Shown piece by piece: positions 1 to 64,000 of a stretch of DNA of 64,000 bases; within the stretch, counting starts at the first letter, position 1; every line of letters begins with the position of its first letter. Source of the stretch: Actinoplanes aureus. GTDB lineage: Bacteria > Actinomycetota > Actinomycetes > Mycobacteriales > Micromonosporaceae. The stretch is taken from positions 232,691 through 296,690 of the forward strand of contig NZ_JADQTO010000005.1 of the NCBI RefSeq assembly GCF_015704865.1. Direction: 5' to 3'. The notes beneath the pieces were generated by a model. The model ran no database searches. It had not been told where the DNA came from and was given only the letters and a program-made list of their open reading frames with translations. The position numbers and the translations under genes are program-made.

Positions 1-1
1 C

Positions 2-208
2 CGTGCCGCTCTGGCCGACCGCCGGGCCGCGCATAACGCCCACCGCCGTCTGAGCGAGGAGCTCGCCGCGTTCCGTACCGCGGCCGAGCGCACCGAGCTC
101 GACCTGATGATCGGCCGTCACAGCGCCGACGAGACCCACGAGATCCAGGCGATCCTGAACCGGCAGGACGCTGAGCGCCGTTACCAGCACGCCATGCACA
201 TGAGCTGA
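2..208 (+). CDS. C-terminal end of an unrecognised protein (partial)
   Basis: The reading frame is open from the left edge and stops with TGA at 206-208, giving about 68 residues that end in HAMHMS. The piece is charged and probably helical, rich in Arg, Glu and Ala, with no membrane segment or cysteines. A strong hairpin follows the stop, as expected for a real gene end. The family cannot be named from this fragment; the N-terminus lies outside the window. Confidence 0.6.
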   Translation, partial: RAALADRRAAHNAHRRLSEELAAFRTAAERTELDLMIGRHSADETHEIQAILNRQDAERRYQHAMHMS

Positions 209-217
209 CACCTCGGT

Positions 218-250
218 CCGCTCCCGGCGCCCGCGGGGCGCCGGGAGCGG
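218..250. terminator. Bidirectional hairpin terminator between convergent genes
   Basis: A perfect 14-bp GC-rich stem (218-231 pairing with 237-250) encloses a 5-base loop. It lies between the stop of the partial gene (208) and the stop of the leftward terC-like gene (257). There is no T-run, which is common for terminators in GC-rich actinobacteria. Confidence 0.7.
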
Positions 251-256
251 GACGTG

Positions 257-1264
257 TCAGTGCTCGGGCTGCTGCTGCTTCTCCTTGCGGGCGTGCAGGC
301 TGCCGGCGTGCGCCTTGAGCGACGGGTCCTTGCCCGACTTGATCAGGCTGGCCACCGTGGTGATCACCAGGATGCCGATGATCACGCCGAGTGAGACCGG
401 TGTGCTGACCTCGGGCACGCTCTCGCTGATGTCCTTGTGCGCCCAGTGCAGCACCAGCTTGATCCCGATGAAGGCCAGGATGATCGCCAAGCCGGTGGAG
501 AGGTAGACCAGGCGGTCCAGCAGGCCCTTCACCAGGAAGAACAGGGCGCGCAGGCCGAGCAGGGCGAAGGCGTTGGCGACGAAGACGATGTACGCCTCCT
601 CGGTCACGCCGAACACCGCCGGGATGGAGTCGAGCGCGAACAGCAGGTCGGTCCCGCCGATCGCCAGCAGCACCAGGAACAACGGCGTGAACATCTTCCG
701 CCCGTCGACCCGGGTGATCATCTTGCCCTCGACGTAGTCGTCGGTCACCGGCAGGAACCGCCGCCCGGCCCTGACCAGGGCGTTGTCCTGCACGTCCGGA
801 TCCTCGTCCCGGTGCCGGAACAGCTGCACCGCGGTGTAGAGCAGGATCAGGCCGAAGATCAGGAACATGAACGAGAACATGTTGAGCAGCGCGGCACCGA
901 GCGCGATGAAGATCACCCGCAGCACCAGCGCGATGATGATGCCGAAGGTCAGCACCTCCTGCTGATACCGCTCCGGCACCGCGAAGGTGCTCATGATGAT
1001 CACGAAGACGAAGAGGTTGTCGACCGACAAGCTCTTCTCGACGATGTAGCCGGCGAAGTACTCGGTGCCGTACCCCCAGCCGGAGATGCTCGCGAAGACT
1101 ATGCCGAACGCGATCGCGACGGCGATGTAGAAGATTGACCAGGCGGCGGCCTCGCGGAAGCCGACGACATGCGGACGGAGCACCCCGAGAGTCAAATCGA
1201 GGGCGAGCAGGGCGACGATGACACCGATGGTCACGGTCCACCCGAGCGCGGAGACCTCAAGCAT
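257..1264 (-). CDS. TerC/Alx-family integral membrane protein
   Basis: 335 residues with about eight or nine hydrophobic segments and a basic, Gln/His-rich cytoplasmic tail (KEKQQQPEH). Two family hallmarks are visible: SVDNLFVF in an early membrane segment and GGTDLLFALDSIPAVFG after the central loop. Their acidic residues are conserved in TerC/Alx proteins, which are linked to tellurite resistance and manganese export or metal loading of secreted enzymes. The ATG at 1264 gives a normal family length, although the ribosome site is weak. It is transcribed alone, convergent with the gene at the left edge. The substrate here is not known; manganese is the best guess from the family. Confidence 0.9.
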   Translation of the reverse strand: MLEVSALGWTVTIGVIVALLALDLTLGVLRPHVVGFREAAAWSIFYIAVAIAFGIVFASISGWGYGTEYFAGYIVEKSLSVDNLFVFVIIMSTFAVPERYQQEVLTFGIIIALVLRVIFIALGAALLNMFSFMFLIFGLILLYTAVQLFRHRDEDPDVQDNALVRAGRRFLPVTDDYVEGKMITRVDGRKMFTPLFLVLLAIGGTDLLFALDSIPAVFGVTEEAYIVFVANAFALLGLRALFFLVKGLLDRLVYLSTGLAIILAFIGIKLVLHWAHKDISESVPEVSTPVSLGVIIGILVITTVASLIKSGKDPSLKAHAGSLHARKEKQQQPEH

Positions 1265-1414
1265 GCTTCACAGGATCTCGGAAGAAGCTGCAAGCCTGCT
1301 GAGTAACCCCGGTTTCCGCACACCCTTTTCCGGTACGCGCGACGAACGGTCCCACCCGTCGCGGCGGGCCGGCCGGGTGCCACTCCAGGCCGCACCCGGC
1401 CGCCGGCTCATGCG

Positions 1415-2176
1415 TCAGGCGGTCTGGAAGGAACGCTTGGCCAGGCCCATCCAGAAGCCGTCGATCGGCTGCTCGGGTGCCGCCTCCGGGTCGCCGGAGG
1501 CGCCGAGGGTGAGAAACATCGGGGCGAAGTGCTCGATCGTCGGATGCGCGTACGGCATGCCGGGCGCGCGGTCGCGGAAGTCGGCGAGCTCGTCGATCGC
1601 GCCACGGGCCAGCGCCTCGGCGGTCCAGGCGTCGAACTCGCTGGACCAGCCCGGAGCGGCCGCCTCCGGCCGCCAGTCGCGCAGGAACGGCAGCCCGTGT
1701 GTGGTGAAGCCGGACCCGATGATCAGCACGCCCTCGTCCCGCAGCGGGGCGAGCCGGGCGCCGAGATCGAGCAGCCGGTCCGGCTCCAGAGTCGGCAGCG
1801 ACATCTGCAGGACCGGGATGTCGGCCTCCGGGAACATCACGGTGAGTGGCACGTACGCACCGTGATCGAGACCGCGGCTGGTGCGGGCGACGGCCTGGCC
1901 GTCCGGCATCAGCGCCGCCACCCGGTCGGCCAGCTCAGGTGCGCCGGGCGCACGGTACTGCACCTGGTAGTAGTGCGGCGCGAAGCCGCCGAAGTCGTAG
2001 ACCAGCGGGACCGTCTCGGTGGCACCGAGCATGAGCGGCGCCGACTCCCAGTGCGCTGAGGCGACCAGGATCGCCCGCGGCCGGGGGAGTGGGGCGGCGA
2101 GATCGCGCAGCTGGGCGACCCAGGTGGGGTCGTCGACCAGCGGCGGGGCGCCGTGGCTGAGAAAGAGAGCGGGCAT
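1415..2176 (-). CDS. Class III extradiol ring-cleavage dioxygenase (LigB/DODA type)
   Basis: 253 residues. The start MPALFLSHGAPP is typical of DODA/YgiD-like dioxygenases, and histidines expected to bind the metal are seen in LSHG, SAHWES and LDHGAYVPL, with GSGFTTHG further on. Family members open catechol-type rings such as DOPA, but the substrate here cannot be told. ATG 2176 is preceded by GGAGG about 11 nt upstream; a GTG at 2182 is an alternative with closer spacing, and ATG 2212 adds 12 residues but would put a palindrome inside the coding region. Monocistronic. The two inverted repeats just upstream suggest control by a dedicated regulator. Confidence 0.85.
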   Translation of the reverse strand: MPALFLSHGAPPLVDDPTWVAQLRDLAAPLPRPRAILVASAHWESAPLMLGATETVPLVYDFGGFAPHYYQVQYRAPGAPELADRVAALMPDGQAVARTSRGLDHGAYVPLTVMFPEADIPVLQMSLPTLEPDRLLDLGARLAPLRDEGVLIIGSGFTTHGLPFLRDWRPEAAAPGWSSEFDAWTAEALARGAIDELADFRDRAPGMPYAHPTIEHFAPMFLTLGASGDPEAAPEQPIDGFWMGLAKRSFQTA

Positions 2177-2192
2177 CCGCACGATGGCCTCC

Positions 2193-2206
2193 GTTGAAAC
2201 TTCAAC
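2193..2206. promoter_or_regulatory. Palindrome in the leader of the dioxygenase gene
   Basis: Perfect inverted repeat GTTGAA-AC-TTCAAC, 17 nt upstream of the chosen start. Its A/T-rich form contrasts with the surrounding GC-rich DNA. The size and position fit a MarR- or TetR-type operator; the regulator is not encoded next to it. Confidence 0.45.
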
Positions 2207-2212
2207 TTTCAT

Positions 2213-2608
2213 GGACGACGCTACGCGGATTTGCTTGATTACGCAACTATCCTCACGCGTAATTACTAAGCGTATAAGATCGTCCAAATTAGTGACGCTC
2301 CGCGATCGGCAGTGGATCAAGCGAAACGAACCGTCGATGATTCGAGATCATTAAATATTGACGAAATAGCATGAGCTTGGTCGTTTTATTGATCGACGCT
2401 CAAATTTCCTGATGGGTTCTGTGATCAACAACGCCTACTGTGGAATCAACTTTTGTCGCACTTGGACGTTGCGCCGGGCGTCGGGACCTGGCAGGCTACT
2501 GCCGGTCGCGCTGGGGGGAGCGCAACGTAATTGCTTCGTGGAACCTCACCATAACTACGTTCGGTGAACTCGCGGGCAACTTCCCCGGCGTCGAGAGGAG
2601 AACCTGCA
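2213..2608. other. A/T-rich divergent promoter region
   Basis: This gene-free stretch separates the leftward dioxygenase from the rightward GPP34 gene and is clearly richer in A and T than the window average. It carries a second inverted repeat, ATTACGC (2238-2244) with GCGTAAT (2257-2263), and nested TTGC/GCAA halves at 2231-2246. No convincing small gene was found in it. Promoters for both flanking genes are expected here but were not fixed base by base. Confidence 0.5.
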
Positions 2609-3259
2609 GTGGCGTCGCCGCCGCAGCTACCGCCCGCGGACGATCTGTACCTCACTGCTCACGACACGATCCGCGGCAAATCGCTGCTGTCACCGGCCAC
2701 CCTCGGTCTCGGTCTCGGCGCGGCACTCCTCGGTGAGCTCGTGTTGTGGCGGCGCGTCGACCTCGTCGAGAACCAGCTCGTGATCATCGACGAACGGCCG
2801 ACCGGCGACGCCGCGACCACGGCTGTCCTGGAGCAGCTGCGACGCGAGGCCGGTCAGCACGGCGTGCGTAACTGGCTCGCGTACCTCTCCACCGGCATTG
2901 CCACCGACCTGGTCGAGCGCCGCCTCGCCCGGGCCGGGCTGATCAAGCGGGTGGAGAAGCGCGGACTGCTCGGCACGAAGGTCTCCTTCGTGCCGGCCGA
3001 CTCGATGACGGCCGGCTGGCCGGCCACCCGTATCCGTACCCGGGTCTCCCGCGACGAACCCCTCGACGTGGCCGACCTGCTGCTCGCCGGTCTGATCCTC
3101 GCGACGGGGCTGGACCAGCACGTGCTGGCCACCCTCAACGCCCGCGACCGGGCCGGCATGTTCGACCAGTTCCGCAGGCTCTTCCCAGCCATGTTGCAGC
3201 AGCTCGTGGCGCAGGCCGAGGCCTCTGTCGGTGACGCCGTCATGGCCCGGCGCGCCTGA
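2609..3259 (+). CDS. GPP34 (GOLPH3/Vps74-like) family protein
   Basis: 216 residues starting at GTG 2609, eight bases after an AGAGGAG ribosome site. The N-terminus (ADDLYLTAHD...GKSLLSPATLGLGLGAALLGEL) and the LVERRLARAGLI and GLLGT segments match the bacterial GPP34 pattern, an alpha-helical fold related to the eukaryotic Golgi phosphoprotein. Bacterial members are frequent and multicopy in actinobacteria and their function is not established. It precedes the APC permease by 42 bp and could be cotranscribed with it, although the permease has its own ribosome site. Confidence 0.8.
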   Translation: MASPPQLPPADDLYLTAHDTIRGKSLLSPATLGLGLGAALLGELVLWRRVDLVENQLVIIDERPTGDAATTAVLEQLRREAGQHGVRNWLAYLSTGIATDLVERRLARAGLIKRVEKRGLLGTKVSFVPADSMTAGWPATRIRTRVSRDEPLDVADLLLAGLILATGLDQHVLATLNARDRAGMFDQFRRLFPAMLQQLVAQAEASVGDAVMARRA

Positions 3260-3301
3260 GCTGACAAATACCCACCCCCCTTGAATACGCCTGGAGTCCG
3301 C

Positions 3302-4810
3302 GTGTCCTCGACCGCAACCAAACCCCCCGGAAGTCAGCTCTCCGACGCGTTGGCCCGTGACCGGCTCGGTGTGGCCTCGATCGTCTTCTTCATGATGTCG
3401 GCGGCCGCCCCGCTGACCGTGGTCGCCGGCGTCGTCCCGACCGGCCTCGCGGTGACCGGCCTGACCGGCATCGCGATCGCCTTCCTCGCGGTCGCCCTGG
3501 TGCTGGCGATCTTCTCGGTCGGCTACGTCGCGATGGCCCGGCACATCGCCAACGCCGGCGCCTTCTACGCGTACGTCTCGCAGGGCCTCGGCCGGCCGGT
3601 CGGCGTCGGCGCGTCCTGGGTGGCGCTGCTGTCCTACAACATGTTCCAGGTCGCCTCGTACGGCGGCCTCGGCGCGATCGCGCAGCCACTGTTCGCGGAC
3701 TGGTTCGGGGTGGACGCGCCGTGGTGGGCGTTCGCGCTGGCCGCCTGGGCGCTGGTCGCCGTCCTCGGCGTCCGTGACGTGGCGGTCAACGGCAAGGTCC
3801 TCGCCACCCTGCTGGTCGCCGAGATCGCACTGACCATGATCTTCAGCTTCGCCGAGATCGGCGCGGACACCTTCACCGCCTCGACCGCGGCTCTCGACCC
3901 GGGCAACCTGGTCGGGGCCGGTGCCGGCGCGCTGCTGGTCATGGCGGTCACCGGCTTCGTCGGGTTCGAACAGTCGGTGGTGTTCAGCGAGGAGTCCCGC
4001 GAGCCGCGCCGGACCGTGCCGCGGGCCACCTACATCGCCATCGCGCTGATCGCCGTGGTGTACGCCTTCGCGTCCTGGGCGATGATCTCCGCCGCCGGTC
4101 CCACCGTGGTGGAGCGCGCCGGCGCCGAGGGCCCGGAGCTCTTCTTCAACCTCGCCTCCGACCAGCTGGGCAGCACCGCCCTGCACCTCGGGCACATCCT
4201 GTTCCTGACGTCGCTGATCGCCGCGGCGATTTCGTTCCACAACATCATCGCCCGGTACATGTTCTCGCTCGGCCGCGAAGGCGTGCTGCCCCGCACGTTC
4301 GGGCGCACCGTGCCGGGCACCGGCGCGCCGAAGAACGGTTCGCTCGCCCAGTCCGCGCTCGCCCTGATCGTGATCGTGGCCTACGCGGTCTTCGACTGGG
4401 ACCCGCTGGTGCAGCTCTTCTTCTGGGGCGGCAGCGGTGGCGGCCTCGGCGTGCTGCTGCTGGTCACGATCACCTCGTTCGCGGTGATCGGCTACTTCGC
4501 CCGGCACCCCGAGGGCGAGGACGTGATGCACCGGGTGATCGCCCCGGTGATCGGCTCGGTGCTGCTGCTCGTCATGACGTACCTGGCGATCGACAACATC
4601 GCCGGCCTGCTCGGTGTCGAGCCGGGCAGCACACCCGCGCTGGTCGTACCGCTCTCCTTCGCCGTACTCGCGGTGGCCGGCATCCTCTGGGGCCTGATCC
4701 TGCGCAGCACCCGGCCGCAGACCTACGCCGGTATCGGCCTCGGCGCCCGCAGCGCCACCACGACCGGCGGATTCGCCGCCGCGCTGAACGAGACGGAGTA
4801 CCCCCGATGA
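3302..4810 (+). CDS. APC superfamily amino-acid permease
   Basis: 502 residues from GTG 3302, preceded by GGAG at 3293-3296; an upstream TTG at 3281 would add seven residues without a better ribosome site. About twelve to fourteen membrane segments are apparent. The beginning of the core (LGVASIVFFMMSAAAPLTVVAG) and the mid-protein GFEQSVVFSEESREPRRTVP are typical of APC transporters (Pfam AA_permease_2), including the Glu-rich loop after membrane segment 6. The substrate is unknown. The stop overlaps the start of the acetyltransferase gene (ATGA), so the two are translationally coupled, perhaps one importing and the other acetylating an amine or amino acid. Confidence 0.88.
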   Translation: MSSTATKPPGSQLSDALARDRLGVASIVFFMMSAAAPLTVVAGVVPTGLAVTGLTGIAIAFLAVALVLAIFSVGYVAMARHIANAGAFYAYVSQGLGRPVGVGASWVALLSYNMFQVASYGGLGAIAQPLFADWFGVDAPWWAFALAAWALVAVLGVRDVAVNGKVLATLLVAEIALTMIFSFAEIGADTFTASTAALDPGNLVGAGAGALLVMAVTGFVGFEQSVVFSEESREPRRTVPRATYIAIALIAVVYAFASWAMISAAGPTVVERAGAEGPELFFNLASDQLGSTALHLGHILFLTSLIAAAISFHNIIARYMFSLGREGVLPRTFGRTVPGTGAPKNGSLAQSALALIVIVAYAVFDWDPLVQLFFWGGSGGGLGVLLLVTITSFAVIGYFARHPEGEDVMHRVIAPVIGSVLLLVMTYLAIDNIAGLLGVEPGSTPALVVPLSFAVLAVAGILWGLILRSTRPQTYAGIGLGARSATTTGGFAAALNETEYPR

Positions 4811-5406
4811 CCGCTTCCGTGATCCGTGCCGCGCGCGAGGACGAGATCCCCGCGATCGGCGCTCACATCTCGCACGCCTTCGACGACCTGGCCGCGGACG
4901 CCTACCTGGTGCCGGTGCCGGCGGACCGGGAGCGGGTGATGGCCGACTTCTTCACCCTGGAGACGGAGAACGCCTTCCGGCACGGCAAGGTCGAGGTCAT
5001 CGACCACCCGGACGGTGGCTACGCGGCCGTCGCGGTGTGGTTCGACCGGGTCAACGACCTGCCCGAACCGGCGGACTACATGGACCGGCTCACCGCGCTG
5101 GCCGGTCCGCACCTGGAGCGGTTCGGTGCGCTGGGTGAGCTCTTCGAGAAGAACCACCCCGCCGAGCCGCACTGGCACCTGGCGTTTCTCGCGGTCCGCC
5201 CGTCCGAGCAGGGTCACGGCCTGGGTGGCGCGCTGATGAAGCGGACCCACGACGAGCTCACCGCGGCCGGCGTGGCGGCCTACCTCGAGGCCACGAACGA
5301 GAACAACGTGCGGCTCTACCGCCGGTACGGCTACGAGCCGATGGACCCGTTCGAGATCTACCTGCCGGACGGAACGCCCTTCTACCGCATGTGGCGGGCC
5401 GTCTGA
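4807..5406 (+). CDS. GNAT-family N-acetyltransferase
   Basis: 199 residues. The acetyl-CoA binding motif is seen as LAVRPSEQGHGLGGALMKR (beta 4, Q-x-x-G-x-G/A), followed by AYLEATNENNVRLYRRYGYEP, the usual motif B with Asn and the YGY/F end. Length is normal for the family. Its ATG overlaps the permease stop by four bases, and a strong terminator follows, so permease and acetyltransferase form a two-gene unit. The acceptor substrate cannot be inferred from the sequence. Confidence 0.88.
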   Translation: MTASVIRAAREDEIPAIGAHISHAFDDLAADAYLVPVPADRERVMADFFTLETENAFRHGKVEVIDHPDGGYAAVAVWFDRVNDLPEPADYMDRLTALAGPHLERFGALGELFEKNHPAEPHWHLAFLAVRPSEQGHGLGGALMKRTHDELTAAGVAAYLEATNENNVRLYRRYGYEPMDPFEIYLPDGTPFYRMWRAV

Positions 5407-5418
5407 GCTGGACCGTTT

Positions 5419-5460
5419 AAGCCGGGGTGCGGGCGGGTGCCCGTACCCCGGCTTTCTTTT
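5419..5460 (+). terminator. Rho-independent terminator after the GNAT gene
   Basis: Stem AAGCCGGGGT (5419-5428) with ACCCCGGCTT (5445-5454), a second smaller GGGC/GCCC stem inside the loop, and a T-rich tail (TTTCTTTT) up to 5460. This is one of the few T-tailed terminators in the window. Confidence 0.8.
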
Positions 5461-5479
5461 CCGCCGCGCCGGGCGGGTA

Positions 5480-5508
5480 TTGACGCGGCGGCGAGTCCCG
5501 TAATTACA
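5480..5508 (+). promoter_or_regulatory. Candidate promoter of the iolB leader
   Basis: A TTGACG box at 5480-5485 is followed after 17 bases by ATTACA (5503-5508), in a locally A/T-rich patch. It lies about 75-100 bases upstream of the leader reading frame and about 230 upstream of iolB. The -35 is good, the -10 weaker. Confidence 0.35.
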
Positions 5509-5524
5509 TCGGAACCAGGTCCGA

Positions 5525-5555
5525 ACCCAGCGTCGCCGGTTTGTTACCGCTGGGT
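5525..5555 (+). promoter_or_regulatory. Leader hairpin upstream of iolB
   Basis: Arms ACCCAGCG (5525-5532) and CGCTGGGT (5548-5555) form a perfect 8-bp stem with a 15-base loop. It lies between the candidate promoter and the ribosome site of the small leader frame, so it may act in the mRNA leader or as an operator. Confidence 0.35.
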
Positions 5556-5581
5556 GACAACGGCGGAGGGAGCGGATCGGT

Positions 5582-5746
5582 GTGAACCTCCACCCCGGAC
5601 GAATCAGGCGCGAAAGCGCCGCCGCTCCGCACAGCCCGCCCGCCGGATGGACCCTCGGGGCGGCGATGAGCTTCGTCAACGGCGCCGAAGCCGTCGCCGC
5701 CTCGCGGCAGCCCGCCGGCCGGCGGGCGGAGGCGGCAGATGCGTAA
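5582..5746 (+). CDS. Possible 54-residue leader protein overlapping iolB
   Basis: GTG 5582 follows a strong purine-rich ribosome site (GGAGGGAG at 5565-5572). The frame runs 54 codons to TAA at 5744-5746, overlapping the iolB start (5739) in another frame. The product is Ala/Arg-rich with a central ...GWTLGAAMSFVNGAEAVAAS stretch and no recognisable family. The overlap would couple iolB translation to this frame. An ATG at 5666 gives a shorter 26-residue version. Evidence is positional only. Confidence 0.3.
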   Translation: MNLHPGRIRRESAAAPHSPPAGWTLGAAMSFVNGAEAVAASRQPAGRRAEAADA

Positions 5747-6674
5747 GCGGACTCAGTGGCCGACCCGTGACCAGCCGCGGATGAACACTCCGCGGGTCAA
5801 CCCGCTGGTGCGCCGCGGCAGCTCCGCCGAGCGGCCCTACGACGTGATGGTCTCCCCGGAGAACGCCGGCTGGGAGTTCAGCGGCCTGCGGGTGGTGCAC
5901 CTGCCGGTCGGCGGGCGGGTCCGGTTCGTCACCGGCGGTGACGAGATGCTGGTCCTGCCGCTCTCCGGCGGCTGTGACGTGGCGTGCGACGACGAGCGCC
6001 TCACGCTGACGGGCCGGCGGTCGGTCTTCTCCCGGGTGACCGATTTCGCCTATCTGCCCCGGGACACCGCGGTGACCCTGCGCGCGCCGAACGGCGGACG
6101 GTTCGCGCTGCCCGCCGCCCGCGCCAGCCGGAAGCTGCCGTTCCGGTACGGGCCGGCCGAGGACGTGCCGGTGGAGCTGCGCGGCGCCGGGCAGGCCAGC
6201 CGGCAGGTGAACAATTTCTGTACGCCGGAGAGCTTCGAGGCCGACCGGCTGATCGCCTGCGAGGTGCTGACCCCGGGCGGGAACTGGTCGTCCTACCCGC
6301 CGCACAAGCACGACGAGGAGGGCGTGGGGGAGAGCAACCTCGAGGAGATTTACTACTACGAGGTGTCGACCTCGCCCGGCGGTGGACCGGGCTGCGGCTT
6401 CCAGCGGGTGTACGGGCACCCCGACCGGCCGATCGACGTCTGCACCGAGGTCCGCAGCGGTGACGTCGTGCTGATCCCGTACGGCTGGCACGGCCCGTCA
6501 ATGGCCGCACCCGGCTACGACCTCTACTACCTGAACGTGATGGCCGGTCCCGGCGACCGGCAATGGCTGGTCCAGGACGACCCGGCACACGGCTGGGTCC
6601 GCGGCCGCTGGGTGGGCCAGGAGATCGACTCGCGGCTGCCGCTCACGTCGACCCGGGAGAAGCGCCGGGCGTGA
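5739..6674 (+). CDS. iolB: 5-deoxy-glucuronate isomerase IolB
   Basis: 311 residues. IolB converts 5-deoxy-D-glucuronate to 2-deoxy-5-keto-D-gluconate in myo-inositol breakdown in the cytosol. It is a double cupin: the N-terminal half carries ENAGWEFSGLRVV, and the C-terminal half carries the metal site in YPPHKHDEEG with a following Glu in NLEEIYYYE, then HGPSMAAPGYDLYYLNVMAGP, all characteristic. ATG 5739 has GGAGG six bases upstream; ATG 5781 (MNTPRVNPLV) is a possible later start. No other inositol gene is in the window, so it is an orphan here, and the gene after it is a convergent regulator. Confidence 0.92.
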   Translation: MRKRTQWPTRDQPRMNTPRVNPLVRRGSSAERPYDVMVSPENAGWEFSGLRVVHLPVGGRVRFVTGGDEMLVLPLSGGCDVACDDERLTLTGRRSVFSRVTDFAYLPRDTAVTLRAPNGGRFALPAARASRKLPFRYGPAEDVPVELRGAGQASRQVNNFCTPESFEADRLIACEVLTPGGNWSSYPPHKHDEEGVGESNLEEIYYYEVSTSPGGGPGCGFQRVYGHPDRPIDVCTEVRSGDVVLIPYGWHGPSMAAPGYDLYYLNVMAGPGDRQWLVQDDPAHGWVRGRWVGQEIDSRLPLTSTREKRRA

Positions 6675-6696
6675 GCGGTCGGACTTTCGGCGTGTT

Positions 6697-7290
6697 TCAG
6701 CGGGTGCGCAAACCTTCGAACGCCAGTGTCGCCACGGTGGTCGCGATCGCCTCCGGGTCGCCGCGGTCCGGCCGGTACCACTCGACGAGCGAGTTGACCA
6801 TGCCGAAGAGCAGGCGGGCGGCGGTCGCCGGGTCGACGTCGGCGCGGATACCGCCCTCGGTCTGAGCCTGCTTCACCAGGTCGGTGACGATCCGGTCGAA
6901 GTCGCGGCGGCGGGCCAGGGCGTGCAGCTCCACCTCGGTGTTGCCGTGTACGCGCAGCAGCAGGGTGACGAACTCGAGGCGTTCGGCGAGGACCAGGACG
7001 CTGCGGCGGATCAGCTGCTCGAGGCGGTCGGTGGCGGGGGCGGTGGTGGCGCGTACCTCCTCGGCGGCCTCCTCCAGCCCGCCGAGTGCCCGGTCCACCG
7101 CCATCTCCAGCAGCTGCTCCTTGCTGCTGACGTGGTGGTAGAGGGTCGACTTGGTGATGCTGAGCGACTCGGCGACGTCGAACATGCTGGTGGCGTCGTA
7201 GCCGTGCGCGTTGAACAGGCGCACCGCGGCGGCGAGGACCGCGTCCTGGTCGTGGCCGGGACGCCCGCGGCGGCGTGGCTGCATGGTCAC
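6697..7290 (-). CDS. TetR-family regulator of the phenylacetate genes (PaaR-like)
   Basis: 197 residues. The N-terminal helix-turn-helix is clear (AAAVRLFNAHGYDATSMFDVAE, then KSTLYHHVSSKEQLL), followed by an alpha-helical ligand domain. It is divergent from paaN across 73 bp that hold a perfect palindrome. In actinobacteria the paa genes are controlled by TetR-type PaaR repressors released by phenylacetyl-CoA, so this role is likely from position; the effector is inference. GTG 7290 and ATG 7284 are both possible starts. A GGAGG-led three-codon frame (ATG AGG CAG TAG) lies just upstream. Confidence 0.88.
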   Translation of the reverse strand: MTMQPRRRGRPGHDQDAVLAAAVRLFNAHGYDATSMFDVAESLSITKSTLYHHVSSKEQLLEMAVDRALGGLEEAAEEVRATTAPATDRLEQLIRRSVLVLAERLEFVTLLLRVHGNTEVELHALARRRDFDRIVTDLVKQAQTEGGIRADVDPATAARLLFGMVNSLVEWYRPDRGDPEAIATTVATLAFEGLRTR

Positions 7291-7327
7291 CGAATCTACT
7301 GCCTCATGCCATCCTCCCCGCCGGGGG

Positions 7328-7363
7328 TTGATTTACCGACCGCTCGGACGGTAAATAAGAAGC
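7328..7363 (+). promoter_or_regulatory. paaN promoter with embedded TetR/PaaR operator
   Basis: TTGATT (7328-7333) and TAAATA (7352-7357) are separated by 18 bases, and the ATG of paaN at 7364 falls where transcription should begin, so the mRNA is probably leaderless. The region from 7331 to 7356 is a palindrome with outer arms ATTTACCG and CGGTAAAT and inner CCG-CT-CGG, i.e. ACCG-n-CCG-nn-CGG-n-CGGT. A bound repressor would cover both promoter boxes. Confidence 0.7.
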
Positions 7364-9052
7364 ATGACTCAGCCTGCCGAGCTCTACCAGACCCATCGCG
7401 AGCTGCTCGCGCGTGCGATCGAGGCGGCCGCCGCCCGGGACTACTGGTCGGCGTTCCCCGAGTCGCCCAGCAAGTCGGTCTACGGAGAGGATGCCGCGCC
7501 CGCCGGTGAACGTGCTTTCACCGCCCTGCTCGGCAAGCCCTTCCCGATCGAGGTGCCGGGCGCCGTGGGCACGGTCTCCACCGAGCGCTCGCCGTACGGT
7601 CTGGAGTTGGGCGTCAGCTATCCCAAGGCCGACGCCCTCGCCCTGATCGCCGCCGCCCGGGCGGCCACCCCCGCCTGGCGCGCCGCCGGCCCGGAGGGCC
7701 GCGCCGGCGTCGCCGCCGAGATCCTGCGCCGGATCAACGCGCACAGCTTCGAGATGGCGCACGCCGTGCAGCACACCACCGGCCAGGCCTTCGTGATGGC
7801 CTTCCAGGCCGGGGGTGCGCATGCGCAGGACCGCGGCCTCGAGGCGGTGGCGTGCGCGCTGGCCGCGTCCACGCGGACTCCCGCCACCGCGACCTGGGCC
7901 AAGCCGCAACGCGGTGCCGACCCGCTGCACCTGGAGAAGACCGCGACCGTCGTCGGCCGGGGCGTCTCCGTGGTGATCGGCTGCACCACCTTCCCCACCT
8001 GGAACAGCTATCCCGGCCTGTTCGCCAGCCTGGTCGCCGGCAACCCGGTGATCGTCAAGCCGCACCCGGGCGCCGTGCTGCCGCTGGCCATCACCGTCCG
8101 GATCTGCCGGGAGGTGCTCGCCGAGGCGGGGCTGAACCCCGACGTGGTCACCCTCGCCGCCGAGGAGCCGGGCGACGGCATCGCGGCCACCCTGGCCACC
8201 CATCCCGACGTGCGCGTCGTCGACTTCACCGGCTCCAGCGACTTCGGTGACTGGCTCGAGGCCAACGCCCGCCAGGCCGTCGTCTACACCGAGAAGTCCG
8301 GCCTCAACACCGTGATCGTCGACTCCACCGACGACTACAAGGGCCTGCTGCGCAACCTGGCGTTCTCGCTGTCGCTCTACAGCGGACAGATGTGCACCAC
8401 CCCGCAGAACATCCTGGTGCCCCGGGACGGCCTCGACACCGACGCCGGGCACCGCAGCCCCGACGAGTTCGGCGCCGACCTCGCCGCCGCCCTGGACAAG
8501 CTGCTCGGCGACCCGCGCCGGGCCGCCGGCACGCTCGGCGCGATCGTCAACGACGGCGTGCTGGGCCGGCTCACCGAGGCCGCCGCCGCTCCCGGCGTGA
8601 TCCACCCGTCCACCGAGGTCGCCGACGAGCAGTACCCGGGGGCCGTCATGCGGACCCCGCTGGTGACCCGGCTCGACGCCGCCGACGAGAAGGTCTACAC
8701 CCGCGAGTGGTTCGGCCCGGTCTCGTTCCTGATCACCACCGACTCGACCGAGCACAGCCTGCGAGTCTTCACCGAGACGGTCCGCGCCCACGGCGCCCTC
8801 AGCGCCCTGGTGCACTCCACGTCGCCGCAGGTGCTGGCGGCGGCCCGGGAGGCCGCCCTGGACGCCGGCATCCACCTGTCGGAAAACCTCACCGGCGGCG
8901 TCTTCGTCAACCAGACCGCGGCCTTCAGCGACCTGCACGGCACCGGTGCCAACCCGGCCGCCACCGCCGCGCTCACCGACGACTGGTTCGTCACCGGCCG
9001 CTTCTTCACCCTGCAGTCGCGCCGCCACATCCCCGTCCCGGAGCAGTCGTGA
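7364..9052 (+). CDS. paaN: Phenylacetate degradation aldehyde dehydrogenase-like protein PaaN
   Basis: 562 residues of the aldehyde-dehydrogenase superfamily. [21 protein letters not shown] and [17 protein letters not shown] form the NAD(P) region, DFTGSSDFG the GxxxxG loop, YTEKSGLN carries the general-base Glu and [10 protein letters not shown] the catalytic Cys. This corresponds to the PaaN family that replaces the PaaZ fusion in actinobacterial phenylacetate clusters; it probably oxidises the ring-cleavage aldehyde, while no MaoC-type hydratase domain is present. First gene of the operon, with the last codons overlapping paaA by four bases (GTGA). Confidence 0.9.
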
Positions 9053-9978
9053 CCACCGGTGAGGCCGTCTTCACGGAGACCATTGAGCGCGATCAGCGGG
9101 TCGAGCCGGCGGACTGGATGCCGGACGGCTACCGGCGCACGATGATCCGCCAGATCGCGCAGCACGCCCACTCGGAGATCATCGGCATGCAGCCGGAAGG
9201 CGAGTGGATCACCCGGGCGCCGACGCTGCGCCGCAAGGCCATCCTGCTCGCCAAGGTGCAGGACGAGGCCGGCCACGGTCTCTACCTTTATTCGGCCGCC
9301 GAGACCCTCGGTGCCGACCGGGGCGACCTGACCCGGCGGCTCATCGAGGGCCGGCAGAAGTATTCGTCGATCTTCAACTACCCGACCCACTCGTTCGCCG
9401 ACGTCGGCGTGATCGGCTGGCTGGTCGACGGCGCCGCGATCTGCAACCAGGTTCCGCTCTGCCGCAGCTCCTTCGGGCCCTACGCGCGGGCGATGATCCG
9501 CATCTGCAAGGAGGAGTCGTTCCACCAGCGGCAGGGCTACGAGCTGTTGCTCAACATGATGAGCGGCACCCCGGCCCAGCGCGACATGGTGCAGGACTCG
9601 GTGAACCGGTGGTGGTGGCCGTCGCTGATGATGTTCGGCCCGCCGGACGCCGACTCGCCGAACACGGCGCAGTCGATGGCCTGGAAGATCAAGCGCCACA
9701 CCAACGACGAGCTGCGCCAGCGCTTCGTCGACATGACCGTGCCGCAGGCCGAGGCGCTCGGCGTCACCCTGCCCGATCCGGCGCTGCGGTGGAACGCCGA
9801 GCGCGAGCACTACGACTTCGGCCAGCCGGACTGGGACGAGCTGCGCCGGGTCATCTCCGGCGACGGGCCGCTCAACCGGCAGCGGCTGGCCCGGCGCCGG
9901 CAGGCGGACGAGGACGGCGCCTGGGTACGGGAAGCGGCCGCCGCGCACGCGGCCAGACGATCGGGGGTCCCGGCATGA
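9049..9978 (+). CDS. paaA: Phenylacetyl-CoA epoxidase subunit PaaA
   Basis: 309 residues starting at GTG 9049 inside the paaN stop. This is the catalytic di-iron oxygenase subunit: the two carboxylate/His iron motifs are visible as [11 protein letters not shown] and [15 protein letters not shown]. With PaaB, PaaC, PaaD and PaaE it forms the enzyme that makes the 1,2-epoxide of phenylacetyl-CoA. The typical N-terminal segment is [22 protein letters not shown]. It ends with an ATGA overlap into paaB. Confidence 0.95.
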
Positions 9979-10271
9979 GCGGCGAGATCAGGCACGAGTG
10001 GCCGCTGTTCGAGGTGTTCGTGCGGGCCAAGCGCGGCCTCAACCACGTGCACGTCGGGTCGCTGCGCGCGGCCGATCACGAGATGGCCGTGCACCACGCC
10101 CGCGATCTGTACACCCGGCGCAACGAGGGCGTCAGCATCTGGGTGGTGCGGTCGGACCACATCGCCGCGAGCGATCCGGGGGAGAAGGCGGCGTTCTTCG
10201 AGCCGAGCGGCGACAAGGTGTACAGGCATCCCACGCACTACACGATCCCCGACTCGATTCCGCACATCTGA
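9975..10271 (+). CDS. paaB: Phenylacetyl-CoA epoxidase subunit PaaB
   Basis: 98 residues. [24 protein letters not shown] is the signature of this small non-catalytic subunit, followed by [17 protein letters not shown]. PaaB is required for the multimeric assembly of the epoxidase. ATG 9975 overlaps the paaA stop by four bases. Confidence 0.95.
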
Positions 10272-10275
10272 GGCC

Positions 10276-11223
10276 GTGACGATGGCATTCGACGACGCCT
10301 ACCGGGCGCTCACCGACCACGACGACGATGCCCGCTGGGCGTACGGGACGGGTTTCGCCGATCCGTTCGCCGGGGTGCCGACCGAGCTACCCGCCGGTGT
10401 GGATCCGGCCGACCTGGCCGCGTACTGCTTGATGCTCGGCGACGACGCGCTGATCATGTCGCATCGGTTGCAGGAGTGGGTCACCCGCGCGCCCGAGCTC
10501 GAGGACGAGCTGGCCCTGGCCAACATCGCGCTCGACCTGCTCGGACAGGCCCGGTTGCTGCTCACCCGGGCCGGCCAGGCCGAGGGTTCCGGCCGTGACG
10601 AGGACACCATGGCGTTCCGCCGGGAGGCGGCCGAGTTCCGCCACGTGTGCCTGGCCGAGCGGGCCGACGCGGACTTCGCGCATCTGGTGGCCCGGTTGCT
10701 GGTCCTCTCGACGTGGCGGCTCGCGGCGTTCGACCGGCTCACCGCCTCGCGTGATCCCATGCTGGCCGCGGTCGCCGCGAAGGGCATCAAGGAGATCACC
10801 TACCACCGCGACTACGCGGCTCAGTGGGTGGTGCGCCTGGGCGACGGCACCGAGCTGTCGCACGCCAGGATGGCCGCCGCGGCCGAGGCGATCGCCGCGC
10901 CGGCCGGCGAGCTGTTCCGCCCGCACGAGGTGGAGATCCGCCTGGCCGCGGCCGGGGTGGCCGTTGACCCGAGCACGCTGCGGGCTGAGTTCGACGCGGT
11001 GCTCGGCCAGGTGCTAACCGCCGCCACCCTGGACCCGCACATCTTCGACACGGAGATGTACGCCCCGGCCGACTGCGGCGCGGCCGCCACCATGCCACCC
11101 GGTCCCGGAGCGCCGGGAGGCCGCCCGCCATCCGGCCGCGACGGCGAACACACCGCGGCGCTGCACGACATCCTCACCGAGATGCAGAGCCTGGCCCGAG
11201 CCGTCCCAGGCGGTGCCTGGTGA
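10276..11223 (+). CDS. paaC: Phenylacetyl-CoA epoxidase subunit PaaC
   Basis: 315 residues from GTG 10276 (ATG 10282 is the alternative). PaaC is the structural partner of PaaA with a ferritin-like helical fold; LGDDALIMSHRLQEWVTRAPELEDELALANIALDLLGQ type helices and KEITYHRDYAAQWVVRLGDGTELSH are conserved. The last 50 residues contain a Pro/Gly-rich insertion (PPGPGAPGGRPPSG) before the final helix. It overlaps paaD by four bases. Confidence 0.93.
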   Translation: MTMAFDDAYRALTDHDDDARWAYGTGFADPFAGVPTELPAGVDPADLAAYCLMLGDDALIMSHRLQEWVTRAPELEDELALANIALDLLGQARLLLTRAGQAEGSGRDEDTMAFRREAAEFRHVCLAERADADFAHLVARLLVLSTWRLAAFDRLTASRDPMLAAVAAKGIKEITYHRDYAAQWVVRLGDGTELSHARMAAAAEAIAAPAGELFRPHEVEIRLAAAGVAVDPSTLRAEFDAVLGQVLTAATLDPHIFDTEMYAPADCGAAATMPPGPGAPGGRPPSGRDGEHTAALHDILTEMQSLARAVPGGAW

Positions 11224-11843
11224 ACGCCGCCCTGCGTAATTCGTCTCCGGGCGCGCCCGCAGACTCGGCCCCGGCTGTGCCTGCGGCCATGCTGCGTAGC
11301 TCTTCTCCCGGCGCGGCTGCGGACCCCACCGCGGCCACGCCGGGCGGTGTTCTGCCGGACGCGGCGGGCGTGGTGGGGGCGGTGGTCGATCCGGAACTGC
11401 CGATGCTCACCTTGACCGAGCTCGGCGTGGTGCGCGACGTGCGGCAGGACGGCGACGAGGTCGTGGTGACCATCACCCCGACCTACTCGGGCTGTCCGGC
11501 CATGGACAGCATCCGTGCTGACATCCGGGCCGCTCTGCTCCAGGCCGGGTATGAGCAGGTGGACGTGCGTACCGTGCTGGCACCGGCCTGGACCACCGAC
11601 TGGATCAGCGAATCCGGCAAGCGCAAGCTTGCCGCCGCGGGCATCGTCCCACCGGGTCCCGCGCCGCGCCGGGCCGCCGGGCCGGTGCCGCTGACCCTCA
11701 CCGCCCGGGCGACGCCGGCCGACTGTCCCCGGTGCGGGCACGCCGACACTGAGGTGCTGGCCGCGTTCGGGGCCACCGCCTGCCGGGAGTTGCGCCGCTG
11801 CCGGGCCTGCCGGGAGCCGTTCGAACGGGTGAAGGAGATCTGA
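11220..11843 (+). CDS. paaD: Epoxidase maturation protein PaaD
   Basis: 207 residues, longer than usual because of about 45 extra N-terminal residues. The MIP18/DUF59 domain is seen in VVDPELPMLTLTELGVVRDV and TYSGCPAM, and the C-terminus has a four-cysteine metal site (CPRCGH ... CRELRRCRACREPF). PaaD is thought to help build metal centres of the epoxidase. The N-terminal extension holds two imperfect copies of L-R-[NS]-S-S-P-G-A-x-A-D, an in-frame duplication. The GTG start is taken from the overlap with paaC; a later start would remove the duplication. Confidence 0.9.
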   Translation: MNAALRNSSPGAPADSAPAVPAAMLRSSSPGAAADPTAATPGGVLPDAAGVVGAVVDPELPMLTLTELGVVRDVRQDGDEVVVTITPTYSGCPAMDSIRADIRAALLQAGYEQVDVRTVLAPAWTTDWISESGKRKLAAAGIVPPGPAPRRAAGPVPLTLTARATPADCPRCGHADTEVLAAFGATACRELRRCRACREPFERVKEI

Positions 11844-11844
11844 G

Positions 11845-12903
11845 GTGGTGGTCCGCGAATTCCACCCGTTGCGAGTCGCGGCGGTCGACCGGCTGTGCGC
11901 CGACGCCGTCGCCGTCACGTTCGCCGTGCCGCCCGAGTTGGCCGGGCAGTATGCCTTCCGGCCCGGGCAGTCACTGACCGTCCGCCGTCTCACCGACGGC
12001 ACGGACGAGCGCCGTACCTATTCGATCTGCGCGCCCGCCGGGTCGGCACCGCGCATCGGCGTCCGTGAGGTCCCGGGCGGGCACATCTCCGGATGGCTTG
12101 TCCGGGATCTGCGTCCCGGTGACACCGTCGAGGTCGCACCGCCCTCGGGCACGTTCACCCCCGAGCTGGCGGCCGGCGGCCGGCATGTGCTGATCGCCGC
12201 CGGCTCGGGCATCACGCCGGTGCTCTCCATCGCCGCATCACTGCTGGCCGGTTCCGGTGCTCAGGTCAGCCTGCTCTACGGCAACCGGCGCGCTGACACG
12301 GTGATGTTCGCCGAGGAACTGGCGGACCTCAAGGACATGTACCCCGACCGGCTCGAACTGGTGCACGTGCTGTCCCGGGAAGCGCGCGAGACGGAACTGT
12401 TCAGCGGGCGCCTCGACGCTGAGCGCCTGCGCACGCTGCTGCCGCTGCTGATCGACGTGCCGGCCGTGGACCACTGGTGGCTGTGCGGCCCGTTCGGGAT
12501 GGTCACCGCCGCGACCGACGTGCTCGCCGTGGCCGGTGTCGCGCCCGAGCGGATTCACCGCGAACTGTTCTGGGTGGACGAGGCGCCTCCCGAGCCGGTC
12601 CGCCCGGAGCCCGGGCCGCGCGGCCCGAGCAGCGAGGTCACCGTGGTTCTGGACGGGCGTTCCACCACGGTGACCGTCGAGGAGGGTACGGCGTTGCTCG
12701 ACGGCGCGCAGCGCTCCCGTCCCGATCTGCCGTTCGCCTGCAAGGGCGGCGTGTGCGGCACCTGTCGGGCACGGCTGGTCGACGGCGAGGCGACGATGCG
12801 CCGCAACTTCGCACTGGAACCGGCGGAGCTGGCCGCCGGGTTCATCCTGACCTGCCAGGCCACCGCCACCTCACCGAAGGTGGTGATCGATTTCGACCAG
12901 TAA
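11845..12903 (+). CDS. paaE: Phenylacetyl-CoA epoxidase reductase PaaE
   Basis: 352 residues, GTG start one base after the paaD stop. Domains in order: FAD-binding ferredoxin-reductase barrel (RTYSICAP, about 55-62), NAD-binding half (AAGSGITPVLS), and a C-terminal plant-type 2Fe-2S ferredoxin with CKGGVCGTC and a fourth Cys in ILTCQA. It passes electrons from NADPH to PaaA. Last gene of the operon; its 3' end overlaps the convergent hydrolase gene by 33 bp, so no separate terminator lies between them. Confidence 0.95.
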   Translation: MVVREFHPLRVAAVDRLCADAVAVTFAVPPELAGQYAFRPGQSLTVRRLTDGTDERRTYSICAPAGSAPRIGVREVPGGHISGWLVRDLRPGDTVEVAPPSGTFTPELAAGGRHVLIAAGSGITPVLSIAASLLAGSGAQVSLLYGNRRADTVMFAEELADLKDMYPDRLELVHVLSREARETELFSGRLDAERLRTLLPLLIDVPAVDHWWLCGPFGMVTAATDVLAVAGVAPERIHRELFWVDEAPPEPVRPEPGPRGPSSEVTVVLDGRSTTVTVEEGTALLDGAQRSRPDLPFACKGGVCGTCRARLVDGEATMRRNFALEPAELAAGFILTCQATATSPKVVIDFDQ

Positions 12904-13833
12904 GCCGTCGACGGCCCGCCGGAACTCCGTCGGCTGCTCCACCCACGGGTAGTGGCCACAACGCTCGATGATCTCGACACGGCCGGCCGGGAAGATGTCG
13001 GCGAGCGCGACGACCGGTGCGAGCCCGGTGAGGCAGTCCACCTCGCCCGCGACGACCAGCACGGGAGCGGTGACCCGGGCGAGCCGGGCGGCGAAGTCGC
13101 CCGGCGGTTCGACACTGAAGTACGCGCGAACCGCCGGCAACGACCACCGGCCGGCGGCCGCGTGCGCCTGCTCCACTGTGCCCCAGCGGGCGTAACCGAG
13201 AGGAGCGCACCGCCGGGCCCAGTCGTTGAATCGCTCCTCGTCGCTCAGGTCGGGGCCGCTCTTCGCGGCGGCTGCGGCGGCCGCGAAGACCGGATCGGTG
13301 AGCCGGCGGGCGATCAGTTCGTCGGCGTCCGGCGGGGTCGCCACCAGGTGGGTAGCGGGCGGCGTGATCAGAATCAGGCAGGCGAGCCGTTCCGGAAAGC
13401 GTGCGACGTAGGCGGTGGCGAGGCGGGTGCCGGCGGAGTGCCCGGCCAGCGCGATCCGTTCGAGGCCGAGGTGTTCCCGCAGCCGCTCGATGTCCTCGGT
13501 CTGCCGCCAGTACGAGCCGATGCCGTCACCTGGCGATGCTTCCTGCCGCGACGCTTCCTCCTGCGGCGCTTCGCCCGGCGGCGCTTCGCCCGGCGGCGCT
13601 TCGCCCGGCGGCGCTTCGTCCACCTGTGGGACCGGCGCGGCGGACGACTTGCCGACGCCCCGCAGATGGGGGATGACCAGCCGATACCGGCTGCTGAGCC
13701 CGGCCAGGTCGCCCAGATAGTCCGGGTGCCGGGCCGCGCCGCCGGCAAGCACGATCAAGGGTGGAACGCCACCACCGGGCCGGGTGTCGTCGTAGTGAAG
13801 TGGCGTCCCGTCGGAGCCAATGTAGATCGGCAC
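12871..13833 (-). CDS. Alpha/beta-hydrolase, proline-iminopeptidase-like
   Basis: 320 residues. Oxyanion region LAGGAARHPDYLGDLAGL, nucleophile elbow LAGHSAGTRLA (Ser), acid in VAGEVDCLTG, His in ERCGHYPWVEQP: a complete catalytic set. Between the PHLRGVGKS motif and the next helix sits an unusual acidic insertion of repeated PPGEA pentapeptides (about residues 72-100) produced by a 15-bp tandem repeat. The gene converges on paaE and lies 54 bp downstream of the TIGR03089 gene, probably in one leftward unit. Substrate unknown. Confidence 0.87.
   Translation of the reverse strand: MPIYIGSDGTPLHYDDTRPGGGVPPLIVLAGGAARHPDYLGDLAGLSSRYRLVIPHLRGVGKSSAAPVPQVDEAPPGEAPPGEAPPGEAPQEEASRQEASPGDGIGSYWRQTEDIERLREHLGLERIALAGHSAGTRLATAYVARFPERLACLILITPPATHLVATPPDADELIARRLTDPVFAAAAAAAKSGPDLSDEERFNDWARRCAPLGYARWGTVEQAHAAAGRWSLPAVRAYFSVEPPGDFAARLARVTAPVLVVAGEVDCLTGLAPVVALADIFPAGRVEIIERCGHYPWVEQPTEFRRAVDGLLVEIDHHLR
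13566..13619. repeat. 15-bp tandem repeat inside the hydrolase gene
   Basis: Three perfect units of GCGCTTCGCCCGGCG and a partial fourth, in frame, coding on the minus strand for repeated E-A-P-P-G. The unit number can be expected to vary between strains. Confidence 0.85.
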
Positions 13834-13887
13834 GCGCCAACCCTAAGCGACCACCAGCCCGCGACCGGCGACCACCATGGGCCGCCG

Positions 13888-14592
13888 TCACCAGACATGG
13901 GTGACGGCCTCCGCCGAGATCCGCTGGTCGAGCCGGGATCGGTCCAGGTTCGCGCACAGCACGATCGAAGCGCCGGCCGTCAGGGGCGCCATCAGCCAGA
14001 GCAGCGGCTCCTCGTACGCAGCGGTGTCGATCAGCACCCGGTCACCAGCGGCGAGCCCACGGGAACGGCCCACCTCGGCGGCCACCGCGCCGTACTCGCC
14101 GAAGGTCGTGCCATCCACAGTGGCCGCCTCACCAACCCCGACTCCGCCGACCGGTGGCGCCGCGCCCAGGTGCGGCCGCGCGGCCTGCGGGAAATCGCGA
14201 TAGCCGTCCGGAACGTCGGGTGTCGGTGCACCCGCCGGGGCGAGACCGAGCACGAACTGGTGCCGGGCCGCCGGCACGTCCTCCAGCCAGCTGCCCACCC
14301 GGCGCCGCTCCACGAACGTGGCGTCCAGAGCGGGACCGGTGTCCGGCCCGAGACCGGCGCTGGACCAGCCGCGGAACGACACCTCGATCCCGGCCGCCCA
14401 CGCCCCGAGCAGCACTGCCGCGGTCTGCCAGTGCGGCGGCAGCAGCACACCCGCCCGGCTGCCGCGCGGCAGGCCGCACTCGGCGGACAGCAGCTGGGCC
14501 GTGGCCGCCGCCCAGACACCGAGGTCGGTCGCGGTGAGCCTGACCCGCTCACCGGTGGCGTCGTCGTAGAAGGTGACCAGTTCAGCACTCAT
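13888..14592 (-). CDS. TIGR03089 family protein (AMP-binding-like)
   Basis: 234 residues. The sequence looks like a shortened N-terminal half of an acyl-CoA synthetase (VTFYDDATGERVRLTATDLGVWAAATA, GVLLPPHWQTAAVLLGAWAAG, and near the end DRVLIDTAAYEEPLLWLMAPLTAGASIVLCANLD) but without the downstream AMP-binding and C-terminal lid. This matches the actinobacterial family TIGR03089, whose function is not established. It follows the peptidoglycan-binding gene by 57 bp on the same strand. Confidence 0.85.
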   Translation of the reverse strand: MSAELVTFYDDATGERVRLTATDLGVWAAATAQLLSAECGLPRGSRAGVLLPPHWQTAAVLLGAWAAGIEVSFRGWSSAGLGPDTGPALDATFVERRRVGSWLEDVPAARHQFVLGLAPAGAPTPDVPDGYRDFPQAARPHLGAAPPVGGVGVGEAATVDGTTFGEYGAVAAEVGRSRGLAAGDRVLIDTAAYEEPLLWLMAPLTAGASIVLCANLDRSRLDQRISAEAVTHVW

Positions 14593-14649
14593 CGCGACAC
14601 CACGATAACGGCGGCCCGACTGGGCGGGGAATCACCCGACAGGCGACGC

Positions 14650-14931
14650 TCAGGCCGCTTCGAACCGGGTCAATTCGCGCGCTTCGGACGCGTACCGGGC
14701 AAGGAGATGGACCGTCTGTGGCCCCGCCTGCCCATCGGCCGTCAGGCCGGTCCGGCGCTGGAAGTAACGCACCGCCTCCGCCAGTTCGGCCTCGCCCGGC
14801 CCGACCCGGACACCCAGATCGGCGAAGAGCGCGCGCAGCACCGCAGGCTCGGCCGGCGGCGCCGGCTCCGACCACCCGATCAGGCCACCGACCGCGGAGC
14901 CGACCACGCTGAGCATTCCTCGTGCGGACAT
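14650..14931 (-). CDS. Small peptidoglycan-binding domain protein
   Basis: 93 residues from ATG 14931, which has GGGAGG five bases upstream; longer starts lack a ribosome site. A short hydrophobic N-terminus (MLSVVGSAVGGLIGW) is followed by a single PG_binding_1 domain, LAEAVRYFQRRTGLTADGQAGPQTVHLLA, normally used to hold proteins on the cell wall. There is no catalytic partner domain, so it may act as an adaptor. Probably heads the unit with the TIGR03089 and hydrolase genes. Confidence 0.75.
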   Translation of the reverse strand: MSARGMLSVVGSAVGGLIGWSEPAPPAEPAVLRALFADLGVRVGPGEAELAEAVRYFQRRTGLTADGQAGPQTVHLLARYASEARELTRFEAA

Positions 14932-15276
14932 CGAGACCTCCCGTTGCGAGCTGATGAATCCAGCATCGCGAGCGGCGTTGTGCACGACATCTGACGGAGG
15001 TCTCCACCTGCTGTGCCTCCCTGCGACTTTCGGCCGACCCCGGCAGGCACCGAGCTCCGACTCGACGCGCAGGCCCGGCATCGCAGCCGGGCAACACGCA
15101 GCGGGGCCGCACCCCGCCGGGCCGCACGCCGGCGCATCTACTGCGCCGGTGCGCCGAGCCGCGACGCGGGCCTCGCAGCAGCGGCGTTGGGCCGCCGGCA
15201 GCGCGCCGGCCTGGCACCAGACCGATGCGCCGCCCCTTCGCCCGAGGCGGCTGGTCAGCAGCCCGGCAACGCGGAA
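14932..15276. other. Intergenic stretch with no recognised gene
   Basis: About 345 bp of GC-rich DNA between the DUF732 gene and the peptidoglycan-binding gene. Frames in all directions give Arg/Ala/Pro-rich shadow proteins with no ribosome site or family. Apart from the GGGAGG site of the gene on its left edge, nothing was identified. Confidence 0.4.
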
Positions 15277-15747
15277 TCAGGTCCGGCAGAGGAAGGCACG
15301 CGCAAGAATCACCAGCTCACGCGCGTCAGCGTTGCTCACGCCGTACCCGATGAGGTCTGCCGCCGCAGAGGCGCGGCGCTGGCCGGCGGCCAGGGACGTG
15401 CAGGCCGCGTCGCCGATCTCGGTGATCTCCTCAGGCCGCCGATCCACCGCGACCTCCGGCAGCTGCCCGCGCACCGCGGCAAGAAAGCGCTCACCCGAAA
15501 CCGCTTCCCCGGGGGCGCTGCTCGCAACGGTGGCGGCCACGTCCGGCTCCGGCGTCGCGGCCGGCGCCTCGGCCGGGCTCGGTGCCGCGGCGCCGGCCTG
15601 CCGGTTCGGCGCCGGCACGCTGCCGGTCGCGCTGGGTGCCGCCGGCGCCGGCTGACCTTGCTTCCATTCCGGTACGCCCGCAGGCGCGCCGCACGCAGCG
15701 ATCATCGGTACGGTCGCCGCCGCCACCAGCAGCCCGAACCGCCTCAT
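15277..15747 (-). CDS. DUF732-type lipoprotein
   Basis: 156 residues from ATG 15747 (a TTG at 15756 adds three). The signal peptide MRRFGLLVAAATVPMIAACG ends in a lipobox with Cys, so the protein should be lipid-anchored on the outer side of the membrane. A Pro/Ala-rich linker leads to a C-terminal domain RFLAAVRGQLPEVA...GDAACTSLAAG...LIGYGVSNADARELVILARAFLC with two cysteines, the pattern of DUF732 proteins of actinobacteria. Function unknown. The upstream 64-residue gene ends six bases before this start, so they are likely coupled. Confidence 0.82.
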   Translation of the reverse strand: MRRFGLLVAAATVPMIAACGAPAGVPEWKQGQPAPAAPSATGSVPAPNRQAGAAAPSPAEAPAATPEPDVAATVASSAPGEAVSGERFLAAVRGQLPEVAVDRRPEEITEIGDAACTSLAAGQRRASAAADLIGYGVSNADARELVILARAFLCRT

Positions 15748-15752
15748 GCCGT

Positions 15753-15947
15753 TCAACCTTCGGATGCTCCGTCCTGTCCGGGCTCGGGCACAGCCGGCCG
15801 GAGCACGACGGGCTCGATCGGTCCGAGGCCCGCCGAGGTACGCAGCGCGTCGGCCGGTTCGGCGATGGTCGGGCCGAACGGGCGGCGTTCGACCGAGGTT
15901 TGCGGACGGCCGATGCCGTCGCGCGGTGTGACATTGGTGGGGGACAC
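15753..15947 (-). CDS. Small 64-residue protein coupled to the DUF732 gene
   Basis: GTG 15947 opens a 64-codon frame ending in TGA 15753, just before the lipoprotein start. The product begins VSPTNVTPRDGIGRP and is rich in Pro, Arg and acidic residues (RRPFGPTIAEPADALRTS, PIEPVVLRPAVPEPG), with no cysteine, signal peptide or known family. A TTTAGGGT stretch lies upstream of the start. Coding likelihood rests on the tight spacing and the balanced composition. The native product could be longer if a start nearer 16145 is used, but that region looks non-coding. Confidence 0.45.
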   Translation of the reverse strand: MSPTNVTPRDGIGRPQTSVERRPFGPTIAEPADALRTSAGLGPIEPVVLRPAVPEPGQDGASEG

Positions 15948-16027
15948 GCGGCAGACCCTAAACGCCGCCGTCCGCCTTTCCCGTTGCCGCGCCGGACCCA
16001 CCCGGAAGGGGGACCGGCAGGGCAGTT

Positions 16028-16051
16028 CGGTCCAGCCGATCGGCTGGACCG
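16028..16051. promoter_or_regulatory. Perfect 24-bp palindrome in a divergent promoter region
   Basis: Arms CGGTCCAGCCGA and TCGGCTGGACCG meet with no spacer. It lies between the leftward 64-residue gene (start 15947) and the rightward protease gene (start 16169), a natural operator position. A similar shorter CCGGACCC/CGGACCGGG pattern flanks it. Confidence 0.5.
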
Positions 16052-16168
16052 GGCGGACCGGGTGAACGCGCCACCACCCGGATCGGGCGATCCGCCGGCG
16101 GAGTGCACACAGCGAAGTCACAGAGCGCTCACCGCTCCGGAACAATCTCCGGGGGCACTGTCGATGAC

Positions 16169-17053
16169 ATGACCGATCTGATGACCCGCCCCGCCCTGGA
16201 CGACCGGACCGCCGACGCCGGCGGTGAGCGCGTCGCCGCCGACCTGCCGCCGGTCCCGCCGACCCACATCGCGCTGGAGATGGTGCAGCCGCCCCGGGAT
16301 CCGCGCTGGAAGCGCCGGGTGGCCGGCGGCGCCGCGGTCCTCGTACTGATCGCCGGCGGCGGCAGTACCGGCGCCTACCTCACCGACCAGTACCTGGAGA
16401 GCCGCCCCGCGGCGGCCTCGGCCGGCGTGACCACGCTGACCGAGGGCAGCGACCTCGCCCCGATCGTGGCCAGGGTGCAGCCGAGCATCGTCACCGTGCT
16501 GGTGGACAGCGCCCGCTCGTCGTCGCTCGGTTCGGGTGTGGTGCTGACCTCGGACGGGCTGATCCTCACCAACAACCACGTGGTCGCGGCGGACGGCACG
16601 GTGAGCGTACGGCTGTCGACGGGTCAGACGGCCCCGGCCCGGGTGGTCGCCACCGACGCCTCTCACGACCTCGCGCTGGTGCAGGCCAGCGGGCTGTCCG
16701 GGCTGACTCCGGTCACGTTCGCCGGCGACGACAGCGTCGCGGTCGGTGACACCGTCCTGGCGTTCGGCGCGCCGCTCGGCCTGGAGGGCACCGTCACCTC
16801 GGGCATCGTCTCCGCCCTCGACCGCAGCCTGGACACCGGCGATGAGAAGCTCACCGGCCTGCTCCAGACCGATGCCGCGATCAACCAGGGCAACTCCGGC
16901 GGCGCACTGGTCGACATGTCCGGCCGGGTGATCGGCATCAACGTCGCGATCGCCACCGCCGGCGACAGCACCGGCAGCGTCGGTCTCGGCTTCGCGATCC
17001 CCGCCGGCACCGTGACAAGCGTCGTCAGCCAGCTACAAGCGAAGGTCCGCTGA
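16169..17053 (+). CDS. Membrane-anchored trypsin-like serine protease (HtrA-type, no PDZ)
   Basis: 294 residues. A cytoplasmic N-terminus rich in Pro is followed by one membrane segment (RRVAGGAAVLVLIAGGGSTGAYL, about 46-68) and an extracytoplasmic S1C-type protease domain. The catalytic triad is complete: His in LTNNHVVAA, Asp in DASHDLALV, Ser in QGNSGGALV. The protein ends directly after the protease fold (VSQLQAKVR), without the PDZ domain usual in DegP/HtrA proteins. ATG 16169 gives a sensible N-terminus, though its ribosome site is weak. Likely a surface quality-control or signalling protease. Confidence 0.88.
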   Translation: MTDLMTRPALDDRTADAGGERVAADLPPVPPTHIALEMVQPPRDPRWKRRVAGGAAVLVLIAGGGSTGAYLTDQYLESRPAAASAGVTTLTEGSDLAPIVARVQPSIVTVLVDSARSSSLGSGVVLTSDGLILTNNHVVAADGTVSVRLSTGQTAPARVVATDASHDLALVQASGLSGLTPVTFAGDDSVAVGDTVLAFGAPLGLEGTVTSGIVSALDRSLDTGDEKLTGLLQTDAAINQGNSGGALVDMSGRVIGINVAIATAGDSTGSVGLGFAIPAGTVTSVVSQLQAKVR

Positions 17054-17068
17054 CGGCTGTCCGGTGTT

Positions 17069-17104
17069 CCGGGTGGCCGCGCCCGGTGAGGCGCGGCCAC
17101 CCGG
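17069..17104. terminator. Bidirectional hairpin between protease and ABC genes
   Basis: Perfect 15-bp stem (17069-17083 with 17090-17104) around a 6-base loop, located between the protease stop (17053) and the ABC transporter stop (17106). No T-run. Confidence 0.7.
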
Positions 17105-17105
17105 A

Positions 17106-20100
17106 TCAACCGGCCAGGTGTCCCCAGCGGTCCGCGAGTTCGTCCCAGGTGCCCTGGTCCTCGGCCTGGCCGCCGATCAGCACGACCACCTTGTCGGCCT
17201 GTGCCAGGGCGGCCCGCTTCGAGGTCGAACCGACCACGGTCACCCCGTGCGACCGCAGCGCCCGCCACAGCTCCAGTTCCGTGGTCACGTCCAGCGCGGA
17301 CGAGACGTCGTCGGCGATCAGCAACTCGGTACGCGGAGCCAGCGCCCGGGCCAGCGCCAGCCGCTGCAGCTGACCACCGGAGAGCCGGGTGCCCTTGTGC
17401 CCGATGAGCAGCTGCAGCCCACCGCCGGACGCCGCCAGGTCGTGCTCCAGCTGGGCGACCGACACCGCGTCCTCCGCGTCCACCTCGTGCCCGAGCTGGA
17501 TGTTGTCGGCCACCGTCCCGGACAGCACCCGGGGCAGCTGTGCCACGTACCCCACCTGATTGGGCCGCAGGAACATCTCCGGCTCGCGGACCGGCTCGTC
17601 GTTCCACCGCAGCTCACCGGTGTGGTGCACGATGCCGGCCAGGGCGCGCAGCAGCGACGACTTGCCCGACCCGACCGGGCCGACCACGAGGACCAGCTGT
17701 CCACGGTCGACGGTGAGGTCGATGTCGCGTACCCCCACGGCCCCGTTCTCGTGCACCGCGCTGAAACCGTCCAGTTCCAGCCGGCGCAGCGACTTGCGCG
17801 GCGCCGTAGGCGGCGCCGGCGCGGTGCCGGCGGCCAGGTCCACGCCCGGAACCTCCGCCGAGTACTCGGAGACGCCGGTCATGGCGGCGGTCCGCTTGGT
17901 CCACACCCGGGCCGACGGGAAGTGCGACACCAGTGACGCGGTGGTCCACGCGAACCAGCGGGCCGACCCGAGCGTGGCCACCGCGATCAGCGTCGCCGCC
18001 GCGGTGAGCTGCCCGGACAGGTACATCCCCCAGGCCGCGATCGGCAGCAGGCCACTCGCGATCGACGGGGTGGAACGGGCCCACACCTGGATGGCGATCT
18101 CCCGCCACTGCAGCTCGCTGCGCTTCGCGTCGAGCGCGGCCAGGTGCGCGAGCACCGGCTCGGTCGCGCCGGCCAGCTTGACCGTGCGCGCCGCCGAGAG
18201 CGACGAGACGAGCGAGGTCGCGAACGCCGCACGGGAAGCGACGGTACGACGGGCCGCCTGCTCCAGCCGCGGCCCGAACATGGTCGCCGCCAGACCCGAG
18301 ATCAGCATCGTGCCGACGAAGAACAGTGCCGGCACCACCGACTGCGAGGCGAGCGTCATGGCCACCACGGTGAACACGGCGACACAGTTGTCGATCAGGT
18401 TGTCGGCGAGCATGACCACCCGCTCGGTGTCGCCGCCCTGGGCCACCACCTCGGCCGGGGTGTGCTTGCTGACCCGGCGCGGGCCTACCTGGCCGTGCAC
18501 CAGCCGCAGGCTGATCCGTAGCATCTGCCGCACCCACCACTCCGGGAACCAGGCGCCGGTGTAGTACAGCGTCGGGATCAGCAGCAGCAGTGCGGCCGCG
18601 ATGCCGGCCGCCGGGTAGAGCGGGTTGCCCATGCCGTCGACCACGTTCGCCCAGAGCAGCGGCAGGATCGCCCCGTCCAGCCCGAACAGCACCAGCAGCA
18701 GGAAGAGCGAGACCGCGCCCAGGCCGTACCGGGCGTCGTTGGTGGCCAGCCGGGTGATCTCCCGCATGGTGTGCGCCCGCGGCGGCTCCGGAAGCGGCGG
18801 CGGCTCCACTGTGGGCAGCGGGTTCGTCAGCGCGTCCGGGCCGAGCTCGACCTGTACCGCGGTGTCCCAGTCCCGGTCCGCCGGATCGGCGAGCAGCACA
18901 CCGCCGCTTGCCGTCTGCGCGGCCGGCACGGTCAGGTTGCTGCTGGCCATCAGCTCGGCGAAGCGCTGCGACGAGCGCAGCGGCCCGGCTTCCAGGACCT
19001 CGCCGTCGGCGAGCACGACCACCTCGTCGCAGCGCTGCACCGAGGAGAGCCGGTGCGCCACGATCACACCGATCCGGCCTTGCAGCAGCCGGTCGGTGGC
19101 CCGCTGCACCCATGACTCGGTCACCGGGTCCATCCGGGCGGTGGCCTCGTCGAGGATCACCACCTGCGGGTCGCGGACCAGGATGCGGGCGAACGCCACC
19201 AGCTGCTCTTGCCCGGCGGAGAGCTTGTAGCCGCCCTCGCCGAGCTTGGTGTCGATGCCGTCGGGCAGGCCCGCGACCCAGGACGACAGGCCCAGCTCCT
19301 CGACGGCCGTGGCGGCCCGGGGAAGCAGCTCCTCGTCGAACAGCGCGATGTTCTCGGCCAGGGTGCCGGCCAGGATCTCGGTGCGCTGGGGGACGATCGC
19401 GGTCCACCGGCGCAGCCCCTCCACGCTGAGGTCGTTGAGGTCGGTCCCGCCGAGGAACACTGTGCCGCCGGGCACGTCAACGGCCCGGGTGAGGATCTTG
19501 GCCAGGGTGGACTTGCCGGAACCGGTACGCCCGATCAACGCGTACGACCGGCCGCGCGCGAAGGTCAGGCTGACGTCGCGCAGGGCCGGGGGACGGTTGC
19601 TGTCACTCTCGCCGTAGCGGAAGGTCAGGTTGCGCACGACCAGGTCGCCGTCGGCCGGTGGCAAGCCGTCGGTCGGCTCCTGCGGGACGCTGCTGAGCAT
19701 CTGCACCCGGCTCCACGCGCCGAGTGCGTTCTGCAGCTCGGGCACCATGCGGGTGACATGCTCCAGGGTGCCGCCGAAGCCGAGCGCGAGCAGCCACACG
19801 GCGGTCAGCCGCGCGCTGTCGATGTGCCCGGCGACCAGGGCCCAGGCGCCGGCCACGACCAGCGCCGCGATCAGCGACCGGGTGATCGCCCCGGCGCTCA
19901 TGGTGATCCGCGCGGAGGCGCGCCAGACCCGGCGGCCCCGGGTCAGCACCTCACGGGCGCGCAACGCGTACAGCCGCAACACGTACGGCGCGGCGAGGTT
20001 GGTGCGCACGTCGTCCTGCCCGTGCACGGCCTCCTCCATCACCGCGGCCAGGTCGGACCAGGCCTCCTCCTCGGCGATCCGGATCGGGCCGATCCGCTGG

Positions 20101-20597
20101 ACCGGCTTGTTCATCGTGACGAAGAGCAGCATCGAGACGATGATCATCGCGATCGCAGCCGGCCACCACACGAAGAACGCGGTGAAGATCGAGAGCGTCG
20201 CCAGGGCCATCGACTGGGCGAGCCGCACACCGGAACCGCGCAGCTCCGCCCCGACCTGGTAGACGTCCGAGTCGATCCGGTCGAGCAGCTCGCCGACCGG
20301 CGTGTTCTCCAGAGCCGGCAGAGGCTGCCCGAAGGCCACCCGGTTGAGGCCGCGCCGGACCCGCGCCGCCCAGTCCGCGGTCAGCCGGGCCGCGATCAGC
20401 CCGACCGAGACGTCGGTGAGCACCGCGGCCACCAGGGCGGCGGCCAGCAGCACGAAGAGCGAGAAGGACCGGTCGACGAGCACCGGCCCGGCCAGCGCGA
20501 GGGCGCCCGCCGAGCCCGCGGCTCCGAGAACGATCAGGAACGCGACCAGAGCGGTGCGACTTCGGCTGGTGGCCCAAAGGTCGCGAAGCAGACGCAT
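17106..20597 (-). CDS. Fused ABC exporter with two membrane and two ATPase domains
   Basis: 1163 residues from ATG 20597 (GAGGA six bases upstream). Order: membrane domain 1 (about 15-290), ATPase 1 with Walker A GRTGSGKST near 355, a variant signature LSAGQ near 457 and Walker B VVILDEAT; then membrane domain 2 (about 620-890) and ATPase 2 with Walker A GPVGSGKSS near 972, signature LSGGQ and Walker B LLIADDVSS, where the catalytic Glu is replaced by Asp. All parts of an exporter are thus in one chain. The asymmetric ATPases suggest one active and one degenerate ATP site. Substrate unknown; monocistronic. Confidence 0.9.
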   Translation of the reverse strand: MRLLRDLWATSRSRTALVAFLIVLGAAGSAGALALAGPVLVDRSFSLFVLLAAALVAAVLTDVSVGLIAARLTADWAARVRRGLNRVAFGQPLPALENTPVGELLDRIDSDVYQVGAELRGSGVRLAQSMALATLSIFTAFFVWWPAAIAMIIVSMLLFVTMNKPVQRIGPIRIAEEEAWSDLAAVMEEAVHGQDDVRTNLAAPYVLRLYALRAREVLTRGRRVWRASARITMSAGAITRSLIAALVVAGAWALVAGHIDSARLTAVWLLALGFGGTLEHVTRMVPELQNALGAWSRVQMLSSVPQEPTDGLPPADGDLVVRNLTFRYGESDSNRPPALRDVSLTFARGRSYALIGRTGSGKSTLAKILTRAVDVPGGTVFLGGTDLNDLSVEGLRRWTAIVPQRTEILAGTLAENIALFDEELLPRAATAVEELGLSSWVAGLPDGIDTKLGEGGYKLSAGQEQLVAFARILVRDPQVVILDEATARMDPVTESWVQRATDRLLQGRIGVIVAHRLSSVQRCDEVVVLADGEVLEAGPLRSSQRFAELMASSNLTVPAAQTASGGVLLADPADRDWDTAVQVELGPDALTNPLPTVEPPPLPEPPRAHTMREITRLATNDARYGLGAVSLFLLLVLFGLDGAILPLLWANVVDGMGNPLYPAAGIAAALLLLIPTLYYTGAWFPEWWVRQMLRISLRLVHGQVGPRRVSKHTPAEVVAQGGDTERVVMLADNLIDNCVAVFTVVAMTLASQSVVPALFFVGTMLISGLAATMFGPRLEQAARRTVASRAAFATSLVSSLSAARTVKLAGATEPVLAHLAALDAKRSELQWREIAIQVWARSTPSIASGLLPIAAWGMYLSGQLTAAATLIAVATLGSARWFAWTTASLVSHFPSARVWTKRTAAMTGVSEYSAEVPGVDLAAGTAPAPPTAPRKSLRRLELDGFSAVHENGAVGVRDIDLTVDRGQLVLVVGPVGSGKSSLLRALAGIVHHTGELRWNDEPVREPEMFLRPNQVGYVAQLPRVLSGTVADNIQLGHEVDAEDAVSVAQLEHDLAASGGGLQLLIGHKGTRLSGGQLQRLALARALAPRTELLIADDVSSALDVTTELELWRALRSHGVTVVGSTSKRAALAQADKVVVLIGGQAEDQGTWDELADRWGHLAG

Positions 20598-21210
20598 GAA
20601 GAGTCCTCGGGCGGTAGGGGAAGGCGGTGTCCTCATCCTGCGCGGATTCCGGAGGGCTCCTCAACCGGTTTATTCCCGGCATTTCACCGAAAGGCGCAGG
20701 CCGCGCCGTCGCCCGCGTCCCTCTGACGAGAGCCGGCCCGGTGATCGGGCCGCTGGAGATCACCACGTCGCGGATGCCGAGAGCACCGCAAGCTCACCCT
20801 TCCGCACAACCCGCCCCGCCGCCGCGGTCCGAAAGCGATGCGCCGACGAGCCATCCAGATTCCGCGGTCAAGGTCTGCTGTGGTCATCCACCATCATCGG
20901 TACGGGCAACCGCCCGTCCCGCCGAACCGTCCCCGTCCCCACCTCCCAGCGCAAGCCAGCCGCCTCCCACGGCCCCAACGCGACCGCCGGGAAACAGCAC
21001 CGGCTCGTGCCCGGGCGCCGGGCCCGGCCGCGCGTGAACAAGGCGGGCTGAGTTCAGCTGGCGGCGAGGCACCTGATAGGGCCGTCGTTCGGTGGCTGGG
21101 CGCAGCCCGACAGGCGGCCTGCGGGGCCGGGCGCGGTGACGTCACGGTTGCGCTCCAGCGCCCGAGGGTGCCGGCGTCCGGCTGGCAGGGCCCAGGCGGT
21201 GATCTTGCTT

Positions 21211-21263
21211 GGCCCACGCTCAATGCTGTCTCAACGGCCGTCAGACAGCACCCACGTTGGGCC
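21211..21263. repeat. Large imperfect hairpin
   Basis: Outer arms GGCCCA (21211-21216)/TGGGCC (21258-21263) and inner arms TGCTGTCT (21224-21231)/AGACAGCA (21243-21250) are perfect, separated by a mismatched internal loop. The apical loop is 11 bases. Role unknown; it could be a terminator or part of a structured RNA. Confidence 0.45.
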
Positions 21264-21533
21264 GGACAAGACCCTGACCACGAAGGCTTTCTAGCCGCCG
21301 TCGCGTGGTGGGTTGGGGAATGCGGTGGATCGGGTGCGCTCGCACGCACCGGATCCACCACGATCCGCGCGACCGGCGGCAACCCCGCCAACGCCGGCTA
21401 CCCGACGTCGCCGGCTACCCGACGTCACTTCAGCCGTGCGCCAACCCCGCGTGATGACTGCAGCACCTACCCCAGGCAGCGGGCAGCGGGCCGCGGGTCG
21501 TGGGCGGCGTGCCGCGTGCGCCGTGCGGGCGGG

Positions 21534-21650
21534 CGGCCTGCGACGTGCGCTTGCGGCGTGCGGCCTGCGACGTGCGCTTGCGGCGTGCGGCCTGCGACGT
21601 GCGCTTGCGGCCTGCGACGTGCGGCCTGCGACGTGCGCCTGCGGCGTGGG
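21534..21650. repeat. 27-bp minisatellite
   Basis: Two full units beginning CGGCCTGCGACGTGCG at 21534 and 21561, then a shortened unit at 21588, a 14-bp remnant at 21608 and a diverged copy at 21622. There is no spacer between units, so it is not a CRISPR array. Confidence 0.8.
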
Positions 21651-21961
21651 GCGTGCGGTGTGCGGTGGGCGGTGGGCTGCACGCGGCGGGCCGCAGGCGG
21701 GCCGTGGTTGCTCGCGTTCGTCGCCGTGACCGGCAGGTGATGGTGTTTCCCGGGGGTCGCGCTGGGGCGGTGCGGGAAGGCCGGGCTCGCGCCGGGAGAG
21801 CGAGGACGGGCCGGCTCCGGCGGGACGGCCGGTCACGCGTACCCCGCAGGGGTGTGACCCGGCCGGTAGCGAACCGCGAGCGATCGGAGCGCCGGCATGG
21901 GCGCCCGTCAGGGCGCCGGCGAGCAGGACGGCCTGGGCTGGTCAGCGCGAGCGCGGCGGGG

Positions 21962-23143
21962 TCAGGGGGCCGGGCTGCGGAGGGTGAGCAGGGTGATCTC
22001 GCTGGGGGCGAAGATGCGGAACGGCGGGCCCCAGAAGCCGGTGCCGCGGCTCGTGTACAGCTGGGTGCGTTCGGAATGGCGGGACAGGCCCTGCAGCACC
22101 GGCTGGTCGGTACGGACCAGGTAGTGGAACGGCCAGATCTGGCCGCCGTGGGTGTGGCCGGAGAGCTGGAGGTCGACCCCGTGGGCGACCGCGCCGGTGA
22201 TCTGCTGTGGCTGGTGGGCTAGCAGCAGGATCGGCAGCTCGGGGTCGGTGCCGGCCAGAGCGGCGACGTGGTCGGCGTGGTGGCCGGGCAGGCCGGAGCC
22301 GGCGGCGGTCCGGTCGTCGACGCCGGCGACGATCAGGGAGTCGCCGCCTCGGGTGACCACCAGGTGCCGGTTGTGCAGGGCGTCCCAGCCGAGCGAGGTC
22401 ATGTGCTCGACCCAGCCGAGGGCGCCGCTGTAGTACTCGTGGTTGCCGGTCACGTAGACCCGTGCGTAGCGGGCGCGCACGTCACCGAGCGGTGAGGACT
22501 GGCTCAGACGCTGCTCGACCTGGCCGTCGGCGATGTCGCCGGTGTGCGCCACGATGTCCGGCTCGAGCGAGTTGATCACGTCGACCACGGCGCGGGACCA
22601 GCGGGACCGGTCGATCGGGCCGTAGTGGGTGTCGGTGATCAGCACGACGCGCAGCCCGTCGAGCCCGGGACCGAGCCGGGGCAGCACCACGTCGACCCGC
22701 CGGACCCGGGAGACGCGCATCGCCTCCGCGTACCCCCAGAGCAGCAGGGCCAGGGAGATCAGCAGGACCACCGCGGTGACCACCCGCGAGCGCACCGGAT
22801 CGGCGACGCCGGCCAGCGCCAGGACCAGGCCGAAGGCCTGGCCGATGATCGACCAGGTGAAGAGCACCCAGATCACGCCGAGCATGGTGTCGGCGACGCG
22901 CGAAGCGGCGTCGCTGTGCCCGCCGTGTCCCCGGAACATGAGCACCGGGAAAGCCCCGGCCGCCAGCACGAACACCACGGTGCCGGCGGCGAGGACCGGC
23001 GCCGGCCAGGCATTGCCGGACCACACCAGCGTCGCCCAGGGCACGCCGAACAGCAGCAGCAGAATCACCGCGACCAGCGAACCGAACCGTGCGCGCGGCG
23101 CGCGCCGTTTCGGCTCCGCCTCGACCGCCTCACCTACCGACAT
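21962..23143 (-). CDS. Membrane-bound metallophosphoesterase
   Basis: 393 residues from ATG 23143 (ATG 23155 or GTG 23257 would lengthen it). Four hydrophobic segments in the first 150 residues are followed by a calcineurin-like domain with all metal motifs: LITDTHYG, AHTGDIADG, VTGNHEYY, LLAHQPQQ and SGHTHGGQIWP. The GHTHGGQ ending and membrane N-terminus resemble YkuE/YaeI-type phosphodiesterases acting on lipid head groups. Substrate is inference. No partner gene is on the same strand nearby except the lipoprotein 48 bp upstream. Confidence 0.85.
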   Translation of the reverse strand: MSVGEAVEAEPKRRAPRARFGSLVAVILLLLFGVPWATLVWSGNAWPAPVLAAGTVVFVLAAGAFPVLMFRGHGGHSDAASRVADTMLGVIWVLFTWSIIGQAFGLVLALAGVADPVRSRVVTAVVLLISLALLLWGYAEAMRVSRVRRVDVVLPRLGPGLDGLRVVLITDTHYGPIDRSRWSRAVVDVINSLEPDIVAHTGDIADGQVEQRLSQSSPLGDVRARYARVYVTGNHEYYSGALGWVEHMTSLGWDALHNRHLVVTRGGDSLIVAGVDDRTAAGSGLPGHHADHVAALAGTDPELPILLLAHQPQQITGAVAHGVDLQLSGHTHGGQIWPFHYLVRTDQPVLQGLSRHSERTQLYTSRGTGFWGPPFRIFAPSEITLLTLRSPAP

Positions 23144-23190
23144 GCCCGCAAGCATGCCACCCGGGTGCGACAAAAACGCCGGGGCGAGCT

Positions 23191-23742
23191 CTACCGTCCG
23201 GCACCCGGACCGTTCGACGCACGCGCGGGATGCGACCCACGGCCCGTCGTCCGGCACAGATCCTGCTCCGTCTCCGCCTGAAAGACCCTGACCAGGAGGT
23301 CTCGGAACCCCGGCGGCGGCGTGTTGTCGAAGCCCACCGCGTCATCGGTCGTGACCGTCAGATAGCGATGTACGTCACCGGCAGTCGACCGGTAACAGAA
23401 CATGGCGCCGCCCCATTCCGGCGGGACTCGCCCGATCTCCGCCCAGTCGGCCGGCTCGGCGATCATCCCGGCCAGCTCCGCGATCTCGTCAAAGGAGACC
23501 GGTTCCGGCAGCTCGTAGTGCCGGCTGGCGCTGACCGTGAAGCCGTCCTGATCCCGGCACGGGAAGTTCCGCTCGATCGCGCCCGCCCGGGCGGACGCCG
23601 GTGCCCGTTCCAACGCGGCGTCCCCGGCCAGCGTGCGCGCCAGCGCCGACTGCTCCCCGCAGTCCAGCGACGACCCGGATCCACAGCCGGCCAGGACCCC
23701 GGCGAGCAGCACGGCCGCAACGGCACCGGCCATCCGCGTCAT
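23191..23742 (-). CDS. Lipoprotein of unknown function
   Basis: 183 residues. The signal peptide MTRMAGAVAAVLLAGVLAGCG has a lipobox LAGC, and further cysteines occur in LDCGEQ, FPCRDQ, MFCYRS and DLCRTT, suggesting two disulfides outside the cell. No family was recognised. Its start overlaps the stop of the kinase gene by four bases, so the two are translationally coupled. Confidence 0.7.
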   Translation of the reverse strand: MTRMAGAVAAVLLAGVLAGCGSGSSLDCGEQSALARTLAGDAALERAPASARAGAIERNFPCRDQDGFTVSASRHYELPEPVSFDEIAELAGMIAEPADWAEIGRVPPEWGGAMFCYRSTAGDVHRYLTVTTDDAVGFDNTPPPGFRDLLVRVFQAETEQDLCRTTGRGSHPARASNGPGAGR

Positions 23743-24419
23743 GCCGCCGGCTCCCCGAGATCCAGGCCGGACACCACCAGGTCGGCCCGGTCCCGGCCGG
23801 CCGCGACAAGTGACGCGTTGCGCTCATCGGTCCCGGTCGCCCAGGACACGGCCGCCTCCCGGCTCTTGCCGAACCGGACGTGCCGCTCGATCAGCCGGCG
23901 GAGCCGTTCCTCCTGTTCCAGGTCGGTGTACCAGACCTCGTCCAGCAGCTCCCGGACCGGCCGCCAGGGAGCCGAGTCGAGGAGCAGGTAGTTCCCCTCG
24001 GTCACGATCAGCCGGGCGGTCCGGGGCACCCCGATGACACCGGCGATCGGTTGTTCCAGGACGCGCTCGAAACCCGGCGCGTAGATCATCTCGTCCCGGT
24101 CCTCGTGCAGCCGGCGCAGCAGCGCGGCGTAGCCGTACGCGTCGAAGGTGTCCGGCGCGCCCTTGCGCGCCCGCCGGCCGAGCCGGTCCAGTTCGGCGTC
24201 GGCGAGATGGAAGCCGTCCATCGGCACGTGCGCCACCCAGCCGGCGTCGTGTCCGGGCGGCGGTGCGGCCGCGAGGGCCGCGACTAGGTGTCCGGCGAGG
24301 GTGGTCTTGCCCGCTCCGGGCGGTCCGGTGATGCCGAGCACGGCCCGTGATCCGCCGGTGTACAGCCCCGCGGCCCGCTTCACCAGTTCGGAGATCATGC
24401 GCGTGACCGTACCGGTCAT
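23739..24419 (-). CDS. P-loop nucleoside/nucleotide kinase family protein
   Basis: 226 residues. Walker A LGITGPPGAGKTTLA is followed by VPMDGFHLADAELDRLGRRARKGAPDTFD, APGFERV and LIVTEGNYLLLD, the pattern of the uridine-kinase/pantothenate-kinase-like group (YggC/FrcK type) rather than of classical uridine kinase. The role may be phosphorylation of a sugar or nucleoside. It is followed by a coupled lipoprotein gene, an unusual pairing. Confidence 0.8.
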   Translation of the reverse strand: MTGTVTRMISELVKRAAGLYTGGSRAVLGITGPPGAGKTTLAGHLVAALAAAPPPGHDAGWVAHVPMDGFHLADAELDRLGRRARKGAPDTFDAYGYAALLRRLHEDRDEMIYAPGFERVLEQPIAGVIGVPRTARLIVTEGNYLLLDSAPWRPVRELLDEVWYTDLEQEERLRRLIERHVRFGKSREAAVSWATGTDERNASLVAAGRDRADLVVSGLDLGEPAA

Positions 24420-24531
24420 CCGCCCGTGGTCGGATCGAGGACTCCCGCGGCCGCCGGACCGTTCGGGCGATGTGCGGTGCCGGTGGCCCGGCGGAACCTG
24501 GCCGGGAGCATCCGATACACGGGGGATTCAG

Positions 24532-25560
24532 ATGATCACACGCAGTCTGCTGTGCGCTGCGGTGGCCGGCCTGGCCGTTCTGGTGGGGCCGGCGCCCGCG
24601 GCGGCCCGGCCACCACTGCGGACGGTCGCCACCGGCCTGGACAGTCCGCGCGGGCTGGCCTTCGGCCCGCACGGCGAGCTCTACGTCGCCGAGTCCGGGC
24701 GAGGCGGTGTGGGGCCATGCCCGGCAGAGCTCGAGGGAGGCCTGGCCTGTCTCGGCCGCACCGGGGCGATAACCCGGATTGCGTACGGGTCACAGCAGCG
24801 AATCCTGTCGCACCTGCCATCGGTCGCCGCACCGGGCGGCGCCGGAGCGGCCGGCCCCTCGGACGTCTCGGTCGACTCCGGCGGCCACGTCTACTTCACG
24901 GTCGGCCTCGGCGGCGGCCCCCGGCGCAGGGGACCGCTGATCGCCGGGGCCACCGGCCTGTACCGGGCCGGGCCGGACACCGCCGTGCCGGCCGGCCTGG
25001 GTGCCGCCGGGGCCGGGTCGAACCCGAACGCTGTACTCGTGACGGGCCGGGACCGGCTGGTGGTCGACGCCGGCCGCAACGCGCTGCTGCGGGTCGGCCC
25101 CCGCGGCCGGATCCTCACCGTCGCCACGTTCCCGCGCCGTACGGTCGCGGCGCCCGCCGGGCTCCCGGGCGGCCCGCCGGCCGGTACGCCGATCCTGATG
25201 GCGCCGACGCCTACCTCGGTGGTCCGCGGTCCGGACGGCGCGCTCTACGTGGGTGAGCTGACCGGGTTCCCGTTCCGGCCCGGGCAGGCGCGGATCTGGC
25301 GGGTGGAGCCGGGACGCCCGCCGCAGGTGTACGCGACCGGCTTCACCGGCGTCGTCGACCTGGCCTGGGCGCCGGACGGCCACCTGTACGTCCTGGAGGC
25401 CGGCACCCTGCTACGGGTGGCACGCCGCGGCCCGCACCAGGTCGTGTCGGCCGGTCTGACCGCCCCGGGCGGTCTCGCCGTTCGCGGCCGGCACGCCTAC
25501 GTGACCGACTGCGGTGTCTGCCGTGGCACCGGTTCGGTGGTACGGATCGACCTCGGGTAG
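24532..25560 (+). CDS. Secreted ScyD/ScyE-type beta-propeller protein
   Basis: 342 residues from ATG 24532, with GGGGGA five to six bases upstream. The signal peptide runs to about GPAPAAA (residue 25). The mature part has repeated NHL-like blades: GLDSPRGLAFGPHGELYVAESG, GPSDVSVDSGGHVYFTVG, PTSVVRGPDGALYVGELTGFPF, VDLAWAPDGHLYVLEAG, APGGLAVRGRHAYVTDCG. This matches the ScyD/ScyE family, named after cyanobacterial scytonemin genes but widespread in actinobacteria with unknown role. Cysteines are few. The convergent next gene ends two bases after it. Confidence 0.85.
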   Translation: MITRSLLCAAVAGLAVLVGPAPAAARPPLRTVATGLDSPRGLAFGPHGELYVAESGRGGVGPCPAELEGGLACLGRTGAITRIAYGSQQRILSHLPSVAAPGGAGAAGPSDVSVDSGGHVYFTVGLGGGPRRRGPLIAGATGLYRAGPDTAVPAGLGAAGAGSNPNAVLVTGRDRLVVDAGRNALLRVGPRGRILTVATFPRRTVAAPAGLPGGPPAGTPILMAPTPTSVVRGPDGALYVGELTGFPFRPGQARIWRVEPGRPPQVYATGFTGVVDLAWAPDGHLYVLEAGTLLRVARRGPHQVVSAGLTAPGGLAVRGRHAYVTDCGVCRGTGSVVRIDLG

Positions 25561-25561
25561 G

Positions 25562-26224
25562 TCAGGAGCGGAAGTCCAGCCCGAGGCGCAGCCCGGCCAC
25601 CCCGGCGGGGGAGAGCGGGCGGGCGGTGGCCCGGGACAGGTCGGCGCGGACCGCGGCGGGCAGTTCGTCGCCGAGCGCGCAGAGCACCGGGTAGAGGTCG
25701 AGCACCTGCCGGTGGCTGAGCGCACCGGTGCCGATGAGCAGGCCGTTCAGTGCGGCCGGGCTCTCCGCCAGCTCGGTGCAGAGTCCCTGCCGCCAGTGCG
25801 GGTCGTGCACGTGGTCGGCGAACTCGCGGGCGATCCGGTTACCGGCCGGCGCGCGCAGGCCGCTGAGGGTGGTCTGCCGGAAGCGGGCGACCGAGGGGGC
25901 GAGCCGGCAGGCGATCCCGAGCCGGCGGGCGAGCTGCGGCACGGTGAGTACGTCCAGACCGTTCGCGCACCTCTCGCAGAGGCGCTCGTAGGTCTTGGCG
26001 TGTACCACCGACGCCGGTCGCTGGCAGGCGCCGTCCAGGCCGCAGATCGGGTCCAGGATCACCTCGGTGAGGGTGCCCTCGTGGTCGAAACGGCCGACGG
26101 CGAAGTAGGTAGTCGGGGCGGTGCGGTATTGGGCCAGGGCGGCGCGGGCGCTGACGTAACCGTCTGGGTCGACGCCGATGCGGGGCACACCGTCCTCGGT
26201 GTGCAGCTGGATGAGCCGGAACAT
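25562..26224 (-). CDS. Unrecognised 220-residue protein
   Basis: The start MFRLIQLHTEDGVPRIGVDPDGYVS looks natural. A central Cys cluster (DPICGLDGACQRP ... ERLCERCANG) may bind metal or form disulfides, and the remainder is helical, ending SPAGVAGLRLGLDFRS. There is no signal peptide or membrane segment. No family was recognised. The stop lies two bases from the stop of the propeller gene on the other strand. Promoter expected in the 270-bp gap it shares with the deacetylase gene. Confidence 0.65.
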   Translation of the reverse strand: MFRLIQLHTEDGVPRIGVDPDGYVSARAALAQYRTAPTTYFAVGRFDHEGTLTEVILDPICGLDGACQRPASVVHAKTYERLCERCANGLDVLTVPQLARRLGIACRLAPSVARFRQTTLSGLRAPAGNRIAREFADHVHDPHWRQGLCTELAESPAALNGLLIGTGALSHRQVLDLYPVLCALGDELPAAVRADLSRATARPLSPAGVAGLRLGLDFRS

Positions 26225-26304
26225 GGTGCGCGCTCCCGGGGTAGAGCGATTCGGTGTCGTCCTTCGGTACGTCTCCGATGCGACAAAGGTTCAGAAGTCA
26301 CTCT

Positions 26305-26317
26305 GAGTCACTGACTC
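26305..26317. promoter_or_regulatory. Palindrome GAGTCA-C-TGACTC with extra half-sites
   Basis: A perfect 13-base palindrome, flanked by further AGTCACT (26296-26302) and GTGACT (26318-26323) half-sites. It lies in the divergent gap upstream of the deacetylase gene and the unknown leftward gene, so it is a candidate operator for the glycan locus. Confidence 0.4.
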
Positions 26318-26494
26318 GTGACTGCATTTGCGCTGGTAGGAGAGTTGAAGGTAGGCGAAGATTACTCGTTGTAGTTTGTCTTCGCCAGAGGCGCTCGCCA
26401 CGCCGGAAACCGGTCGAACGGTCGAGTCGGCAAGAGTGCCGTGATTGGTACGCTTCCCGGCCAGTAGAACGGTGTAAGTGACTAGGGGGACTTG

Positions 26495-27313
26495 GTGACC
26501 GACTCGGCGACGCCGGCTTGGACCACTCTGCCGGCGCTGATGTATCACTCGGTCTCCACCGTCGGTGGACCCCTGGGTGATCTGGCGGTGCCGCCGGAGC
26601 GGCTGGCCGAGCAGCTGCATGCTCTGACCGCGGCCGGTTACCGGCTGGTCGGTCTCACCGAGGCGCTGGACCGGCTCAGCATGGGCAGCACCGAGAAGAT
26701 GGTCGCGGTGACCTTCGACGACGGCTACCGGGACTTCGTGACCGCCGGTGTGCCGGTGCTCCAGGCCGCCGGAGCCGGCGCCACCCTGTACGCGTCGGTC
26801 GGCCACCTCGGCGGCGGGCACGCGAACTGGCTGGGCGAGTGGGCTCCGGCGTTCGGGCCGATGATGTCCTGGGAGGAACTGGCCGAGGTCGCCACCGTTC
26901 CGGGCCTCGAGATCGGCAACCACAGCCTGATCCACCACCCGCTCGACGTGCTGGCTCCGGGCGAGCTGCGCGACCAGGTGGTGAGCAGCCACGATCAGCT
27001 GGAGCAGCGGCTGCAGCTGAAGGTCCGCTCGTTCGCGTATCCGCACGGGTACAACAGCCGCCTGGTGCGGGACGCGGTCGCGGCCTCCGGGCACGACAAC
27101 GCCACCGAGGTGGGCTACCGCGTGCACACGCCGAGCGAGCACCGGTTCGCCGTACCCCGCTTCCAGCCGACGCCGGACCACTCCGGCGCCGACCTGGTCG
27201 CCCTCGTCGAGGGCGCCGGTTCCCAGCTGGTGCCGCAGCTGAAGCGCCTGGCGCAGCCGGGCTGGCGGATGGTGCGCAAGATGGCACGCAAAGCGGGCCG
27301 GAACCTCACATGA
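26495..27313 (+). CDS. Polysaccharide deacetylase (NodB domain, carbohydrate esterase 4)
   Basis: 272 residues from GTG 26495, with AGGGGG just upstream. The NodB motifs are present: TFDDGYRDF (metal-binding Asp pair), IGNHSLIHHPLD (the H-x3-H-like metal motif), and FAYPHGYNSRLV. It has no signal peptide, which suggests a cytoplasmic or peripheral enzyme, or export by another route. Family members remove N- or O-acetyl groups from glycans. The C-terminus is a basic helix (MVRKMARKAGRN). The next gene, a GH26-like hydrolase, overlaps by four bases, so the two act together. Confidence 0.87.
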   Translation: MTDSATPAWTTLPALMYHSVSTVGGPLGDLAVPPERLAEQLHALTAAGYRLVGLTEALDRLSMGSTEKMVAVTFDDGYRDFVTAGVPVLQAAGAGATLYASVGHLGGGHANWLGEWAPAFGPMMSWEELAEVATVPGLEIGNHSLIHHPLDVLAPGELRDQVVSSHDQLEQRLQLKVRSFAYPHGYNSRLVRDAVAASGHDNATEVGYRVHTPSEHRFAVPRFQPTPDHSGADLVALVEGAGSQLVPQLKRLAQPGWRMVRKMARKAGRNLT

Positions 27314-28377
27314 GCCGTTCGCACCGCCGGGACACCCCGGTAAGCCGTCGCGGCCTGCTCGGGCTCGCCGCGCTCGCCGTGCTGCCGGTCGCCGGCTTCG
27401 GCTACAGCCAGCTGAAGTCGGACGGCACCGCGTCCGGAGCCAGCCCGTCCGCCTCCGGGCGGGTTCCGGTCTCCGAGCCGTCGGCCCGCCCGACTCCGGA
27501 GCCGTTCGCGAGCGCCGACCCGAAGGTGAAGCTGGGCGGGACGGTCCCGTTCGTGCCCGGCAAGGCGCTGTTCGGCTCCTACCTGGGACTGGACGGCCTG
27601 GAGTACGCGGAGGCGCTCGCGCTGCGTAAGAAGCAGCTCGGCCGTGGCCAGCGGATCGTGCACCTGTTCTACGCGTGGGAGGACGACCTGCCGTCGTCCA
27701 TCCCGTACCTGCCCAAGGGCTCGATCCCGATGGTGTCCTGGCGCGGCCCGAAGCACGAGACGATCCTCAGCGGCGACGCCGACGACTACATCAAGGCGTC
27801 CGCCCGGCGCCTGCGCGACCTGGACCGGCCGGTTCTGCTGCGCTGGGGCTGGGAGATGAACGGCGACTGGTACGCGTGGAGCGGCTTCAAGAACAACAAG
27901 AACGCGCAGGGGTACGTGGACTGCTACCACCACCTCTGGAAGATCTTCGAGAAGGAGGGGGCCGACCAGGTCTCCTGGGTGTGGAGCCCGAACTGGAACA
28001 ACAGCCCCAACGAGGCGTGGAACCGGATGGAGGCGTACTACCCCGGTGACGAGTACGTCGACTGGGTGGGCGTCTCCGGCTACAACCTCCACGACGAGGA
28101 GCCGGCCACCCTGTTCGATCCGGTCTACCAGAAGTATTCGCCGCACAAGCCGCTCATGATCACGGAGATCGGGTCGGTGGACCGCGGCGGCACCAGCAAG
28201 GCCGACTGGATCAAGGACTTCGCGGCGTACGTCGTGCAGCGCCCGGCCATCGGCGGCGTGGTCTGGTTCGACACCGACACGCACCCGAGCTGGCCGGAGC
28301 GCTGGCGCATCGACACCGATGCGACGTCGACGGCGGCGTACAAGGCGATGGTGCAGAACCCCCGGTTCAGCGGCTGA
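27310..28377 (+). CDS. Tat-exported GH26-like glycoside hydrolase
   Basis: 355 residues. The N-terminus has a twin-arginine signal (VSRRGLLGLAALAVLPVAG), then a Ser/Pro-rich linker (about 40-75) and a TIM-barrel domain like family 26 mannanases. The acid/base Glu is seen in LLRWGWEMNGDWY and the nucleophile Glu in LMITEIGSVDRGG; WSPNWNNSPN and YYPGDEYVDWVGVSGYN are further family marks. It is coupled to the deacetylase gene, suggesting cleavage of a deacetylated surface glycan. The true substrate is unknown. Confidence 0.85.
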   Translation: MSRSHRRDTPVSRRGLLGLAALAVLPVAGFGYSQLKSDGTASGASPSASGRVPVSEPSARPTPEPFASADPKVKLGGTVPFVPGKALFGSYLGLDGLEYAEALALRKKQLGRGQRIVHLFYAWEDDLPSSIPYLPKGSIPMVSWRGPKHETILSGDADDYIKASARRLRDLDRPVLLRWGWEMNGDWYAWSGFKNNKNAQGYVDCYHHLWKIFEKEGADQVSWVWSPNWNNSPNEAWNRMEAYYPGDEYVDWVGVSGYNLHDEEPATLFDPVYQKYSPHKPLMITEIGSVDRGGTSKADWIKDFAAYVVQRPAIGGVVWFDTDTHPSWPERWRIDTDATSTAAYKAMVQNPRFSG

Positions 28378-28391
28378 CCGCCGAACCGGGG
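28360..28391. terminator. Hairpin over the end of the GH26-like gene
   Basis: 14-bp stem with one mismatch (28360-28373 with 28378-28391) and a 4-base loop that includes the stop codon. It separates this gene from the convergent second GH26-like gene, whose stop is at 28402. Confidence 0.6.
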
Positions 28392-28401
28392 ATTCCCGGC
28401 G

Positions 28402-29679
28402 TCAGGACTTGTAGAGCGAGCGGTACACGTCCGACGACCCGCTGGTGTCGGCCATGCACTTCGGGTCGTCCGGGCGCAGGATGCTGGACTGGTTGGTCTT
28501 CCCGTCGCACCGCTGGAAGTACGCCTCGTACGCCAGGTACGGCGCGTGCTCGGCGAACCAGCCGTGCATCCAGCGGATGAACTCCGGGTTGTCCTTCTTG
28601 GCGTCGCTGAACGGCATCACGCCCCACTCGCCCACCGAGAACAGCTTCCCGTGCTGCTGGGCGAAGACGAACAGCCAGTTCAGGCCGTCCTCCCGGTCGG
28701 CGGTCGCGTCGAACTCCGCCTTCGTCGGCGACCACGGCCAATGGTCGTAGTTGTCGATGCCGATGATGTCGACGTACTCGTCACCGGGATAGCAGTTCGT
28801 GGTCAGCCCGCCGCACAGCTCGTCCGGGGTGTTGTGCGCGTTGATCGACCAGTCCAGGACGACCTTCGGATTCGTCGACCGGATGGCGTCGGCCGCGCGC
28901 CGGTAGCAGGCGATGTAGTCCTCGGTGTCGAGGGCGCGCCAGCCCATCGACTCCTCGTTCATCTCCCAGCCCAGCCGGACCACCGAGTCACCGCGGCCGT
29001 GCCGGACCATCAGCGAGCCGAAGTCCCGCCAGTGCTGGTCGTAGTCGCCGGCGGCGCAGTCGTCCACGAGTTCCTCGCGCTTGTTCGGCACCAGGCCCTG
29101 GGAGACGACCAGGACCCCGTCGAAGTTGTCGAAGAACTCGAACGTCCAGCCGGTGCCCCGGGTCATCGACTCGTAGCTGGTGCGGTCGGTGTAGGTCTGC
29201 GTCACGTTGCAGGGGCGGCCGCGGGCGGTGCAGAAGGTCCGCACCGATGCGGTGTTCAGGAGCGGGAAGCCGTTGACGCCGGACAGCCCGTACTCGCCGG
29301 GCCAGCTTCCGGCCGCCCGGGGCAGCGAGAACTGGGTGCGGGCCGAGCGTTTCCCGGCCTTCGTCGACGCGGCGGCGACCGCCGCCGCGGTGGGCATCAG
29401 GGTCGGCACGGGCGCGGGCGCGGCGGACGACGGCGCGGCGGAGACCACCGCGGACGCCGAGGGTGCCGGGGCGGTCGCGCTGGCCGCGACGGCGGACGGC
29501 TGCGTGGCGGCTGTCTCGGTGCCCGAGTCACCGCCCAGGCGGCTCGCCAGGCCGATCCCGGCGGCGAGCAGGACCGCTCCGGCGGCGGCAAGCAGGATCC
29601 GGCCGCGCCGGGACCGGGCCGCGGGTTTGGGCTCGGGCGGACCCGAGGGATTGTCGGCGGATGGTGGCGCGTCGGCCAT
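28402..29679 (-). CDS. Membrane-anchored GH26-like glycoside hydrolase
   Basis: 425 residues from ATG 29679 (GGAGA seven bases upstream). A Pro-rich cytoplasmic start is followed by one membrane segment (RRGRILLAAAGAVLLAAGIGLAS, about 25-47), a long Ala/Ser/Pro linker, and a hydrolase domain. VVRLGWEMNEESMGWRA holds the likely acid Glu and LFSVGEWGVMPFSD the likely nucleophile, with DWSINAHNT and CYPGDEYVDIIGIDNYD between. Six or more cysteines in the domain fit an extracellular location. It is a distant paralogue of the preceding Tat-exported protein and probably acts on the same surface glycan. Confidence 0.83.
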   Translation of the reverse strand: MADAPPSADNPSGPPEPKPAARSRRGRILLAAAGAVLLAAGIGLASRLGGDSGTETAATQPSAVAASATAPAPSASAVVSAAPSSAAPAPVPTLMPTAAAVAAASTKAGKRSARTQFSLPRAAGSWPGEYGLSGVNGFPLLNTASVRTFCTARGRPCNVTQTYTDRTSYESMTRGTGWTFEFFDNFDGVLVVSQGLVPNKREELVDDCAAGDYDQHWRDFGSLMVRHGRGDSVVRLGWEMNEESMGWRALDTEDYIACYRRAADAIRSTNPKVVLDWSINAHNTPDELCGGLTTNCYPGDEYVDIIGIDNYDHWPWSPTKAEFDATADREDGLNWLFVFAQQHGKLFSVGEWGVMPFSDAKKDNPEFIRWMHGWFAEHAPYLAYEAYFQRCDGKTNQSSILRPDDPKCMADTSGSSDVYRSLYKS

Positions 29680-29761
29680 TCGAGGTTCTCCGAAACGGTC
29701 GGCGGTCAACGGAAAGGACCGGCCACCGGGCGGCGGCCGGGAACGAGAAGGAGACCGCGGC

Positions 29762-30580
29762 CTACTGCGCGGCCGCGATGATGACGGTACGGAAAGCGGC
29801 CGTCTCGCCGTCCCGGAAGAGGTCCATGGTGACCCGCTCGGTGCCGGGCACACTGACCCGGCCGCTCCATTCACCGGCGGTGTCCGGGGTGAGGCGGTGT
29901 TCGCTGAGCTCGGCGCCCGCGGTGCCGCTAAGCACCAGCCGGTACGGTCCACGCCCGGCGTCCAGCCCGGTGGCGGTGACCTGCACCGATCGGTTGCCGT
30001 CGGCGTCCACCGCCCCCGGCGGGGTGGCCGACAGGGTGACGACCGCGGTGTCGTAGGTCCGCTCCGAGTCGGTGAACGACCACCAGCCGATCCCGCTGAT
30101 CAGCGCCAGCGCCAGGGTCAGCGGCAGCACGTCGCGGAACAGCCGGCGGCGGGAGAGCCGCCACTTCGAGCCCGGCCGCGGAGTCGCACCGGCGGCCGTG
30201 GAGATCCGGGTCGCCGACTCCGCCGCTCCGGCGGCCGGCGCGATCCGCGGCCGGGCCACCGCGACACCGGTCGCGATCAGTGCGACCGCGGCGGCGATCG
30301 ACAGCCAGCCGGCCTGATTCAGTGAGCCGCCGACCGCCCACAGGCCGAGACCGCCGAGCACGAGGACGGCCAGGCTCAGCGCCGGGATCAGCACCAGCCG
30401 TTCCACCACGCCGATGTCCAGCCGGCCGGGCCGGAACATCGCCTCGGTGATCGCGAGCCCCGGAAGGACGAACGCCAGCAGCAGGCCGCCCGGCACCGAG
30501 GCCGCCAGCGGTCCGGCCAGCACCGCGGCGCCGGAGGCGACCGTCACGCCGGCGAGGGCACCGGCACGGGCGGCGTTCAC
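29762..30580 (-). CDS. DUF1616-type membrane protein
   Basis: 272 residues from GTG 30580 with GGGGG four bases upstream. Four membrane segments, with LPGGLLLAFVLPGLAITEAMF-like and ERLVLIPALSLAVLVLGGLGLW segments matching DUF1616 proteins, are followed by a basic loop, one more membrane segment and an outer domain resembling an Ig-like fold (VVTLSATPPGAVDADGNRSVQV...GEWSGRVSVPGTERVTM). DUF1616 proteins often lie in polysaccharide loci. The start overlaps the stop of the giant membrane protein gene by four bases, so they are coupled. Confidence 0.7.
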   Translation of the reverse strand: MNAARAGALAGVTVASGAAVLAGPLAASVPGGLLLAFVLPGLAITEAMFRPGRLDIGVVERLVLIPALSLAVLVLGGLGLWAVGGSLNQAGWLSIAAAVALIATGVAVARPRIAPAAGAAESATRISTAAGATPRPGSKWRLSRRRLFRDVLPLTLALALISGIGWWSFTDSERTYDTAVVTLSATPPGAVDADGNRSVQVTATGLDAGRGPYRLVLSGTAGAELSEHRLTPDTAGEWSGRVSVPGTERVTMDLFRDGETAAFRTVIIAAAQ

Positions 30581-33500
30581 GAGACCCCCATCTGATAGAT
30601 CCGGACGTGGCCGTTGTCGTAGAGCCGCGAGATCCCGTTGATCCGGTCGAACTTGGTCAGGTCCGAGGCCGGGATCGGCTCGGTGAGCCGGCCCGCCATC
30701 GGGTCGTTCTGGAAGTACGCGTCGTTCGGCGGCAGGTCGTCGCTGAGCCGCTCGTCGACGACCAGGTACGCCAGGCCGAGGCCCCTGGCCCGGTCGTCCT
30801 GCTCGGCGGTCCACTGGTCGGCGTAGAAGAGCTCACCCACCTCACGAACCGGGTCCATCCGCCCGTACGTCGAGGAGAGCGCCACGGCGGTGATGTCGCC
30901 GCCGACCCGGGTGCCGTGCGGCAGCGTCGCCGCCTGCCAGTAGGCCGCGTCGACCCCGAAGGCGTCCACCGAGCGCTCGTACGCGGCCGGCAGGTACGGA
31001 CCGGGCAGCAGGGCCGAGACCGGCGGCCAGCCACCGGTCCGGGCGCCGATCATCAGCACGGTGATGAGCGCGGTACCCAGGTACACCTGGCCGGCGAGCC
31101 GGCGGCCGGTGGTGACCGACAGGCCGGGCGGCGGTGCCGATAGCCAGCGGCGGCCGCTCTCGTCCTTCGGGGGGATGAGCTGGACGGCGTACACGATCGC
31201 GATCGCCGCGATGATCGACATCGGGACGTAGGTGAAGGTGGAGAGCCGGCCGGCGATCTCCGGGCCGCCCGAACCGAGGAACCGCGCGCCGTTGCCGGCG
31301 AAGAACACGCCGCCGCCGACCAGGGCGGCCCAGCGCCAGGCGTCGCGGTCCTTACGCAGCAGCATGTCGCGGGCCACGGCCAGGAAGAGGATGAGCAGGC
31401 CGAGCAGGCCGGCGCCCTGCACCGCGAGCTGCACCACCGGCACCGGCGGGGTGACGGTGGCCGGCTCGCTGGAGTCGCCGAACATCTGGTTCAGCGAGGC
31501 CCGCAGGCTGTCGATCGGCGCCTCGAGGTACGCGACGACGTCCTGTGCCACGAACCCGATCCAGCAGGCCACCAAGGTGGCCGCCACGGCCGGAAGGGCC
31601 AGCGTGACCCACGGCCGCGGCTTCTCCAGTACGACCTCGGTCAGCGCCAGCAGACCCAGCGTCGCCACCAGGGCGAAAGCGGTCACGTGGTGGCTGACCG
31701 TGGTCATCGCTATGCCGGCGATGGCGATCGCGACGAACTTCCGGCCGCCACCGGTACGCCAGCGACGGTGTGCCCAGACGGTCAGCATGAAGAACGGGAG
31801 CGCGGCCGTCTGGTACAGGAACATCGAGTTGAAGAACAGGTAGTGCATTGCCGTCGCGTAGGTCACACAGGCCACACCGGCCATCGCCGGGGAGTTGCTG
31901 CCGCGCAGCACGGCGGCGAAGAGCATGCCCACGAAGATCAGGTGAGCGACGCCGGCCACGATCGTCCCCGACGCGGTCACCGACAGCCCGGTCAGCCCGG
32001 ACACCGCCGCACCCATCTCGGCCAGGCCGGGGAAGTGCACAGCAGGGGGGAGCGCCTGGTTCGGCCGGAACAGCTGGCCGGACTCGGTGATCAGCGTGGT
32101 GGCCATCCAGTGCTGGAGCTCGTCGGGGAACCGGAACTGGTCCGGGCTGTACATCCACTTGAGCATGTACTGGTTGGTGGCCAGGCCGATCACCAGCAGG
32201 AACGACTCGGCGACCCCGGCGAGGCGGCTGAGCAGCCGGAACACCACCGGGGTGAAGACGATGATCTGACCGATCCAGTACGCGGTCATCGCCCAGGTGG
32301 ACTCGTGGCGGCCGCCGCCGTAGGACAGCGCGACGAGCACCACACCGAGGCTGGAGAGGGCGAGCACCCAGGGCGCGTAGCCGAGGTCGACCGGCCCGGT
32401 GGGCTTCGGCTCCGGCTTCGGCGTGCTGGGCAGCCGGATGACGACGGTCTCATCGCCGACCGAGCGCCGGTCGACGGTGGCCCGCCCGGCGATGACCGGA
32501 GTCTTCTTCGGCGTCTGCGGCAGCCGGATGATGACGGTGTCGTCGGTCACCGGGCGCTTGCGCGGCGTACTCCCGGGGGTTTTCGGTTTGCCCGTCCCGG
32601 GCAACCGGATGATCACCGTGTCGTCGCCGACGGACCGCTTGCGGCCGGTGTCCTTGTTGTTGCCGGGCAGCCGGATGATCACCGTGTCGTCGCCGACGGG
32701 CCGCTTGCGGCCGGCCTTCTCGGTCGGCTTCAGGTCGCCGGGGACCTTGCTGATCACGACCGTGTCGTCGGCGGCCGGAGGCTTCTTGGGGCCCGTCTCC
32801 GGAAGCCGCATCATGACGGTGTCGTCCGGGCCCGGAGTCCGCTTCACGGTCTCGGCGGGCAGCCGGATGACGACGGTCTCCTCACCCACCGGGCGGGCCG
32901 GCTCGGGCTTGGCGGGCGGCTTCGTCCCGGCGGCCGGTCCCGGTTTCGCCGAGGGCTCCGGCCTGGCGGGCGGCGCGGCCTTGGGCGGCGTGGCGGGTCC
33001 GGCGGCCGGTGGCGCGACCTTGGCCGAGGCGGCGGCCTTGGCGGGCGGCGCGGGCGGACTCGGCGGCGTGGCGGCCTTGCCAGGCGGCGTGGCGGGCGCG
33101 GCGGGCCTCGCGGGCCCCGGCTGCGATGCGGGGGGCGCGCTCGGCCTGGCGGTTCCTGCCTGCGGTGCGGAAGGCGGGACAGGCTTGGCGGTTCCCGCTT
33201 GTGGTGCGGGCGGTGAGGTAGGCCTGGCGGTTCCTGCCTGCGGTGCGGGCGGCGAGGTAGGCCTCGCGGCTCCTGCCTGCGGCGTGGAGGGCGGGCTAGG
33301 CCTGGCGCTTCCTGCCTGCGGTGCGGAAGGCGGGACAGGCTTGGCGGTTCCTGCCTGTGGTGCGGGCGGTGCGCTGGGCCTCGCGGTTCCTGCCTGCGGT
33401 GCGGAAGGCGAGACAGGCCTCGCGGTTCCCGCCTGCGGCGTGGAGGGCGGGTTAGGCCTAGCGGTTCCTGCCTGGGGGGCGGGCGGCGCGCTGGGCTTTG

Positions 33501-34896
33501 CGGTTCCCGCCTGCGGTGCGGGGGGCGCGCTGGGATTCGCGGATCCCGCCTGCGGCGTGGCAGGCATGGCGGGCCTTGCTGGCCCCGGCTGTGGTCCCGA
33601 AGGGGCAGGCGGTGCCGGGGGAGCAGTAGGCCTGGCCGGCGGCGCGGGGGATGCCGGAGGCGCCGGCGGCGCGGCGGGTGCGGTGGCCTTGGACGCGGGC
33701 GGCGGTGCCACCTTGGCCGTAGCGGACGCCTTGGCAGCCGGCGCAGGCGGCGCGCTGGCGGGCGCCGGGCTCTTCGCGGGCGGCGTCGGGCCATGGGCGG
33801 GTGGCGCGCTGCTGGGCGCAGGGCCCTCAGCGGGCGGCTTGTGGCCCGGGACGACCGGGGGTGCGGGCGGGGCGTTCCCAGGGCCCTGCGGGGGCGGCGC
33901 GGGGCGCGGAGGCGTCTGCGCCGGCGGCGCACTGGCGGGGGAGGCCGGCGCTGAGGGCGGGGCGTTCTTCACCGGCGGGTTAGCACTCCCGGCGGGCGGG
34001 GCGTTGCCTGCCGGCGGCGGCGCGACCTTGGCCGTAGCCCTCGCGGCTGGCGCGGTTGCGGAAGATGGCGTGCCGTTCGCCGGCGACGTAGTACCGGCGG
34101 CGGGCGAAGCGGAGCCTGCGGCCGGCGGTGCAGGCCGCGCGCTTCCACCGGCCGGCGGTGCCGATGGCGCGGTGCCGTTCGCGGGCGGGTTTGTGCCCGG
34201 AGCACTCGGCGGAGCGCTGCTGGCCGGCGGTGCCGGTCGCGCGCTTCCGGTGGCGGGCGGTGCCGAGGGCGGGGTGCCGTTCGCGGGCGCGGGCGCGGGC
34301 GCGTTCGCGCGCGGAGCGTCGGGCGGAGTGCTGCCGGCGGGCGGTGCTGGTTGCATGCTTCCGGCGGCAGGCCGCGCGCTCCCGGTGGCCGGCGCCCTCG
34401 ACGATGGGGTGCCGTTCGCGGGCGGGTTCGCGCCCGGCCCACCGGGCGAAGTGCTGCGGGCCGGCGGTGCGGGTCGCGCGCTTCCGGCGGCAGGCCGCGC
34501 GCTCCCGGTAACCGGCGGAGCCGACGGCGCGGCCCCGTTCGCGGGCGGCATCGGCCTCGGAGCCCTCGGCGGAGTGCTTTCAGCCAGCGATGTGGGCCGC
34601 GGCTTCCCACCGGGCGGCGCGGTGCCGTTAGCCGGCGGCCTCGGGCCCGCACCGGCCGGCGCAGGCGGTGCGGTAGGCACCTTGGCGGCGCCCTTGGCGG
34701 TTGGCGCGGACGGCACGGCAGACCCCGGCTTCCCAGCCTGCTCAGTGCCTGATTTGTCGCGAGCTGTATCGGCCTCGTCGCTCTTGTCCGGTCCCATCCG
34801 GGTAAGTACGACGATCTCGTCGGGTCGCGGCTCCGCGGGCTTCGCGGTCGCTTCCTCCGGCGTCCGTTTCCGGTCGGACGTCGGCTGGTCCCCCAT
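30577..34896 (-). CDS. Giant Pro/Ala-rich polytopic membrane protein, GT-C-like
   Basis: 1439 residues from ATG 34896 with GGAGG eight bases upstream. Residues 1-60 are charged; about 65-630 are Pro/Ala-rich low complexity with 13-residue repeats such as SAPPAPQAGTARP; about 670-823 hold seven copies of a D[DE]TV[VIM][IM]RLP-like motif; from about 835 ten or more membrane segments follow, with FPDELQHW in the first outer loop, and a soluble C-terminal outer domain ends RIYQMGVS. The membrane half resembles GT-C-type glycosyltransferases using lipid-linked sugars, with the Asp/Glu in the first loop as candidate catalytic residue. The N-terminal half should be cytoplasmic and disordered. Confidence 0.72.
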   Translation of the reverse strand: MGDQPTSDRKRTPEEATAKPAEPRPDEIVVLTRMGPDKSDEADTARDKSGTEQAGKPGSAVPSAPTAKGAAKVPTAPPAPAGAGPRPPANGTAPPGGKPRPTSLAESTPPRAPRPMPPANGAAPSAPPVTGSARPAAGSARPAPPARSTSPGGPGANPPANGTPSSRAPATGSARPAAGSMQPAPPAGSTPPDAPRANAPAPAPANGTPPSAPPATGSARPAPPASSAPPSAPGTNPPANGTAPSAPPAGGSARPAPPAAGSASPAAGTTSPANGTPSSATAPAARATAKVAPPPAGNAPPAGSANPPVKNAPPSAPASPASAPPAQTPPRPAPPPQGPGNAPPAPPVVPGHKPPAEGPAPSSAPPAHGPTPPAKSPAPASAPPAPAAKASATAKVAPPPASKATAPAAPPAPPASPAPPARPTAPPAPPAPSGPQPGPARPAMPATPQAGSANPSAPPAPQAGTAKPSAPPAPQAGTARPNPPSTPQAGTARPVSPSAPQAGTARPSAPPAPQAGTAKPVPPSAPQAGSARPSPPSTPQAGAARPTSPPAPQAGTARPTSPPAPQAGTAKPVPPSAPQAGTARPSAPPASQPGPARPAAPATPPGKAATPPSPPAPPAKAAASAKVAPPAAGPATPPKAAPPARPEPSAKPGPAAGTKPPAKPEPARPVGEETVVIRLPAETVKRTPGPDDTVMMRLPETGPKKPPAADDTVVISKVPGDLKPTEKAGRKRPVGDDTVIIRLPGNNKDTGRKRSVGDDTVIIRLPGTGKPKTPGSTPRKRPVTDDTVIIRLPQTPKKTPVIAGRATVDRRSVGDETVVIRLPSTPKPEPKPTGPVDLGYAPWVLALSSLGVVLVALSYGGGRHESTWAMTAYWIGQIIVFTPVVFRLLSRLAGVAESFLLVIGLATNQYMLKWMYSPDQFRFPDELQHWMATTLITESGQLFRPNQALPPAVHFPGLAEMGAAVSGLTGLSVTASGTIVAGVAHLIFVGMLFAAVLRGSNSPAMAGVACVTYATAMHYLFFNSMFLYQTAALPFFMLTVWAHRRWRTGGGRKFVAIAIAGIAMTTVSHHVTAFALVATLGLLALTEVVLEKPRPWVTLALPAVAATLVACWIGFVAQDVVAYLEAPIDSLRASLNQMFGDSSEPATVTPPVPVVQLAVQGAGLLGLLILFLAVARDMLLRKDRDAWRWAALVGGGVFFAGNGARFLGSGGPEIAGRLSTFTYVPMSIIAAIAIVYAVQLIPPKDESGRRWLSAPPPGLSVTTGRRLAGQVYLGTALITVLMIGARTGGWPPVSALLPGPYLPAAYERSVDAFGVDAAYWQAATLPHGTRVGGDITAVALSSTYGRMDPVREVGELFYADQWTAEQDDRARGLGLAYLVVDERLSDDLPPNDAYFQNDPMAGRLTEPIPASDLTKFDRINGISRLYDNGHVRIYQMGVS
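32428..32883. repeat. Seven repeated D[DE]TV-IRLP motif segments
   Basis: Coding on the minus strand for EETVVIRLP, DDTVMMRLP, DDTVVISKVP, DDTVIIRLPG (twice), DDTVIIRLPQ and DETVVIRLP, spaced about 19-30 residues by basic Lys/Pro/Gly linkers such as GRKRPV. A diverged extra copy (DEIVVLTRM) lies near the N-terminus. Confidence 0.85.
33110..33570. repeat. 39-bp minisatellite coding for Pro/Ala repeats
   Basis: About eleven to twelve in-frame units of 39 bp, each coding for 13 residues of the type [SV][AP]P[PS]APQAGTA[RK]P. Units differ by scattered substitutions. Beyond 33570 the composition stays the same but the periodicity becomes irregular. Confidence 0.8.
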
Positions 34897-34935
34897 GAAA
34901 ACAGCCTCCACAGCTACTTCGGGTCGAAAGGTGAC

Positions 34936-34967
34936 GAGGCGGGCGCCACCCACCGAGTGCCCGCCTC
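34936..34967 (-). terminator. Candidate hairpin between glycosyltransferase and giant gene
   Basis: Arms GAGGCGGGC (34936-34944) and GCCCGCCTC (34959-34967) pair over nine bases. It lies in the 138-bp gap downstream of the glycosyltransferase stop (35035) and upstream of the giant gene start, so it may end or attenuate the upstream transcript. Confidence 0.4.
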
Positions 34968-35034
34968 CCTCACCCCCGAAGCCGAGGGCGCCGGTTGGCG
35001 GGCGTTTTACCCGGTGAATGGTACGCCGTCATGA

Positions 35035-36378
35035 TCAGCGGGCGGTTCCCCGGACCTTCGCCCGGGCGGCACGGCGTCCCCGCAGGTACGCACGTGGTCC
35101 GGCAATCATCCCTCGCCGGTTCGCCGAAAGAAGCTCGCGGGGGAAGTCGTCCTGAAGTGTGGAGACCCGCAGGCTGTCGGAGCCGGTCAGATCGCGCAGC
35201 GCGGTGGGTGCCAGCTTCATCAGTTTGAAGATCAGGCCCGGCTGGGCGAGAAGCAGGCTGGTGTACGCGGCGGTCAGCCCCGTCCCGTACCCGACCATCT
35301 GCTTGTGCAGGCCCTCGAAGTCGGGCCGGTGGTAGTGGTGGGTCACCGCGGTCGGCTGGTACACGATCGTCCCGCCGGTGAGCAGCACCTGCGTGAAGGC
35401 GAGCGTATCCTCCGAGCCCATGGCCGGCGTGCCGGCGCCGAGCGCGTTGTCCCAGCCGCCGATCCGCTCGATCACGCCGGGCCGGAACGTCATGTTCGCG
35501 CCGGTGCCGAACGGCGGCAGCGGGTAGAGCGGGCTCTGGATGTGCGCGGTGTGCGGGCCGAACGTGTCCGGCTTGAAACCGCGGCCCTTGCTGTGCCCGC
35601 CGAACTGCTCGAACCACAGCTGCGCCTTGGTCTCCAGCTCGGCCGGGACGATCACGCCGGAGACCACGTCGGCCTCGGGGTGCGCGGCCAGCGCCCGGGC
35701 CACCTCGGCCAGCCAGTGCGGGTCGGCCGTCTCGTCGTCGTCGATCCACGCCAGGATCTGCCCGGGTGCCGCGGCGACCGCCGCGTTGCGGGCGAACGAC
35801 AGGCCGGCCTTCGGCTCACGCAGGTATTCGACCGGGCCCCGGCGGGCCGCCGCGCGGACCACCTCGGCGGTGGCGTCGGTCACCGGTGCGTTGTCGACCA
35901 CCAGGATCCGGAAGACCGGGTACTGCATGGCGAAGAGGCTGTCCAGGCAGCGGGCCAGCGCGCCGGGCCGCTCCCGGGTGCAGACCACCACGGTGATCTC
36001 CGGGGCGGAGGCGAGGACCGCGCGGCGGCTGGCGAGGAACTCCGGCTCGACGTGCGGGACGTATCCGTGCACCGGGACGGGTGCGCCGCGCAGCCGCGAG
36101 CTGACCGCCTCGCCCAGCTCGGTGTCGATCGCCGCGGCCAGCGCATACGGGGCGAGGCCCTGCTCGGGCACATCGACCAGCACGGTGCCGAGCGGCTCGG
36201 TGAAGAGCCGGACCAGGACGTGGGCCTGCAGCACGCGACGGCCGTCCGGGGCGATCCCGGCGACCGGGGGCAGCGGCTGGGACAGGTCGAGGTCGAGCAC
36301 GACCGCAGGGCGGATCTTGCTCTCGTCGTCCAGGTTCGGGGCGCCGGGGAGACCGGCACCGTTCACACCGGTGGTCAC
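35035..36378 (-). CDS. Family 2 glycosyltransferase with extra N-terminal domain
   Basis: 447 residues from GTG 36378. The first 125 residues form an unassigned domain (RPAVVLDLDLSQPLPPVAG...VLVRLFTEPLGTVLVDVP). Then a GT-A fold: ITVVVCTRERPGALARCLDSL, LREPKAGLSFARNAAV, ILAWIDDDETADPHW (the DxD-like metal site) and FGTGANMTFRPGVIERIGGWDNALG. A hydrophobic stretch near LLLAQPGLIFKLM may hold it at the membrane. It probably adds a sugar to a surface glycan. The start overlaps the previous glycosyltransferase stop (GTGA). Confidence 0.9.
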   Translation of the reverse strand: MTTGVNGAGLPGAPNLDDESKIRPAVVLDLDLSQPLPPVAGIAPDGRRVLQAHVLVRLFTEPLGTVLVDVPEQGLAPYALAAAIDTELGEAVSSRLRGAPVPVHGYVPHVEPEFLASRRAVLASAPEITVVVCTRERPGALARCLDSLFAMQYPVFRILVVDNAPVTDATAEVVRAAARRGPVEYLREPKAGLSFARNAAVAAAPGQILAWIDDDETADPHWLAEVARALAAHPEADVVSGVIVPAELETKAQLWFEQFGGHSKGRGFKPDTFGPHTAHIQSPLYPLPPFGTGANMTFRPGVIERIGGWDNALGAGTPAMGSEDTLAFTQVLLTGGTIVYQPTAVTHHYHRPDFEGLHKQMVGYGTGLTAAYTSLLLAQPGLIFKLMKLAPTALRDLTGSDSLRVSTLQDDFPRELLSANRRGMIAGPRAYLRGRRAARAKVRGTAR

Positions 36379-37343
36379 TGAGCGGCCTCCGACTCGTTGC
36401 GCCGGCCGGCGCGCTTCTTGCTGACGGTTTCGACGACGCCACCCACACCGGCGGCGGCGGCACCGGCGATGACGCCGCCCGCACGCAGCAGGTGGTCGGC
36501 GCCCTTGCCGGTGGCGGCCGCGCCGACGTGGCGGACCACGGCCTTCGGCAGCGACCAGATGTAGCTCTTCTCGGCGCCCAGGGCGTCGTTGCTGTTCTCC
36601 TCGTGCAGGCTGCCCATCTGGACCTTGCCCCGGCCCTCGGCGTAGCAGCGCTTCACGAAGAACTTGAAGCTGGCCCGCTCGGCGGGCACCTCGTGCTGGA
36701 TGACCGCGCCCGGCACGTACACCCAGTGGCCGTTGTCGGAGACCTCACTCATGCGCAGGCACAGATCGGTGTCCTCGGGCCGGTTGCGGTCGCCGAGCTT
36801 GCCGAAGCCGACCCGGAATCCGCCCGCGGCCACGAACACGTCGCGGCGCACGATCATGTTCGCCGACCAGACGTTGCGGATCGGCGCGGTCTCGGTGGGC
36901 ATGCCGGTGTACGAGCCACCGACCGCCCAGAGGAACTCACCCGGCATCCAGCGTGGTGCTTCGCCCTCCCAGGCCGGCTGGATGAACCCACCGGTGCCGA
37001 TCACTTCCGGGTCGGCGAACGGCTCGATCTGCCGCTCGAGCCAGTCGGGCTCGGCGATGATGTCGTCGTCCAGGAAGGCGATCAGCGGCGTCTGCGCGTA
37101 GAAGGCGCCGGTGTTGCGGTTGCCCGAGACGCCCTGGGCGTACTCGTTCTGGAGCACCGTGATGCCCGGCAGCTCACGCTTGATCCGGTCGAACATCGCC
37201 GGGTTGTGGTCCACGACCACGACGATCTCTTCAGGGGTGTGCGTCTGGGCGTGGGCGCACTCGAGGGTACGGGTGAGGTAGTCCCAGCGCACTTCCGAGT
37301 ACGTGGGAATGACGATCGTCGTGGGCAGAGCGGTGTGGTTCAC
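36375..37343 (-). CDS. Family 2 glycosyltransferase
   Basis: 322 residues from GTG 37343, with AGGAG about ten bases upstream. TTIVIPTYSEVRWDYLTRTLECA starts the GT-A fold, IAFLDDDIIAEPDWLE carries the metal site, and NVWSANMIVRRDVFVAAGGF and NRPEDTDLCLRMSE the acceptor side. The C-terminal part has Gly/Ala-rich hydrophobic stretches and a basic tail. Coupled to the next glycosyltransferase by a four-base overlap, so the pair may extend the same chain. Confidence 0.9.
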   Translation of the reverse strand: MNHTALPTTIVIPTYSEVRWDYLTRTLECAHAQTHTPEEIVVVVDHNPAMFDRIKRELPGITVLQNEYAQGVSGNRNTGAFYAQTPLIAFLDDDIIAEPDWLERQIEPFADPEVIGTGGFIQPAWEGEAPRWMPGEFLWAVGGSYTGMPTETAPIRNVWSANMIVRRDVFVAAGGFRVGFGKLGDRNRPEDTDLCLRMSEVSDNGHWVYVPGAVIQHEVPAERASFKFFVKRCYAEGRGKVQMGSLHEENSNDALGAEKSYIWSLPKAVVRHVGAAATGKGADHLLRAGGVIAGAAAAGVGGVVETVSKKRAGRRNESEAAQ

Positions 37344-37439
37344 GAGGGGAGTGCTCCTGTGGGGCGGTAAGGGGCGCGCTCAGTGAACCTCTGTCAACCT
37401 GGCGCCGGGCGCTGAGGCGCTGGCCGTGCTGAGAAAGGT

Positions 37440-38648
37440 TCAGTCGTCGAGCGACGCGCGGCTGCGCAGCTTGCTGATGTCCTGGGTGGTGCCGCTGCCG
37501 ATGTCGTCGAGCGCGCGGGCACGCAGGGCTCGCAGATCCCGGGTCGCGGTGCCGAGGTCGTCCAGGCGAGCGCTGCGCACCTTGTTGATGTCGTCGGTAC
37601 GCCGAACGCCGACCTCGTGCGGCCGGTTCGCCCGGTTGAGCTGGCCGGTGTCGCGGCGCGGGTCGGCGGGGTGCCGGACCCCGACCGGGTGGGCGGCGAC
37701 GACGACCGGCGCCGGCGCGTTCACGACCGGGACCGGAGCGTGCACCTGCTCGAGGCCGCGCGGCTCGGCGAACTGGGGCACGACCGGGGCGACCGGGGCG
37801 GCGACGGTCGGCAGCACCGGAGCGGTCTGCGTGGTGGGCAGCTGCAGGCCGTCGACGAACGGCGCGATGCCGGCGCCACGGCGCTTACGCATCCGGCCGT
37901 ACTCACTGAAGATCGTGCGGAGCACCCGGAAGCCGTCACGGAAGGTGTTCAGGTTGCTCTCGCCGAAGATCCGCTCGTGCTCGGTGCTGCCGACCTCGCC
38001 GACCTTCAGCTTCTCCGCGACCGCCCGGATGTTGATCATCGTCTCGATCTCGAAGCCGTCGCCCCACAGCTTGCTGCCGTCCGACGGCTGGGGCAGCTTG
38101 ACGTCCGGCAGGGCCAGCGCCGGCACGACGTTGCGCCAGAAGGCGTTGTAGCCGTAGCAGAGGTCGGTGAAGTGCGTCCGGAACAGGACGTTGACCACCA
38201 GGTTGAGGCCGTCGTTGCCGAGCTTGCGCAGCGCGGTGATGTCGTGGCTGTGCCCGCCGTGGCTGAACCGGGAGCCCTTCACGAAGTGGTCACCGTTGAT
38301 CAGCTTGTCGACGAAGAGTGGGATCTCGGCCGGGTCGGTCGAGCCGTCGGCGTCGATCATCACGATGATGTCGCCGGTGCAGGCGGCGAAGCCGCAGGCG
38401 AGCGCGTTGCCCTTGCCCTTACGCGTCTGCTGCACGATCACGGCGTCCGGCCGCAGCTCACGGGCCACTTCGACGGTGCGGTCGGTGGAGCCGCCATCGA
38501 CCACGATCACCTCGGTGATCAGGGACGGGAGCTTCGCGAACACGTGCGGCAGGTTCCGCTCTTCGTTCAGCGTGGGAATCACGACGCTCACGGTCGGTGA
38601 TTGCGGGCGGTTACTGTCGGTGTGCGTATTCAAGTGCGAAAGCTCCAT
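37440..38648 (-). CDS. Family 2 glycosyltransferase with repetitive C-terminal tail
   Basis: 402 residues from ATG 38648 (GGAAGGGA five bases upstream). Residues 15-265 form a dolichyl-phosphate mannose synthase-like GT-A domain: VSVVIPTLNEERNLPHVF, VIVVDGGSTDRT, RKGKGNALACGF, IVMIDADGSTDP. Instead of membrane segments, the last 130 residues are Pro/Val-rich then Arg/Asp-rich, with repeated R-[AS]-[RA]-x-L-D-D units (SARLDDLGTATR, RARALDDIGSG, RSRASLDD). No family is known for the tail. A good promoter lies upstream, so this is the first gene of the leftward glycosyltransferase run. Confidence 0.88.
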   Translation of the reverse strand: MELSHLNTHTDSNRPQSPTVSVVIPTLNEERNLPHVFAKLPSLITEVIVVDGGSTDRTVEVARELRPDAVIVQQTRKGKGNALACGFAACTGDIIVMIDADGSTDPAEIPLFVDKLINGDHFVKGSRFSHGGHSHDITALRKLGNDGLNLVVNVLFRTHFTDLCYGYNAFWRNVVPALALPDVKLPQPSDGSKLWGDGFEIETMINIRAVAEKLKVGEVGSTEHERIFGESNLNTFRDGFRVLRTIFSEYGRMRKRRGAGIAPFVDGLQLPTTQTAPVLPTVAAPVAPVVPQFAEPRGLEQVHAPVPVVNAPAPVVVAAHPVGVRHPADPRRDTGQLNRANRPHEVGVRRTDDINKVRSARLDDLGTATRDLRALRARALDDIGSGTTQDISKLRSRASLDD

Positions 38649-38733
38649 GTCGGTCCCTTCCGGGGGGCGGCAATGCGACTTGTCGCGCGATTTCCCGAAG
38701 GTGGGACCGCACAGCCGCTCGCTTCAGGAAAAC

Positions 38734-38761
38734 AACCTAGCAAACGATTACGTAGCGTCAA
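38734..38761 (-). promoter_or_regulatory. Promoter of the leftward glycosyltransferase run
   Basis: On the minus strand TTGACG (38761-38756) and TAGGTT (38739-38734) are separated by 16 bases, matching the housekeeping TTGAC/TAnnnT pattern of actinobacteria. The start codon is about 80 bases downstream, leaving an untranslated leader. Confidence 0.55.
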
Positions 38762-39143
38762 CAGGTCGTGAGAACGACTCAGGTCACAGCTGCCATAAAG
38801 CTGACAGTTCCCGTATGGGGAAGCAAGTACTTCCAGGTAGCCGGGTGGCGGCCTAGGCCGCATCGTTACCTTGCGTAACGGACATTGGCCATACCAGTGG
38901 ATCTCTCGGGAGAGTCTCCGACGAATATGTAAATGAGTAGTGGATCACCGTAAATCCGGACAAGATCCGCAAAGCGCGGCCACCACTTTACGAACTCACT
39001 TGTTTACGGAACGTTAATTCTGGGTGTCCTCAAGTGATCACCCTGTTGCTGGGCGTGAGGTCGACCGCCTGGCTACGGTTGATAGGTGGGAAGAGTTCGC
39101 CGAACGTCCGTAGCCTCCTCAGCCGTTCGCCGTTGGTGAAGCG
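38762..39143. other. A/T-richer intergenic region
   Basis: About 380 bp between the glycosyltransferase promoter and the Cys/His miniprotein. It includes a small GTTAC/GTAAC hairpin (38865-38879) and several A/T-rich tracts suited to promoters. No reading frame with a ribosome site was seen on either strand. Confidence 0.4.
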
Positions 39144-39299
39144 ATGACGACCGAGGCCGGGCTGTGCGTTTGTGGACATTCGCATCAGGCACACGAGCAT
39201 TACCGCTCGGGTAGCGACTGCGCGCTGTGCGAGCCGGGGCGGTGCGCCCGGTTCCGGAGGGCGGGCCGATGGTGGCGCCGCCTGCTGAGCCGGCGCTGA
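39144..39299 (+). CDS. 51-residue Cys/His-rich miniprotein
   Basis: ATG 39144 to TGA 39297-39299. The order of likely ligands is C-x-C-G-H-x-x-x-A-H-x-H-Y-R, then C-x-x-C-x-x-x-x-C-x-x-F, followed by a basic, Trp/Arg-rich tail (RRAGRWWRRLLSRR). Such a layout is typical of small zinc-binding proteins, and similar miniproteins are known to the annotator from other actinobacteria without assigned function. The ribosome site (TTGGTGAAG) is modest. It precedes the sulfotransferase gene by 105 bp on the same strand. Confidence 0.7.
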   Translation: MTTEAGLCVCGHSHQAHEHYRSGSDCALCEPGRCARFRRAGRWWRRLLSRR

Positions 39300-39404
39300 C
39301 CAGCCCGCGGGCAAGAGAGATGTCCATCACTTGGGCCGCCGGGCTGCGAAATCCTAGTGAATCTGTAGGCTAACTCTCAATTCGAGCGAACCTAGGGGGC
39401 ACCG

Positions 39405-40340
39405 ATGGCTCTTCCCGACTTCCTCATCGCCGGCGTCCCCAAAGCCGGCACCACGGCACTGCACGCCGCGCTGGTGGGCCACCCGGAGCTCTTCCTCCCG
39501 CCGGTCAAGGAGCCGAAGTTCTTCCTCTCCGACGGGCCGCCGCCGGCCGTCGGCGGCCCCGGTGACGTGCAGACCTACCAGGAACACGTCTGGCGCCGCG
39601 ACGAATACGAGGCCCTCTTCGACCCCGCGCCGCCGGGCGCGCTGCGGGGCGAGGCCACACCCTTCTACCTGTACGACCTGGCCGCCCACGACCGCATGAA
39701 GGCGCTGGTCCCGAACGCCAAACTGGTCATCCTGCTGCGTGACCCGGTGGACCGGGCGCACTCCAACTGGACCCACCTCTGGGTGGCCGGTCTGGAGGAG
39801 GAGGCCGACTTCCTGGCCGCCTGCCGGGCCGAGGAACAGCGCAGGGCCGCGCACTGGGCCGACTTCTGGCACTACATCGGGCTCGGTCTCTACGGCCGCC
39901 AGCTCGAGCACCTCTATCGACGCTTCCCCCGCGAGCAGGTGCTTCTGCTACGCTACCGCGACCTCAAGGACAGTCCAGGTCAGACACTCGACCGGGTCTG
40001 CTCCTTCCTGGGCGTACGGACCGGTGTGCTCACCTCGATCCCGAGGGAGAACGTGAACCGGCACTACGTCGAGGACACTCGCGTCAACCGGATGTTGCGC
40101 GGCCTGCTCCGGGCCGGCGGCAACGTCGGGCACCGGTTCCCGGTTCCGCTGCGGCTGGCCGCGCGTGGGCCGCTGCTCACGCTGCTGCACCGCAAGCAGG
40201 GCAACCGTCCGGTGACCACGCCGGAGGAACGGGCCGCGCTGCTGCCGTACTTCGCCGAGGACATCGCCCTGCTGGGCGAGGTGACCGGGGAGAACTACGA
40301 CGACTGGCTCAGCCTGGACCGACACGCCCGCGCCCGGTAA
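39405..40340 (+). CDS. PAPS-dependent sulfotransferase
   Basis: 311 residues, with AGGGGG six bases before the ATG. The 5'-phosphosulfate loop is [18 protein letters not shown] near the N-terminus, and the 3'-phosphate motif is [43 protein letters not shown] is the usual later block. The enzyme would transfer sulfate from PAPS to a carbohydrate or lipid hydroxyl, in the cytosol. It is located in the glycan locus, suggesting a sulfated surface glycan; no sulfate-activation genes are in the window. Confidence 0.92.
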
Positions 40341-40405
40341 AGCCCACATTCCCGATAGATGATGCAAACTTGACGGGTCCGTCGCCGCAACCCCCGGGAG
40401 CTGCT

Positions 40406-41317
40406 TTGACCACTGGAACCACGGCCTTGCCCCTGCCGCGCTGGGAAGACTCCACCGTGGTGGTCGAACCGCCGGGGTCGGAGCCCGGGGCGTGGTCCGG
40501 TGCGCCCAGCACGATCCTCGCGGACGGCCACATCTATCTCGCGTACCGCCTGCGTCTGCCGATCGGGGCCGGTCGCGGCATCGCCAACGTGGTGGCCCGC
40601 TCCGCCGACGGACTCACCTTCACGGTGGTCGCCGAGGTGGGCAAGGACGCCTTCGGCGCCGAGTCGCTGGAGCGGCCCGCGCTGGTGCGTACGCCGGAGG
40701 GCACCTGGCGGCTGTACGTCAGCGCGGCCACCCCCGGCACCAAGCACTGGCGGGTCGACCTGCTCGAGGCGGACACCCCGGAAGGCCTGGCCACCGCCGC
40801 CGCCCGCACGGTGCTTGCCGGTGACGAGTCGGCCGGCGTCAAGGACCCGGTGCTGCACCACGACGAGCACGGCTGGCACCTGTGGGCCTCGGTGCACCCG
40901 CTGGAGTCCTGGGACGACGCCGACCGGATGACCACCGAGTACGCGACCAGCCCGGACGGCGTGCACTGGACCTGGCGGCGTACCGCGCTGGCCGGCCGAC
41001 CGGGCCGCTGGGACGCTCGCGGCGTGCGGGTCTCCTCGGTCCGGGTGGACGGGGACGAGATCACCGTCTCGTACGACGGCCGGGCCACGGCGGGGGAGAA
41101 CTGGGAGGAGCGCACCGGGGTGGCCCGGGGCGTACGCCTGCCGGACGGCTCCTTCGGCGAGCTGACCGCGGAGGACCGCGAGCCGATCGGCAGCCCGCAC
41201 CCGCCCAGCGGCCTGCGCTACCTGAGCCTGGTCGAGCTGCCGGACGGCCGGCAGCGCCTGTACTACGAGTCGACCCGGGCCGACGGGGCCCACGACCTGC
41301 GTACCGAGCTGGCCTGA
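40406..41317 (+). CDS. Glycosidase-like beta-propeller protein (GH43/GH32-like fold)
   Basis: 303 residues from TTG 40406 (GGGAGC six bases upstream); TTG 40370 would add 12 residues but lacks a ribosome site. The sequence has repeated blade-like units: [109 protein letters not shown]. This resembles five-bladed glycoside hydrolases, with acidic residues in LERPALV and KDPVL as candidates, but the family and catalytic set are uncertain. No signal peptide. Confidence 0.6.
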
Positions 41318-41426
41318 TTGCCTGAGAGCGTGATCACCCGGTGCGGGGCCGCCCGCCCGGGGTTGATCCGGATGCCCTAACGTCGTCGCTGACGTCAGGT
41401 GCGCGCGGAAACCGACCGCACTGCCC

Positions 41427-41465
41427 GATGGCGGGGCCGGCCCCACAAGGAGCGGCTCCGCCATC
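41427..41465 (+). terminator. Hairpin downstream of the propeller gene
   Basis: 13-bp stem with one mismatch, GATGGCGGGGCCG (41427-41439) with CGGCTCCGCCATC (41453-41465), followed by TTGT. Probably ends the sulfotransferase/propeller transcript. Confidence 0.55.
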
Positions 41466-41700
41466 TTGTCAGGCGAAAGCCTTCGCAAGTCCGGCGAAAC
41501 GGCTCAAGGCAGGCGGCCCGCATCGGAGTTCTGTCACTCTCTGTGACCTTTTAGTGGATCTTAAGTTGCGCCGGCCCAGTATGATCACGTTTCCGGCGTG
41601 CATTTACACGCAGAGTGAGCGCCGTGTCCGTTTCGCCGTCACCGGCGCTTTTCCTTGGCGTCATCGGACGGCCGTTTCCGCTTCGAAACGAAAAGGCGTT

Positions 41701-41714
41701 TGGGAGCGTTCCCG
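41701..41714. promoter_or_regulatory. LacI/CebR-like box
   Basis: TGGGAGCGTTCCCG matches 12 of 14 bases of the CebR operator consensus TGGGAGCGCTCCCA known from Streptomyces. It is 267 bp upstream of the kinase start, so its target is uncertain. Confidence 0.35.
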
Positions 41715-41980
41715 AAAACGGTTGAATCCAACAGCGAGCGCTCTGAGTGTTTGCGGCCGGTTAAATCGTCGCGGGAATTGACGCCCACCTCATCCGTTCG
41801 GCCGATGTGAATGCCTATTCGGTGTCGTGTTCTCACCCGGACATCCCGTCCCTCCGGGCCGTCCGGTCTCCACCTCTACGGGTCACCACCGGCACGCGGT
41901 CGCGTTTGTGCCCCGATGGCCTGGGTAACGGCAGGTCGGGGGGTCCGCGGGCGGCCTACCGGGTACGCGGAGGAGGCGAG

Positions 41981-42946
41981 ATGCGGACGCTGGGCGGGCG
42001 TTATCAACTGGTGAACCGCATCGGACTGGGCGGCATGTCCGAGGTATGGCGCGGACACGACCAGGTGCTGGACCGGCCGGTGGCCGTGAAGATCATGGCG
42101 CCGGCGGTGGAGGGCACCCTCGGCGAGGTCGGGGTGGAACTGGTCCGGGCCGAGGCTCGCTCGGCCGCCCGGCTGGCGCATCCCAACGTGGCCGGGGTGC
42201 ACGACTTCGGCACCTCGCCGGCGCCGGGACGCGACGTCCCGTACATCGTGATGGAGCTGGTCGAGGGCCAGACCCTCAGCCGGCACCTCGCCGCCGGCCG
42301 GCTGGACTGGCGCATCGGCGTACGCATCTGCGCCGAGGTCGCGGCCGCGCTCGCCGCGGCCCACGCCGAGCAGGTGGTGCATCGCGACATCAAACCGGCG
42401 AACATCATGCTTACCCCGGCCGGCGCCAAGGTCCTCGACTTCGGCATCGCCGCCGCCGTCGGCTCGCCCGACCCGGACCCGGACGGCCCGGTGATGGGCA
42501 CCCCCGCCTACATCGCCCCGGAACGCTTCGAAGGCATGCCGGCCACCCCGGCGACCGACATGTTCGCCCTCGGCACGCTCATCTATCACTGCATCTCCGG
42601 CCGGCTGCCGTGGAGCGCCCGCACCAACACCGAACTCGTCGTCGCCGAGCGCTTCGAAGACCCGGAACCCCTCCCGCACATCGACGGCCTGCCACCCGAG
42701 GTGCTCGACCTCTGCTCCCGCTGCCTCGCGAAGGACCCGGCCGACCGGCCGACCGCCCTGGTAGCCGCGCTGCTGCTGGCCGAAGCGGTCGACGCCCGCG
42801 TCTACGTCCCGCTCGCCGACCTCGAACCCGATCTGCAGCGCGCACCGGCGATCTCCCCATGGGATGAGGCCGCGGCCTCCGCGCCCACCTCGGCGGCACC
42901 GCGCGCTGCGGCCCCTTCCCGGGGAGGCCGGCACCGGGCAGGCTGA
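41981..42946 (+). CDS. Soluble Ser/Thr protein kinase (PknB-like)
   Basis: 321 residues from ATG 41981 with a strong GGAGGAGG site. A complete eukaryotic-type kinase: glycine loop RIGLGGMSEVWRG, VAVKIM lysine, catalytic loop VVHRDIKPANIM, LDFGIA, and TPAYIAPERFEG. The domain ends near residue 270, and the remaining 50 residues are Ala/Pro-rich without a membrane segment or PASTA repeats, so it is a cytoplasmic kinase. It stands alone; the inverted repeat begins 21 bp after its stop. Confidence 0.93.
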   Translation: MRTLGGRYQLVNRIGLGGMSEVWRGHDQVLDRPVAVKIMAPAVEGTLGEVGVELVRAEARSAARLAHPNVAGVHDFGTSPAPGRDVPYIVMELVEGQTLSRHLAAGRLDWRIGVRICAEVAAALAAAHAEQVVHRDIKPANIMLTPAGAKVLDFGIAAAVGSPDPDPDGPVMGTPAYIAPERFEGMPATPATDMFALGTLIYHCISGRLPWSARTNTELVVAERFEDPEPLPHIDGLPPEVLDLCSRCLAKDPADRPTALVAALLLAEAVDARVYVPLADLEPDLQRAPAISPWDEAAASAPTSAAPRAAAPSRGGRHRAG

Positions 42947-42967
42947 GCATTTCGCTCATTCTCTTTC

Positions 42968-43310
42968 GGGGTACGGGTAGCCGGCCGTCCCGCCGATCAA
43001 CGGCCGTTCCCGCCCTCCCGCGCGATCACCGCACGGCGAGACGCCCCACCGCGCCCGCCGGGCCCATGCAGCCACGCGGGCTTACTTCGGCGATGTTCCC
43101 ACCTGCTGGGAGCGACCCGATGCGTCCGTGAGCGGCCGGGGTGAGGGCGCTGCGGTTGGGCGGTCGAGGGCGCTGCGGTGGGCCGACTCAGCGCGCCGCG
43201 GTGGGTCGTGCTCAGCCCGGCGGGCGCGCTGGGGCCTCTCCCCGTGCGGTGATCGCGCGGGAGGGCGGGGACGGCCATTGATCGGCGGGACGGCCGGCTA
43301 CCCGTACCCC
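42968..43310. repeat. 96-bp inverted repeat with 151-bp spacer
   Basis: The left arm 42968-43063 and right arm 43215-43310 are reverse complements at 91 of 96 positions by direct comparison. Both begin with GGGGTACGGGTAGCCGGCCG, reading inward. The spacer has direct copies of GAGGGCGCTGCGGT. The element fills the gap between the kinase gene and the convergent stress-protein gene and contains no plausible protein frame. It could be a strong bidirectional terminator, a MITE-like palindrome or a structured RNA. Confidence 0.85.
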
Positions 43311-43319
43311 GATTGGGTT

Positions 43320-44194
43320 TCAAGAAGCCCGTGGGACTACGACCAGGGGCCGGCAGGCTCGGCGCAGCAGGCGGGTGGAGACGCCGCCGAGCAGTACCCG
43401 GCAGGCCGGGCCGTAGCCGCGCGAGCCGCAGAACAGGATGTCGACCTCGCCGAGGTCGGCCAGGGCCTCGACCACGTCGCCGGAGCGGATCTCCCAGTCG
43501 GCCTGGACGTCCGGGACGGAGGCGGCGGCCTTGCGCAGGGCCTCTTCGTAGATCTCCCGGCTGGTGTCCAGGAAGGCCCGCTCGGCGTCCTCGCCCAGCA
43601 GGAACGGCATCGCGGCGTCGCCGTGCGCGACGACGGTGACCAGCAGCAGCGGGCTCCCGGTACGCCGGGCTAGCCGGGCCGCCTCGGTGAGCGCGGCCCG
43701 GCCGTCGGGCGTGTCCACGTAGGCGACGCCGATCCGGCCGATCGTGCCGGGTTCGTGCGGCATCCCGGCCGGGGCCACCGCGACCGGGCAGACACTGCCG
43801 GCGAGCAGGCGTTCTGCGGTCTTGCCGGCGAACAGCCGGGCGGCGGGACCGGCCGAACCGGAGCCGACCACGAGCAGCGAGGCGTGCGTCTGCTCGGCCA
43901 GGTCGTGCAGCCCGTGCGCGGCCGACGTGGAGGCGACCGTGCGGTACTCCACGCCGGGCGGGTCGCCGAGCGTGCCGCGGGCCTCGGCGAGCACCTCCTC
44001 GGCCGCCCGCTGCCGGTCGGCGACCCACTCCGCGTCGACGCGGCCGGAGCCGAGCGCCGACGCGGCCGGACGGACCACCGTGACGATCAACGGGACGTCG
44101 AGGAGCCGCGCCGCCCAGCGGCCCAGGGCGAGCGCGTCGGCGGCGGCCGCGCCCCGGTCGACGCCGACCAGGACCGGGCCGGTGGCCGGGGCGG

Positions 44195-44198
<4 letters not shown>
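43320..44198 (-). CDS. Tandem-domain universal stress protein
   Basis: 292 residues with two Usp domains. Domain 1 begins VLVGVDRGAAAADALALGRWA and has the nucleotide loop VVGSGSAGPAARLFAGKTAERLL; domain 2 starts near 150 (GRIGVAYVDTPDGRAALTEA) with CGSRGYGPACRVLLGGVSTRLL. Both keep the G-x2-G-x9-G-type ATP loop. Its ATG overlaps the permease stop by four bases, so the permease and stress protein are made together. Confidence 0.92.
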
Positions 44199-45790
<1,592 letters not shown>

Positions 45791-46049
45791 GGCCCGCCTC
45801 CCCCCGGGGCGGCCGCTTCGCCGCCGTCCTGACACCGTGGCCGAGGCGCGCGGCGGGACGCAAGATGATCGGCGCGATGCGCCGATTCCGATCGCCCGAC
45901 TTGCCGTCGCGGCCGATCGGTGGGCCGTTTTACCCGTTCGGCGTACGCCCTGTGCGGCGCGATCACCGAACCGCGCGGCAGCCTGCGGTGGCCGAGCCGA
46001 CAGTTGTACGGTGAGTCGAACGGGCAGGTCGCCCGGCTCGGAGGGCGTG

Positions 46050-46400
46050 ATGGGCGAGGCCGTGATGACCACACGGCAGCAGGCGGACGGCACGATCGTC
46101 GTCGAGGTGCGCGGCAGTCTGGACGCGGCCACGGTCGACGCGATGCGGGCGGCGCTGCTGGACACGCTGCATCGGGACCGGCCGGGCCTGCTGATCGTGG
46201 ACCTGACGTTCGTGACCTTCATGGACTCGATGGGGATCGGCACGCTGGTCGCCGGCTACGAGGCGGCCCGCGACATCGGCGCCCGGTTCGTGCTGCGCAA
46301 CCCGAGCGAGTTCGTCCACCGGCAGCTGCGGATCACCGGCCTCACCGAGTTGTTCGGTCTGCCGCAGGGCTCGTCGTCGACGCGCACCTACACGGTCTGA
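46050..46400 (+). CDS. STAS-domain anti-sigma factor antagonist
   Basis: 116 residues from ATG 46050, preceded by GGAGG (a second ATG at 46065 is possible). The STAS fold is clear: TIVVEVRGSLDAATVDAMRAAL, LLIVDLTFVTFMDSMGIGTLVAGY with the Ser that is phosphorylated in SpoIIAA/RsbV-type proteins, and LRITGLTELFGL. It would bind an anti-sigma kinase when unphosphorylated. No sigma factor or kinase partner is adjacent. It is divergent from the permease and convergent with the P450 gene. Confidence 0.87.
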   Translation: MGEAVMTTRQQADGTIVVEVRGSLDAATVDAMRAALLDTLHRDRPGLLIVDLTFVTFMDSMGIGTLVAGYEAARDIGARFVLRNPSEFVHRQLRITGLTELFGLPQGSSSTRTYTV

Positions 46401-46425
46401 CAGCCGACCGTCGAGCCCGCTGGGG

Positions 46426-47688
46426 TCAGCGGACGACCGGCACCCGCCCGGCGGCCTGGACCGGGAAGTGGAACGGGCCCCGGATGACTCCGGAGTTGCG
46501 GCGCCGGACCGCGCCCGCCCGGCGCAGCCCCGGCATCCGCTCGGCCAGCTGCCGCACCGCGATCACCGCCTCCAGCCGGGCCAGCGGGGCGCCCACGCAG
46601 TAGTGGATGCCGCTGGAGAAGGCGAGATGGTCCGCCTCCGGGGTGCGGTGGATGTCGAACCGCTCCGGGTGCGAGTAGACCGCCGGGTCCCGGTTGGCGG
46701 CCGCGAGCATCGTCATCACGAACTGGCCGCGCCGCACCGTACGCCCGGCGAGCTCGAGCTCCTCGGTGGCGCACCGCGCCGTGCGCTGCACCGGCGGATC
46801 CCAGCGCAGCGTCTCCTCGACCGCCGCCTCGGCCAGGCCGGCCGGGTCGGCACAGAGGGCCTCCCACTGCTCCGGGTGGTCGAGGAGCGCGTTGACCGCG
46901 TTGCCGATCAGGTTGACCGTGGTCTCGAAGCCGGCCACCAGCAGCAACCGGCACATCGGCAGCAGCTCGTGCGACCGGATCTGCTCGCCCTCGGCGGCCA
47001 GGATGCGGCTGACCAGGTCGTCGGCCGGCTCGCTGCGGCGCAGCACGAAAAGCTTGGCGAAGATGTCGTCGAGCTCGTCACTGGCACCCTTGACCCGGAT
47101 GCCGTGGCGCAGGGACCGGATCCCGTCCAGGGCGCTGCTGATGACCGCGCCCTGCCGGGCGAACCGGGCCGCGTCCGCGTCCGGCACACCGAGCAGGTCG
47201 GTGATCACCGCGATCGGCAGCGGTGCGGCGAAGTCGCTCACCACGTCGAAGCCGCCCCTGGCCGCGGCCGCGTCGAGCAGCTCGCCGACGCGCTGCTCGA
47301 TCCGCTCGCGGTAACCGGCCATCTGGCGCGGGCTGAACGCCGGCTGGGCGAGGCGGCGCAGCCGGGTGTGATCGGGCGGGTCCTTGTCCAGGAAGGACAT
47401 GTCGACCTGCTGGTCCGGGACGGCACGGCCGGTCAGCTCCGCCGCGCGTACGCCGAACCGGCGATCCCGCAGCACCGCGTTGCAGACCGCGTGGCTCGCC
47501 GTGGCGTAGTTGCCCAGGCGGGTGGGGACCAGGTCACCACCCGCCCGGATCCGCTCATAGATCAGGTACGGATCGTCGCGTCCGGGGCCCAGTCGCAGCA
47601 GCGACATCGGGTCACGCCGGACGTAACCGTGGTACGCGGTGTCCAGCTGCCGGGCGTACAGCGTCGCGGCGAATCGCAGAGCCTGCAC
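46426..47688 (-). CDS. Cytochrome P450
   Basis: 420 residues from GTG 47688. Oxygen-binding I-helix LLLVAGFETTVNL, ExxR in VEETLRWDPPVQR, and heme loop LAFSSGIHYCVGAPLARLE with the axial Cys are all present, together with DPPDHTRLRRL in helix C, a typical soluble bacterial class I P450. Substrate unknown; no ferredoxin gene lies next to it. It starts 19 bp after the GH9 cellulase stop on the same strand, so it may be read from the cellulase promoter. Confidence 0.94.
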   Translation of the reverse strand: MQALRFAATLYARQLDTAYHGYVRRDPMSLLRLGPGRDDPYLIYERIRAGGDLVPTRLGNYATASHAVCNAVLRDRRFGVRAAELTGRAVPDQQVDMSFLDKDPPDHTRLRRLAQPAFSPRQMAGYRERIEQRVGELLDAAAARGGFDVVSDFAAPLPIAVITDLLGVPDADAARFARQGAVISSALDGIRSLRHGIRVKGASDELDDIFAKLFVLRRSEPADDLVSRILAAEGEQIRSHELLPMCRLLLVAGFETTVNLIGNAVNALLDHPEQWEALCADPAGLAEAAVEETLRWDPPVQRTARCATEELELAGRTVRRGQFVMTMLAAANRDPAVYSHPERFDIHRTPEADHLAFSSGIHYCVGAPLARLEAVIAVRQLAERMPGLRRAGAVRRRNSGVIRGPFHFPVQAAGRVPVVR

Positions 47689-47707
47689 ACCCGGCAGCTT
47701 AGGACGA

Positions 47708-49918
47708 TCAGTCGACTTCGGCTACATAGGAGCTCAGCCAGGCGAGCGCCGCGTTCCAGTTGATGGTCAGTTCGTTGGTGGACCAGGACTGGATGTCGTC
47801 GATGTAGCAGAACTGGCCGACGCAGCCGGTCAGGTACTGCTGGGCGACCGGGTCCTGGATGGACGAGTTGGGACCGCCGGACAGCGTGCCGGCCGGCGGG
47901 TGCGGCAGCGCCGGGTCGAGCTGCGCGGCGTACCAGCGGCTGTGCTGGTTCTGCGAGCTGACCTCGCCGTACCCGGTGACGTAGGAGATGTTCAGCGCGT
48001 TGCGGCCGAACAGGTAGTCCAGGCCGGTCAGCACGCCGTTGCGGTAGCGGTCCAGACCGGTCAGCTTGTGCGCCGACGCGATCACCACGAGGTTGTTGGC
48101 GATGATGCTGCTCGAGCCCCAGTCCCACTTGTTGTCGGTCGGGGCGTAGGCGACGCCGTAGCCGTGTCCGCGCTGGACCGCCAGGTACTCCTCGGCGCCC
48201 TTGACCACCTGGGCCTGCACGAGCGCCCGGCCGGGGAGCTTGTTCGGCAGCAGGGCCAGATCGATCTTGGCGGCCGCGGCGGTGGCCGCCCAGTCGAAGG
48301 CGACCGGTCCGAACACGTCGGCGGTGTGCTCGGGCGAGGTGAGCACGTCGGTGGCGTACTGCTTCTCGCCGGTGGTCAGGAACAGCTCGGCGGCCGCCCA
48401 GTAGAACTCGTCGGTCACCTTGTCGTCGTTGTAGGGACCGCCGCCGGTGCCGTCGGACGCCGGGGCGTACAGCGCCGGGTTGGCCTTTGCGGCCAGGTAG
48501 GCGGTGCGCGCGGCGGCCAGCGCACGCGTCGCGAAGGCCGCGTCGAACGGCTTGTAGAGCCGCGCCGCCTGCGCCGCTGTCGCGGCGAGGTTCAGCGTCG
48601 CGGCGGTGGAGACCGGGTGCAGCTCGCGCGGCTGCGGGTCCAGGTGGGGCAGCAGCGGCAGTCCGGTCCAGGCCGCATCGTGCATCTTGTGATGCGCCAT
48701 GCCGGCGTACGGCTTACCGGCCGGAACCTGCATCTTCAGGAGGAACTCCAGCTCCCACCGGGCCTCGTCGAGCAGGTCCGGCGTGCTGTTCCCGCTCTCC
48801 GGGATGGTCAGGTTCACCTTGCGGGAGCCGCGGTTGTGCTCGTACTCGCTGAGCAGCTCCCAGACCGAGATGCCGCCGTTCACGACGTACTTGCCGTGGT
48901 CGCCGGCGTCGTACCAGCCGCCGCGCACGTCCAGCGTGTAGTCGCAGACGCCGGGCTGGCACGGCACGTCGCCGTCACCCTGGTTCGGCGGCACGTCGAC
49001 GTGGCCGGCCGGGCGGGCGTATCCGGGACGCAGGTCGTCGCGGATCTCGATGCCGGAGCGCTGGGTGTAGTAGAGCTTGAGCGCGTCGGTGCGCAACCGG
49101 TCGTAGGCGTCTCCGCCGATGTCGAACGGCCGGGACGTCTCGCCGTCGGCGGTGAGGGTGAGGCCGGTGGCGGCCCGCCGGTACCGGCCGAAGTCGATGG
49201 TGTGCACGTTCTGGCCCGACGAGGGGTCGACGCCGTGCGGCCGCGTGGTCCCTCTCGCCAGGACCTTGCCCGAGCCGTCCTTGAGCTCCCACGGCACAGC
49301 GGTGGTCTTCTCGGTGACCAGCGTGGCGCCCTTCGGGCCGTCCTTGACGTACGCGACCTGGTTGACTCTCACCCTGGGGCCGGTGTCAGGCTCGTATTCC
49401 TCGGGCGGGACGCCGCCGACGAGGGAGACGTTGTCGACGCAGAAGCGCCACGGGTCGGGGCTGCCGCCGATCTGGAAGGCGACCTGCCCCTGCGCGGTGG
49501 AGGTGTTCGCGGTGAACGTGTATTCGTAGTGGGTCAGGCCCTCGGTCAGCACCGGCGACTGCTCGAAGTAGGTGTCGTACGGCGCGACCGCGAGGCCGGT
49601 GATCGCTCGGACCACCTTCCCGGCCGTGCCGCCCGCGTCGAAGCTGAACCGGTAGGTCTCGCCGGCGACCAGGTCGATGTCGTTCTGGCCGACGGCGGCG
49701 TCCCAGCGGTTGGTGGTGCCGCCGGGCACGTCCACGCAGGCGACGCCGTCGGTGAGGGCGATCGGCATGCCGGCGGTGGACCAGAACGGGTCGGCGGTCC
49801 CGTCGAAGCCGCCGTTGACGACCTGCTCGACCTCGTCGGCCTGAGCGGGCGCGGCGACGCCGACGGTGAGGAGGAGGGTGGTCATTCCTATTTTGAGGGA
49901 GCGCTCCCATAGAGGCAT
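47708..49918 (-). CDS. Secreted family 9 glycoside hydrolase (cellulase) with CBM
   Basis: 736 residues. The signal peptide (hydrophobic [16 protein letters not shown]) is cleaved near residue 27. Then a carbohydrate-binding module of the CBM4/9 type ([16 protein letters not shown]...[11 protein letters not shown], about 33-170), an Ig-like CelD_N domain ([21 protein letters not shown], about 185-270) and the GH9 (alpha/alpha)6 catalytic domain: the Asp pair in [15 protein letters not shown], His in QNQHSRWYA and the proton donor Glu near the end in [17 protein letters not shown] 49918 fits a leaderless transcript; ATG 49885 would leave a shorter signal. It cleaves beta-1,4-glucans outside the cell. 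Confidence 0.94.
49896..49909 (-). promoter_or_regulatory. CebR-type operator in the cellulase gene start
   Basis: Read on the minus strand it is TGGGAGCGCTCCCT, 13 of 14 matches to the CebR box TGGGAGCGCTCCCA that controls cellulose use in Streptomyces through cellobiose. It lies about 10-23 bases after the inferred transcription start, so a bound LacI-type repressor would block elongation. No cebR gene is in the window. Confidence 0.7.
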
Positions 49919-49924
49919 GCAGAC

Positions 49925-49954
49925 ATATTGATTGCGAGTGCGTTACCGAGTCAA
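49925..49954 (-). promoter_or_regulatory. Promoter of the GH9 cellulase gene
   Basis: On the minus strand TTGACT (49954-49949) and CAATAT (49930-49925) are 18 bases apart, and six bases later comes the ATG 49918, consistent with a leaderless mRNA. The promoter overlaps the end of the ATP-grasp gene. The -35 is close to consensus, the -10 less so. Confidence 0.45.
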
Positions 49955-51189
49955 CGCCCTTGGTCACGGATCCAGGCGTCGATCAACCCGCCGAAGTGGG
50001 AGAGGAACTTCTCGTGCTCGTGCACCGGGTACGTCGCACGTACCGTTTCCCGCAGCAGCGACCGGAACTCCTCGGAGGTCACCCAGTCGTAGACCATCTC
50101 GTCCACGTTCGCCAGATGCTTCGCGCAGAACTCCTGGTACCGGTCCACCTCGAAGTAGTCGTCGGCGAGCTTGCGGTACCCGGCGAGCTTCTCGGCGTAC
50201 GAGATGCCCGGGGTGTCGGCGATCGTGAAGTACTCCGAGGTGTCGGTGTCCAGTTGCGGCTTGCGGCCGGTGACGACGCAGAACACGGTCCAGCGCAGCA
50301 GCGCGGTCATCGCCCACGGGAAGTAGTAGTGCAGCGAGGTCAGCGCCACGTCGGGGCAGGCATTGGCGTAATCGATGGGGTGCACGTCGTCGCCGCGTAC
50401 CAGGGATTCGCAGGAGTTGAACTCCCACCGGAAGAAGGCGTTGACCAGCCGGGAGATGGTCACCACCTCGTCGCCCGCGGACGGCGACAGGAAGTTGTGG
50501 TCCACCTCGTAACGGGCGTGCATCGGCTGGTCGGGGCGGAACTTCATCACCATCGTCTCCGGCCCGATGCTCAGGCTCCGGGCGAAGATGTCGTAGTCCT
50601 CCACCGACGCCTGGAGGTGCATCAGCCGCTCACCCGACGCGTCGTACGCCGCGTGCAGCTCGTCGGTGTTGCGGATACGCGAGACGCCGACCCAGGCCCC
50701 GCCGTCGTACGGCTTCATGTAAAGCGGGTAACCGACCGACCCGGCCGTCGCCTCCAGGTCGAACGGCCGGTTGTAGCGGGCCGCTGTGTACGCCCACCGC
50801 GAGTTCTCCAGGGGGTTCTTGAAGGGCACCAGCACCGTCTCCGGCACCTTCAGCCCGAGCCGCATCATCGCGCAGTACGCGGCGTGCTTCTCCATCGACT
50901 GAAACGTGAACGGGCTGTTCAGCAGGTAGACGTCGTCCATCAGCGCGATCTTCTTGAGCCACTCGCGAGGGTGGTAATACCAGTGCGCCAGCCGGTCGAT
51001 CACCAGGTCGTGGCGGGGCTTGTCGCGCAGGTTGAACGGCTCGATGGTGACGCGTACCGACAGGGCCCGGTGGCTGCGCCCGTCCGGCCCGGACACCGTG
51101 CCCAGCCGCCGTAGCAGGGCCTCGTAGGCGCGTGGCCAGTCGTCCTCGGTGCCCAGCAGCAATCCGATGGTGTGCTCGACGTCGGCCAC
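49951..51189 (-). CDS. ATP-grasp family protein
   Basis: 412 residues from GTG 51189, with GGAGG six bases upstream. The N-terminal third (TIGLLLGTEDDWPRAYEALL...HDLVIDRLAHWYYHPREWLKK) precedes the ATP-grasp fold: DVYLLNSPFTFQSMEKHAAYCAMMRLGLKVPETVLVP, the ATP lysine in YPLYMKPYDGGAWVGVSRI, and an acidic metal-binding part around DYANACPDVALTSLHYYFPW. Enzymes of this superfamily join a carboxylate to an amine or thiol through an acyl phosphate. The precise product is unknown. It follows the esterase gene by 16 bp, and the pair may make and release or tailor a ligated product. Confidence 0.8.
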   Translation of the reverse strand: MADVEHTIGLLLGTEDDWPRAYEALLRRLGTVSGPDGRSHRALSVRVTIEPFNLRDKPRHDLVIDRLAHWYYHPREWLKKIALMDDVYLLNSPFTFQSMEKHAAYCAMMRLGLKVPETVLVPFKNPLENSRWAYTAARYNRPFDLEATAGSVGYPLYMKPYDGGAWVGVSRIRNTDELHAAYDASGERLMHLQASVEDYDIFARSLSIGPETMVMKFRPDQPMHARYEVDHNFLSPSAGDEVVTISRLVNAFFRWEFNSCESLVRGDDVHPIDYANACPDVALTSLHYYFPWAMTALLRWTVFCVVTGRKPQLDTDTSEYFTIADTPGISYAEKLAGYRKLADDYFEVDRYQEFCAKHLANVDEMVYDWVTSEEFRSLLRETVRATYPVHEHEKFLSHFGGLIDAWIRDQGR

Positions 51190-51205
51190 GGCCGCCTCCT
51201 TCAGA

Positions 51206-52372
51206 TCAGTTCGGCCACACCTGCCGCAGCAGTGAGGTCAGATGCGGGTCCAGGGCATCGCGCCAGCCCACCCAGGTGTGGGCGTCCGGGTTCTCGGTGG
51301 TCGTCACGGGATACCCCTGTTTCGCCAGGGCATCCGCCATGTCCCGGTTGTTCGCCAGGTTCTCCTCGGCGGCGCCGCACGTGATCGCCGCCGGGACGGC
51401 CGGGCCACGGCGCGCTCGCAGGGTGCGGGTGGTGAACCGGACGATCCGCTTCCAGTGCTGGAAGCCGGACTCCTGGCTGTCGTACCGGGGCTGGAAAAAG
51501 CTGCCGGACTGCAGGAACAGCCCGGCGAAGCCGGCCGGGTGGCGGCGCTGGGCGTGCAGCATGGCGAGCGCGCCCAGGCTGGCGCCGGCGCCCACGACCG
51601 TGCCGCCCGGCGGGCCGGTGTGGTTCAGCCGGGCGCTCTCCTGGGCGGCGCTGTCCAGTTGGGCGCTTTGCTGGGCGGCGCTGTCCAGTTGGGCGCTTTG
51701 CTGGGCGGCGCTGTCCAGTCGGGCGCTTTGCTGGGCGGCGGCGCTTGCCAGGCCGGCGCGCACGCGGGGGAGGACTTCGCCGGCCAGGGCCAGGGCGTAG
51801 GCGCGGGAGGCCGAATACCACTCCAGGCGGTCGCCGGCCGGCAGCAGCACCAGGTGGTAGGGCGCGACGCGCCCGTCGCCGATCATCGCGGCGGTGTATC
51901 GCCCCAGGTCGCCGAAGCGGTCATAGTCCGGCCCGTCGTGCGCCAGAAGCACCCGGGTGGTCGGGGTCTCCGGCGACCAGATCCGCAGGCTCAGGGCGGT
52001 CCGCAGGCCGCGGACCGGCAGCCGCACCGTGCGCCAGGAGCCGGGCGCGGGCGGCAGGTGCAGCCAGGCCGGCTCCCGGTAGTCGGGGGAGTGCAGCACC
52101 GACGACTCGCCGAAGCCGCCCGGCACTCGGTCGGGGTTCGCCGGATCGCAGACGGTTTCCCGCGAGCCGTCCCGGTGGAGCAGCTCCAAGCGGTACTCGA
52201 GTCGTTGCACGGGCGGCGTCTCGCGGCTCAACTCCCAGAATCCGTCGTGGAAGGCGAGGTCGGCTTTGAACGCGGAACTGAGCACCCGGGCTCCGCAGAG
52301 GGTGTGCGTCGCGTCGGCGTACCGGAAAGAGAGCGTGGCGCCCTCCCACCGTGCCCCGCCCGCGCCCGCCAT
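51206..52372 (-). CDS. Enterochelin-esterase-like alpha/beta hydrolase
   Basis: 388 residues. The N-terminal 120 residues resemble the Ig-like domain of ferric enterobactin esterases (ADLAFHDGFWELSRETPPVQRLEYRLELLHRDGSRETVCDPANP), followed by the hydrolase: VLLAHDGPDYDRFGDLGRYTAAM, nucleophile Ser in VGAGASLGALAM, and His in NPDAHTWVGWRDAL. Between strand and nucleophile there is a low-complexity insertion of four SAAQ[QE]SA[RQ]LD repeats (about 210-248). There is no signal peptide. The ester substrate could be a siderophore or a cell-made conjugate; coupling to the ATP-grasp gene favours the latter. Confidence 0.82.
   Translation of the reverse strand: MAGAGGARWEGATLSFRYADATHTLCGARVLSSAFKADLAFHDGFWELSRETPPVQRLEYRLELLHRDGSRETVCDPANPDRVPGGFGESSVLHSPDYREPAWLHLPPAPGSWRTVRLPVRGLRTALSLRIWSPETPTTRVLLAHDGPDYDRFGDLGRYTAAMIGDGRVAPYHLVLLPAGDRLEWYSASRAYALALAGEVLPRVRAGLASAAAQQSARLDSAAQQSAQLDSAAQQSAQLDSAAQESARLNHTGPPGGTVVGAGASLGALAMLHAQRRHPAGFAGLFLQSGSFFQPRYDSQESGFQHWKRIVRFTTRTLRARRGPAVPAAITCGAAEENLANNRDMADALAKQGYPVTTTENPDAHTWVGWRDALDPHLTSLLRQVWPN
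51631..51740. repeat. 30-bp tandem repeat inside the esterase gene
   Basis: 3.7 in-frame units of GGGCGCTTTGCTGGGCGGCG plus CTGTCCAGTT, nearly identical, coding on the minus strand for decapeptides of Ser/Ala/Gln/Leu/Asp. The near identity implies recent expansion. Confidence 0.9.
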
Positions 52373-52445
52373 GAACGCACCCTAACGCCGCGCCCGCCCG
52401 CTCGCCCGGCTTGTGCCGGCGCCCGCCGCCGCGATCGGGCCGGGG

Positions 52446-53195
52446 TCAGCCGATCGCCGCGGTGAGGCGGGACAGGAAGCGGGCGCGCAGATCCGCCGTC
52501 TCCAGGTTGTCGGCGGGCCACCACGGACAGGCGACGTGCACGGCGACGACCCAGCCGGTGGCCAGGAGGCGCCCGGCGGCGGCCAGCACGTCGTCGCCGG
52601 ACGGGCCGCCGGGCGCGGGAAAGCGAAGCCCGGGCAGCTCGCCCGGGTCGATCACGTCGGCGTCGATGTGCAGCACGAACGGGCCGGGCGGAGCCGTGCC
52701 CGCGTCCACCTGCGCCACCGAGACGCGGCGGATCGCACCGGTGGCCAGGTAGTCGGCCTCGGCCGGATCGGTGTCCCGCGCGTCCACCAGGACGGCCCGC
52801 TCCGGTGGCACCGGGCGCAGTCCGAAGAGTCCGGCGTACGCCTCCGGGTGCGCACCGGTGACCAGCCGCAACGACAGGCCGCCCGGGTAGCCGGACGTGG
52901 TGGTCTGGAAAGTGTGCAGGTCGGCGTGCCCGTCGAACCAGACGATGCCCGGATCCAGGCCGGTCCGCTGCACCCCGGCGACGACGCCGCCCGCGACGAG
53001 ACAGTCCCCGGAGAAGATCACCGGCCGGGCGCCGGCCGAACCGACCGCCTCGGCCACCGCGCCCTGAACCGCCGCGATCCGCAGCCATGGGTCCGGGTCC
53101 GACGACTCCGCCCGTACGGTGACCGCCGCCGGCACCGGGATGTCACCGACCGGCAGGGGCTGATCTTGGTGGTACGGCACCAGAATGATCGTCAC
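52446..53195 (-). CDS. Arginase-family (ureohydrolase) protein with variant metal site
   Basis: 249 residues from GTG 53195. Metal-binding motifs of the arginase/agmatinase fold are seen in order: VIFSGDCLVAGG (usually GGDHS, so the first His is a Cys here), IVWFDGHADLHT (D-x-H-x-D) and FVLHIDADVIDP (D-x-D-x-x-DP). The protein is shorter than normal arginases (about 300). The Cys variant occurs in part of the family, so activity cannot be excluded. Eighteen bases separate its start from the divergent PHP gene, leaving almost no room for leaders. Confidence 0.82.
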   Translation of the reverse strand: MTIILVPYHQDQPLPVGDIPVPAAVTVRAESSDPDPWLRIAAVQGAVAEAVGSAGARPVIFSGDCLVAGGVVAGVQRTGLDPGIVWFDGHADLHTFQTTTSGYPGGLSLRLVTGAHPEAYAGLFGLRPVPPERAVLVDARDTDPAEADYLATGAIRRVSVAQVDAGTAPPGPFVLHIDADVIDPGELPGLRFPAPGGPSGDDVLAAAGRLLATGWVVAVHVACPWWPADNLETADLRARFLSRLTAAIG

Positions 53196-53213
53196 GCCGT
53201 CCAGACTGGCACG

Positions 53214-54059
53214 ATGGGCGACATGGCGCTGCCCGCAGACAGTCACGTGCACAGCGAGTGGTCCTGGGACGCGGTGCGCGGCTCGATGGAACGGACCTGC
53301 GCCCGGGCGATCGAGATCGGCCTGCCGGCGCTCGCGTTCACCGAGCACGTCGACCATCACTCCTGGCCGGCCCCGGTCGACGGCCCGTACGCCAACGACC
53401 GGATCACCGCCGCGGCCGACCCGGCCGGGCTCTTCACCCCGCCCGCGTTCGACGCCGCCGGCTACCTGGCGGCCGTCGAGCGCTGCCGCGAACGCTTTCC
53501 CGGCCTGCACATCCTCACCGGCCTGGAGATGGGCGAACCACACCGGTTCGGCGGCGAGCTCTCGAAGATCCTCGCGACCGGCCCCTTCGACCGGGTGCTC
53601 GGCTCGCTGCACTGCCTCCCGGACGGCGACCACTACGCCGAACCGTGGGGCATCTTTCCGCACCGCGACCCGGCGGAGGTGGTCCGCGAATACCTCGCCG
53701 AGGTGATCCGGCTGGTCAGCACCACCGGCGACTTCGTGGTGCTGGCACACATCGACTACCCGGTCCGGTTCTGGCCGGATCCGCCGTTCGACGTGGCGGC
53801 GTTCGAGGAGGAGTTCCGCGCCGCGCTGCGGGCGACCGCACGGTCCGGCCGGGCCCTCGAGATCAACACGCGGCTGCCCCTGCACGCAACGATCCTCGAC
53901 TGGTGGCGCGACGAGGGTGGCCGGGCGGTGTCCTTCGGCAGCGACGCCCATTTCCCCGAGGCGGTCGGTCTCGGTTTCCGGGAGGCGGCCGCGATGGCCG
54001 AGGCGTACGGCTTCCGGCCGGGCGACACTCCCTACGATTTCTGGCGCCGGTCCCTCTAG
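53214..54059 (+). CDS. PHP-domain phosphatase (histidinol-phosphatase-like)
   Basis: 281 residues from ATG 53214 (ATG 53223 also possible). PHP metal motifs: DSHVHSEWSWDA, FTEHVDHHSW, GLEMGEPHRF, VLGSLHCLPDG, VLAHIDYPVRF and FGSDAHFPEAVGLGF. This is the pattern of the HisK type histidinol-phosphatase, which makes histidinol in the histidine pathway, but no his gene is near, so another phosphate ester may be the substrate. It is divergent from the arginase-like gene. Confidence 0.85.
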   Translation: MGDMALPADSHVHSEWSWDAVRGSMERTCARAIEIGLPALAFTEHVDHHSWPAPVDGPYANDRITAAADPAGLFTPPAFDAAGYLAAVERCRERFPGLHILTGLEMGEPHRFGGELSKILATGPFDRVLGSLHCLPDGDHYAEPWGIFPHRDPAEVVREYLAEVIRLVSTTGDFVVLAHIDYPVRFWPDPPFDVAAFEEEFRAALRATARSGRALEINTRLPLHATILDWWRDEGGRAVSFGSDAHFPEAVGLGFREAAAMAEAYGFRPGDTPYDFWRRSL

Positions 54060-54069
54060 GGTCGGCGGC

Positions 54070-54513
54070 ATGCGGATGCGGATCGAAGGCCACGACCTGC
54101 CCGGGCGGCCCGGGGCGCCGCAGGCCGAGCAGCTGCGGCTCGGCGGCGTACAGGTGGGGATGCAGCGCAAGAGCGAGGTGGTCGGGCGGGTGCCGGTCCA
54201 CGAGGAGCGGGCCGTCTGGGAGCTGGAGGTCACCACCCGGGACGTGGACGGGCTGGTCGACGTGGGCGGGCCGTGGGTGCACGGGCGGCCCGGGGCCCGC
54301 TTCCTCTACCTGAGCTGGGGCGCGGCCGACGGGGAGACGTTCTCGATGTTCCGGCGCGCGAAGCTGTTGTTCGGCGACATCCCAGGCCCGTTGTTGCGGG
54401 CGGCCGCGGCGGACCAGGGCGTCCTTGTCGGCCGGCTCGGCCTGACCGACGCCGACGGGGGCCCGCGCTGCGCCCGGGTCCGCCCGCCGGACCTCACCTG
54501 GGCTCTGGAGTAA
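54070..54513 (+). CDS. DUF5990 family protein
   Basis: 147 residues. It begins MRMRIEGHDLPGR, and has VHVGMQRK-like GVQVGMQRKSEVVGRVP, WELEVTT, GPWVHGRPGARFLYLSWG and FSMFRRAKLLFGDI, features of the actinobacterial DUF5990 family of unknown function. It follows the PHP gene by 10 bp and is probably cotranscribed. Its last 39 bases including a stop are duplicated directly after the gene. Confidence 0.8.
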   Translation: MRMRIEGHDLPGRPGAPQAEQLRLGGVQVGMQRKSEVVGRVPVHEERAVWELEVTTRDVDGLVDVGGPWVHGRPGARFLYLSWGAADGETFSMFRRAKLLFGDIPGPLLRAAAADQGVLVGRLGLTDADGGPRCARVRPPDLTWALE

Positions 54514-54553
54514 ACGGGTCCGCCCGCCGGACCTCACCTGGACCCTGGAGTGA
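54475..54553. repeat. Tandem duplication of the DUF5990 gene end
   Basis: The first copy (54475-54513) ends in TAA, the second (54515-54553) in TGA, with a 40-base period. The two differ at four positions, including the stop codons. Each codes for RVRPPDLTW..LE, so the second is a translated-looking but unread remnant. Confidence 0.9.
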
Positions 54554-54660
54554 CGCCGTGCTCCGCTGAGCGGGGCGTCCGGAAAAGTGTCGGAGGGTCG
54601 GCCTAGAGTCGGCGACGTGCTGATCGACCGTGACCCGCCCGCCCGCTGCCGGTGGCTGCC

Positions 54661-57600
54661 GTGACCGCCGTGGTCACCGCTGCCGCCGCCGAGGTGCGGG
54701 TGTTGCACGGCTTCCTCGGGCCTGGCGGCACGATCTCGCTGTGGGCGGAGACCGACGCCGCCGAGGGTCCGGCCCGCGCGGGGAGACGGCGCGGGGAGAC
54801 CCCCGATCATCCGTTCGCGGTCCCGGTCGAGGGGCTGCCGGCCGGTGAGGCACGGCCCGCCGTCCTGGTGCTTCCCTCGACCAGTGCCGGGCCGCTGCCG
54901 TCGCCGCAGCTCGGGTTGCCGGCCCGCCGGGGGACCCCGCGTCCCCGGATCTGGCGGGTGCCCGCCGTCTCGGTTCCGTTCCTCGACCCGGACCTGGTCG
55001 CCGAGTTCGACGGGCGGGCCGCGCCGTCGGTCGGGTGGCTGGTCGAGCTCTGCGCGTTCGCGGCGAGCCTGGTCCGGCGCGGGCGGCTCCTGCCCGGCGT
55101 GCGCCTCGACGGCCCGCGCCCGGCGGCCTGGTGGCGGCCGGTGCTGATCGGGGCGGACGCGGTTCGCTACGCGTCGCTGCGAGATCGGATGCCGCCGGCC
55201 TGCCGGGCCTGGTCCGCGCCTTCCGCACCCCGCGCCGGGCACGCGCGGCCGGCAGCGCAGCCCGATCCGGAGCCGCCGGTCGATGGCGGCGGGCGGCGGG
55301 ACCGCGGCCGGGCGGCGGACCCGGTTGTGCAGGATGCCGGTGAGCTGCTCCAAAGCGGCCTGGAGCGTCTCGTCGACGGGCTGGTCCGGACCCGGCTGGC
55401 GGAGGCCGGGGTCGCCCTGGCCGACTACGGGTGGCTGGCCGCGCTCACCGGGGAGCCCGAGTTCGAGGCGGCCCCGGCGCTGGTCGACGAGCTGACCCGG
55501 CGGCTCGACGAGTGGTTCGCACAGGCCGCCCGCGGGGCCGAGGTTCGGGTCTGCTTCCGGCTGAGCGATCCGCGCGAGCACGAGCCGGTGATGCCCGACG
55601 ACGTTCCGCTGCCGGACGACGCGTGGCGGCTCGAGTTCCTGCTCCAGGCGGCCGATGAGCCGAGCGTGCTGGTCAGCGCCGCCGAGGTGTGGCGGGATCG
55701 ATACGCGCCGCTGTCCCGGTGGACATCGCATCCGCAGGAGCGGCTGCTGGCCGGGCTGGGCCGGGCGGCCCGCCTCTACCCGGAGCTGGGTGAGGCGCTG
55801 CGCGGCGCCCACCCGACCGAGATGCTGCTGGACACCGAGGGCGCGCACCGGTTCCTCAGCCACGCCGCACTGCTCGAGGAGGCCGGCTACGGGGTGCTGC
55901 TGCCGGCCTGGTGGCAGCGACGGCCGAGCCTCGGGTTGTCGCTGCACGTGCGCGGCCGCGATCCGGTCTCCACCGTGCTGCGGGACCGGGCGGTCGGGTT
56001 GCGGGAGATGGTCGACTACCAGTGGGGGCTGGCGCTCGGCGGGCGCACCCTCACCGCGGACGAGCTGACCGACCTGGCCCGGGCCAAGGTGCCCCTGGTC
56101 CGGCTGCGTGGGCGCTGGGTGTTCCTGGACCCGCAGCGGCTCGCCACGGGGCTGGCCTTCCTGCGCCGGGGCGGCGGCACGATGACCGCGGGCGAGGCGC
56201 TCAAGGTGATGCGCCTGCTCCCGCCCGAGGAGCTGCCGCTGCCGGTCACCGACGCCCGGGGTGAGGGCTGGCTGGCCGACCTGCTCACCGGGCGCCTCGA
56301 CCAGCGGCTGGAGGTGCTCGATCCGCCGCCGGGGCTGCACGGCGTGCTCCGGGCGTACCAGATCCGGGGTTTCTCCTGGCTCGCCTTCCTGGACTCGCTG
56401 GGGCTGGGTGCCTGCCTGGCCGACGACATGGGGCTGGGCAAGACCGTGCAGCTGCTCGCCCTGCTGCTGCACCACCGGGCGGGTCCGGCGCTGCTGATCT
56501 GCCCGCTGTCGGTGCTGGGCAACTGGCAGCGCGAGACGGAGCGGTTCGCACCGTCGTTGCGGGTCCGTGTGCTGCACGGTGCCGGCCGGGAGGATCCGGC
56601 GTCCCTGGCCGGCGACGCCGACCTGGTGCTGACGACCTATGCGACGGCCGTCCGCGACGCCGACGCGCTCGCCGCGATCGAGTGGGATCGCGTGGTGCTC
56701 GACGAGGCCCAGCACATCAAGAACGCGGGTGGCGGCGCGGCCAAGGCGGTGCGGCGCTTCCCGGCGCGCAACCGGATCGCGCTGACCGGCACACCGGTGG
56801 AGAATCGGCTCTCCGAGCTCTGGTCCATCCTCGACTTCCTCAACCCCGGCCTGCTGGCGTCGGCGCACACGTTCCGGGCCCGGTTCGCCGTGCCGATCGA
56901 GCGCTATGCGGAGGAGGACGCCGCCGCCCGCCTGCGCCAGGCGACCCGGCCGTTCCTGCTGCGACGCACCAAGCTGGACCCGGGGATCGCCGGTGACCTG
57001 CCCGCCAAGCGGCACGTGCGGCACCTGTGCGGCATGACGACCGAGCAGGTCAGCCTCTACCGGGCGGTTCTCGACGAGCTGGAGCAGCGGCTGGCCGAGC
57101 CGGGCGAGAAATGGCGCAAGGGCCTGGTGCTGGCCGCCATGACCAAGCTCAAACAGGTCTGTGTGCATCCGGCACTGCTGCTCAAGGACGGTTCGCCGCT
57201 GCCCGGGCGCTCCGGGAAGGTGGATCGTCTCGAGGAGATCCTGGACCACGCGCTCGGGGTGGGGGAGAGCGTGCTGTGCTTCACCCAGTTCGCCCGGTTC
57301 GGCGGGATGCTCGTGCCACACCTGGCGGCGCGCTTCGGCGTGCCGGTGAAATTCCTGCACGGCGGCACGCCGCGCGGCGCCCGCGACGCCATGGTCGCGG
57401 AGTTCCAGCAGGCCACCCGTCCGGGGATCTTCGTGTTGTCGTTGAAGGCGGGCGGCACCGGGCTCAACCTGACCGCCGCCAACCATGTGGTGCACGTGGA
57501 CCGCTGGTGGAACCCGGCCGCTGAGACGCAGGCGTCCGACCGGGCGTACCGGATCGGCCAGCGCCGCGACGTGCACGTGCACAACCTGGTCTGCCTCGGC

Positions 57601-57750
57601 ACCCTGGAGGAGCGCATCGATCGGCTCGTCGCCGACAAGGGCGTCCTCGCCGAGCGCGTGGTCGGCACCGGTGAGGGCTGGCTCAGCGCGCTGTCCGCTC
57701 AGGAACTGCGCGACCTGTTCGCCCTGGCCCCGGAGGCGATCGTTGACTGA
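54661..57750 (+). CDS. SNF2-family helicase/ATPase
   Basis: 1029 residues from GTG 54661 (GTG 54652 is nearly equal). The N-terminal 560 residues contain the bacterial SNF2-associated domain (from GELLQSGLERLVDGLVRTRLAEAGVAL to LRLRGRWVFLDPQRL). Then the motor: Walker A ADDMGLGKTVQLLALL, Walker B VLDEAQHIKN, TGTPVENRLSELWSILDFL, and helicase C with LFTQF-like CFTQFARFG, LSLKAGGTGLNLTAANHVVHVD, RWWNPAAETQASDRAYRIGQ. It likely moves along double-stranded DNA and remodels bound protein such as RNA polymerase. It overlaps the SWIM gene, which probably supplies a DNA-binding partner. Confidence 0.93.
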   Translation: MTAVVTAAAAEVRVLHGFLGPGGTISLWAETDAAEGPARAGRRRGETPDHPFAVPVEGLPAGEARPAVLVLPSTSAGPLPSPQLGLPARRGTPRPRIWRVPAVSVPFLDPDLVAEFDGRAAPSVGWLVELCAFAASLVRRGRLLPGVRLDGPRPAAWWRPVLIGADAVRYASLRDRMPPACRAWSAPSAPRAGHARPAAQPDPEPPVDGGGRRDRGRAADPVVQDAGELLQSGLERLVDGLVRTRLAEAGVALADYGWLAALTGEPEFEAAPALVDELTRRLDEWFAQAARGAEVRVCFRLSDPREHEPVMPDDVPLPDDAWRLEFLLQAADEPSVLVSAAEVWRDRYAPLSRWTSHPQERLLAGLGRAARLYPELGEALRGAHPTEMLLDTEGAHRFLSHAALLEEAGYGVLLPAWWQRRPSLGLSLHVRGRDPVSTVLRDRAVGLREMVDYQWGLALGGRTLTADELTDLARAKVPLVRLRGRWVFLDPQRLATGLAFLRRGGGTMTAGEALKVMRLLPPEELPLPVTDARGEGWLADLLTGRLDQRLEVLDPPPGLHGVLRAYQIRGFSWLAFLDSLGLGACLADDMGLGKTVQLLALLLHHRAGPALLICPLSVLGNWQRETERFAPSLRVRVLHGAGREDPASLAGDADLVLTTYATAVRDADALAAIEWDRVVLDEAQHIKNAGGGAAKAVRRFPARNRIALTGTPVENRLSELWSILDFLNPGLLASAHTFRARFAVPIERYAEEDAAARLRQATRPFLLRRTKLDPGIAGDLPAKRHVRHLCGMTTEQVSLYRAVLDELEQRLAEPGEKWRKGLVLAAMTKLKQVCVHPALLLKDGSPLPGRSGKVDRLEEILDHALGVGESVLCFTQFARFGGMLVPHLAARFGVPVKFLHGGTPRGARDAMVAEFQQATRPGIFVLSLKAGGTGLNLTAANHVVHVDRWWNPAAETQASDRAYRIGQRRDVHVHNLVCLGTLEERIDRLVADKGVLAERVVGTGEGWLSALSAQELRDLFALAPEAIVD

Positions 57751-58558
57751 GCCGACCCGTGGCGGAAAACCGATGCCGCCGCAGAACGAGTTCCCCCTGG
57801 CCTTCCTGGGCATGTTCGAGTCGCTCCGGATGGGGCCTACGTTCGCTCGCGGCCGCCGTGACGAGCGCGCCGGTTATGTGCGCAGCCTGACCGTCTCCAG
57901 CAGCCTGGCCGTCGCGCTGGTGCGCGGCCCGGAAGACCCGGTCGCCTTCCGCTCGCGGATCGCCGTGCGGGCGTTCGGTGCGGCCGACTGGGTGCGAGTC
58001 GAGAAAGCACTGGTCAGCGAGGCGCGCTACGTCGCTGATCTGCTCGACGGGCGGATGCCGGCCGGGATCGAGACGGTCTTCGCCGGCGCCGGGCTGGGCC
58101 TGCTGCCGCTGTCGCTCGACGAGGTGGCGATGGACTGCACCTGCGAGCGCTGGCCGATGCCGTGCATCCACCTGGCGGCAACCACCTACGCCCTCGCGCG
58201 TGCCTTCGAGACCGACCCGTTCGAGGTGTTCACCTGGCGCGGCCGGTCCCGCGACGAGCTGCTGATGCGCCTGCGACGGCTGCGCGAGTCGACGGCCGTG
58301 GACTCGCAGCTCGCCGCCGCGTCCCCGGCAGTCGCGGATCCGGATCCGCCGCCGCCACCGGCCGCCCTTGTCGATCCGGACGATCCGAACGCGTTCTGGG
58401 GCACGGAAGCGGGCGGCGAGTCCGAGCCGCTTCGCGGGGTACGCCCGGACGCGCTCCTCGACCAGCTGGACCCGCCCGCGCTCAGCCACCACGGCAAGCC
58501 GGTGACGGAGGTGCTGCGCCCGGCGTACCTGGCGTTGACCGACGACGACCGGGATTGA
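57743..58558 (+). CDS. SWIM zinc-finger protein
   Basis: 271 residues from TTG 57743, with GGAGG five bases upstream (ATG 57773 is an alternative). The SWIM motif MDCTCERWPMPCIHLAA (C-x-C...C-x-H) is near residue 130, preceded by RAGYVRSLTVSSSLAVALVRGPE and followed by a Pro-rich, acidic C-terminus. SWIM domains bind DNA or protein and are commonly encoded next to bacterial SNF2 proteins. It overlaps the SNF2 gene by eight bases. Confidence 0.9.
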   Translation: MTEPTRGGKPMPPQNEFPLAFLGMFESLRMGPTFARGRRDERAGYVRSLTVSSSLAVALVRGPEDPVAFRSRIAVRAFGAADWVRVEKALVSEARYVADLLDGRMPAGIETVFAGAGLGLLPLSLDEVAMDCTCERWPMPCIHLAATTYALARAFETDPFEVFTWRGRSRDELLMRLRRLRESTAVDSQLAAASPAVADPDPPPPPAALVDPDDPNAFWGTEAGGESEPLRGVRPDALLDQLDPPALSHHGKPVTEVLRPAYLALTDDDRD

Positions 58559-58586
58559 CGTTGCGCGGCCGCACTAGGGTGGGCCC

Positions 58587-58871
58587 GTGATCTGGTTCGA
58601 GGCGTTGTGGCGCTTGGTCGGCGTGCTGCTGACCGAGTCCGGCCCGACCGGTCTGCTGCTCGGAGCCGGCGCCGTCGCCGGTGTGCTGCTGGTGACCGCC
58701 CTCACCGCGAGCATGCTGCTCGGCGGGCGCTTCACCGCCACCGAGCCCGGGACCAGCCGCCACTGGCTGCGCGAGCGCGCCCGGCGTACCGGTGTGCCGC
58801 GTCACCGCGACCCCGACGCCGCTGGGCGCACCCGGCCGAGAGGACCCACCGCGGCCCTCGCGGCCGCCTGA
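58587..58871 (+). CDS. Small membrane protein, DUF6412-like, partner of YidC
   Basis: 94 residues from GTG 58587. Two hydrophobic stretches (LWRLVGVLLTES and GLLLGAGAVAGVLLVTALTASML) are followed by a basic tail with HRDPDAAGRTRPRGP, the mark of small actinobacterial proteins (DUF6412-type) found before a second yidC. The family assignment is from memory of the motif. It lies 71 bp upstream of the insertase gene in the same direction. Confidence 0.65.
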   Translation: MIWFEALWRLVGVLLTESGPTGLLLGAGAVAGVLLVTALTASMLLGGRFTATEPGTSRHWLRERARRTGVPRHRDPDAAGRTRPRGPTAALAAA

Positions 58872-58942
58872 GCGTTCCCTTCCGACCGCTCGCCGGCCGC
58901 TGACGTCTGTCCACGTCCCGGCTCGCGAGGAGTTCCCTCACC

Positions 58943-59845
58943 ATGTCTTCCTTGATGGACGCCGTCTACACGGCGATCTCAGCGATTCTGCTCTTCTGGC
59001 ACAGCGCCTGGTACCGGGTGTTCGGCGACGCCGACGCCCTGCGGACCGACTGGGCCTGGGTTCTCGGCATCGCCTTTCTCGTCCTGACCGTCCGGATTGC
59101 ACTGTTCCCGCTGGTCGTGCGGCAGGTCCGCTCGCAGCGTGCGGTGCAACGGCTCCAGCCGAGGATCCAGGAGGTGCGCGAGAGATATCGCGGCGACCGG
59201 CCCGGCATGCAGGCCGAACTGCTCAAGCTCTACCAGACCGAGAAGATCAAGCCGATGGCCGGCCTGCTGCCGCTGCTGGTGCAGGCGCCGATCCTGTTCG
59301 GCCTGTTGCACGTGCTGCGCCACGTGCGGCCGGACGTCACCAGTGCGGCCTCCCGCACCCTGTACGGCTGGACGCTCACCCAGTTCGACAGCGCGGTCCA
59401 CGCGAAACTGTTCGGGGCGCCGATCGCCGCGGGGTTCACCTCGTCCGCCGAGCAGCTGAGCATGTTCGGTGCCTCGGGCGTCACCGTGAAGCTGGTGGCG
59501 GCGGTATTGATCCTGATCATGACCGCTACCACGTACCTGACGACCCGGCAGATGATCAGCAAGAGCGGTCCGGCGGCGGACCCGCAGGGCCGGATGGTGC
59601 AGCGCCTGATGCTGTACGGGTTCCCGCTGTCCCTCCTGGTGTCCGGTGTGATCTTCCCGATCGGAGTGGTCTTCTACTGGGCCGTGCAGAACCTGTTCGC
59701 GCTGGGCCAGCAGGCGTGGATCCTGCGCCGCTACCCGCTGGCGCCGGCGACGCCGGCCGGACCGCCGGCCCCGCGCCCGGCCGTGGAGTCGCCGCGAGTG
59801 GGAGCGAAGCCGTCGCGGAGCAAACGGCGCCGCCGCATGTCATGA
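58943..59845 (+). CDS. YidC/Oxa1-family membrane protein insertase (paralogue)
   Basis: 300 residues, with GAGGAG upstream of ATG 58943. Membrane segments include AWVLGIAFLVLTVRIALFPLVVRQV and AGLLPLLVQAPILFGLLHVLRHV; ALFPLVVRQVRSQRAVQRLQPRIQEVRERYRGD is the characteristic cytosolic loop and LLVSGVIFPIGVVFYWAVQNLFALGQQ the last membrane part. The length and basic tail (SRSKRRRRMS) fit a second YidC rather than the housekeeping copy, which usually sits beside rnpA and rpmH. It helps proteins insert into the membrane. Confidence 0.88.
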   Translation: MSSLMDAVYTAISAILLFWHSAWYRVFGDADALRTDWAWVLGIAFLVLTVRIALFPLVVRQVRSQRAVQRLQPRIQEVRERYRGDRPGMQAELLKLYQTEKIKPMAGLLPLLVQAPILFGLLHVLRHVRPDVTSAASRTLYGWTLTQFDSAVHAKLFGAPIAAGFTSSAEQLSMFGASGVTVKLVAAVLILIMTATTYLTTRQMISKSGPAADPQGRMVQRLMLYGFPLSLLVSGVIFPIGVVFYWAVQNLFALGQQAWILRRYPLAPATPAGPPAPRPAVESPRVGAKPSRSKRRRRMS

Positions 59846-59863
59846 CCGGGCTCCGGCGGGTTG

Positions 59864-60016
59864 ATGGCGACTGCCACGAAGAAGGAGATCGCACTTCGCC
59901 GTTACGGCCCTGAGTGGGTCGTCCAAACGGTCAGCATTCCGGCAAACCGCGGAGGGCCCTTCGCCGAGCGTGATGAGCTACGCACGTCATGGCGTTTTTG
60001 TCCTGAAAAGGTGTGA
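59864..60016 (+). CDS. Possible 50-residue protein
   Basis: ATG 59864 to TGA 60014-60016, reading MATATKKEIALRRYGPEWVV and ending RTSWRFCPEKV. It is well balanced in composition and its stop lies one base before the start of the secreted repeat protein gene, so the two would be coupled. There is only a weak ribosome site. It might also be an untranslated leader. Confidence 0.3.
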   Translation: MATATKKEIALRRYGPEWVVQTVSIPANRGGPFAERDELRTSWRFCPEKV

Positions 60017-60017
60017 C

Positions 60018-60671
60018 ATGAACAAAGCAATTCGTTCGCTTGCGATCGCCGGCATGAGCCTCGCCGCCGGCGCGATGATCGGCGTGGGTCCGGTGCACGC
60101 CGCACCGGCCACCGACCAGGCCGCTGGAAGCAACGCGGGATACCACGCACAGAGCTGGGCCGACTACGACTATGTCGTCGGCTACTTCCGGTGGCAGCGG
60201 AGCTGCCGGAACGCCGGGTGGACGGGCATCAAGTACGGTGCCTGGGACAAGTACAAGTGCTCCCCGGTGCGGGTCAGCTGGCGTGGCTGGGCGTGGAAAC
60301 TGCAGGTCCGTCAGGAGTACTGGAACTGGGACGACTGGGACGGCGGATGGCCCGGCGACTGGCCGTACAAGCCGGACTACGTGGGTAGCCCGTTCAACAT
60401 CGGCCAGCCGTACAAGCACAACGGCTTCCCGTGGAAGAACTACAAGGGCAACAAGTTCGACCACTGGAAGGACGCCCCGGGCGACAAGTACCAGGACTGG
60501 AAGTACCCGCAGGGGCCTAACGACAAGTACCAGGGCCAGTACCCGCAGGGACCCCACGACAAGTACCAGGACCAGTACCCGCAGGGACCCCACGACAAGT
60601 ACCAGGACCAGGACTGGAAGTACCCGCAGGGGCAGCACGACAAGGTCAAGGACTGGAAGGGCATGCCTTAG
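60018..60671 (+). CDS. Secreted Trp/Tyr/Lys-rich repeat protein
   Basis: 217 residues from ATG 60018 with AAAAGG upstream. A signal peptide (AIRSLAIAGMSLAAGAMIGVG) ends near VHAAPA. The next 100 residues are aromatic-rich with two cysteines (SCRNAGWTGIKYGAWDKYKC). The C-terminal 75 residues are repeats of DKYQ[DG]QYPQGPHDK and related WKYPQGP units, extremely rich in Tyr, Lys, Asp, Gln. No family was recognised. A structural or adhesive surface protein, or a tyrosine-crosslinked coat, is conceivable but unproven. Base composition is lower in GC than that of neighbours because of Lys and Tyr codons. Confidence 0.7.
   Translation: MNKAIRSLAIAGMSLAAGAMIGVGPVHAAPATDQAAGSNAGYHAQSWADYDYVVGYFRWQRSCRNAGWTGIKYGAWDKYKCSPVRVSWRGWAWKLQVRQEYWNWDDWDGGWPGDWPYKPDYVGSPFNIGQPYKHNGFPWKNYKGNKFDHWKDAPGDKYQDWKYPQGPNDKYQGQYPQGPHDKYQDQYPQGPHDKYQDQDWKYPQGQHDKVKDWKGMP
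60484..60655. repeat. 36-bp repeat coding the DKYQ-QYPQGP units
   Basis: Four or more in-frame units centred on GACAAGTACCAGG and AGTACCCGCAGGG, the two central ones almost identical, others diverged by insertion of GACTGGAAG. Expected to be length-variable between strains. Confidence 0.85.
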
Positions 60672-60772
60672 GGCGAGGACGGCGGCCGTAGCATTCCTGA
60701 CCGCAACGGCTTCTTCTCGTTCTGACGAGCGGGCCGCACCGTATCCACGGCGCGGCCCGGCGTCGTTTCAGG

Positions 60773-62176
60773 TCACCAGGCGACCGGGACGTAGTCCTTC
60801 AGGAAGCAGCCGTACACGTCCTCGCCCAGCTCGCCGCGGACGATCGGGTCGTACACCCGGGCTGCGCCGTCGACCAGGTCCAGGGGCGCGTGGAAGCCCT
60901 CTTCGTGCAGCCGCATCTTCGTCGGGTGCGGGCGCTCGTCGGTGATCCAGCCGGTGTCGACGCTTGTCATCAGGATCCCGTCGGCGAACATGTCGACCGC
61001 GCTGGTGCGGGTCAGCATGTTCAGCGAGGCCTTCGCCATGTTGGTGTGCGGGTGACCCGCTCCCTTGTAGCCACGCGCGAAGATGCCCTCCATCGCGGAG
61101 ACGTTCACCACGTACCGGCGCGGGAACGGCGACGCCAGCATCGCCCTGCGCAGCCGGCTGACCAGGATGAACGGCGCGGTCACGTTGCACAGCTGGACCT
61201 CGAGAAGCTCGAGCGGGTCCACCTCGTGCACCCGGTCGCTCCAGCTGTTCGTCGGCGTGGTGTCCGGCACCAGGCCACCCGCGTCGATCTCGGCCGAACG
61301 GGCGGTCAGCGCCAGCTCGGTGATCTGCTGCGGGGACAGCGACGACTTGCCCGCCGTCAACGCGGCCGCCGGGGACGTTCCGGCCGCGCCGAAATACTCC
61401 AGCTCCGGCAACTTTCCGCTCGGCAGCGGCTCCGCCTCCGCCGCGGCGATGGCCGAGTACGCGCCTGCGGTACGACGTACCGTCTGGGCTGCGTTGTTGA
61501 TCAGAATGTCCAACGGCCCGCGTGACGCCACCGAATCAGCCAGACCCACCACCTGGGCCGGGTCTCGCAGATCGATGCCCACCACCCGCAGCCGATGCAG
61601 CCAGTCCGCGCTGTCCGGCATCGCCGCGAAGCGGCGGACGGCATCGTGCGGAAAGCGCGTCGTGATCGTCAGATCCGCGCCGTCGCGCAACAGCCGCAGC
61701 GCGATGTACATGCCGATCTTGGCGCGGCCGCCGGTGAGCAGCGCCCGGCGCCCGGTCAGATCGGTACGCGCGTCCCGGCGGGCGTGATTCAGCTCCGCGC
61801 ACGACGGGCAGAGCTGGTGGTAGAACGCGTCCACCACGGTGAACCGCTGCTTGCACACGTAGCAGCCGCGCGCCTGCTTGAGCACCCCGGCACTAGCGCC
61901 CCGGATCGTGCTCTTCAGCGGAATCCCGGCCGTCTCATCGTCGATCCGCCCCGGCGCGCCGGTCGCTGTTGCCTCGGTCACCGTCTTGTCATGCGTGAGG
62001 ACCGCGTCCCGGCGCTCCCGGCGACGCTGCATCTTCGCCGTCTTGAACAGCCCGCCGACCGCCCGGCGCACACGCACCGCGTCCGGATGCTCGACCGGCA
62101 ACGCCTCGACCTCGGCCAGCACGGCGAGGCATTCCGCGAGGCGGTCCGGAGCCACGCCCACGGCGTCGTCCGTCAT
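60773..62176 (-). CDS. Zinc-ribbon-linked short-chain dehydrogenase-like protein
   Basis: 467 residues from ATG 62176 with GAGGGGG upstream. Residues 1-100 are helical and charged; a C-x-x-C ... C-x-x-C zinc ribbon (CYVCKQRF, LCPSCAEL) is near 105-130; a Rossmann SDR domain follows (ALLTGGRAKIGMYIALRLLRDG, LDILINNAAQT, VVNVSAMEG). In place of the catalytic Tyr-x-x-x-Lys it reads HPHTNMAKASLNM, so Thr takes the Tyr position. The NAD-binding Gly motif is intact. Such proteins may bind cofactor and act as regulators rather than enzymes; the substrate is unknown. It is monocistronic. Confidence 0.78.
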   Translation of the reverse strand: MTDDAVGVAPDRLAECLAVLAEVEALPVEHPDAVRVRRAVGGLFKTAKMQRRRERRDAVLTHDKTVTEATATGAPGRIDDETAGIPLKSTIRGASAGVLKQARGCYVCKQRFTVVDAFYHQLCPSCAELNHARRDARTDLTGRRALLTGGRAKIGMYIALRLLRDGADLTITTRFPHDAVRRFAAMPDSADWLHRLRVVGIDLRDPAQVVGLADSVASRGPLDILINNAAQTVRRTAGAYSAIAAAEAEPLPSGKLPELEYFGAAGTSPAAALTAGKSSLSPQQITELALTARSAEIDAGGLVPDTTPTNSWSDRVHEVDPLELLEVQLCNVTAPFILVSRLRRAMLASPFPRRYVVNVSAMEGIFARGYKGAGHPHTNMAKASLNMLTRTSAVDMFADGILMTSVDTGWITDERPHPTKMRLHEEGFHAPLDLVDGAARVYDPIVRGELGEDVYGCFLKDYVPVAW

Positions 62177-62398
62177 TAGTACGTCCCCCTCTGTTCCCAC
62201 CGCAGGCACTGTACTTACCCGCCGTCCTATCGGCCGCCGGCGGCGCCCCGCAAGGGCGCCGGTCACCGAATTCGCAGCCCTTTTCGGCGTCGGCCCCCGA
62301 GTCGGCGGCGGACCCGTGCCCTGCGGATCGGGCTCCGGCTTGTCATGCCGGGCCGGTGCGGGTCAGGTTGCGGGCGGGATCGGGCTGCGGCCGGTCAG
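62177..62398. other. Promoter side of the SDR-like gene
   Basis: About 220 bp without a gene. It holds the GAGGGGG ribosome site of the SDR-like gene at its left end and repeat copy A at its right end. No small frame with a good start was seen. Confidence 0.35.
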
Positions 62399-62845
62399 CC
62401 CAATGCCACCTGGCCTAAGTTGATCATGATGGCTGACCTGCGGGCATGCGGTGGCGGTAGCCACGTCCCAGGCGGCGACCCGCCGAGATGCCTCGCGACC
62501 CCTTGCGGTCGCTAATCAAGATCAACCTAGGCCTGCATGGGGGTGCGCCGGCGACGGCTCGCCCAGCGCCAGTGCTATTTAGCCTAGGTTGATTTTGGCT
62601 TGGGCTGAGGCGCCGTAGCCCCTGATCTGCGAGGACGTCTCGGTCAGGTAGGGCGCCTCGCTGGAGAGGGCTGCCAACCGCCACCCGCGTACCCGCCGGT
62701 CACCTCCCATGATCCACTTAGGCTAAGTGGCATTGGGTCACGCCGGGCCGGCGCCGGTCAGGATCGCAGGGCCGGATCAGGCTGCGGCCGGTCACACTGG
62801 GGCCGGCGCGGGTCACGGTTGCGGGGCCGGATCAGGCTCCGGCTC
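62342..62845. repeat. GC-rich tandem repeat array interrupted by the MITE-like element
   Basis: About 55-bp units around GCCGGGCCGG, GGTCAGG, GGATCAGGCTGCGGCCGGTCA. Copy A (62342-62398) stands before the element, copies B (62737-62794) and C (62795-62844) after it. Copy C overlaps the last codons of the leftward repeat-protein gene, which suggests the array grew from that gene's end. Confidence 0.65.
62399..62737. mobile_element. MITE-like element, about 339 bp
   Basis: Terminal inverted repeats of 30 bp (62399-62428 and 62708-62737) match at 27 positions and begin CCCAATGCCAC. Inside are a second inverted pair, ATCAACCTAGG (62521-62531) and CCTAGGTTGAT (62583-62593). Altogether four copies of a GCCTARGTTGAT motif occur in the order plus, minus, plus, minus. 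GGTCA is found at both outer edges (62393-62397, 62736-62740) and could be a target duplication. There is no transposase gene. The element lies within a GC-rich repeat array. Confidence 0.6.
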
Positions 62846-64000
62846 TTCCCCGGCGGGCTTGCGGCCCGCCCGCGACGCGGACCCCGGATGGTCGGCCAAG
62901 GAGGACGGCCGGCGGCCGGATCGATCGTACGGATGCTCGCCCGACCCGCCTGCCCAGTTGTGCGGCCCGCCGTTGGCGGCCCGGCGCCGGACCGCCTCGT
63001 CATCGGCGAGCGTCGCCGGCCGGGCGGCACTCTCCGGAGGCGTGGACGGCCCGGTGGGGGTCGCGCCGCTGAGCCAGTCGTCGAGGGTCTTCGGCCGGCG
63101 GATCCCGCCGGTGGTGAGGTCGCCGAGCGTGTGGGGACGCTCGGCGGCGGCCGCCGGCTCGGAAACGATCGGGCCACCCTTCAGCCATTCGTCGAGCGTC
63201 TGCGGGCGGCGGATGAACCCGGAATCGTCACCGCTGTTAGCCGGCTCCAGGACTGCGGCGCCGCTCGTGGTGGCGGTCGTTTCCGCGCCGGGCGGGAGTT
63301 CGGCGTCCGTCGGTCGTTCGGCCGGGACGGTCTCTGCTGCGTGCGGGGCTGTGGTTTGTGCGGCCGGAGCGATTCCCGCTGCGTGCGGGGTGATGGGCTG
63401 TTCGGCCGGAGCGGTCTCTGCTGCGTGCGGAGCTGTGGGTCGTTCGGCCGAGGCGGTCTCTGCTGTGTGCGCAGCTGTGGGTCGTTCGGCCGAGACGAAC
63501 TCCGCCGCGTGCGGAGCTGTGGTTTGTGTGGCCGGGGCGATCGGGGCCGCGACGGTCTCTGCTGCTTCGGGGCCGGCGGACCGGTCTGCCGGGGCAGGCT
63601 CTGCCGCGTCCGTCACCTCGGCCCGGGCCGAGGCGGCCGGGCCGACCGGCGTAGCGGAGAGGTCACCGAGGGTTTCCGGGCGGGACGGGCGCTCGCCCTC
63701 CGCAGCCGGGCCGCTCAGCCACTCATCCAGCGTCTGCGGGCGTCGCCCCGTCGCCGGAACCGCGCTGACCGGCGTCGTCAGATCATCGAGGCTTCGAGGA
63801 CGGTCCTGAGCCGGCCGGTTGCCGGTCCAGTCGCCCAGGGTCTGCGGGCGGGTGTTACCGGGACGATCCTGGAACGAGTACGGCAGGGCCGCTTCCGGCA
63901 TCAGCGTGGCCGGCTGCCAGGGCGCGGACGTGGCTTGATCCTCGTCCACAGCACCGGACCGAGATTCGGAACCCGCTGCGGGCGCGACCTCGGCGGCCGG
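62813..64000 (-). CDS. Long repeat protein, C-terminal part (runs off the right edge)
   Basis: The frame is open from the right edge to TGA at 62813, at least 395 residues; a GTG at 63949 is internal rather than a clear start. It carries about nine units of the form RP-[QEKHR]-[TS]-L-[GD]-[DE]-[WL], e.g. RPQTLGDWTG, RPRSLDDLTT, RPQTLDEWLSG, RPETLGDLSA, RPKTLDDWLSG. Between them are about six 17-18 residue units of the type APHAAETxxAERPTA. It is otherwise disordered and Pro/Ala/Glu-rich, with no membrane segment in the visible part. Family unknown. Confidence 0.65.
   Translation of the reverse strand, partial: PAAEVAPAAGSESRSGAVDEDQATSAPWQPATLMPEAALPYSFQDRPGNTRPQTLGDWTGNRPAQDRPRSLDDLTTPVSAVPATGRRPQTLDEWLSGPAAEGERPSRPETLGDLSATPVGPAASARAEVTDAAEPAPADRSAGPEAAETVAAPIAPATQTTAPHAAEFVSAERPTAAHTAETASAERPTAPHAAETAPAEQPITPHAAGIAPAAQTTAPHAAETVPAERPTDAELPPGAETTATTSGAAVLEPANSGDDSGFIRRPQTLDEWLKGGPIVSEPAAAAERPHTLGDLTTGGIRRPKTLDDWLSGATPTGPSTPPESAARPATLADDEAVRRRAANGGPHNWAGGSGEHPYDRSGRRPSSLADHPGSASRAGRKPAGEEPEPDPAPQP

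Follow-up and report, generated by a model that had tools for sequence, protein, structure and literature searches.

A probable second Imp-type, polyprenyl-linked extracellular glycan system, split over two loci, in Actinoplanes aureus

The gene cluster described here probably encodes a second Imp-type, polyprenyl-linked extracellular glycan system, which is split over two loci and carries a clade-specific sulfotransferase. This assignment draws on core homology, gene order, catalytic motifs and an unlinked, fused flippase orthologue, all established by computation, together with a GT-C fold seen in a structural model. The cluster lies within a window of 64,000 nucleotides, which is the whole stretch of DNA that was analysed, and its genes are listed in Table 1.

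Organisation and conservation of the cluster

Table 1. Features of the cluster and the evidence for their assignment
Feature	Coordinates	Strand	Evidence
Polysaccharide deacetylase; TTG or GTG start	26492..27313	+	PF01522, E 1.1e-18
GH26A, exported, twin-arginine N-terminus	27310..28377	+	PF02156, E 1e-14
GH26B, N-terminal membrane anchor	28402..29679	-	PF02156, E 1e-4
DUF1616-like, ImpD-like protein	29762..30580	-	PF07760 via orthologues; model pLDDT 87
GT-C protein (GTC), membrane domain, ImpE homologue	30577..32373	-	Model pLDDT 82.5; Foldseek; VIA
GTC, N-terminal tail, disordered, Pro/Ala/Ser-rich, with repeated DDTVIIRLP motifs	32374..34896	-	Sequence
GT2a, with N-terminal domain of ~120 aa	35035..36378	-	PF00535, E 1e-24
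GT2b	36375..37343	-	PF00535, E 1e-26
GT2c, polyprenyl-phosphate sugar synthase-like, ImpG homologue	37440..38648	-	Structure and NCBIfam comparison
PAPS-type sulfotransferase	39405..40340	+	PF00685, E 1e-19
Glycosidase-like (propeller-like) protein	40370..41317	+	Weak profile matches to anhydro-galactosidases, E 0.06-0.2
Ser/Thr protein kinase (neighbouring gene)	41807..42946	+	PF00069, E 4e-43

A preliminary description of this DNA had presented these genes as one contiguous set. They do adjoin one another, but they form three transcription units rather than one: the deacetylase and GH26A genes on the plus strand, six minus-strand genes (the core GT2c-GT2b-GT2a-GTC-DUF1616 plus GH26B), and the sulfotransferase and propeller-like genes, again on the plus strand. 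Several junctions are tight, with an ATGA overlap between the deacetylase and GH26A genes, a GTGA overlap joining the GTC and DUF1616 genes, and a 4-bp overlap between those for GT2b and GT2a. Pfam HMM searches bear out most of the gene content given earlier (a deacetylase, two GH26 enzymes, a DUF1616-like protein through its orthologues, three GT2 enzymes and a sulfotransferase), and one GH26 enzyme is indeed Tat-exported and the other membrane-anchored. The exception is the propeller, a tentative identity for a protein with no Pfam or NCBIfam match, no confident relative and no signal peptide. Rfam and tRNA scans returned nothing.

The genes do not scatter in relatives, a possibility that had been raised against their forming one system. 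Gene-neighbourhood comparison finds the five core genes collinear in Planosporangium, Rugosimonospora, Dactylosporangium, Longispora, Actinocatenispora and Actinoplanes relatives, and the core order is kept while the flanking genes differ among Micromonosporaceae genera. Because this order is kept across genera the grouping reflects more than chance, which supports the earlier proposal of a single surface-glycan cluster. The sulfotransferase, which is clade-specific, the propeller-like protein and GH26B fall outside the conserved core, and GH26B is present only in the ~75-82% clade. The kinase gene is a neighbour in the Actinoplanes clade only, and outgroup clusters have no orthologous neighbour in its place. 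FolD, whose gene many relatives carry between those for DUF1616 and GH26A, was considered as a member of the system and set aside as a probable insertion, since it is a housekeeping enzyme and clade-limited.

The GT-C protein and its DUF1616 partner

The 1439-residue GT-C-like protein was originally viewed as a giant membrane enzyme. It does contain a GT-C domain, but the membrane domain accounts for only ~598 residues, and about 840 N-terminal residues (~60%) are disordered. Open-frame length among orthologues ranges from 617 to 1708 aa because the length of the tail varies (27 to 1108 aa). The DDTVIIRLP motif occurs three to five times in most of the close clade, and the DNA encoding it has three exact matches in the genome, all within the GTC gene, against none for the reversed control. 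A possible phosphothreonine/FHA role was considered for these repeats, which have a kinase gene in their vicinity.

According to the predicted model, the membrane domain has an oligosaccharyltransferase-like fold. Foldseek places STT3/OST at the top of its matches (E 4.5e-8), VIA gives a Z of 21.4 to 8agb_A (for the STT3/AglB comparison, Z about 21), and the C-terminal part of the predicted model resembles the C-terminal domain of AglB (3vu0_C, 125 residues at 2.9 A, Z 12.2); AftA and ArnT are matched as well. An Asp84-Glu85 pair is invariant in the first outer loop. The WWDYG motif is absent from the GTC protein and from the conserved columns, none of 40 members has an STT3 Pfam match, and a sequence search of solved structures with the GTC profile returned no matches.

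The DUF1616-like gene lies directly downstream of GTC, and in both position and architecture its product corresponds to ImpD, with four N-terminal transmembrane helices, a fifth transmembrane helix and then an extracytoplasmic beta-sandwich. Its probable assignment to PF07760 comes through its orthologues, 30 of 31 of which match at E 0.1 (best 1e-22), the window member scoring 21 bits against a gathering threshold of 31.6. Alignment with ImpD by hhalign gives a modest match (E 7e-6, probability 84%, 21% identity over 178 columns), and a fold search with the model retrieved small beta-sandwich domains only and was uninformative. For DUF1616, a family of unknown function, the GT-C enzyme with its OST-like fold is a constant partner and suggests a role that can be tested.

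Glycosyltransferases and the relation to Agl-type pathways

The solved structure closest to GT2c is dolichol-phosphate mannose synthase (E 1.6e-19), and its nearest NCBIfam model is AglJ (129 bits, under the equivalog cut-off of 325). GT2b is nearest to haloarchaeal AglG (NF041394; 179 bits, E 1e-52, under the equivalog cut-off of 440) and GT2a to MftF (97 bits, under the cut-off of 280).

These affinities invite a broader idea, which we put forward only tentatively and regard as rather doubtful: the core may be what corresponds in bacteria to the haloarchaeal Agl route, in that AglJ- and AglG-like GT2 enzymes would build a glycan on polyprenyl monophosphate, and a GT-C enzyme with an OST fold but lacking WWDYG, together with an obligate DUF1616 partner, would hand on this glycan as one block to a polysaccharide chain as the chain grows. 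Such an enzyme would belong to a type of polymerase that has not been recognised before and that occurs across actinobacteria.

It is unlikely that the acceptor is protein, the OST-like GT-C enzyme moving a lipid-linked oligosaccharide to exported proteins, so that the system would be the analogue in bacteria of Agl in haloarchaea. The structural ranking of the GT-C model, with STT3/AglB/PglB first and the C-terminal domain included, and the nearest relatives of GT2c and GT2b are as this would predict, and DUF1616 is a family first described from archaea, a point that was also counted in its favour. However, the missing WWDYG motif and STT3 Pfam match, and AglJ and AglG scores far under the curated cut-offs, speak against it; the deacetylase and GH26 companions better suit a polysaccharide, and the paralogous imp cluster yields a matrix polysaccharide (PMC12691653).

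A flippase encoded elsewhere in the genome

In agreement with the earlier description, Pfam scans run over the main ORFs of the window detect none of the Wzx, Wzy, Wza and ABC-2 genes; O-antigen polymerases and ligases are likewise without a match. From the lack of export genes it had been suggested that the pathway may be new, with the giant protein as its membrane step, an argument that falls once relatives are taken into account. In all eight outgroup-genus loci a Wzx gene directly follows DUF1616, and one lies near 19 of 20 distant relatives of GTC. In the Actinoplanes clade the Wzx orthologue (48-56% identity) is unlinked to the cluster; that of the present genome (G000:C32:1376-2611) is 51% identical. 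Wzx matches Pfam only weakly (1e-4), and it is the homology to ImpC (31%) that identifies it.

The unlinked Wzx forms an in-frame fusion with an acyltransferase-like domain, which in most outgroups has a cluster gene to itself. The label is a tentative one, based on a histidine-containing motif; the domain has no Pfam or PDB relative. The fusion occurs in 32 of 32 cluster-bearing members of the genus and in 17 of 30 lacking the cluster (Fisher p 1.4e-5, a value that ignores shared ancestry), and among the cluster-linked copies the unlinked ones make up a single nested clade (support 0.97). We infer that the unlinked fusion serves this cluster. If so, a single pathway for a surface glycan can be divided between loci, its flippase having moved to a remote gene and become fused to another component of the same pathway, and a cluster that has no flippase need not belong to a pathway without one.

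The presence of a flippase also bears on whether the system might merely modify a wall polymer made elsewhere, the GT-C enzyme adding the polyprenyl-phosphate sugar made by GT2c as side chains in the GtrA-type manner proposed for gsf, while the other genes decorate. Side chains are usually added outside the cytoplasm by a polyprenyl-phosphate sugar synthase paired with a GT-C enzyme that has a DE dyad, and here a GT2c resembling the former lies beside an enzyme of the latter type. Even so, we consider this improbable: no GtrA-type gene was found among the scanned cluster ORFs (about 150 aa and longer), relatives have a Wzx-type flippase instead, and GT2a, GT2b and the hydrolases point to a multi-sugar unit. 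That the giant protein itself carries the glycan across the membrane, as the flippase-free and ABC-2-free window might suggest, is very improbable given the flippase directly downstream in outgroups, an unlinked orthologue in each of the examined genus members that carry the cluster, the GT-C fold of the membrane domain and a large size due to a variable disordered tail.

Modifying and hydrolytic enzymes

The deacetylase, in which no signal peptide was seen, has PgaB as its nearest NCBIfam model, far under the cut-off. Its gene adjoins that for GH26A in relatives, also where the pair lies on the other side of GT2c. Among solved structures GH26A comes closest to Endoglucanase H, an enzyme of lichenase type from a clostridium (E 2e-26), and the catalytic glutamate pair, E182 and E286, is invariant in both the GH26A and GH26B sets.

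For the sulfotransferase the closest solved structure is 3rnl (E 2e-36), and heparan-sulfate 3-O-sulfotransferase is also matched (E 4e-15). Its 5'- and 3'-phosphate-binding motifs, PKAGTT and RDPVDRAHS, are invariant in 14 orthologues, as is KEPKFF, and the genome encodes an APS kinase (for PAPS). It is plausible that the product is sulfated. The glycosidase-like protein travels with the sulfotransferase and is 74-90% identical in 16 orthologues.

Proposed pathway

For the preferred reading, a second Imp-type system, we infer the order of the enzymes, the sugars and their donor, the glycan structure, its sulfation and the role of DUF1616 along the following lines. GT2c would load a sugar onto polyprenyl phosphate, and GT2b and GT2a would lengthen the polyprenyl-linked glycan, which the sulfotransferase and deacetylase may modify in the cytoplasm. 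The unlinked flippase (the Wzx and acyltransferase-like fusion) would then turn the glycan outward, where the GT-C enzyme, putatively partnered by the small DUF1616 membrane protein, would transfer or polymerise it on the outer face, and the GH26 enzymes may trim or release the product. By analogy with ImpE, for which a Wzy-type polymerase role has been proposed (PMC12691653), the GT-C enzyme may fill that role here.

Comparison with known systems

The cluster is not wps-1, gsf or imp of A. missouriensis, identifications that were rejected on gene content and on the presence there of the imp paralogue only; in the genome that we take to be A. missouriensis the window cluster is absent. The present genome also has an imp copy of its own (locus L065).

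In a comparison with imp, the GT-C enzyme (ImpE), GT2c (ImpG) and the flippase type (ImpC) are homologous, the small membrane protein is modestly similar (ImpD), and the E-D order is the same; imp-type paralogues of GTC are 24-31% identical (E down to 1e-35), and the GT2c homologue in imp-type loci is ~60% identical. In A. missouriensis, imp mutants lose the sporangium matrix or form abnormal sporangia (PMC12691653), and the product of the cluster is a sporangium-matrix polysaccharide (PMC12691653, PMC13390465). The system had been called possibly undescribed, a term that needs qualifying for a GT-C protein homologous to one from a cluster with published mutants. It differs from imp in having GT2a and GT2b where imp has three GT4 enzymes, in the added deacetylase, GH26, sulfotransferase and propeller-like genes, and in the unlinked, fused flippase.

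The haloarchaeal Agl pathway is approached by GT2c, GT2b and a GT-C fold nearest AglB/STT3, but with scores under curated cut-offs, no WWDYG in GTC and different companions (GH26, deacetylase and sulfotransferase). STT3, AglB and PglB (GT66) share with GTC the GT-C fold and an OST-type C-terminal domain, whereas GTC has a DE dyad in the first loop and neither WWDYG nor an STT3 Pfam match. The A. missouriensis gsf cluster, for which a GtrA-type arrangement is proposed (PMC13390465), likewise combines GT2 enzymes and membrane proteins, but its stealth, dehydrogenase and acyltransferase 3 genes are unmatched here.

The A. missouriensis wps-1 cluster, proposed to make a sulfated polysaccharide (PMC13390465), similarly brings GH26 and sulfotransferase genes together within one surface-polysaccharide cluster. 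It differs in having linked Wzx, Wzy, Wzz, GT26 and methyltransferase genes and two other sulfotransferases, and the GT-C/DUF1616 pair is not described for it. Sulfated glycans in actinomycetes have been proposed but not chemically demonstrated (PMC13390465), and the cluster described here offers a second candidate for them besides wps-1.

Cluster organisation and conservation

The window cluster is a real, conserved surface-glycan cluster, and a relative of its kind has already been studied. The preliminary description proposed a sulfated surface-glycan system built on a new pathway; the conserved cluster is supported and the new pathway is not, since the imp sporangium-matrix cluster of Actinoplanes missouriensis is a studied relative and the absence of an exporter can be explained. 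The novel features are the split arrangement, a flippase fusion, the constant GT-C/DUF1616 pairing and a clade-specific sulfotransferase. All ten genes originally listed are present at matching coordinates and, from deacetylase to propeller-like gene, form three transcription units: a plus-strand pair encoding the deacetylase and the Tat-type exported hydrolase GH26A (4-base overlap); six minus-strand genes encoding three GT2 glycosyltransferases (GT2c, GT2b, GT2a), the GT-C membrane enzyme GTC, a DUF1616-like protein and the membrane-anchored hydrolase GH26B (GT2b/GT2a and GTC/DUF1616 each overlap by four bases); and a plus-strand sulfotransferase with the propeller-like gene. No Wzx, Wzy or ABC-2 export gene emerged when the main ORFs of the window were scanned against Pfam.

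In the gene-neighbourhood comparison that had been suggested, made on 20-kb neighbourhoods from genomes of the same family, the core order is kept across genera and the flanking genes differ. The order GT2c-GT2b-GT2a-GTC-DUF1616 is shared by Actinoplanes relatives, Planosporangium, Rugosimonospora, Dactylosporangium, Longispora and Actinocatenispora, except at one outgroup locus (G043; outgroup, genera outside the Actinoplanes clade) which has neither GT2a nor GT2b, and the window's flanking genes were not seen beside outgroup clusters, save one weak kinase match. The deacetylase-GH26A pair accompanies the core even in Actinocatenispora-type loci, there on the opposite side of GT2c. The sulfotransferase and propeller-like gene occur only in the Actinoplanes clade and Spirilliplanes, and GH26B is narrower still. 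In L108, a distant cluster from a bog actinomycete MAG, GH26-like genes flank GT2c-GT2b-GT2a-GTC-DUF1616-Wzx on both sides, which suggests that the GH26 association is old.

Features located in the window, its genome and related loci
Feature	Position	Strand	Remarks
DDTVIIRLP repeats	window 32429-32691	-	disordered tail of GTC
Intergenic stretch, 756 bases, lower G+C	window 38649-39404		separates the divergently transcribed GT2c and sulfotransferase genes; likely promoters for both
Ser/Thr protein kinase	window 41807-42946		adjoins cluster in most Actinoplanes-clade genomes, not in outgroup clusters
GH9 cellulase, CBM4_9 and Ig-like domain	window 47708-49918		outside cluster
Wzx-type flippase-acyltransferase-like fusion, window genome	G000:C32:1376-2611 (locus L169:89-2710)	-	in-frame; CorA and WYL regulator neighbours; acyltransferase-like domain, residues 461-873
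APS kinase, two sulfotransferases, flippase-like gene	G000:C77:276945-288804 (loci L145, L003, L007)		within 12 kb
FolD (methylene-THF dehydrogenase/cyclohydrolase)	L049:3969-4991; L050:14871-15893; L053:4065-4934		between DUF1616 and GH26A, part of Actinoplanes clade
Further cluster, L187	G229:C2:182500-202400		Wzx 42% identical; GT2c, GT2a, deacetylase; no GT-C match in this stretch

A GT-C domain with a disordered tail

The supposed giant membrane enzyme shrinks on inspection: its ~840 N-terminal residues are Pro/Ala/Ser low-complexity sequence carrying DDTVIIRLP-type repeats, and the membrane domain comprises the ~598 C-terminal residues. Among relatives the tail ranges from 27 to 1108 residues, a length that varies with the start codon chosen, and the domain is constant near 600. 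Most close relatives carry 3-5 copies of the motif, which as a DNA pattern is unique to the GTC gene within the window genome and is possibly a phospho-threonine docking site.

According to its model (mean pLDDT 82.5), the ~600-residue domain is a GT-C enzyme. Oligosaccharyltransferases rank first in Foldseek (E 4.5e-8), and protein mannosyltransferases, ArnT and arabinosyltransferases come lower; VIA gives Z 21 to STT3 and AglB, with a further match between the C-terminal part and the corresponding domain of AglB. The pair Asp84-Glu85, located on the first outer loop, is invariant across 40 sequences. Despite this STT3/AglB-like model, GTC lacks the WWDYG motif of true oligosaccharyltransferases and is therefore not classed as one.

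An unlinked, fused flippase

The argument for a new pathway from an absent exporter fails because a Wzx-type flippase gene sits within relatives' clusters and its orthologue is unlinked here. The slot after DUF1616 holds an ImpC-related membrane protein (about 31% identity to the ImpC flippase, E 3.5e-28) in 8/8 outgroup-genus loci, and 19 of 20 more distant GTC relatives have an ImpC-type gene nearby. The Actinoplanes clade and Spirilliplanes instead have GH26B, FolD or an acyltransferase-like gene directly after DUF1616. Whole-genome searches with an outgroup flippase recovered an unlinked orthologue (48-56% identity) in all 32 cluster-bearing members of the genus and an orthologue in 17 of 30 without the cluster (Fisher p 1.4e-5, in a test that ignores shared ancestry).

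In 18/18 copies whose neighbourhood was read, the flippase continues in frame into an acyltransferase-like domain, which is a separate gene near GH26A in most outgroup clusters. CorA and WYL regulator genes adjoin nearly all 18, an arrangement conserved across the genus. The unlinked copies are monophyletic and nested among cluster-linked ones (0.97), and a single relocation with fusion is the simplest history. Since genomes without the cluster retain it, the fusion is not exclusive to the window-type cluster.

Predicted chemistry and known systems

GT2c has dolichol-phosphate mannose synthase as its nearest solved structure; the nearest NCBIfam models of GT2c and GT2b are AglJ and AglG, both matched well below curated cut-offs. 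GH26A is closest to a lichenase-type enzyme, and both hydrolases retain both catalytic glutamates. The sulfotransferase, related to heparan-sulfate sulfotransferases, retains its PAPS motifs. These enzyme assignments are predictions, and a sulfated surface glycan is plausible. Elsewhere in the genome an APS kinase has two other sulfotransferases and a flippase gene as close neighbours; this region, with its own PAPS supply, resembles wps-1, the proposed sulfated-polysaccharide cluster of A. missouriensis.

Many members of the genus carry a GTC paralogue (24-31% identity) together with a GT2c homologue (~60%). We take the genome carrying it in imp order to be A. missouriensis. Its GT4-like, flippase-like, small-membrane-protein, GT-C and GT2 genes follow the order of published imp, a cluster whose mutants form defective sporangia or lack a visible matrix (PMC12691653). 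Both systems are present in the window genome, with locus L065 as its imp copy; the two share homologous GT-C and GT2 enzymes, and the DUF1616 protein shows a modest resemblance to that encoded downstream of ImpE, the imp GT-C.

Follow-up and report, generated by a model that had tools for sequence, protein, structure and literature searches.

An inverted repeat between convergent kinase and universal stress protein genes of Actinoplanes aureus consists of two copies of a dispersed intergenic unit

The window—the whole stretch of 64,000 nucleotides of Actinoplanes aureus DNA that was analyzed—features an inverted repeat between two convergent genes. The protein kinase gene (PF00069; 41981–42946, + strand) ends with its stop codon at 42946, and the stop codon of the universal stress protein (USP) gene (PF00582; 43320–44198, − strand) begins at 43320. 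These gene calls, including the start codon of the kinase gene, stem from a simple codon-score caller made for this analysis and not from a standard program. Most of the 373-bp gap is taken up by arm 1 (42966–43063, + strand), a spacer of 151 bp (43064–43214), and arm 2 (43215–43312, − strand). The arms have a length of 98 nt each and are complementary at 93 of 98 positions (95%), the five mismatches being the pairs 43001/43277, 43008/43270, 43037/43241, 43042/43236, and 43049/43229. The preliminary description of this locus had the convergent setting right and gave coordinates, arm length, and mismatch count correctly to within about 2 bp. Arm 1, into which the kinase gene reads, carries the motif GGTACG—its head—at 42970–42975, facing the kinase gene, and its tail points inward. 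Arm 2 is the same unit in inverted orientation, with the head facing the USP gene that reads into it. The spacer contains a 23-nt tandem pair (43143–43188). A scan for inverted pairs of at least 40 nt within 1.5 kb returns three pairs in the window including the arms, and the remaining two are far weaker (50 nt at 76% and 43 nt at 72%). Both of these weak matches are located at 27846–28972 and possibly represent two related genes on opposite strands.

The predicted RNA fold of positions 42950–43330 has an energy of −312 kcal/mol (z = −18.9 against 100 shuffles), in line with the extended RNA hairpin that had been proposed for this locus. Within the 98-bp arms, there is no match to an intrinsic terminator, i.e., a short GC-rich stem with a T run directly after it. 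One small terminator-like hairpin (42944–42958, + strand) precedes arm 1; it overlaps the kinase stop codon, its T-rich tail reaches the arm, and it is a consensus match only. Comparison with Rfam yields chance-level matches in 42700–43600 and none in 20500–22000, with the gathering score reached in neither stretch.

Each arm is a single copy of a dispersed intergenic unit of ~100 bp. The window's own genome (G000) is a draft of 10.74 Mb in 108 contigs and is rated 100% complete. A search of the region against this genome gives at least 85 matches, one copy usually matching both arms, and a sequence-only model of the unit matches at at least 150 places; copy counts from such genome-wide searches are lower bounds. 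The unit extends from the head GGTACG to the tail CCCCAnCGCGnCCGCCGGG. Alignment of 49 copies reveals no variation in the head and very little in the tail, and a variable stretch separates the two. An unbiased sample, made up of 40 segments of 20 kb each that were picked by position, contains 32 units in 800 kb and, together with the window, 36 units in 864 kb (at least 18 bits); the reversed-sequence control of the sample contains none at 15 bits or more. Extrapolation leads to ~430 units per 10.7-Mb genome, with a range of ~280–580 from counting error alone. The proposed check for further genome copies is therefore strongly positive. Copying of the unit appears to have been recent because unlinked copies in G000 reach identities of up to 97% over 108 nt. 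No plasmid or phage relative of the unit was matched, and no description of the family was found in the literature, as judged mostly from titles and abstract openings, with subscription journals thinly covered. The exact consensus pattern occurs in none of 84,980 species genomes; the pattern covers just some of the copies, and closely related records are possibly absent from the collection, so this count is not evidence of absence.

That a long hairpin is the defining feature is not supported: many units are single, a single unit does not fold beyond chance, and the spacers of doublets range from 2 to ~850 bp. Taken by itself, arm 1 has a fold no stronger than those of its shuffles (z = 0.27). 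The consensus fold of the 49-copy alignment consists of seven weak pairs with no two-sided changes, and the consensus fold of the head together with its upstream sequence is empty. On these grounds, a conserved RNA structure in the unit is rejected. A stem formed by the head with the preceding sequence is rejected as well (mean fold of −22.0 for own and −21.8 for swapped sequence); the shortest stretch alone gives a slight excess (−12.2 own, −11.7 swapped). Nor are units generally placed after intrinsic terminators, as upstream stretches have z ≤ −2 in 8 of 104 cases compared with 6 of 104 in the control. What is conserved in the unit is its sequence, which would suit recognition as DNA or as unstructured RNA. 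Read in the sense of the gene, the unit is C-rich (47% C versus 32% G)—possibly a mild hint at Rho loading.

Units occur either singly or as doublets, and the doublets are nearly always head-out. This orientation is seen for all 11 pairs of neighbors less than 1 kb apart in the unbiased sample plus window, for 20 of 20 pairs within the best 150 matches, and for 32 of 33 over all fetched loci, three sets that overlap. A weak partial neighbor in the same direction was seen at locus L022 under an earlier model and is absent from the 33-pair set. Among intergenic regions of at least 80 bp, a unit is present in 9 of the 40 between convergent genes, in 12 of the 152 between tandem genes, and in 1 of the 106 between divergent genes, the unit-bearing regions being counted by eye (convergent versus divergent, P = 3e-5). 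Units avoid divergent intergenic regions and favor convergent ones. In hit-selected loci, a gene reads into the head of 75 of 104 copies, with a median distance of 24 nt behind the stop codon; 28 copies face the opposite way at 53 nt or more from the gene, and one copy is without a call. Direction by itself is no rule, since no more than 8 of the 13 single units in the unbiased sample have a gene reading into them (again counted by eye); the rules are the avoidance of divergent regions and the pairing in doublets. All 36 sampled units lie outside the neighboring genes predicted by the simple caller, with positive distances wherever a gene is in reach. Conservation is not clearly higher in paired than in single units, which score 40.3 and 35.7 bits, respectively (18 and 14 units; P = 0.26).

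The spacers of doublets have only patches of other repeats in common, and the spacer 43064–43214 has no match at E 1e-3 among the spacers of other doublet loci. The window contains a second head-out doublet (20898–21844), consisting of a left unit at 20898–20998 (+ strand) and a right unit at 21743–21844 (− strand), both of which match the model of the arms' family and lie 748 bp apart. Its spacer carries several other repeats. One of these, at 21178–21307, is a near-palindromic module of ~100 bp that belongs to another dispersed family, is present in several doublet spacers, and has no match in Rfam; it gives 12 matches in 864 kb at E 1e-5, most of them 87–96% identical.

Named relatives of the USP gene put G000 in or close to Actinoplanes (Micromonosporaceae). 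Within the genus, the unit is matched in 19 of 67 genomes at E 1e-5, the window's own genome included. Under the stricter filters of this survey, G073 has at least 60 matches and the remaining carriers at least 1 to 29. The 12 genomes of other families among 30 relatives have none. The rich carrier G073 is a single-contig genome, and its neighbors less than 1 kb apart are head-out in 5 of 5 cases. The earlier concern that the arms are an assembly artefact is unlikely to hold because the unit recurs at at least 150 places in G000 and at least 60 in G073, there also as head-out doublets. In a sample of G010, a different GGTACG-headed repeat is enriched behind genes (24 of 235 3′ regions, 8.0 expected) and also forms head-out pairs, e.g., 15623(+)/15947(−) at locus L210 and 621(+)/881(−) at locus L207. 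Homology of these repeats to the unit of the window is not supported by HMM, with a best score of 8.4 bits versus 8.9 bits in the reversed control.

The kinase–USP site was compared across three sets of relatives, as had been suggested. In the first set, both genes are in reach in 7 of 11 cases; six of these have gaps of −72 to 8 bp, and the seventh has one of 615 bp. The second set of 28 loci has both genes in 23, with a gap of at most 40 bp in 15 and of at least 600 bp in 8. Among seven further loci from unit-carrying genomes, both genes are present in four, with gaps of 223 bp in G073, 267 bp in G078, 59 bp in G056, and 10 bp in G060. The kinase and USP stop codons thus nearly touch or overlap in most relatives, where the gap filled by the arms is absent or nearly so; these sites are too distant for a base-by-base alignment of the empty site with its ends and target duplication. 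The 267-bp gap of G078 (L290) is filled with repeated small hairpins on GCTGTCTC/GAGACAGC. Different species would seem to gain different repeats at this site, since the gap of G078 holds other hairpins. At three further loci of the element, gene order is not kept in G007 and G010.

In G073, the kinase and USP genes share 90% and 87% DNA identity, respectively, with those of G000. A single unit follows the kinase stop codon there, and none is detected on the USP side. This lone unit is 64–66% identical to the arms, which are 93–95% identical to each other in G000. Most likely, the second arm was copied in inverted orientation, or the two arms were homogenized, after the split from G073, because the arms are so much more alike than either is to the unit of G073. 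Across 30 doublets, partner arms have a mean identity of 0.711 versus 0.673 for re-paired arms (P = 0.0003). The pair at 42966–43312 is one of three very similar doublets (identity of at least 0.85), and among the remaining 27 (below 0.85), the values are 0.689 and 0.674 (P ~0.05). Duplex energies of the doublets agree with this result. Most doublets accordingly consist of two units that evolve separately. The preliminary description had offered two readings of the five mismatches—long persistence or maintenance by conversion. Conversion, or a recent inverted copy, fits; an old palindrome held by selection does not, because partner arms are mostly no closer than re-paired ones and G073 is one-sided. 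The kinase–USP site makes the origin of inverted pairs testable, with one unit in a relative and two in G000.

The inverted repeat is probably a head-out doublet of a lineage-expanded, non-autonomous, REPIN/BIME-like repeat of ~100 bp of the Actinoplanes group. A unit would first have come to sit behind the kinase stop codon, and the arm before the USP stop codon would be a later inverted copy, or both arms would have been equalized by conversion. The units would be copied by an enzyme other than a Y1 (RAYT-type) transposase and would survive only where neither a gene nor a promoter is cut. A transcript of either gene would read both arms and may fold into a long hairpin, limiting read-through between the genes. 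Such a two-way transcription barrier is plausible, and a hairpin of this kind would be the likeliest effect on the two genes. The little excess pairing of partner arms speaks against selection for the hairpin, since the pairing advantage is only marginal once the three very similar pairs are removed.

Four other explanations have to be weighed against this reading. A 3′-end signal—a two-way terminator or RNA-stabilizing hairpin under selection, with spread being secondary—would account for the enrichment of units between convergent genes, for the median of 24 nt behind the stop codon among the copies read into in hit-selected loci, and for the very stable predicted fold of the doublet 42966–43312; in a variant, the C-rich sense strand (47% C, 32% G) would serve as a Rho-loading site. 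We regard it as unlikely, since single units have neither a conserved fold nor a clear direction bias (8 of 13 in the unbiased sample), most genes lack the unit, and doublets have little excess pairing. It is unlikely, too, that the locus is a MITE moving as a whole, the arms being its ~100-bp terminal inverted repeats and single units being remnants after the loss of one end. The near-constant head-out orientation, the best conservation at head and tail, and the 373 bp present here where the stop codons of most relatives nearly touch are in favor of such an element. Against it are the spacers, which range from 2 to ~850 bp and have only patches of other repeats in common, the partner arms, most of which resemble each other no more than they resemble arms at other loci, and the lone unit of G073 at this very site.

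The conservation of sequence instead of RNA structure and the alternation of conserved blocks with variable stretches in the unit would also agree with DNA sites that are distributed along the chromosome and bound by a nucleoid or chromosome protein, a doublet then offering two such sites in inverted orientation. An essential site of this kind would hardly be matched in only 19 of 67 genus genomes at E 1e-5, which makes this explanation quite improbable. An ordinary intrinsic terminator or an artefact of assembly is least credible and very nearly discounted: the convergent location, the strong predicted fold, and the draft state of the assembly with its 108 contigs may suggest one or the other, but the arms belong to a homologous dispersed family that is also present in a single-contig genome, and the sole terminator-like match is the small one before arm 1.

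Intergenic repeats of the REP type usually go together with RAYT transposases. PF01797 (Y1_Tnp) has no match in the 108 contigs of G000, and the identical search is positive in 5 of 14 control genomes. Membership of the unit in the REP/RAYT system is rejected, as it is ~100 nt long without a palindromic fold and PF01797 is absent from the search of G000. The doublet reading preferred above has a bolder extension, in which these repeats form a new class of mobile interspersed repeats within the Actinoplanes group. Their units would be long and non-palindromic, arranged in head-out pairs at gene ends, moved by an enzyme unrelated to RAYTs, and subject to fast turnover between species. This extension can be put forward tentatively and is somewhat doubtful. 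Several hundred copies and a near-absolute head-out rule, with no Y1 transposase found, would suggest that the repeat spreads by a different route and perhaps that gene ends are marked by different means.

DNA uptake motifs are about ten bases long. Passages of one account describe uptake sequences as inverted intergenic pairs that were proposed to be terminators, a contentious proposal, and place many of them inside genes (PMC2346458). The repeat of the window resembles them as a dispersed motif in inverted intergenic pairs and differs in that its unit has ~100 bp and is intergenic. With MITEs, it shares inverted ends around a short noncoding interior and extra DNA where most relatives are empty; the differences are the lack of a shared interior, with spacers sharing only patches, and the many single ends. 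REPINs are characterized, in parts of a study of these elements, as dispersed extragenic repeats with several hundred copies that are mostly inverted as doublets and form hairpins, built from short REPs whose best-conserved part is a 16-mer and which are linked to a RAYT transposase gene (PMC3116915). The window's repeat is likewise extragenic, with ~430 copies and over-represented inverted doublets (11 of 11 head-out). It departs from REPINs by the length of its unit, which has no fold of its own, and by the Y1 transposase not being found in G000. The BIMEs of enterobacteria, as portrayed in sections of another source, consist of two inversely oriented repeats with a variable linker, the palindromic REPs carrying GTAG and being recognized by TnpA(REP) (PMC8266576), and an excerpt of a further study reports REPs to be frequent between convergent genes (PMC1525189). 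The unit of the window is not a palindrome, in contrast to those of BIMEs; what its family has in common with them are the head-out doublets with other repeat modules in part of their spacers.
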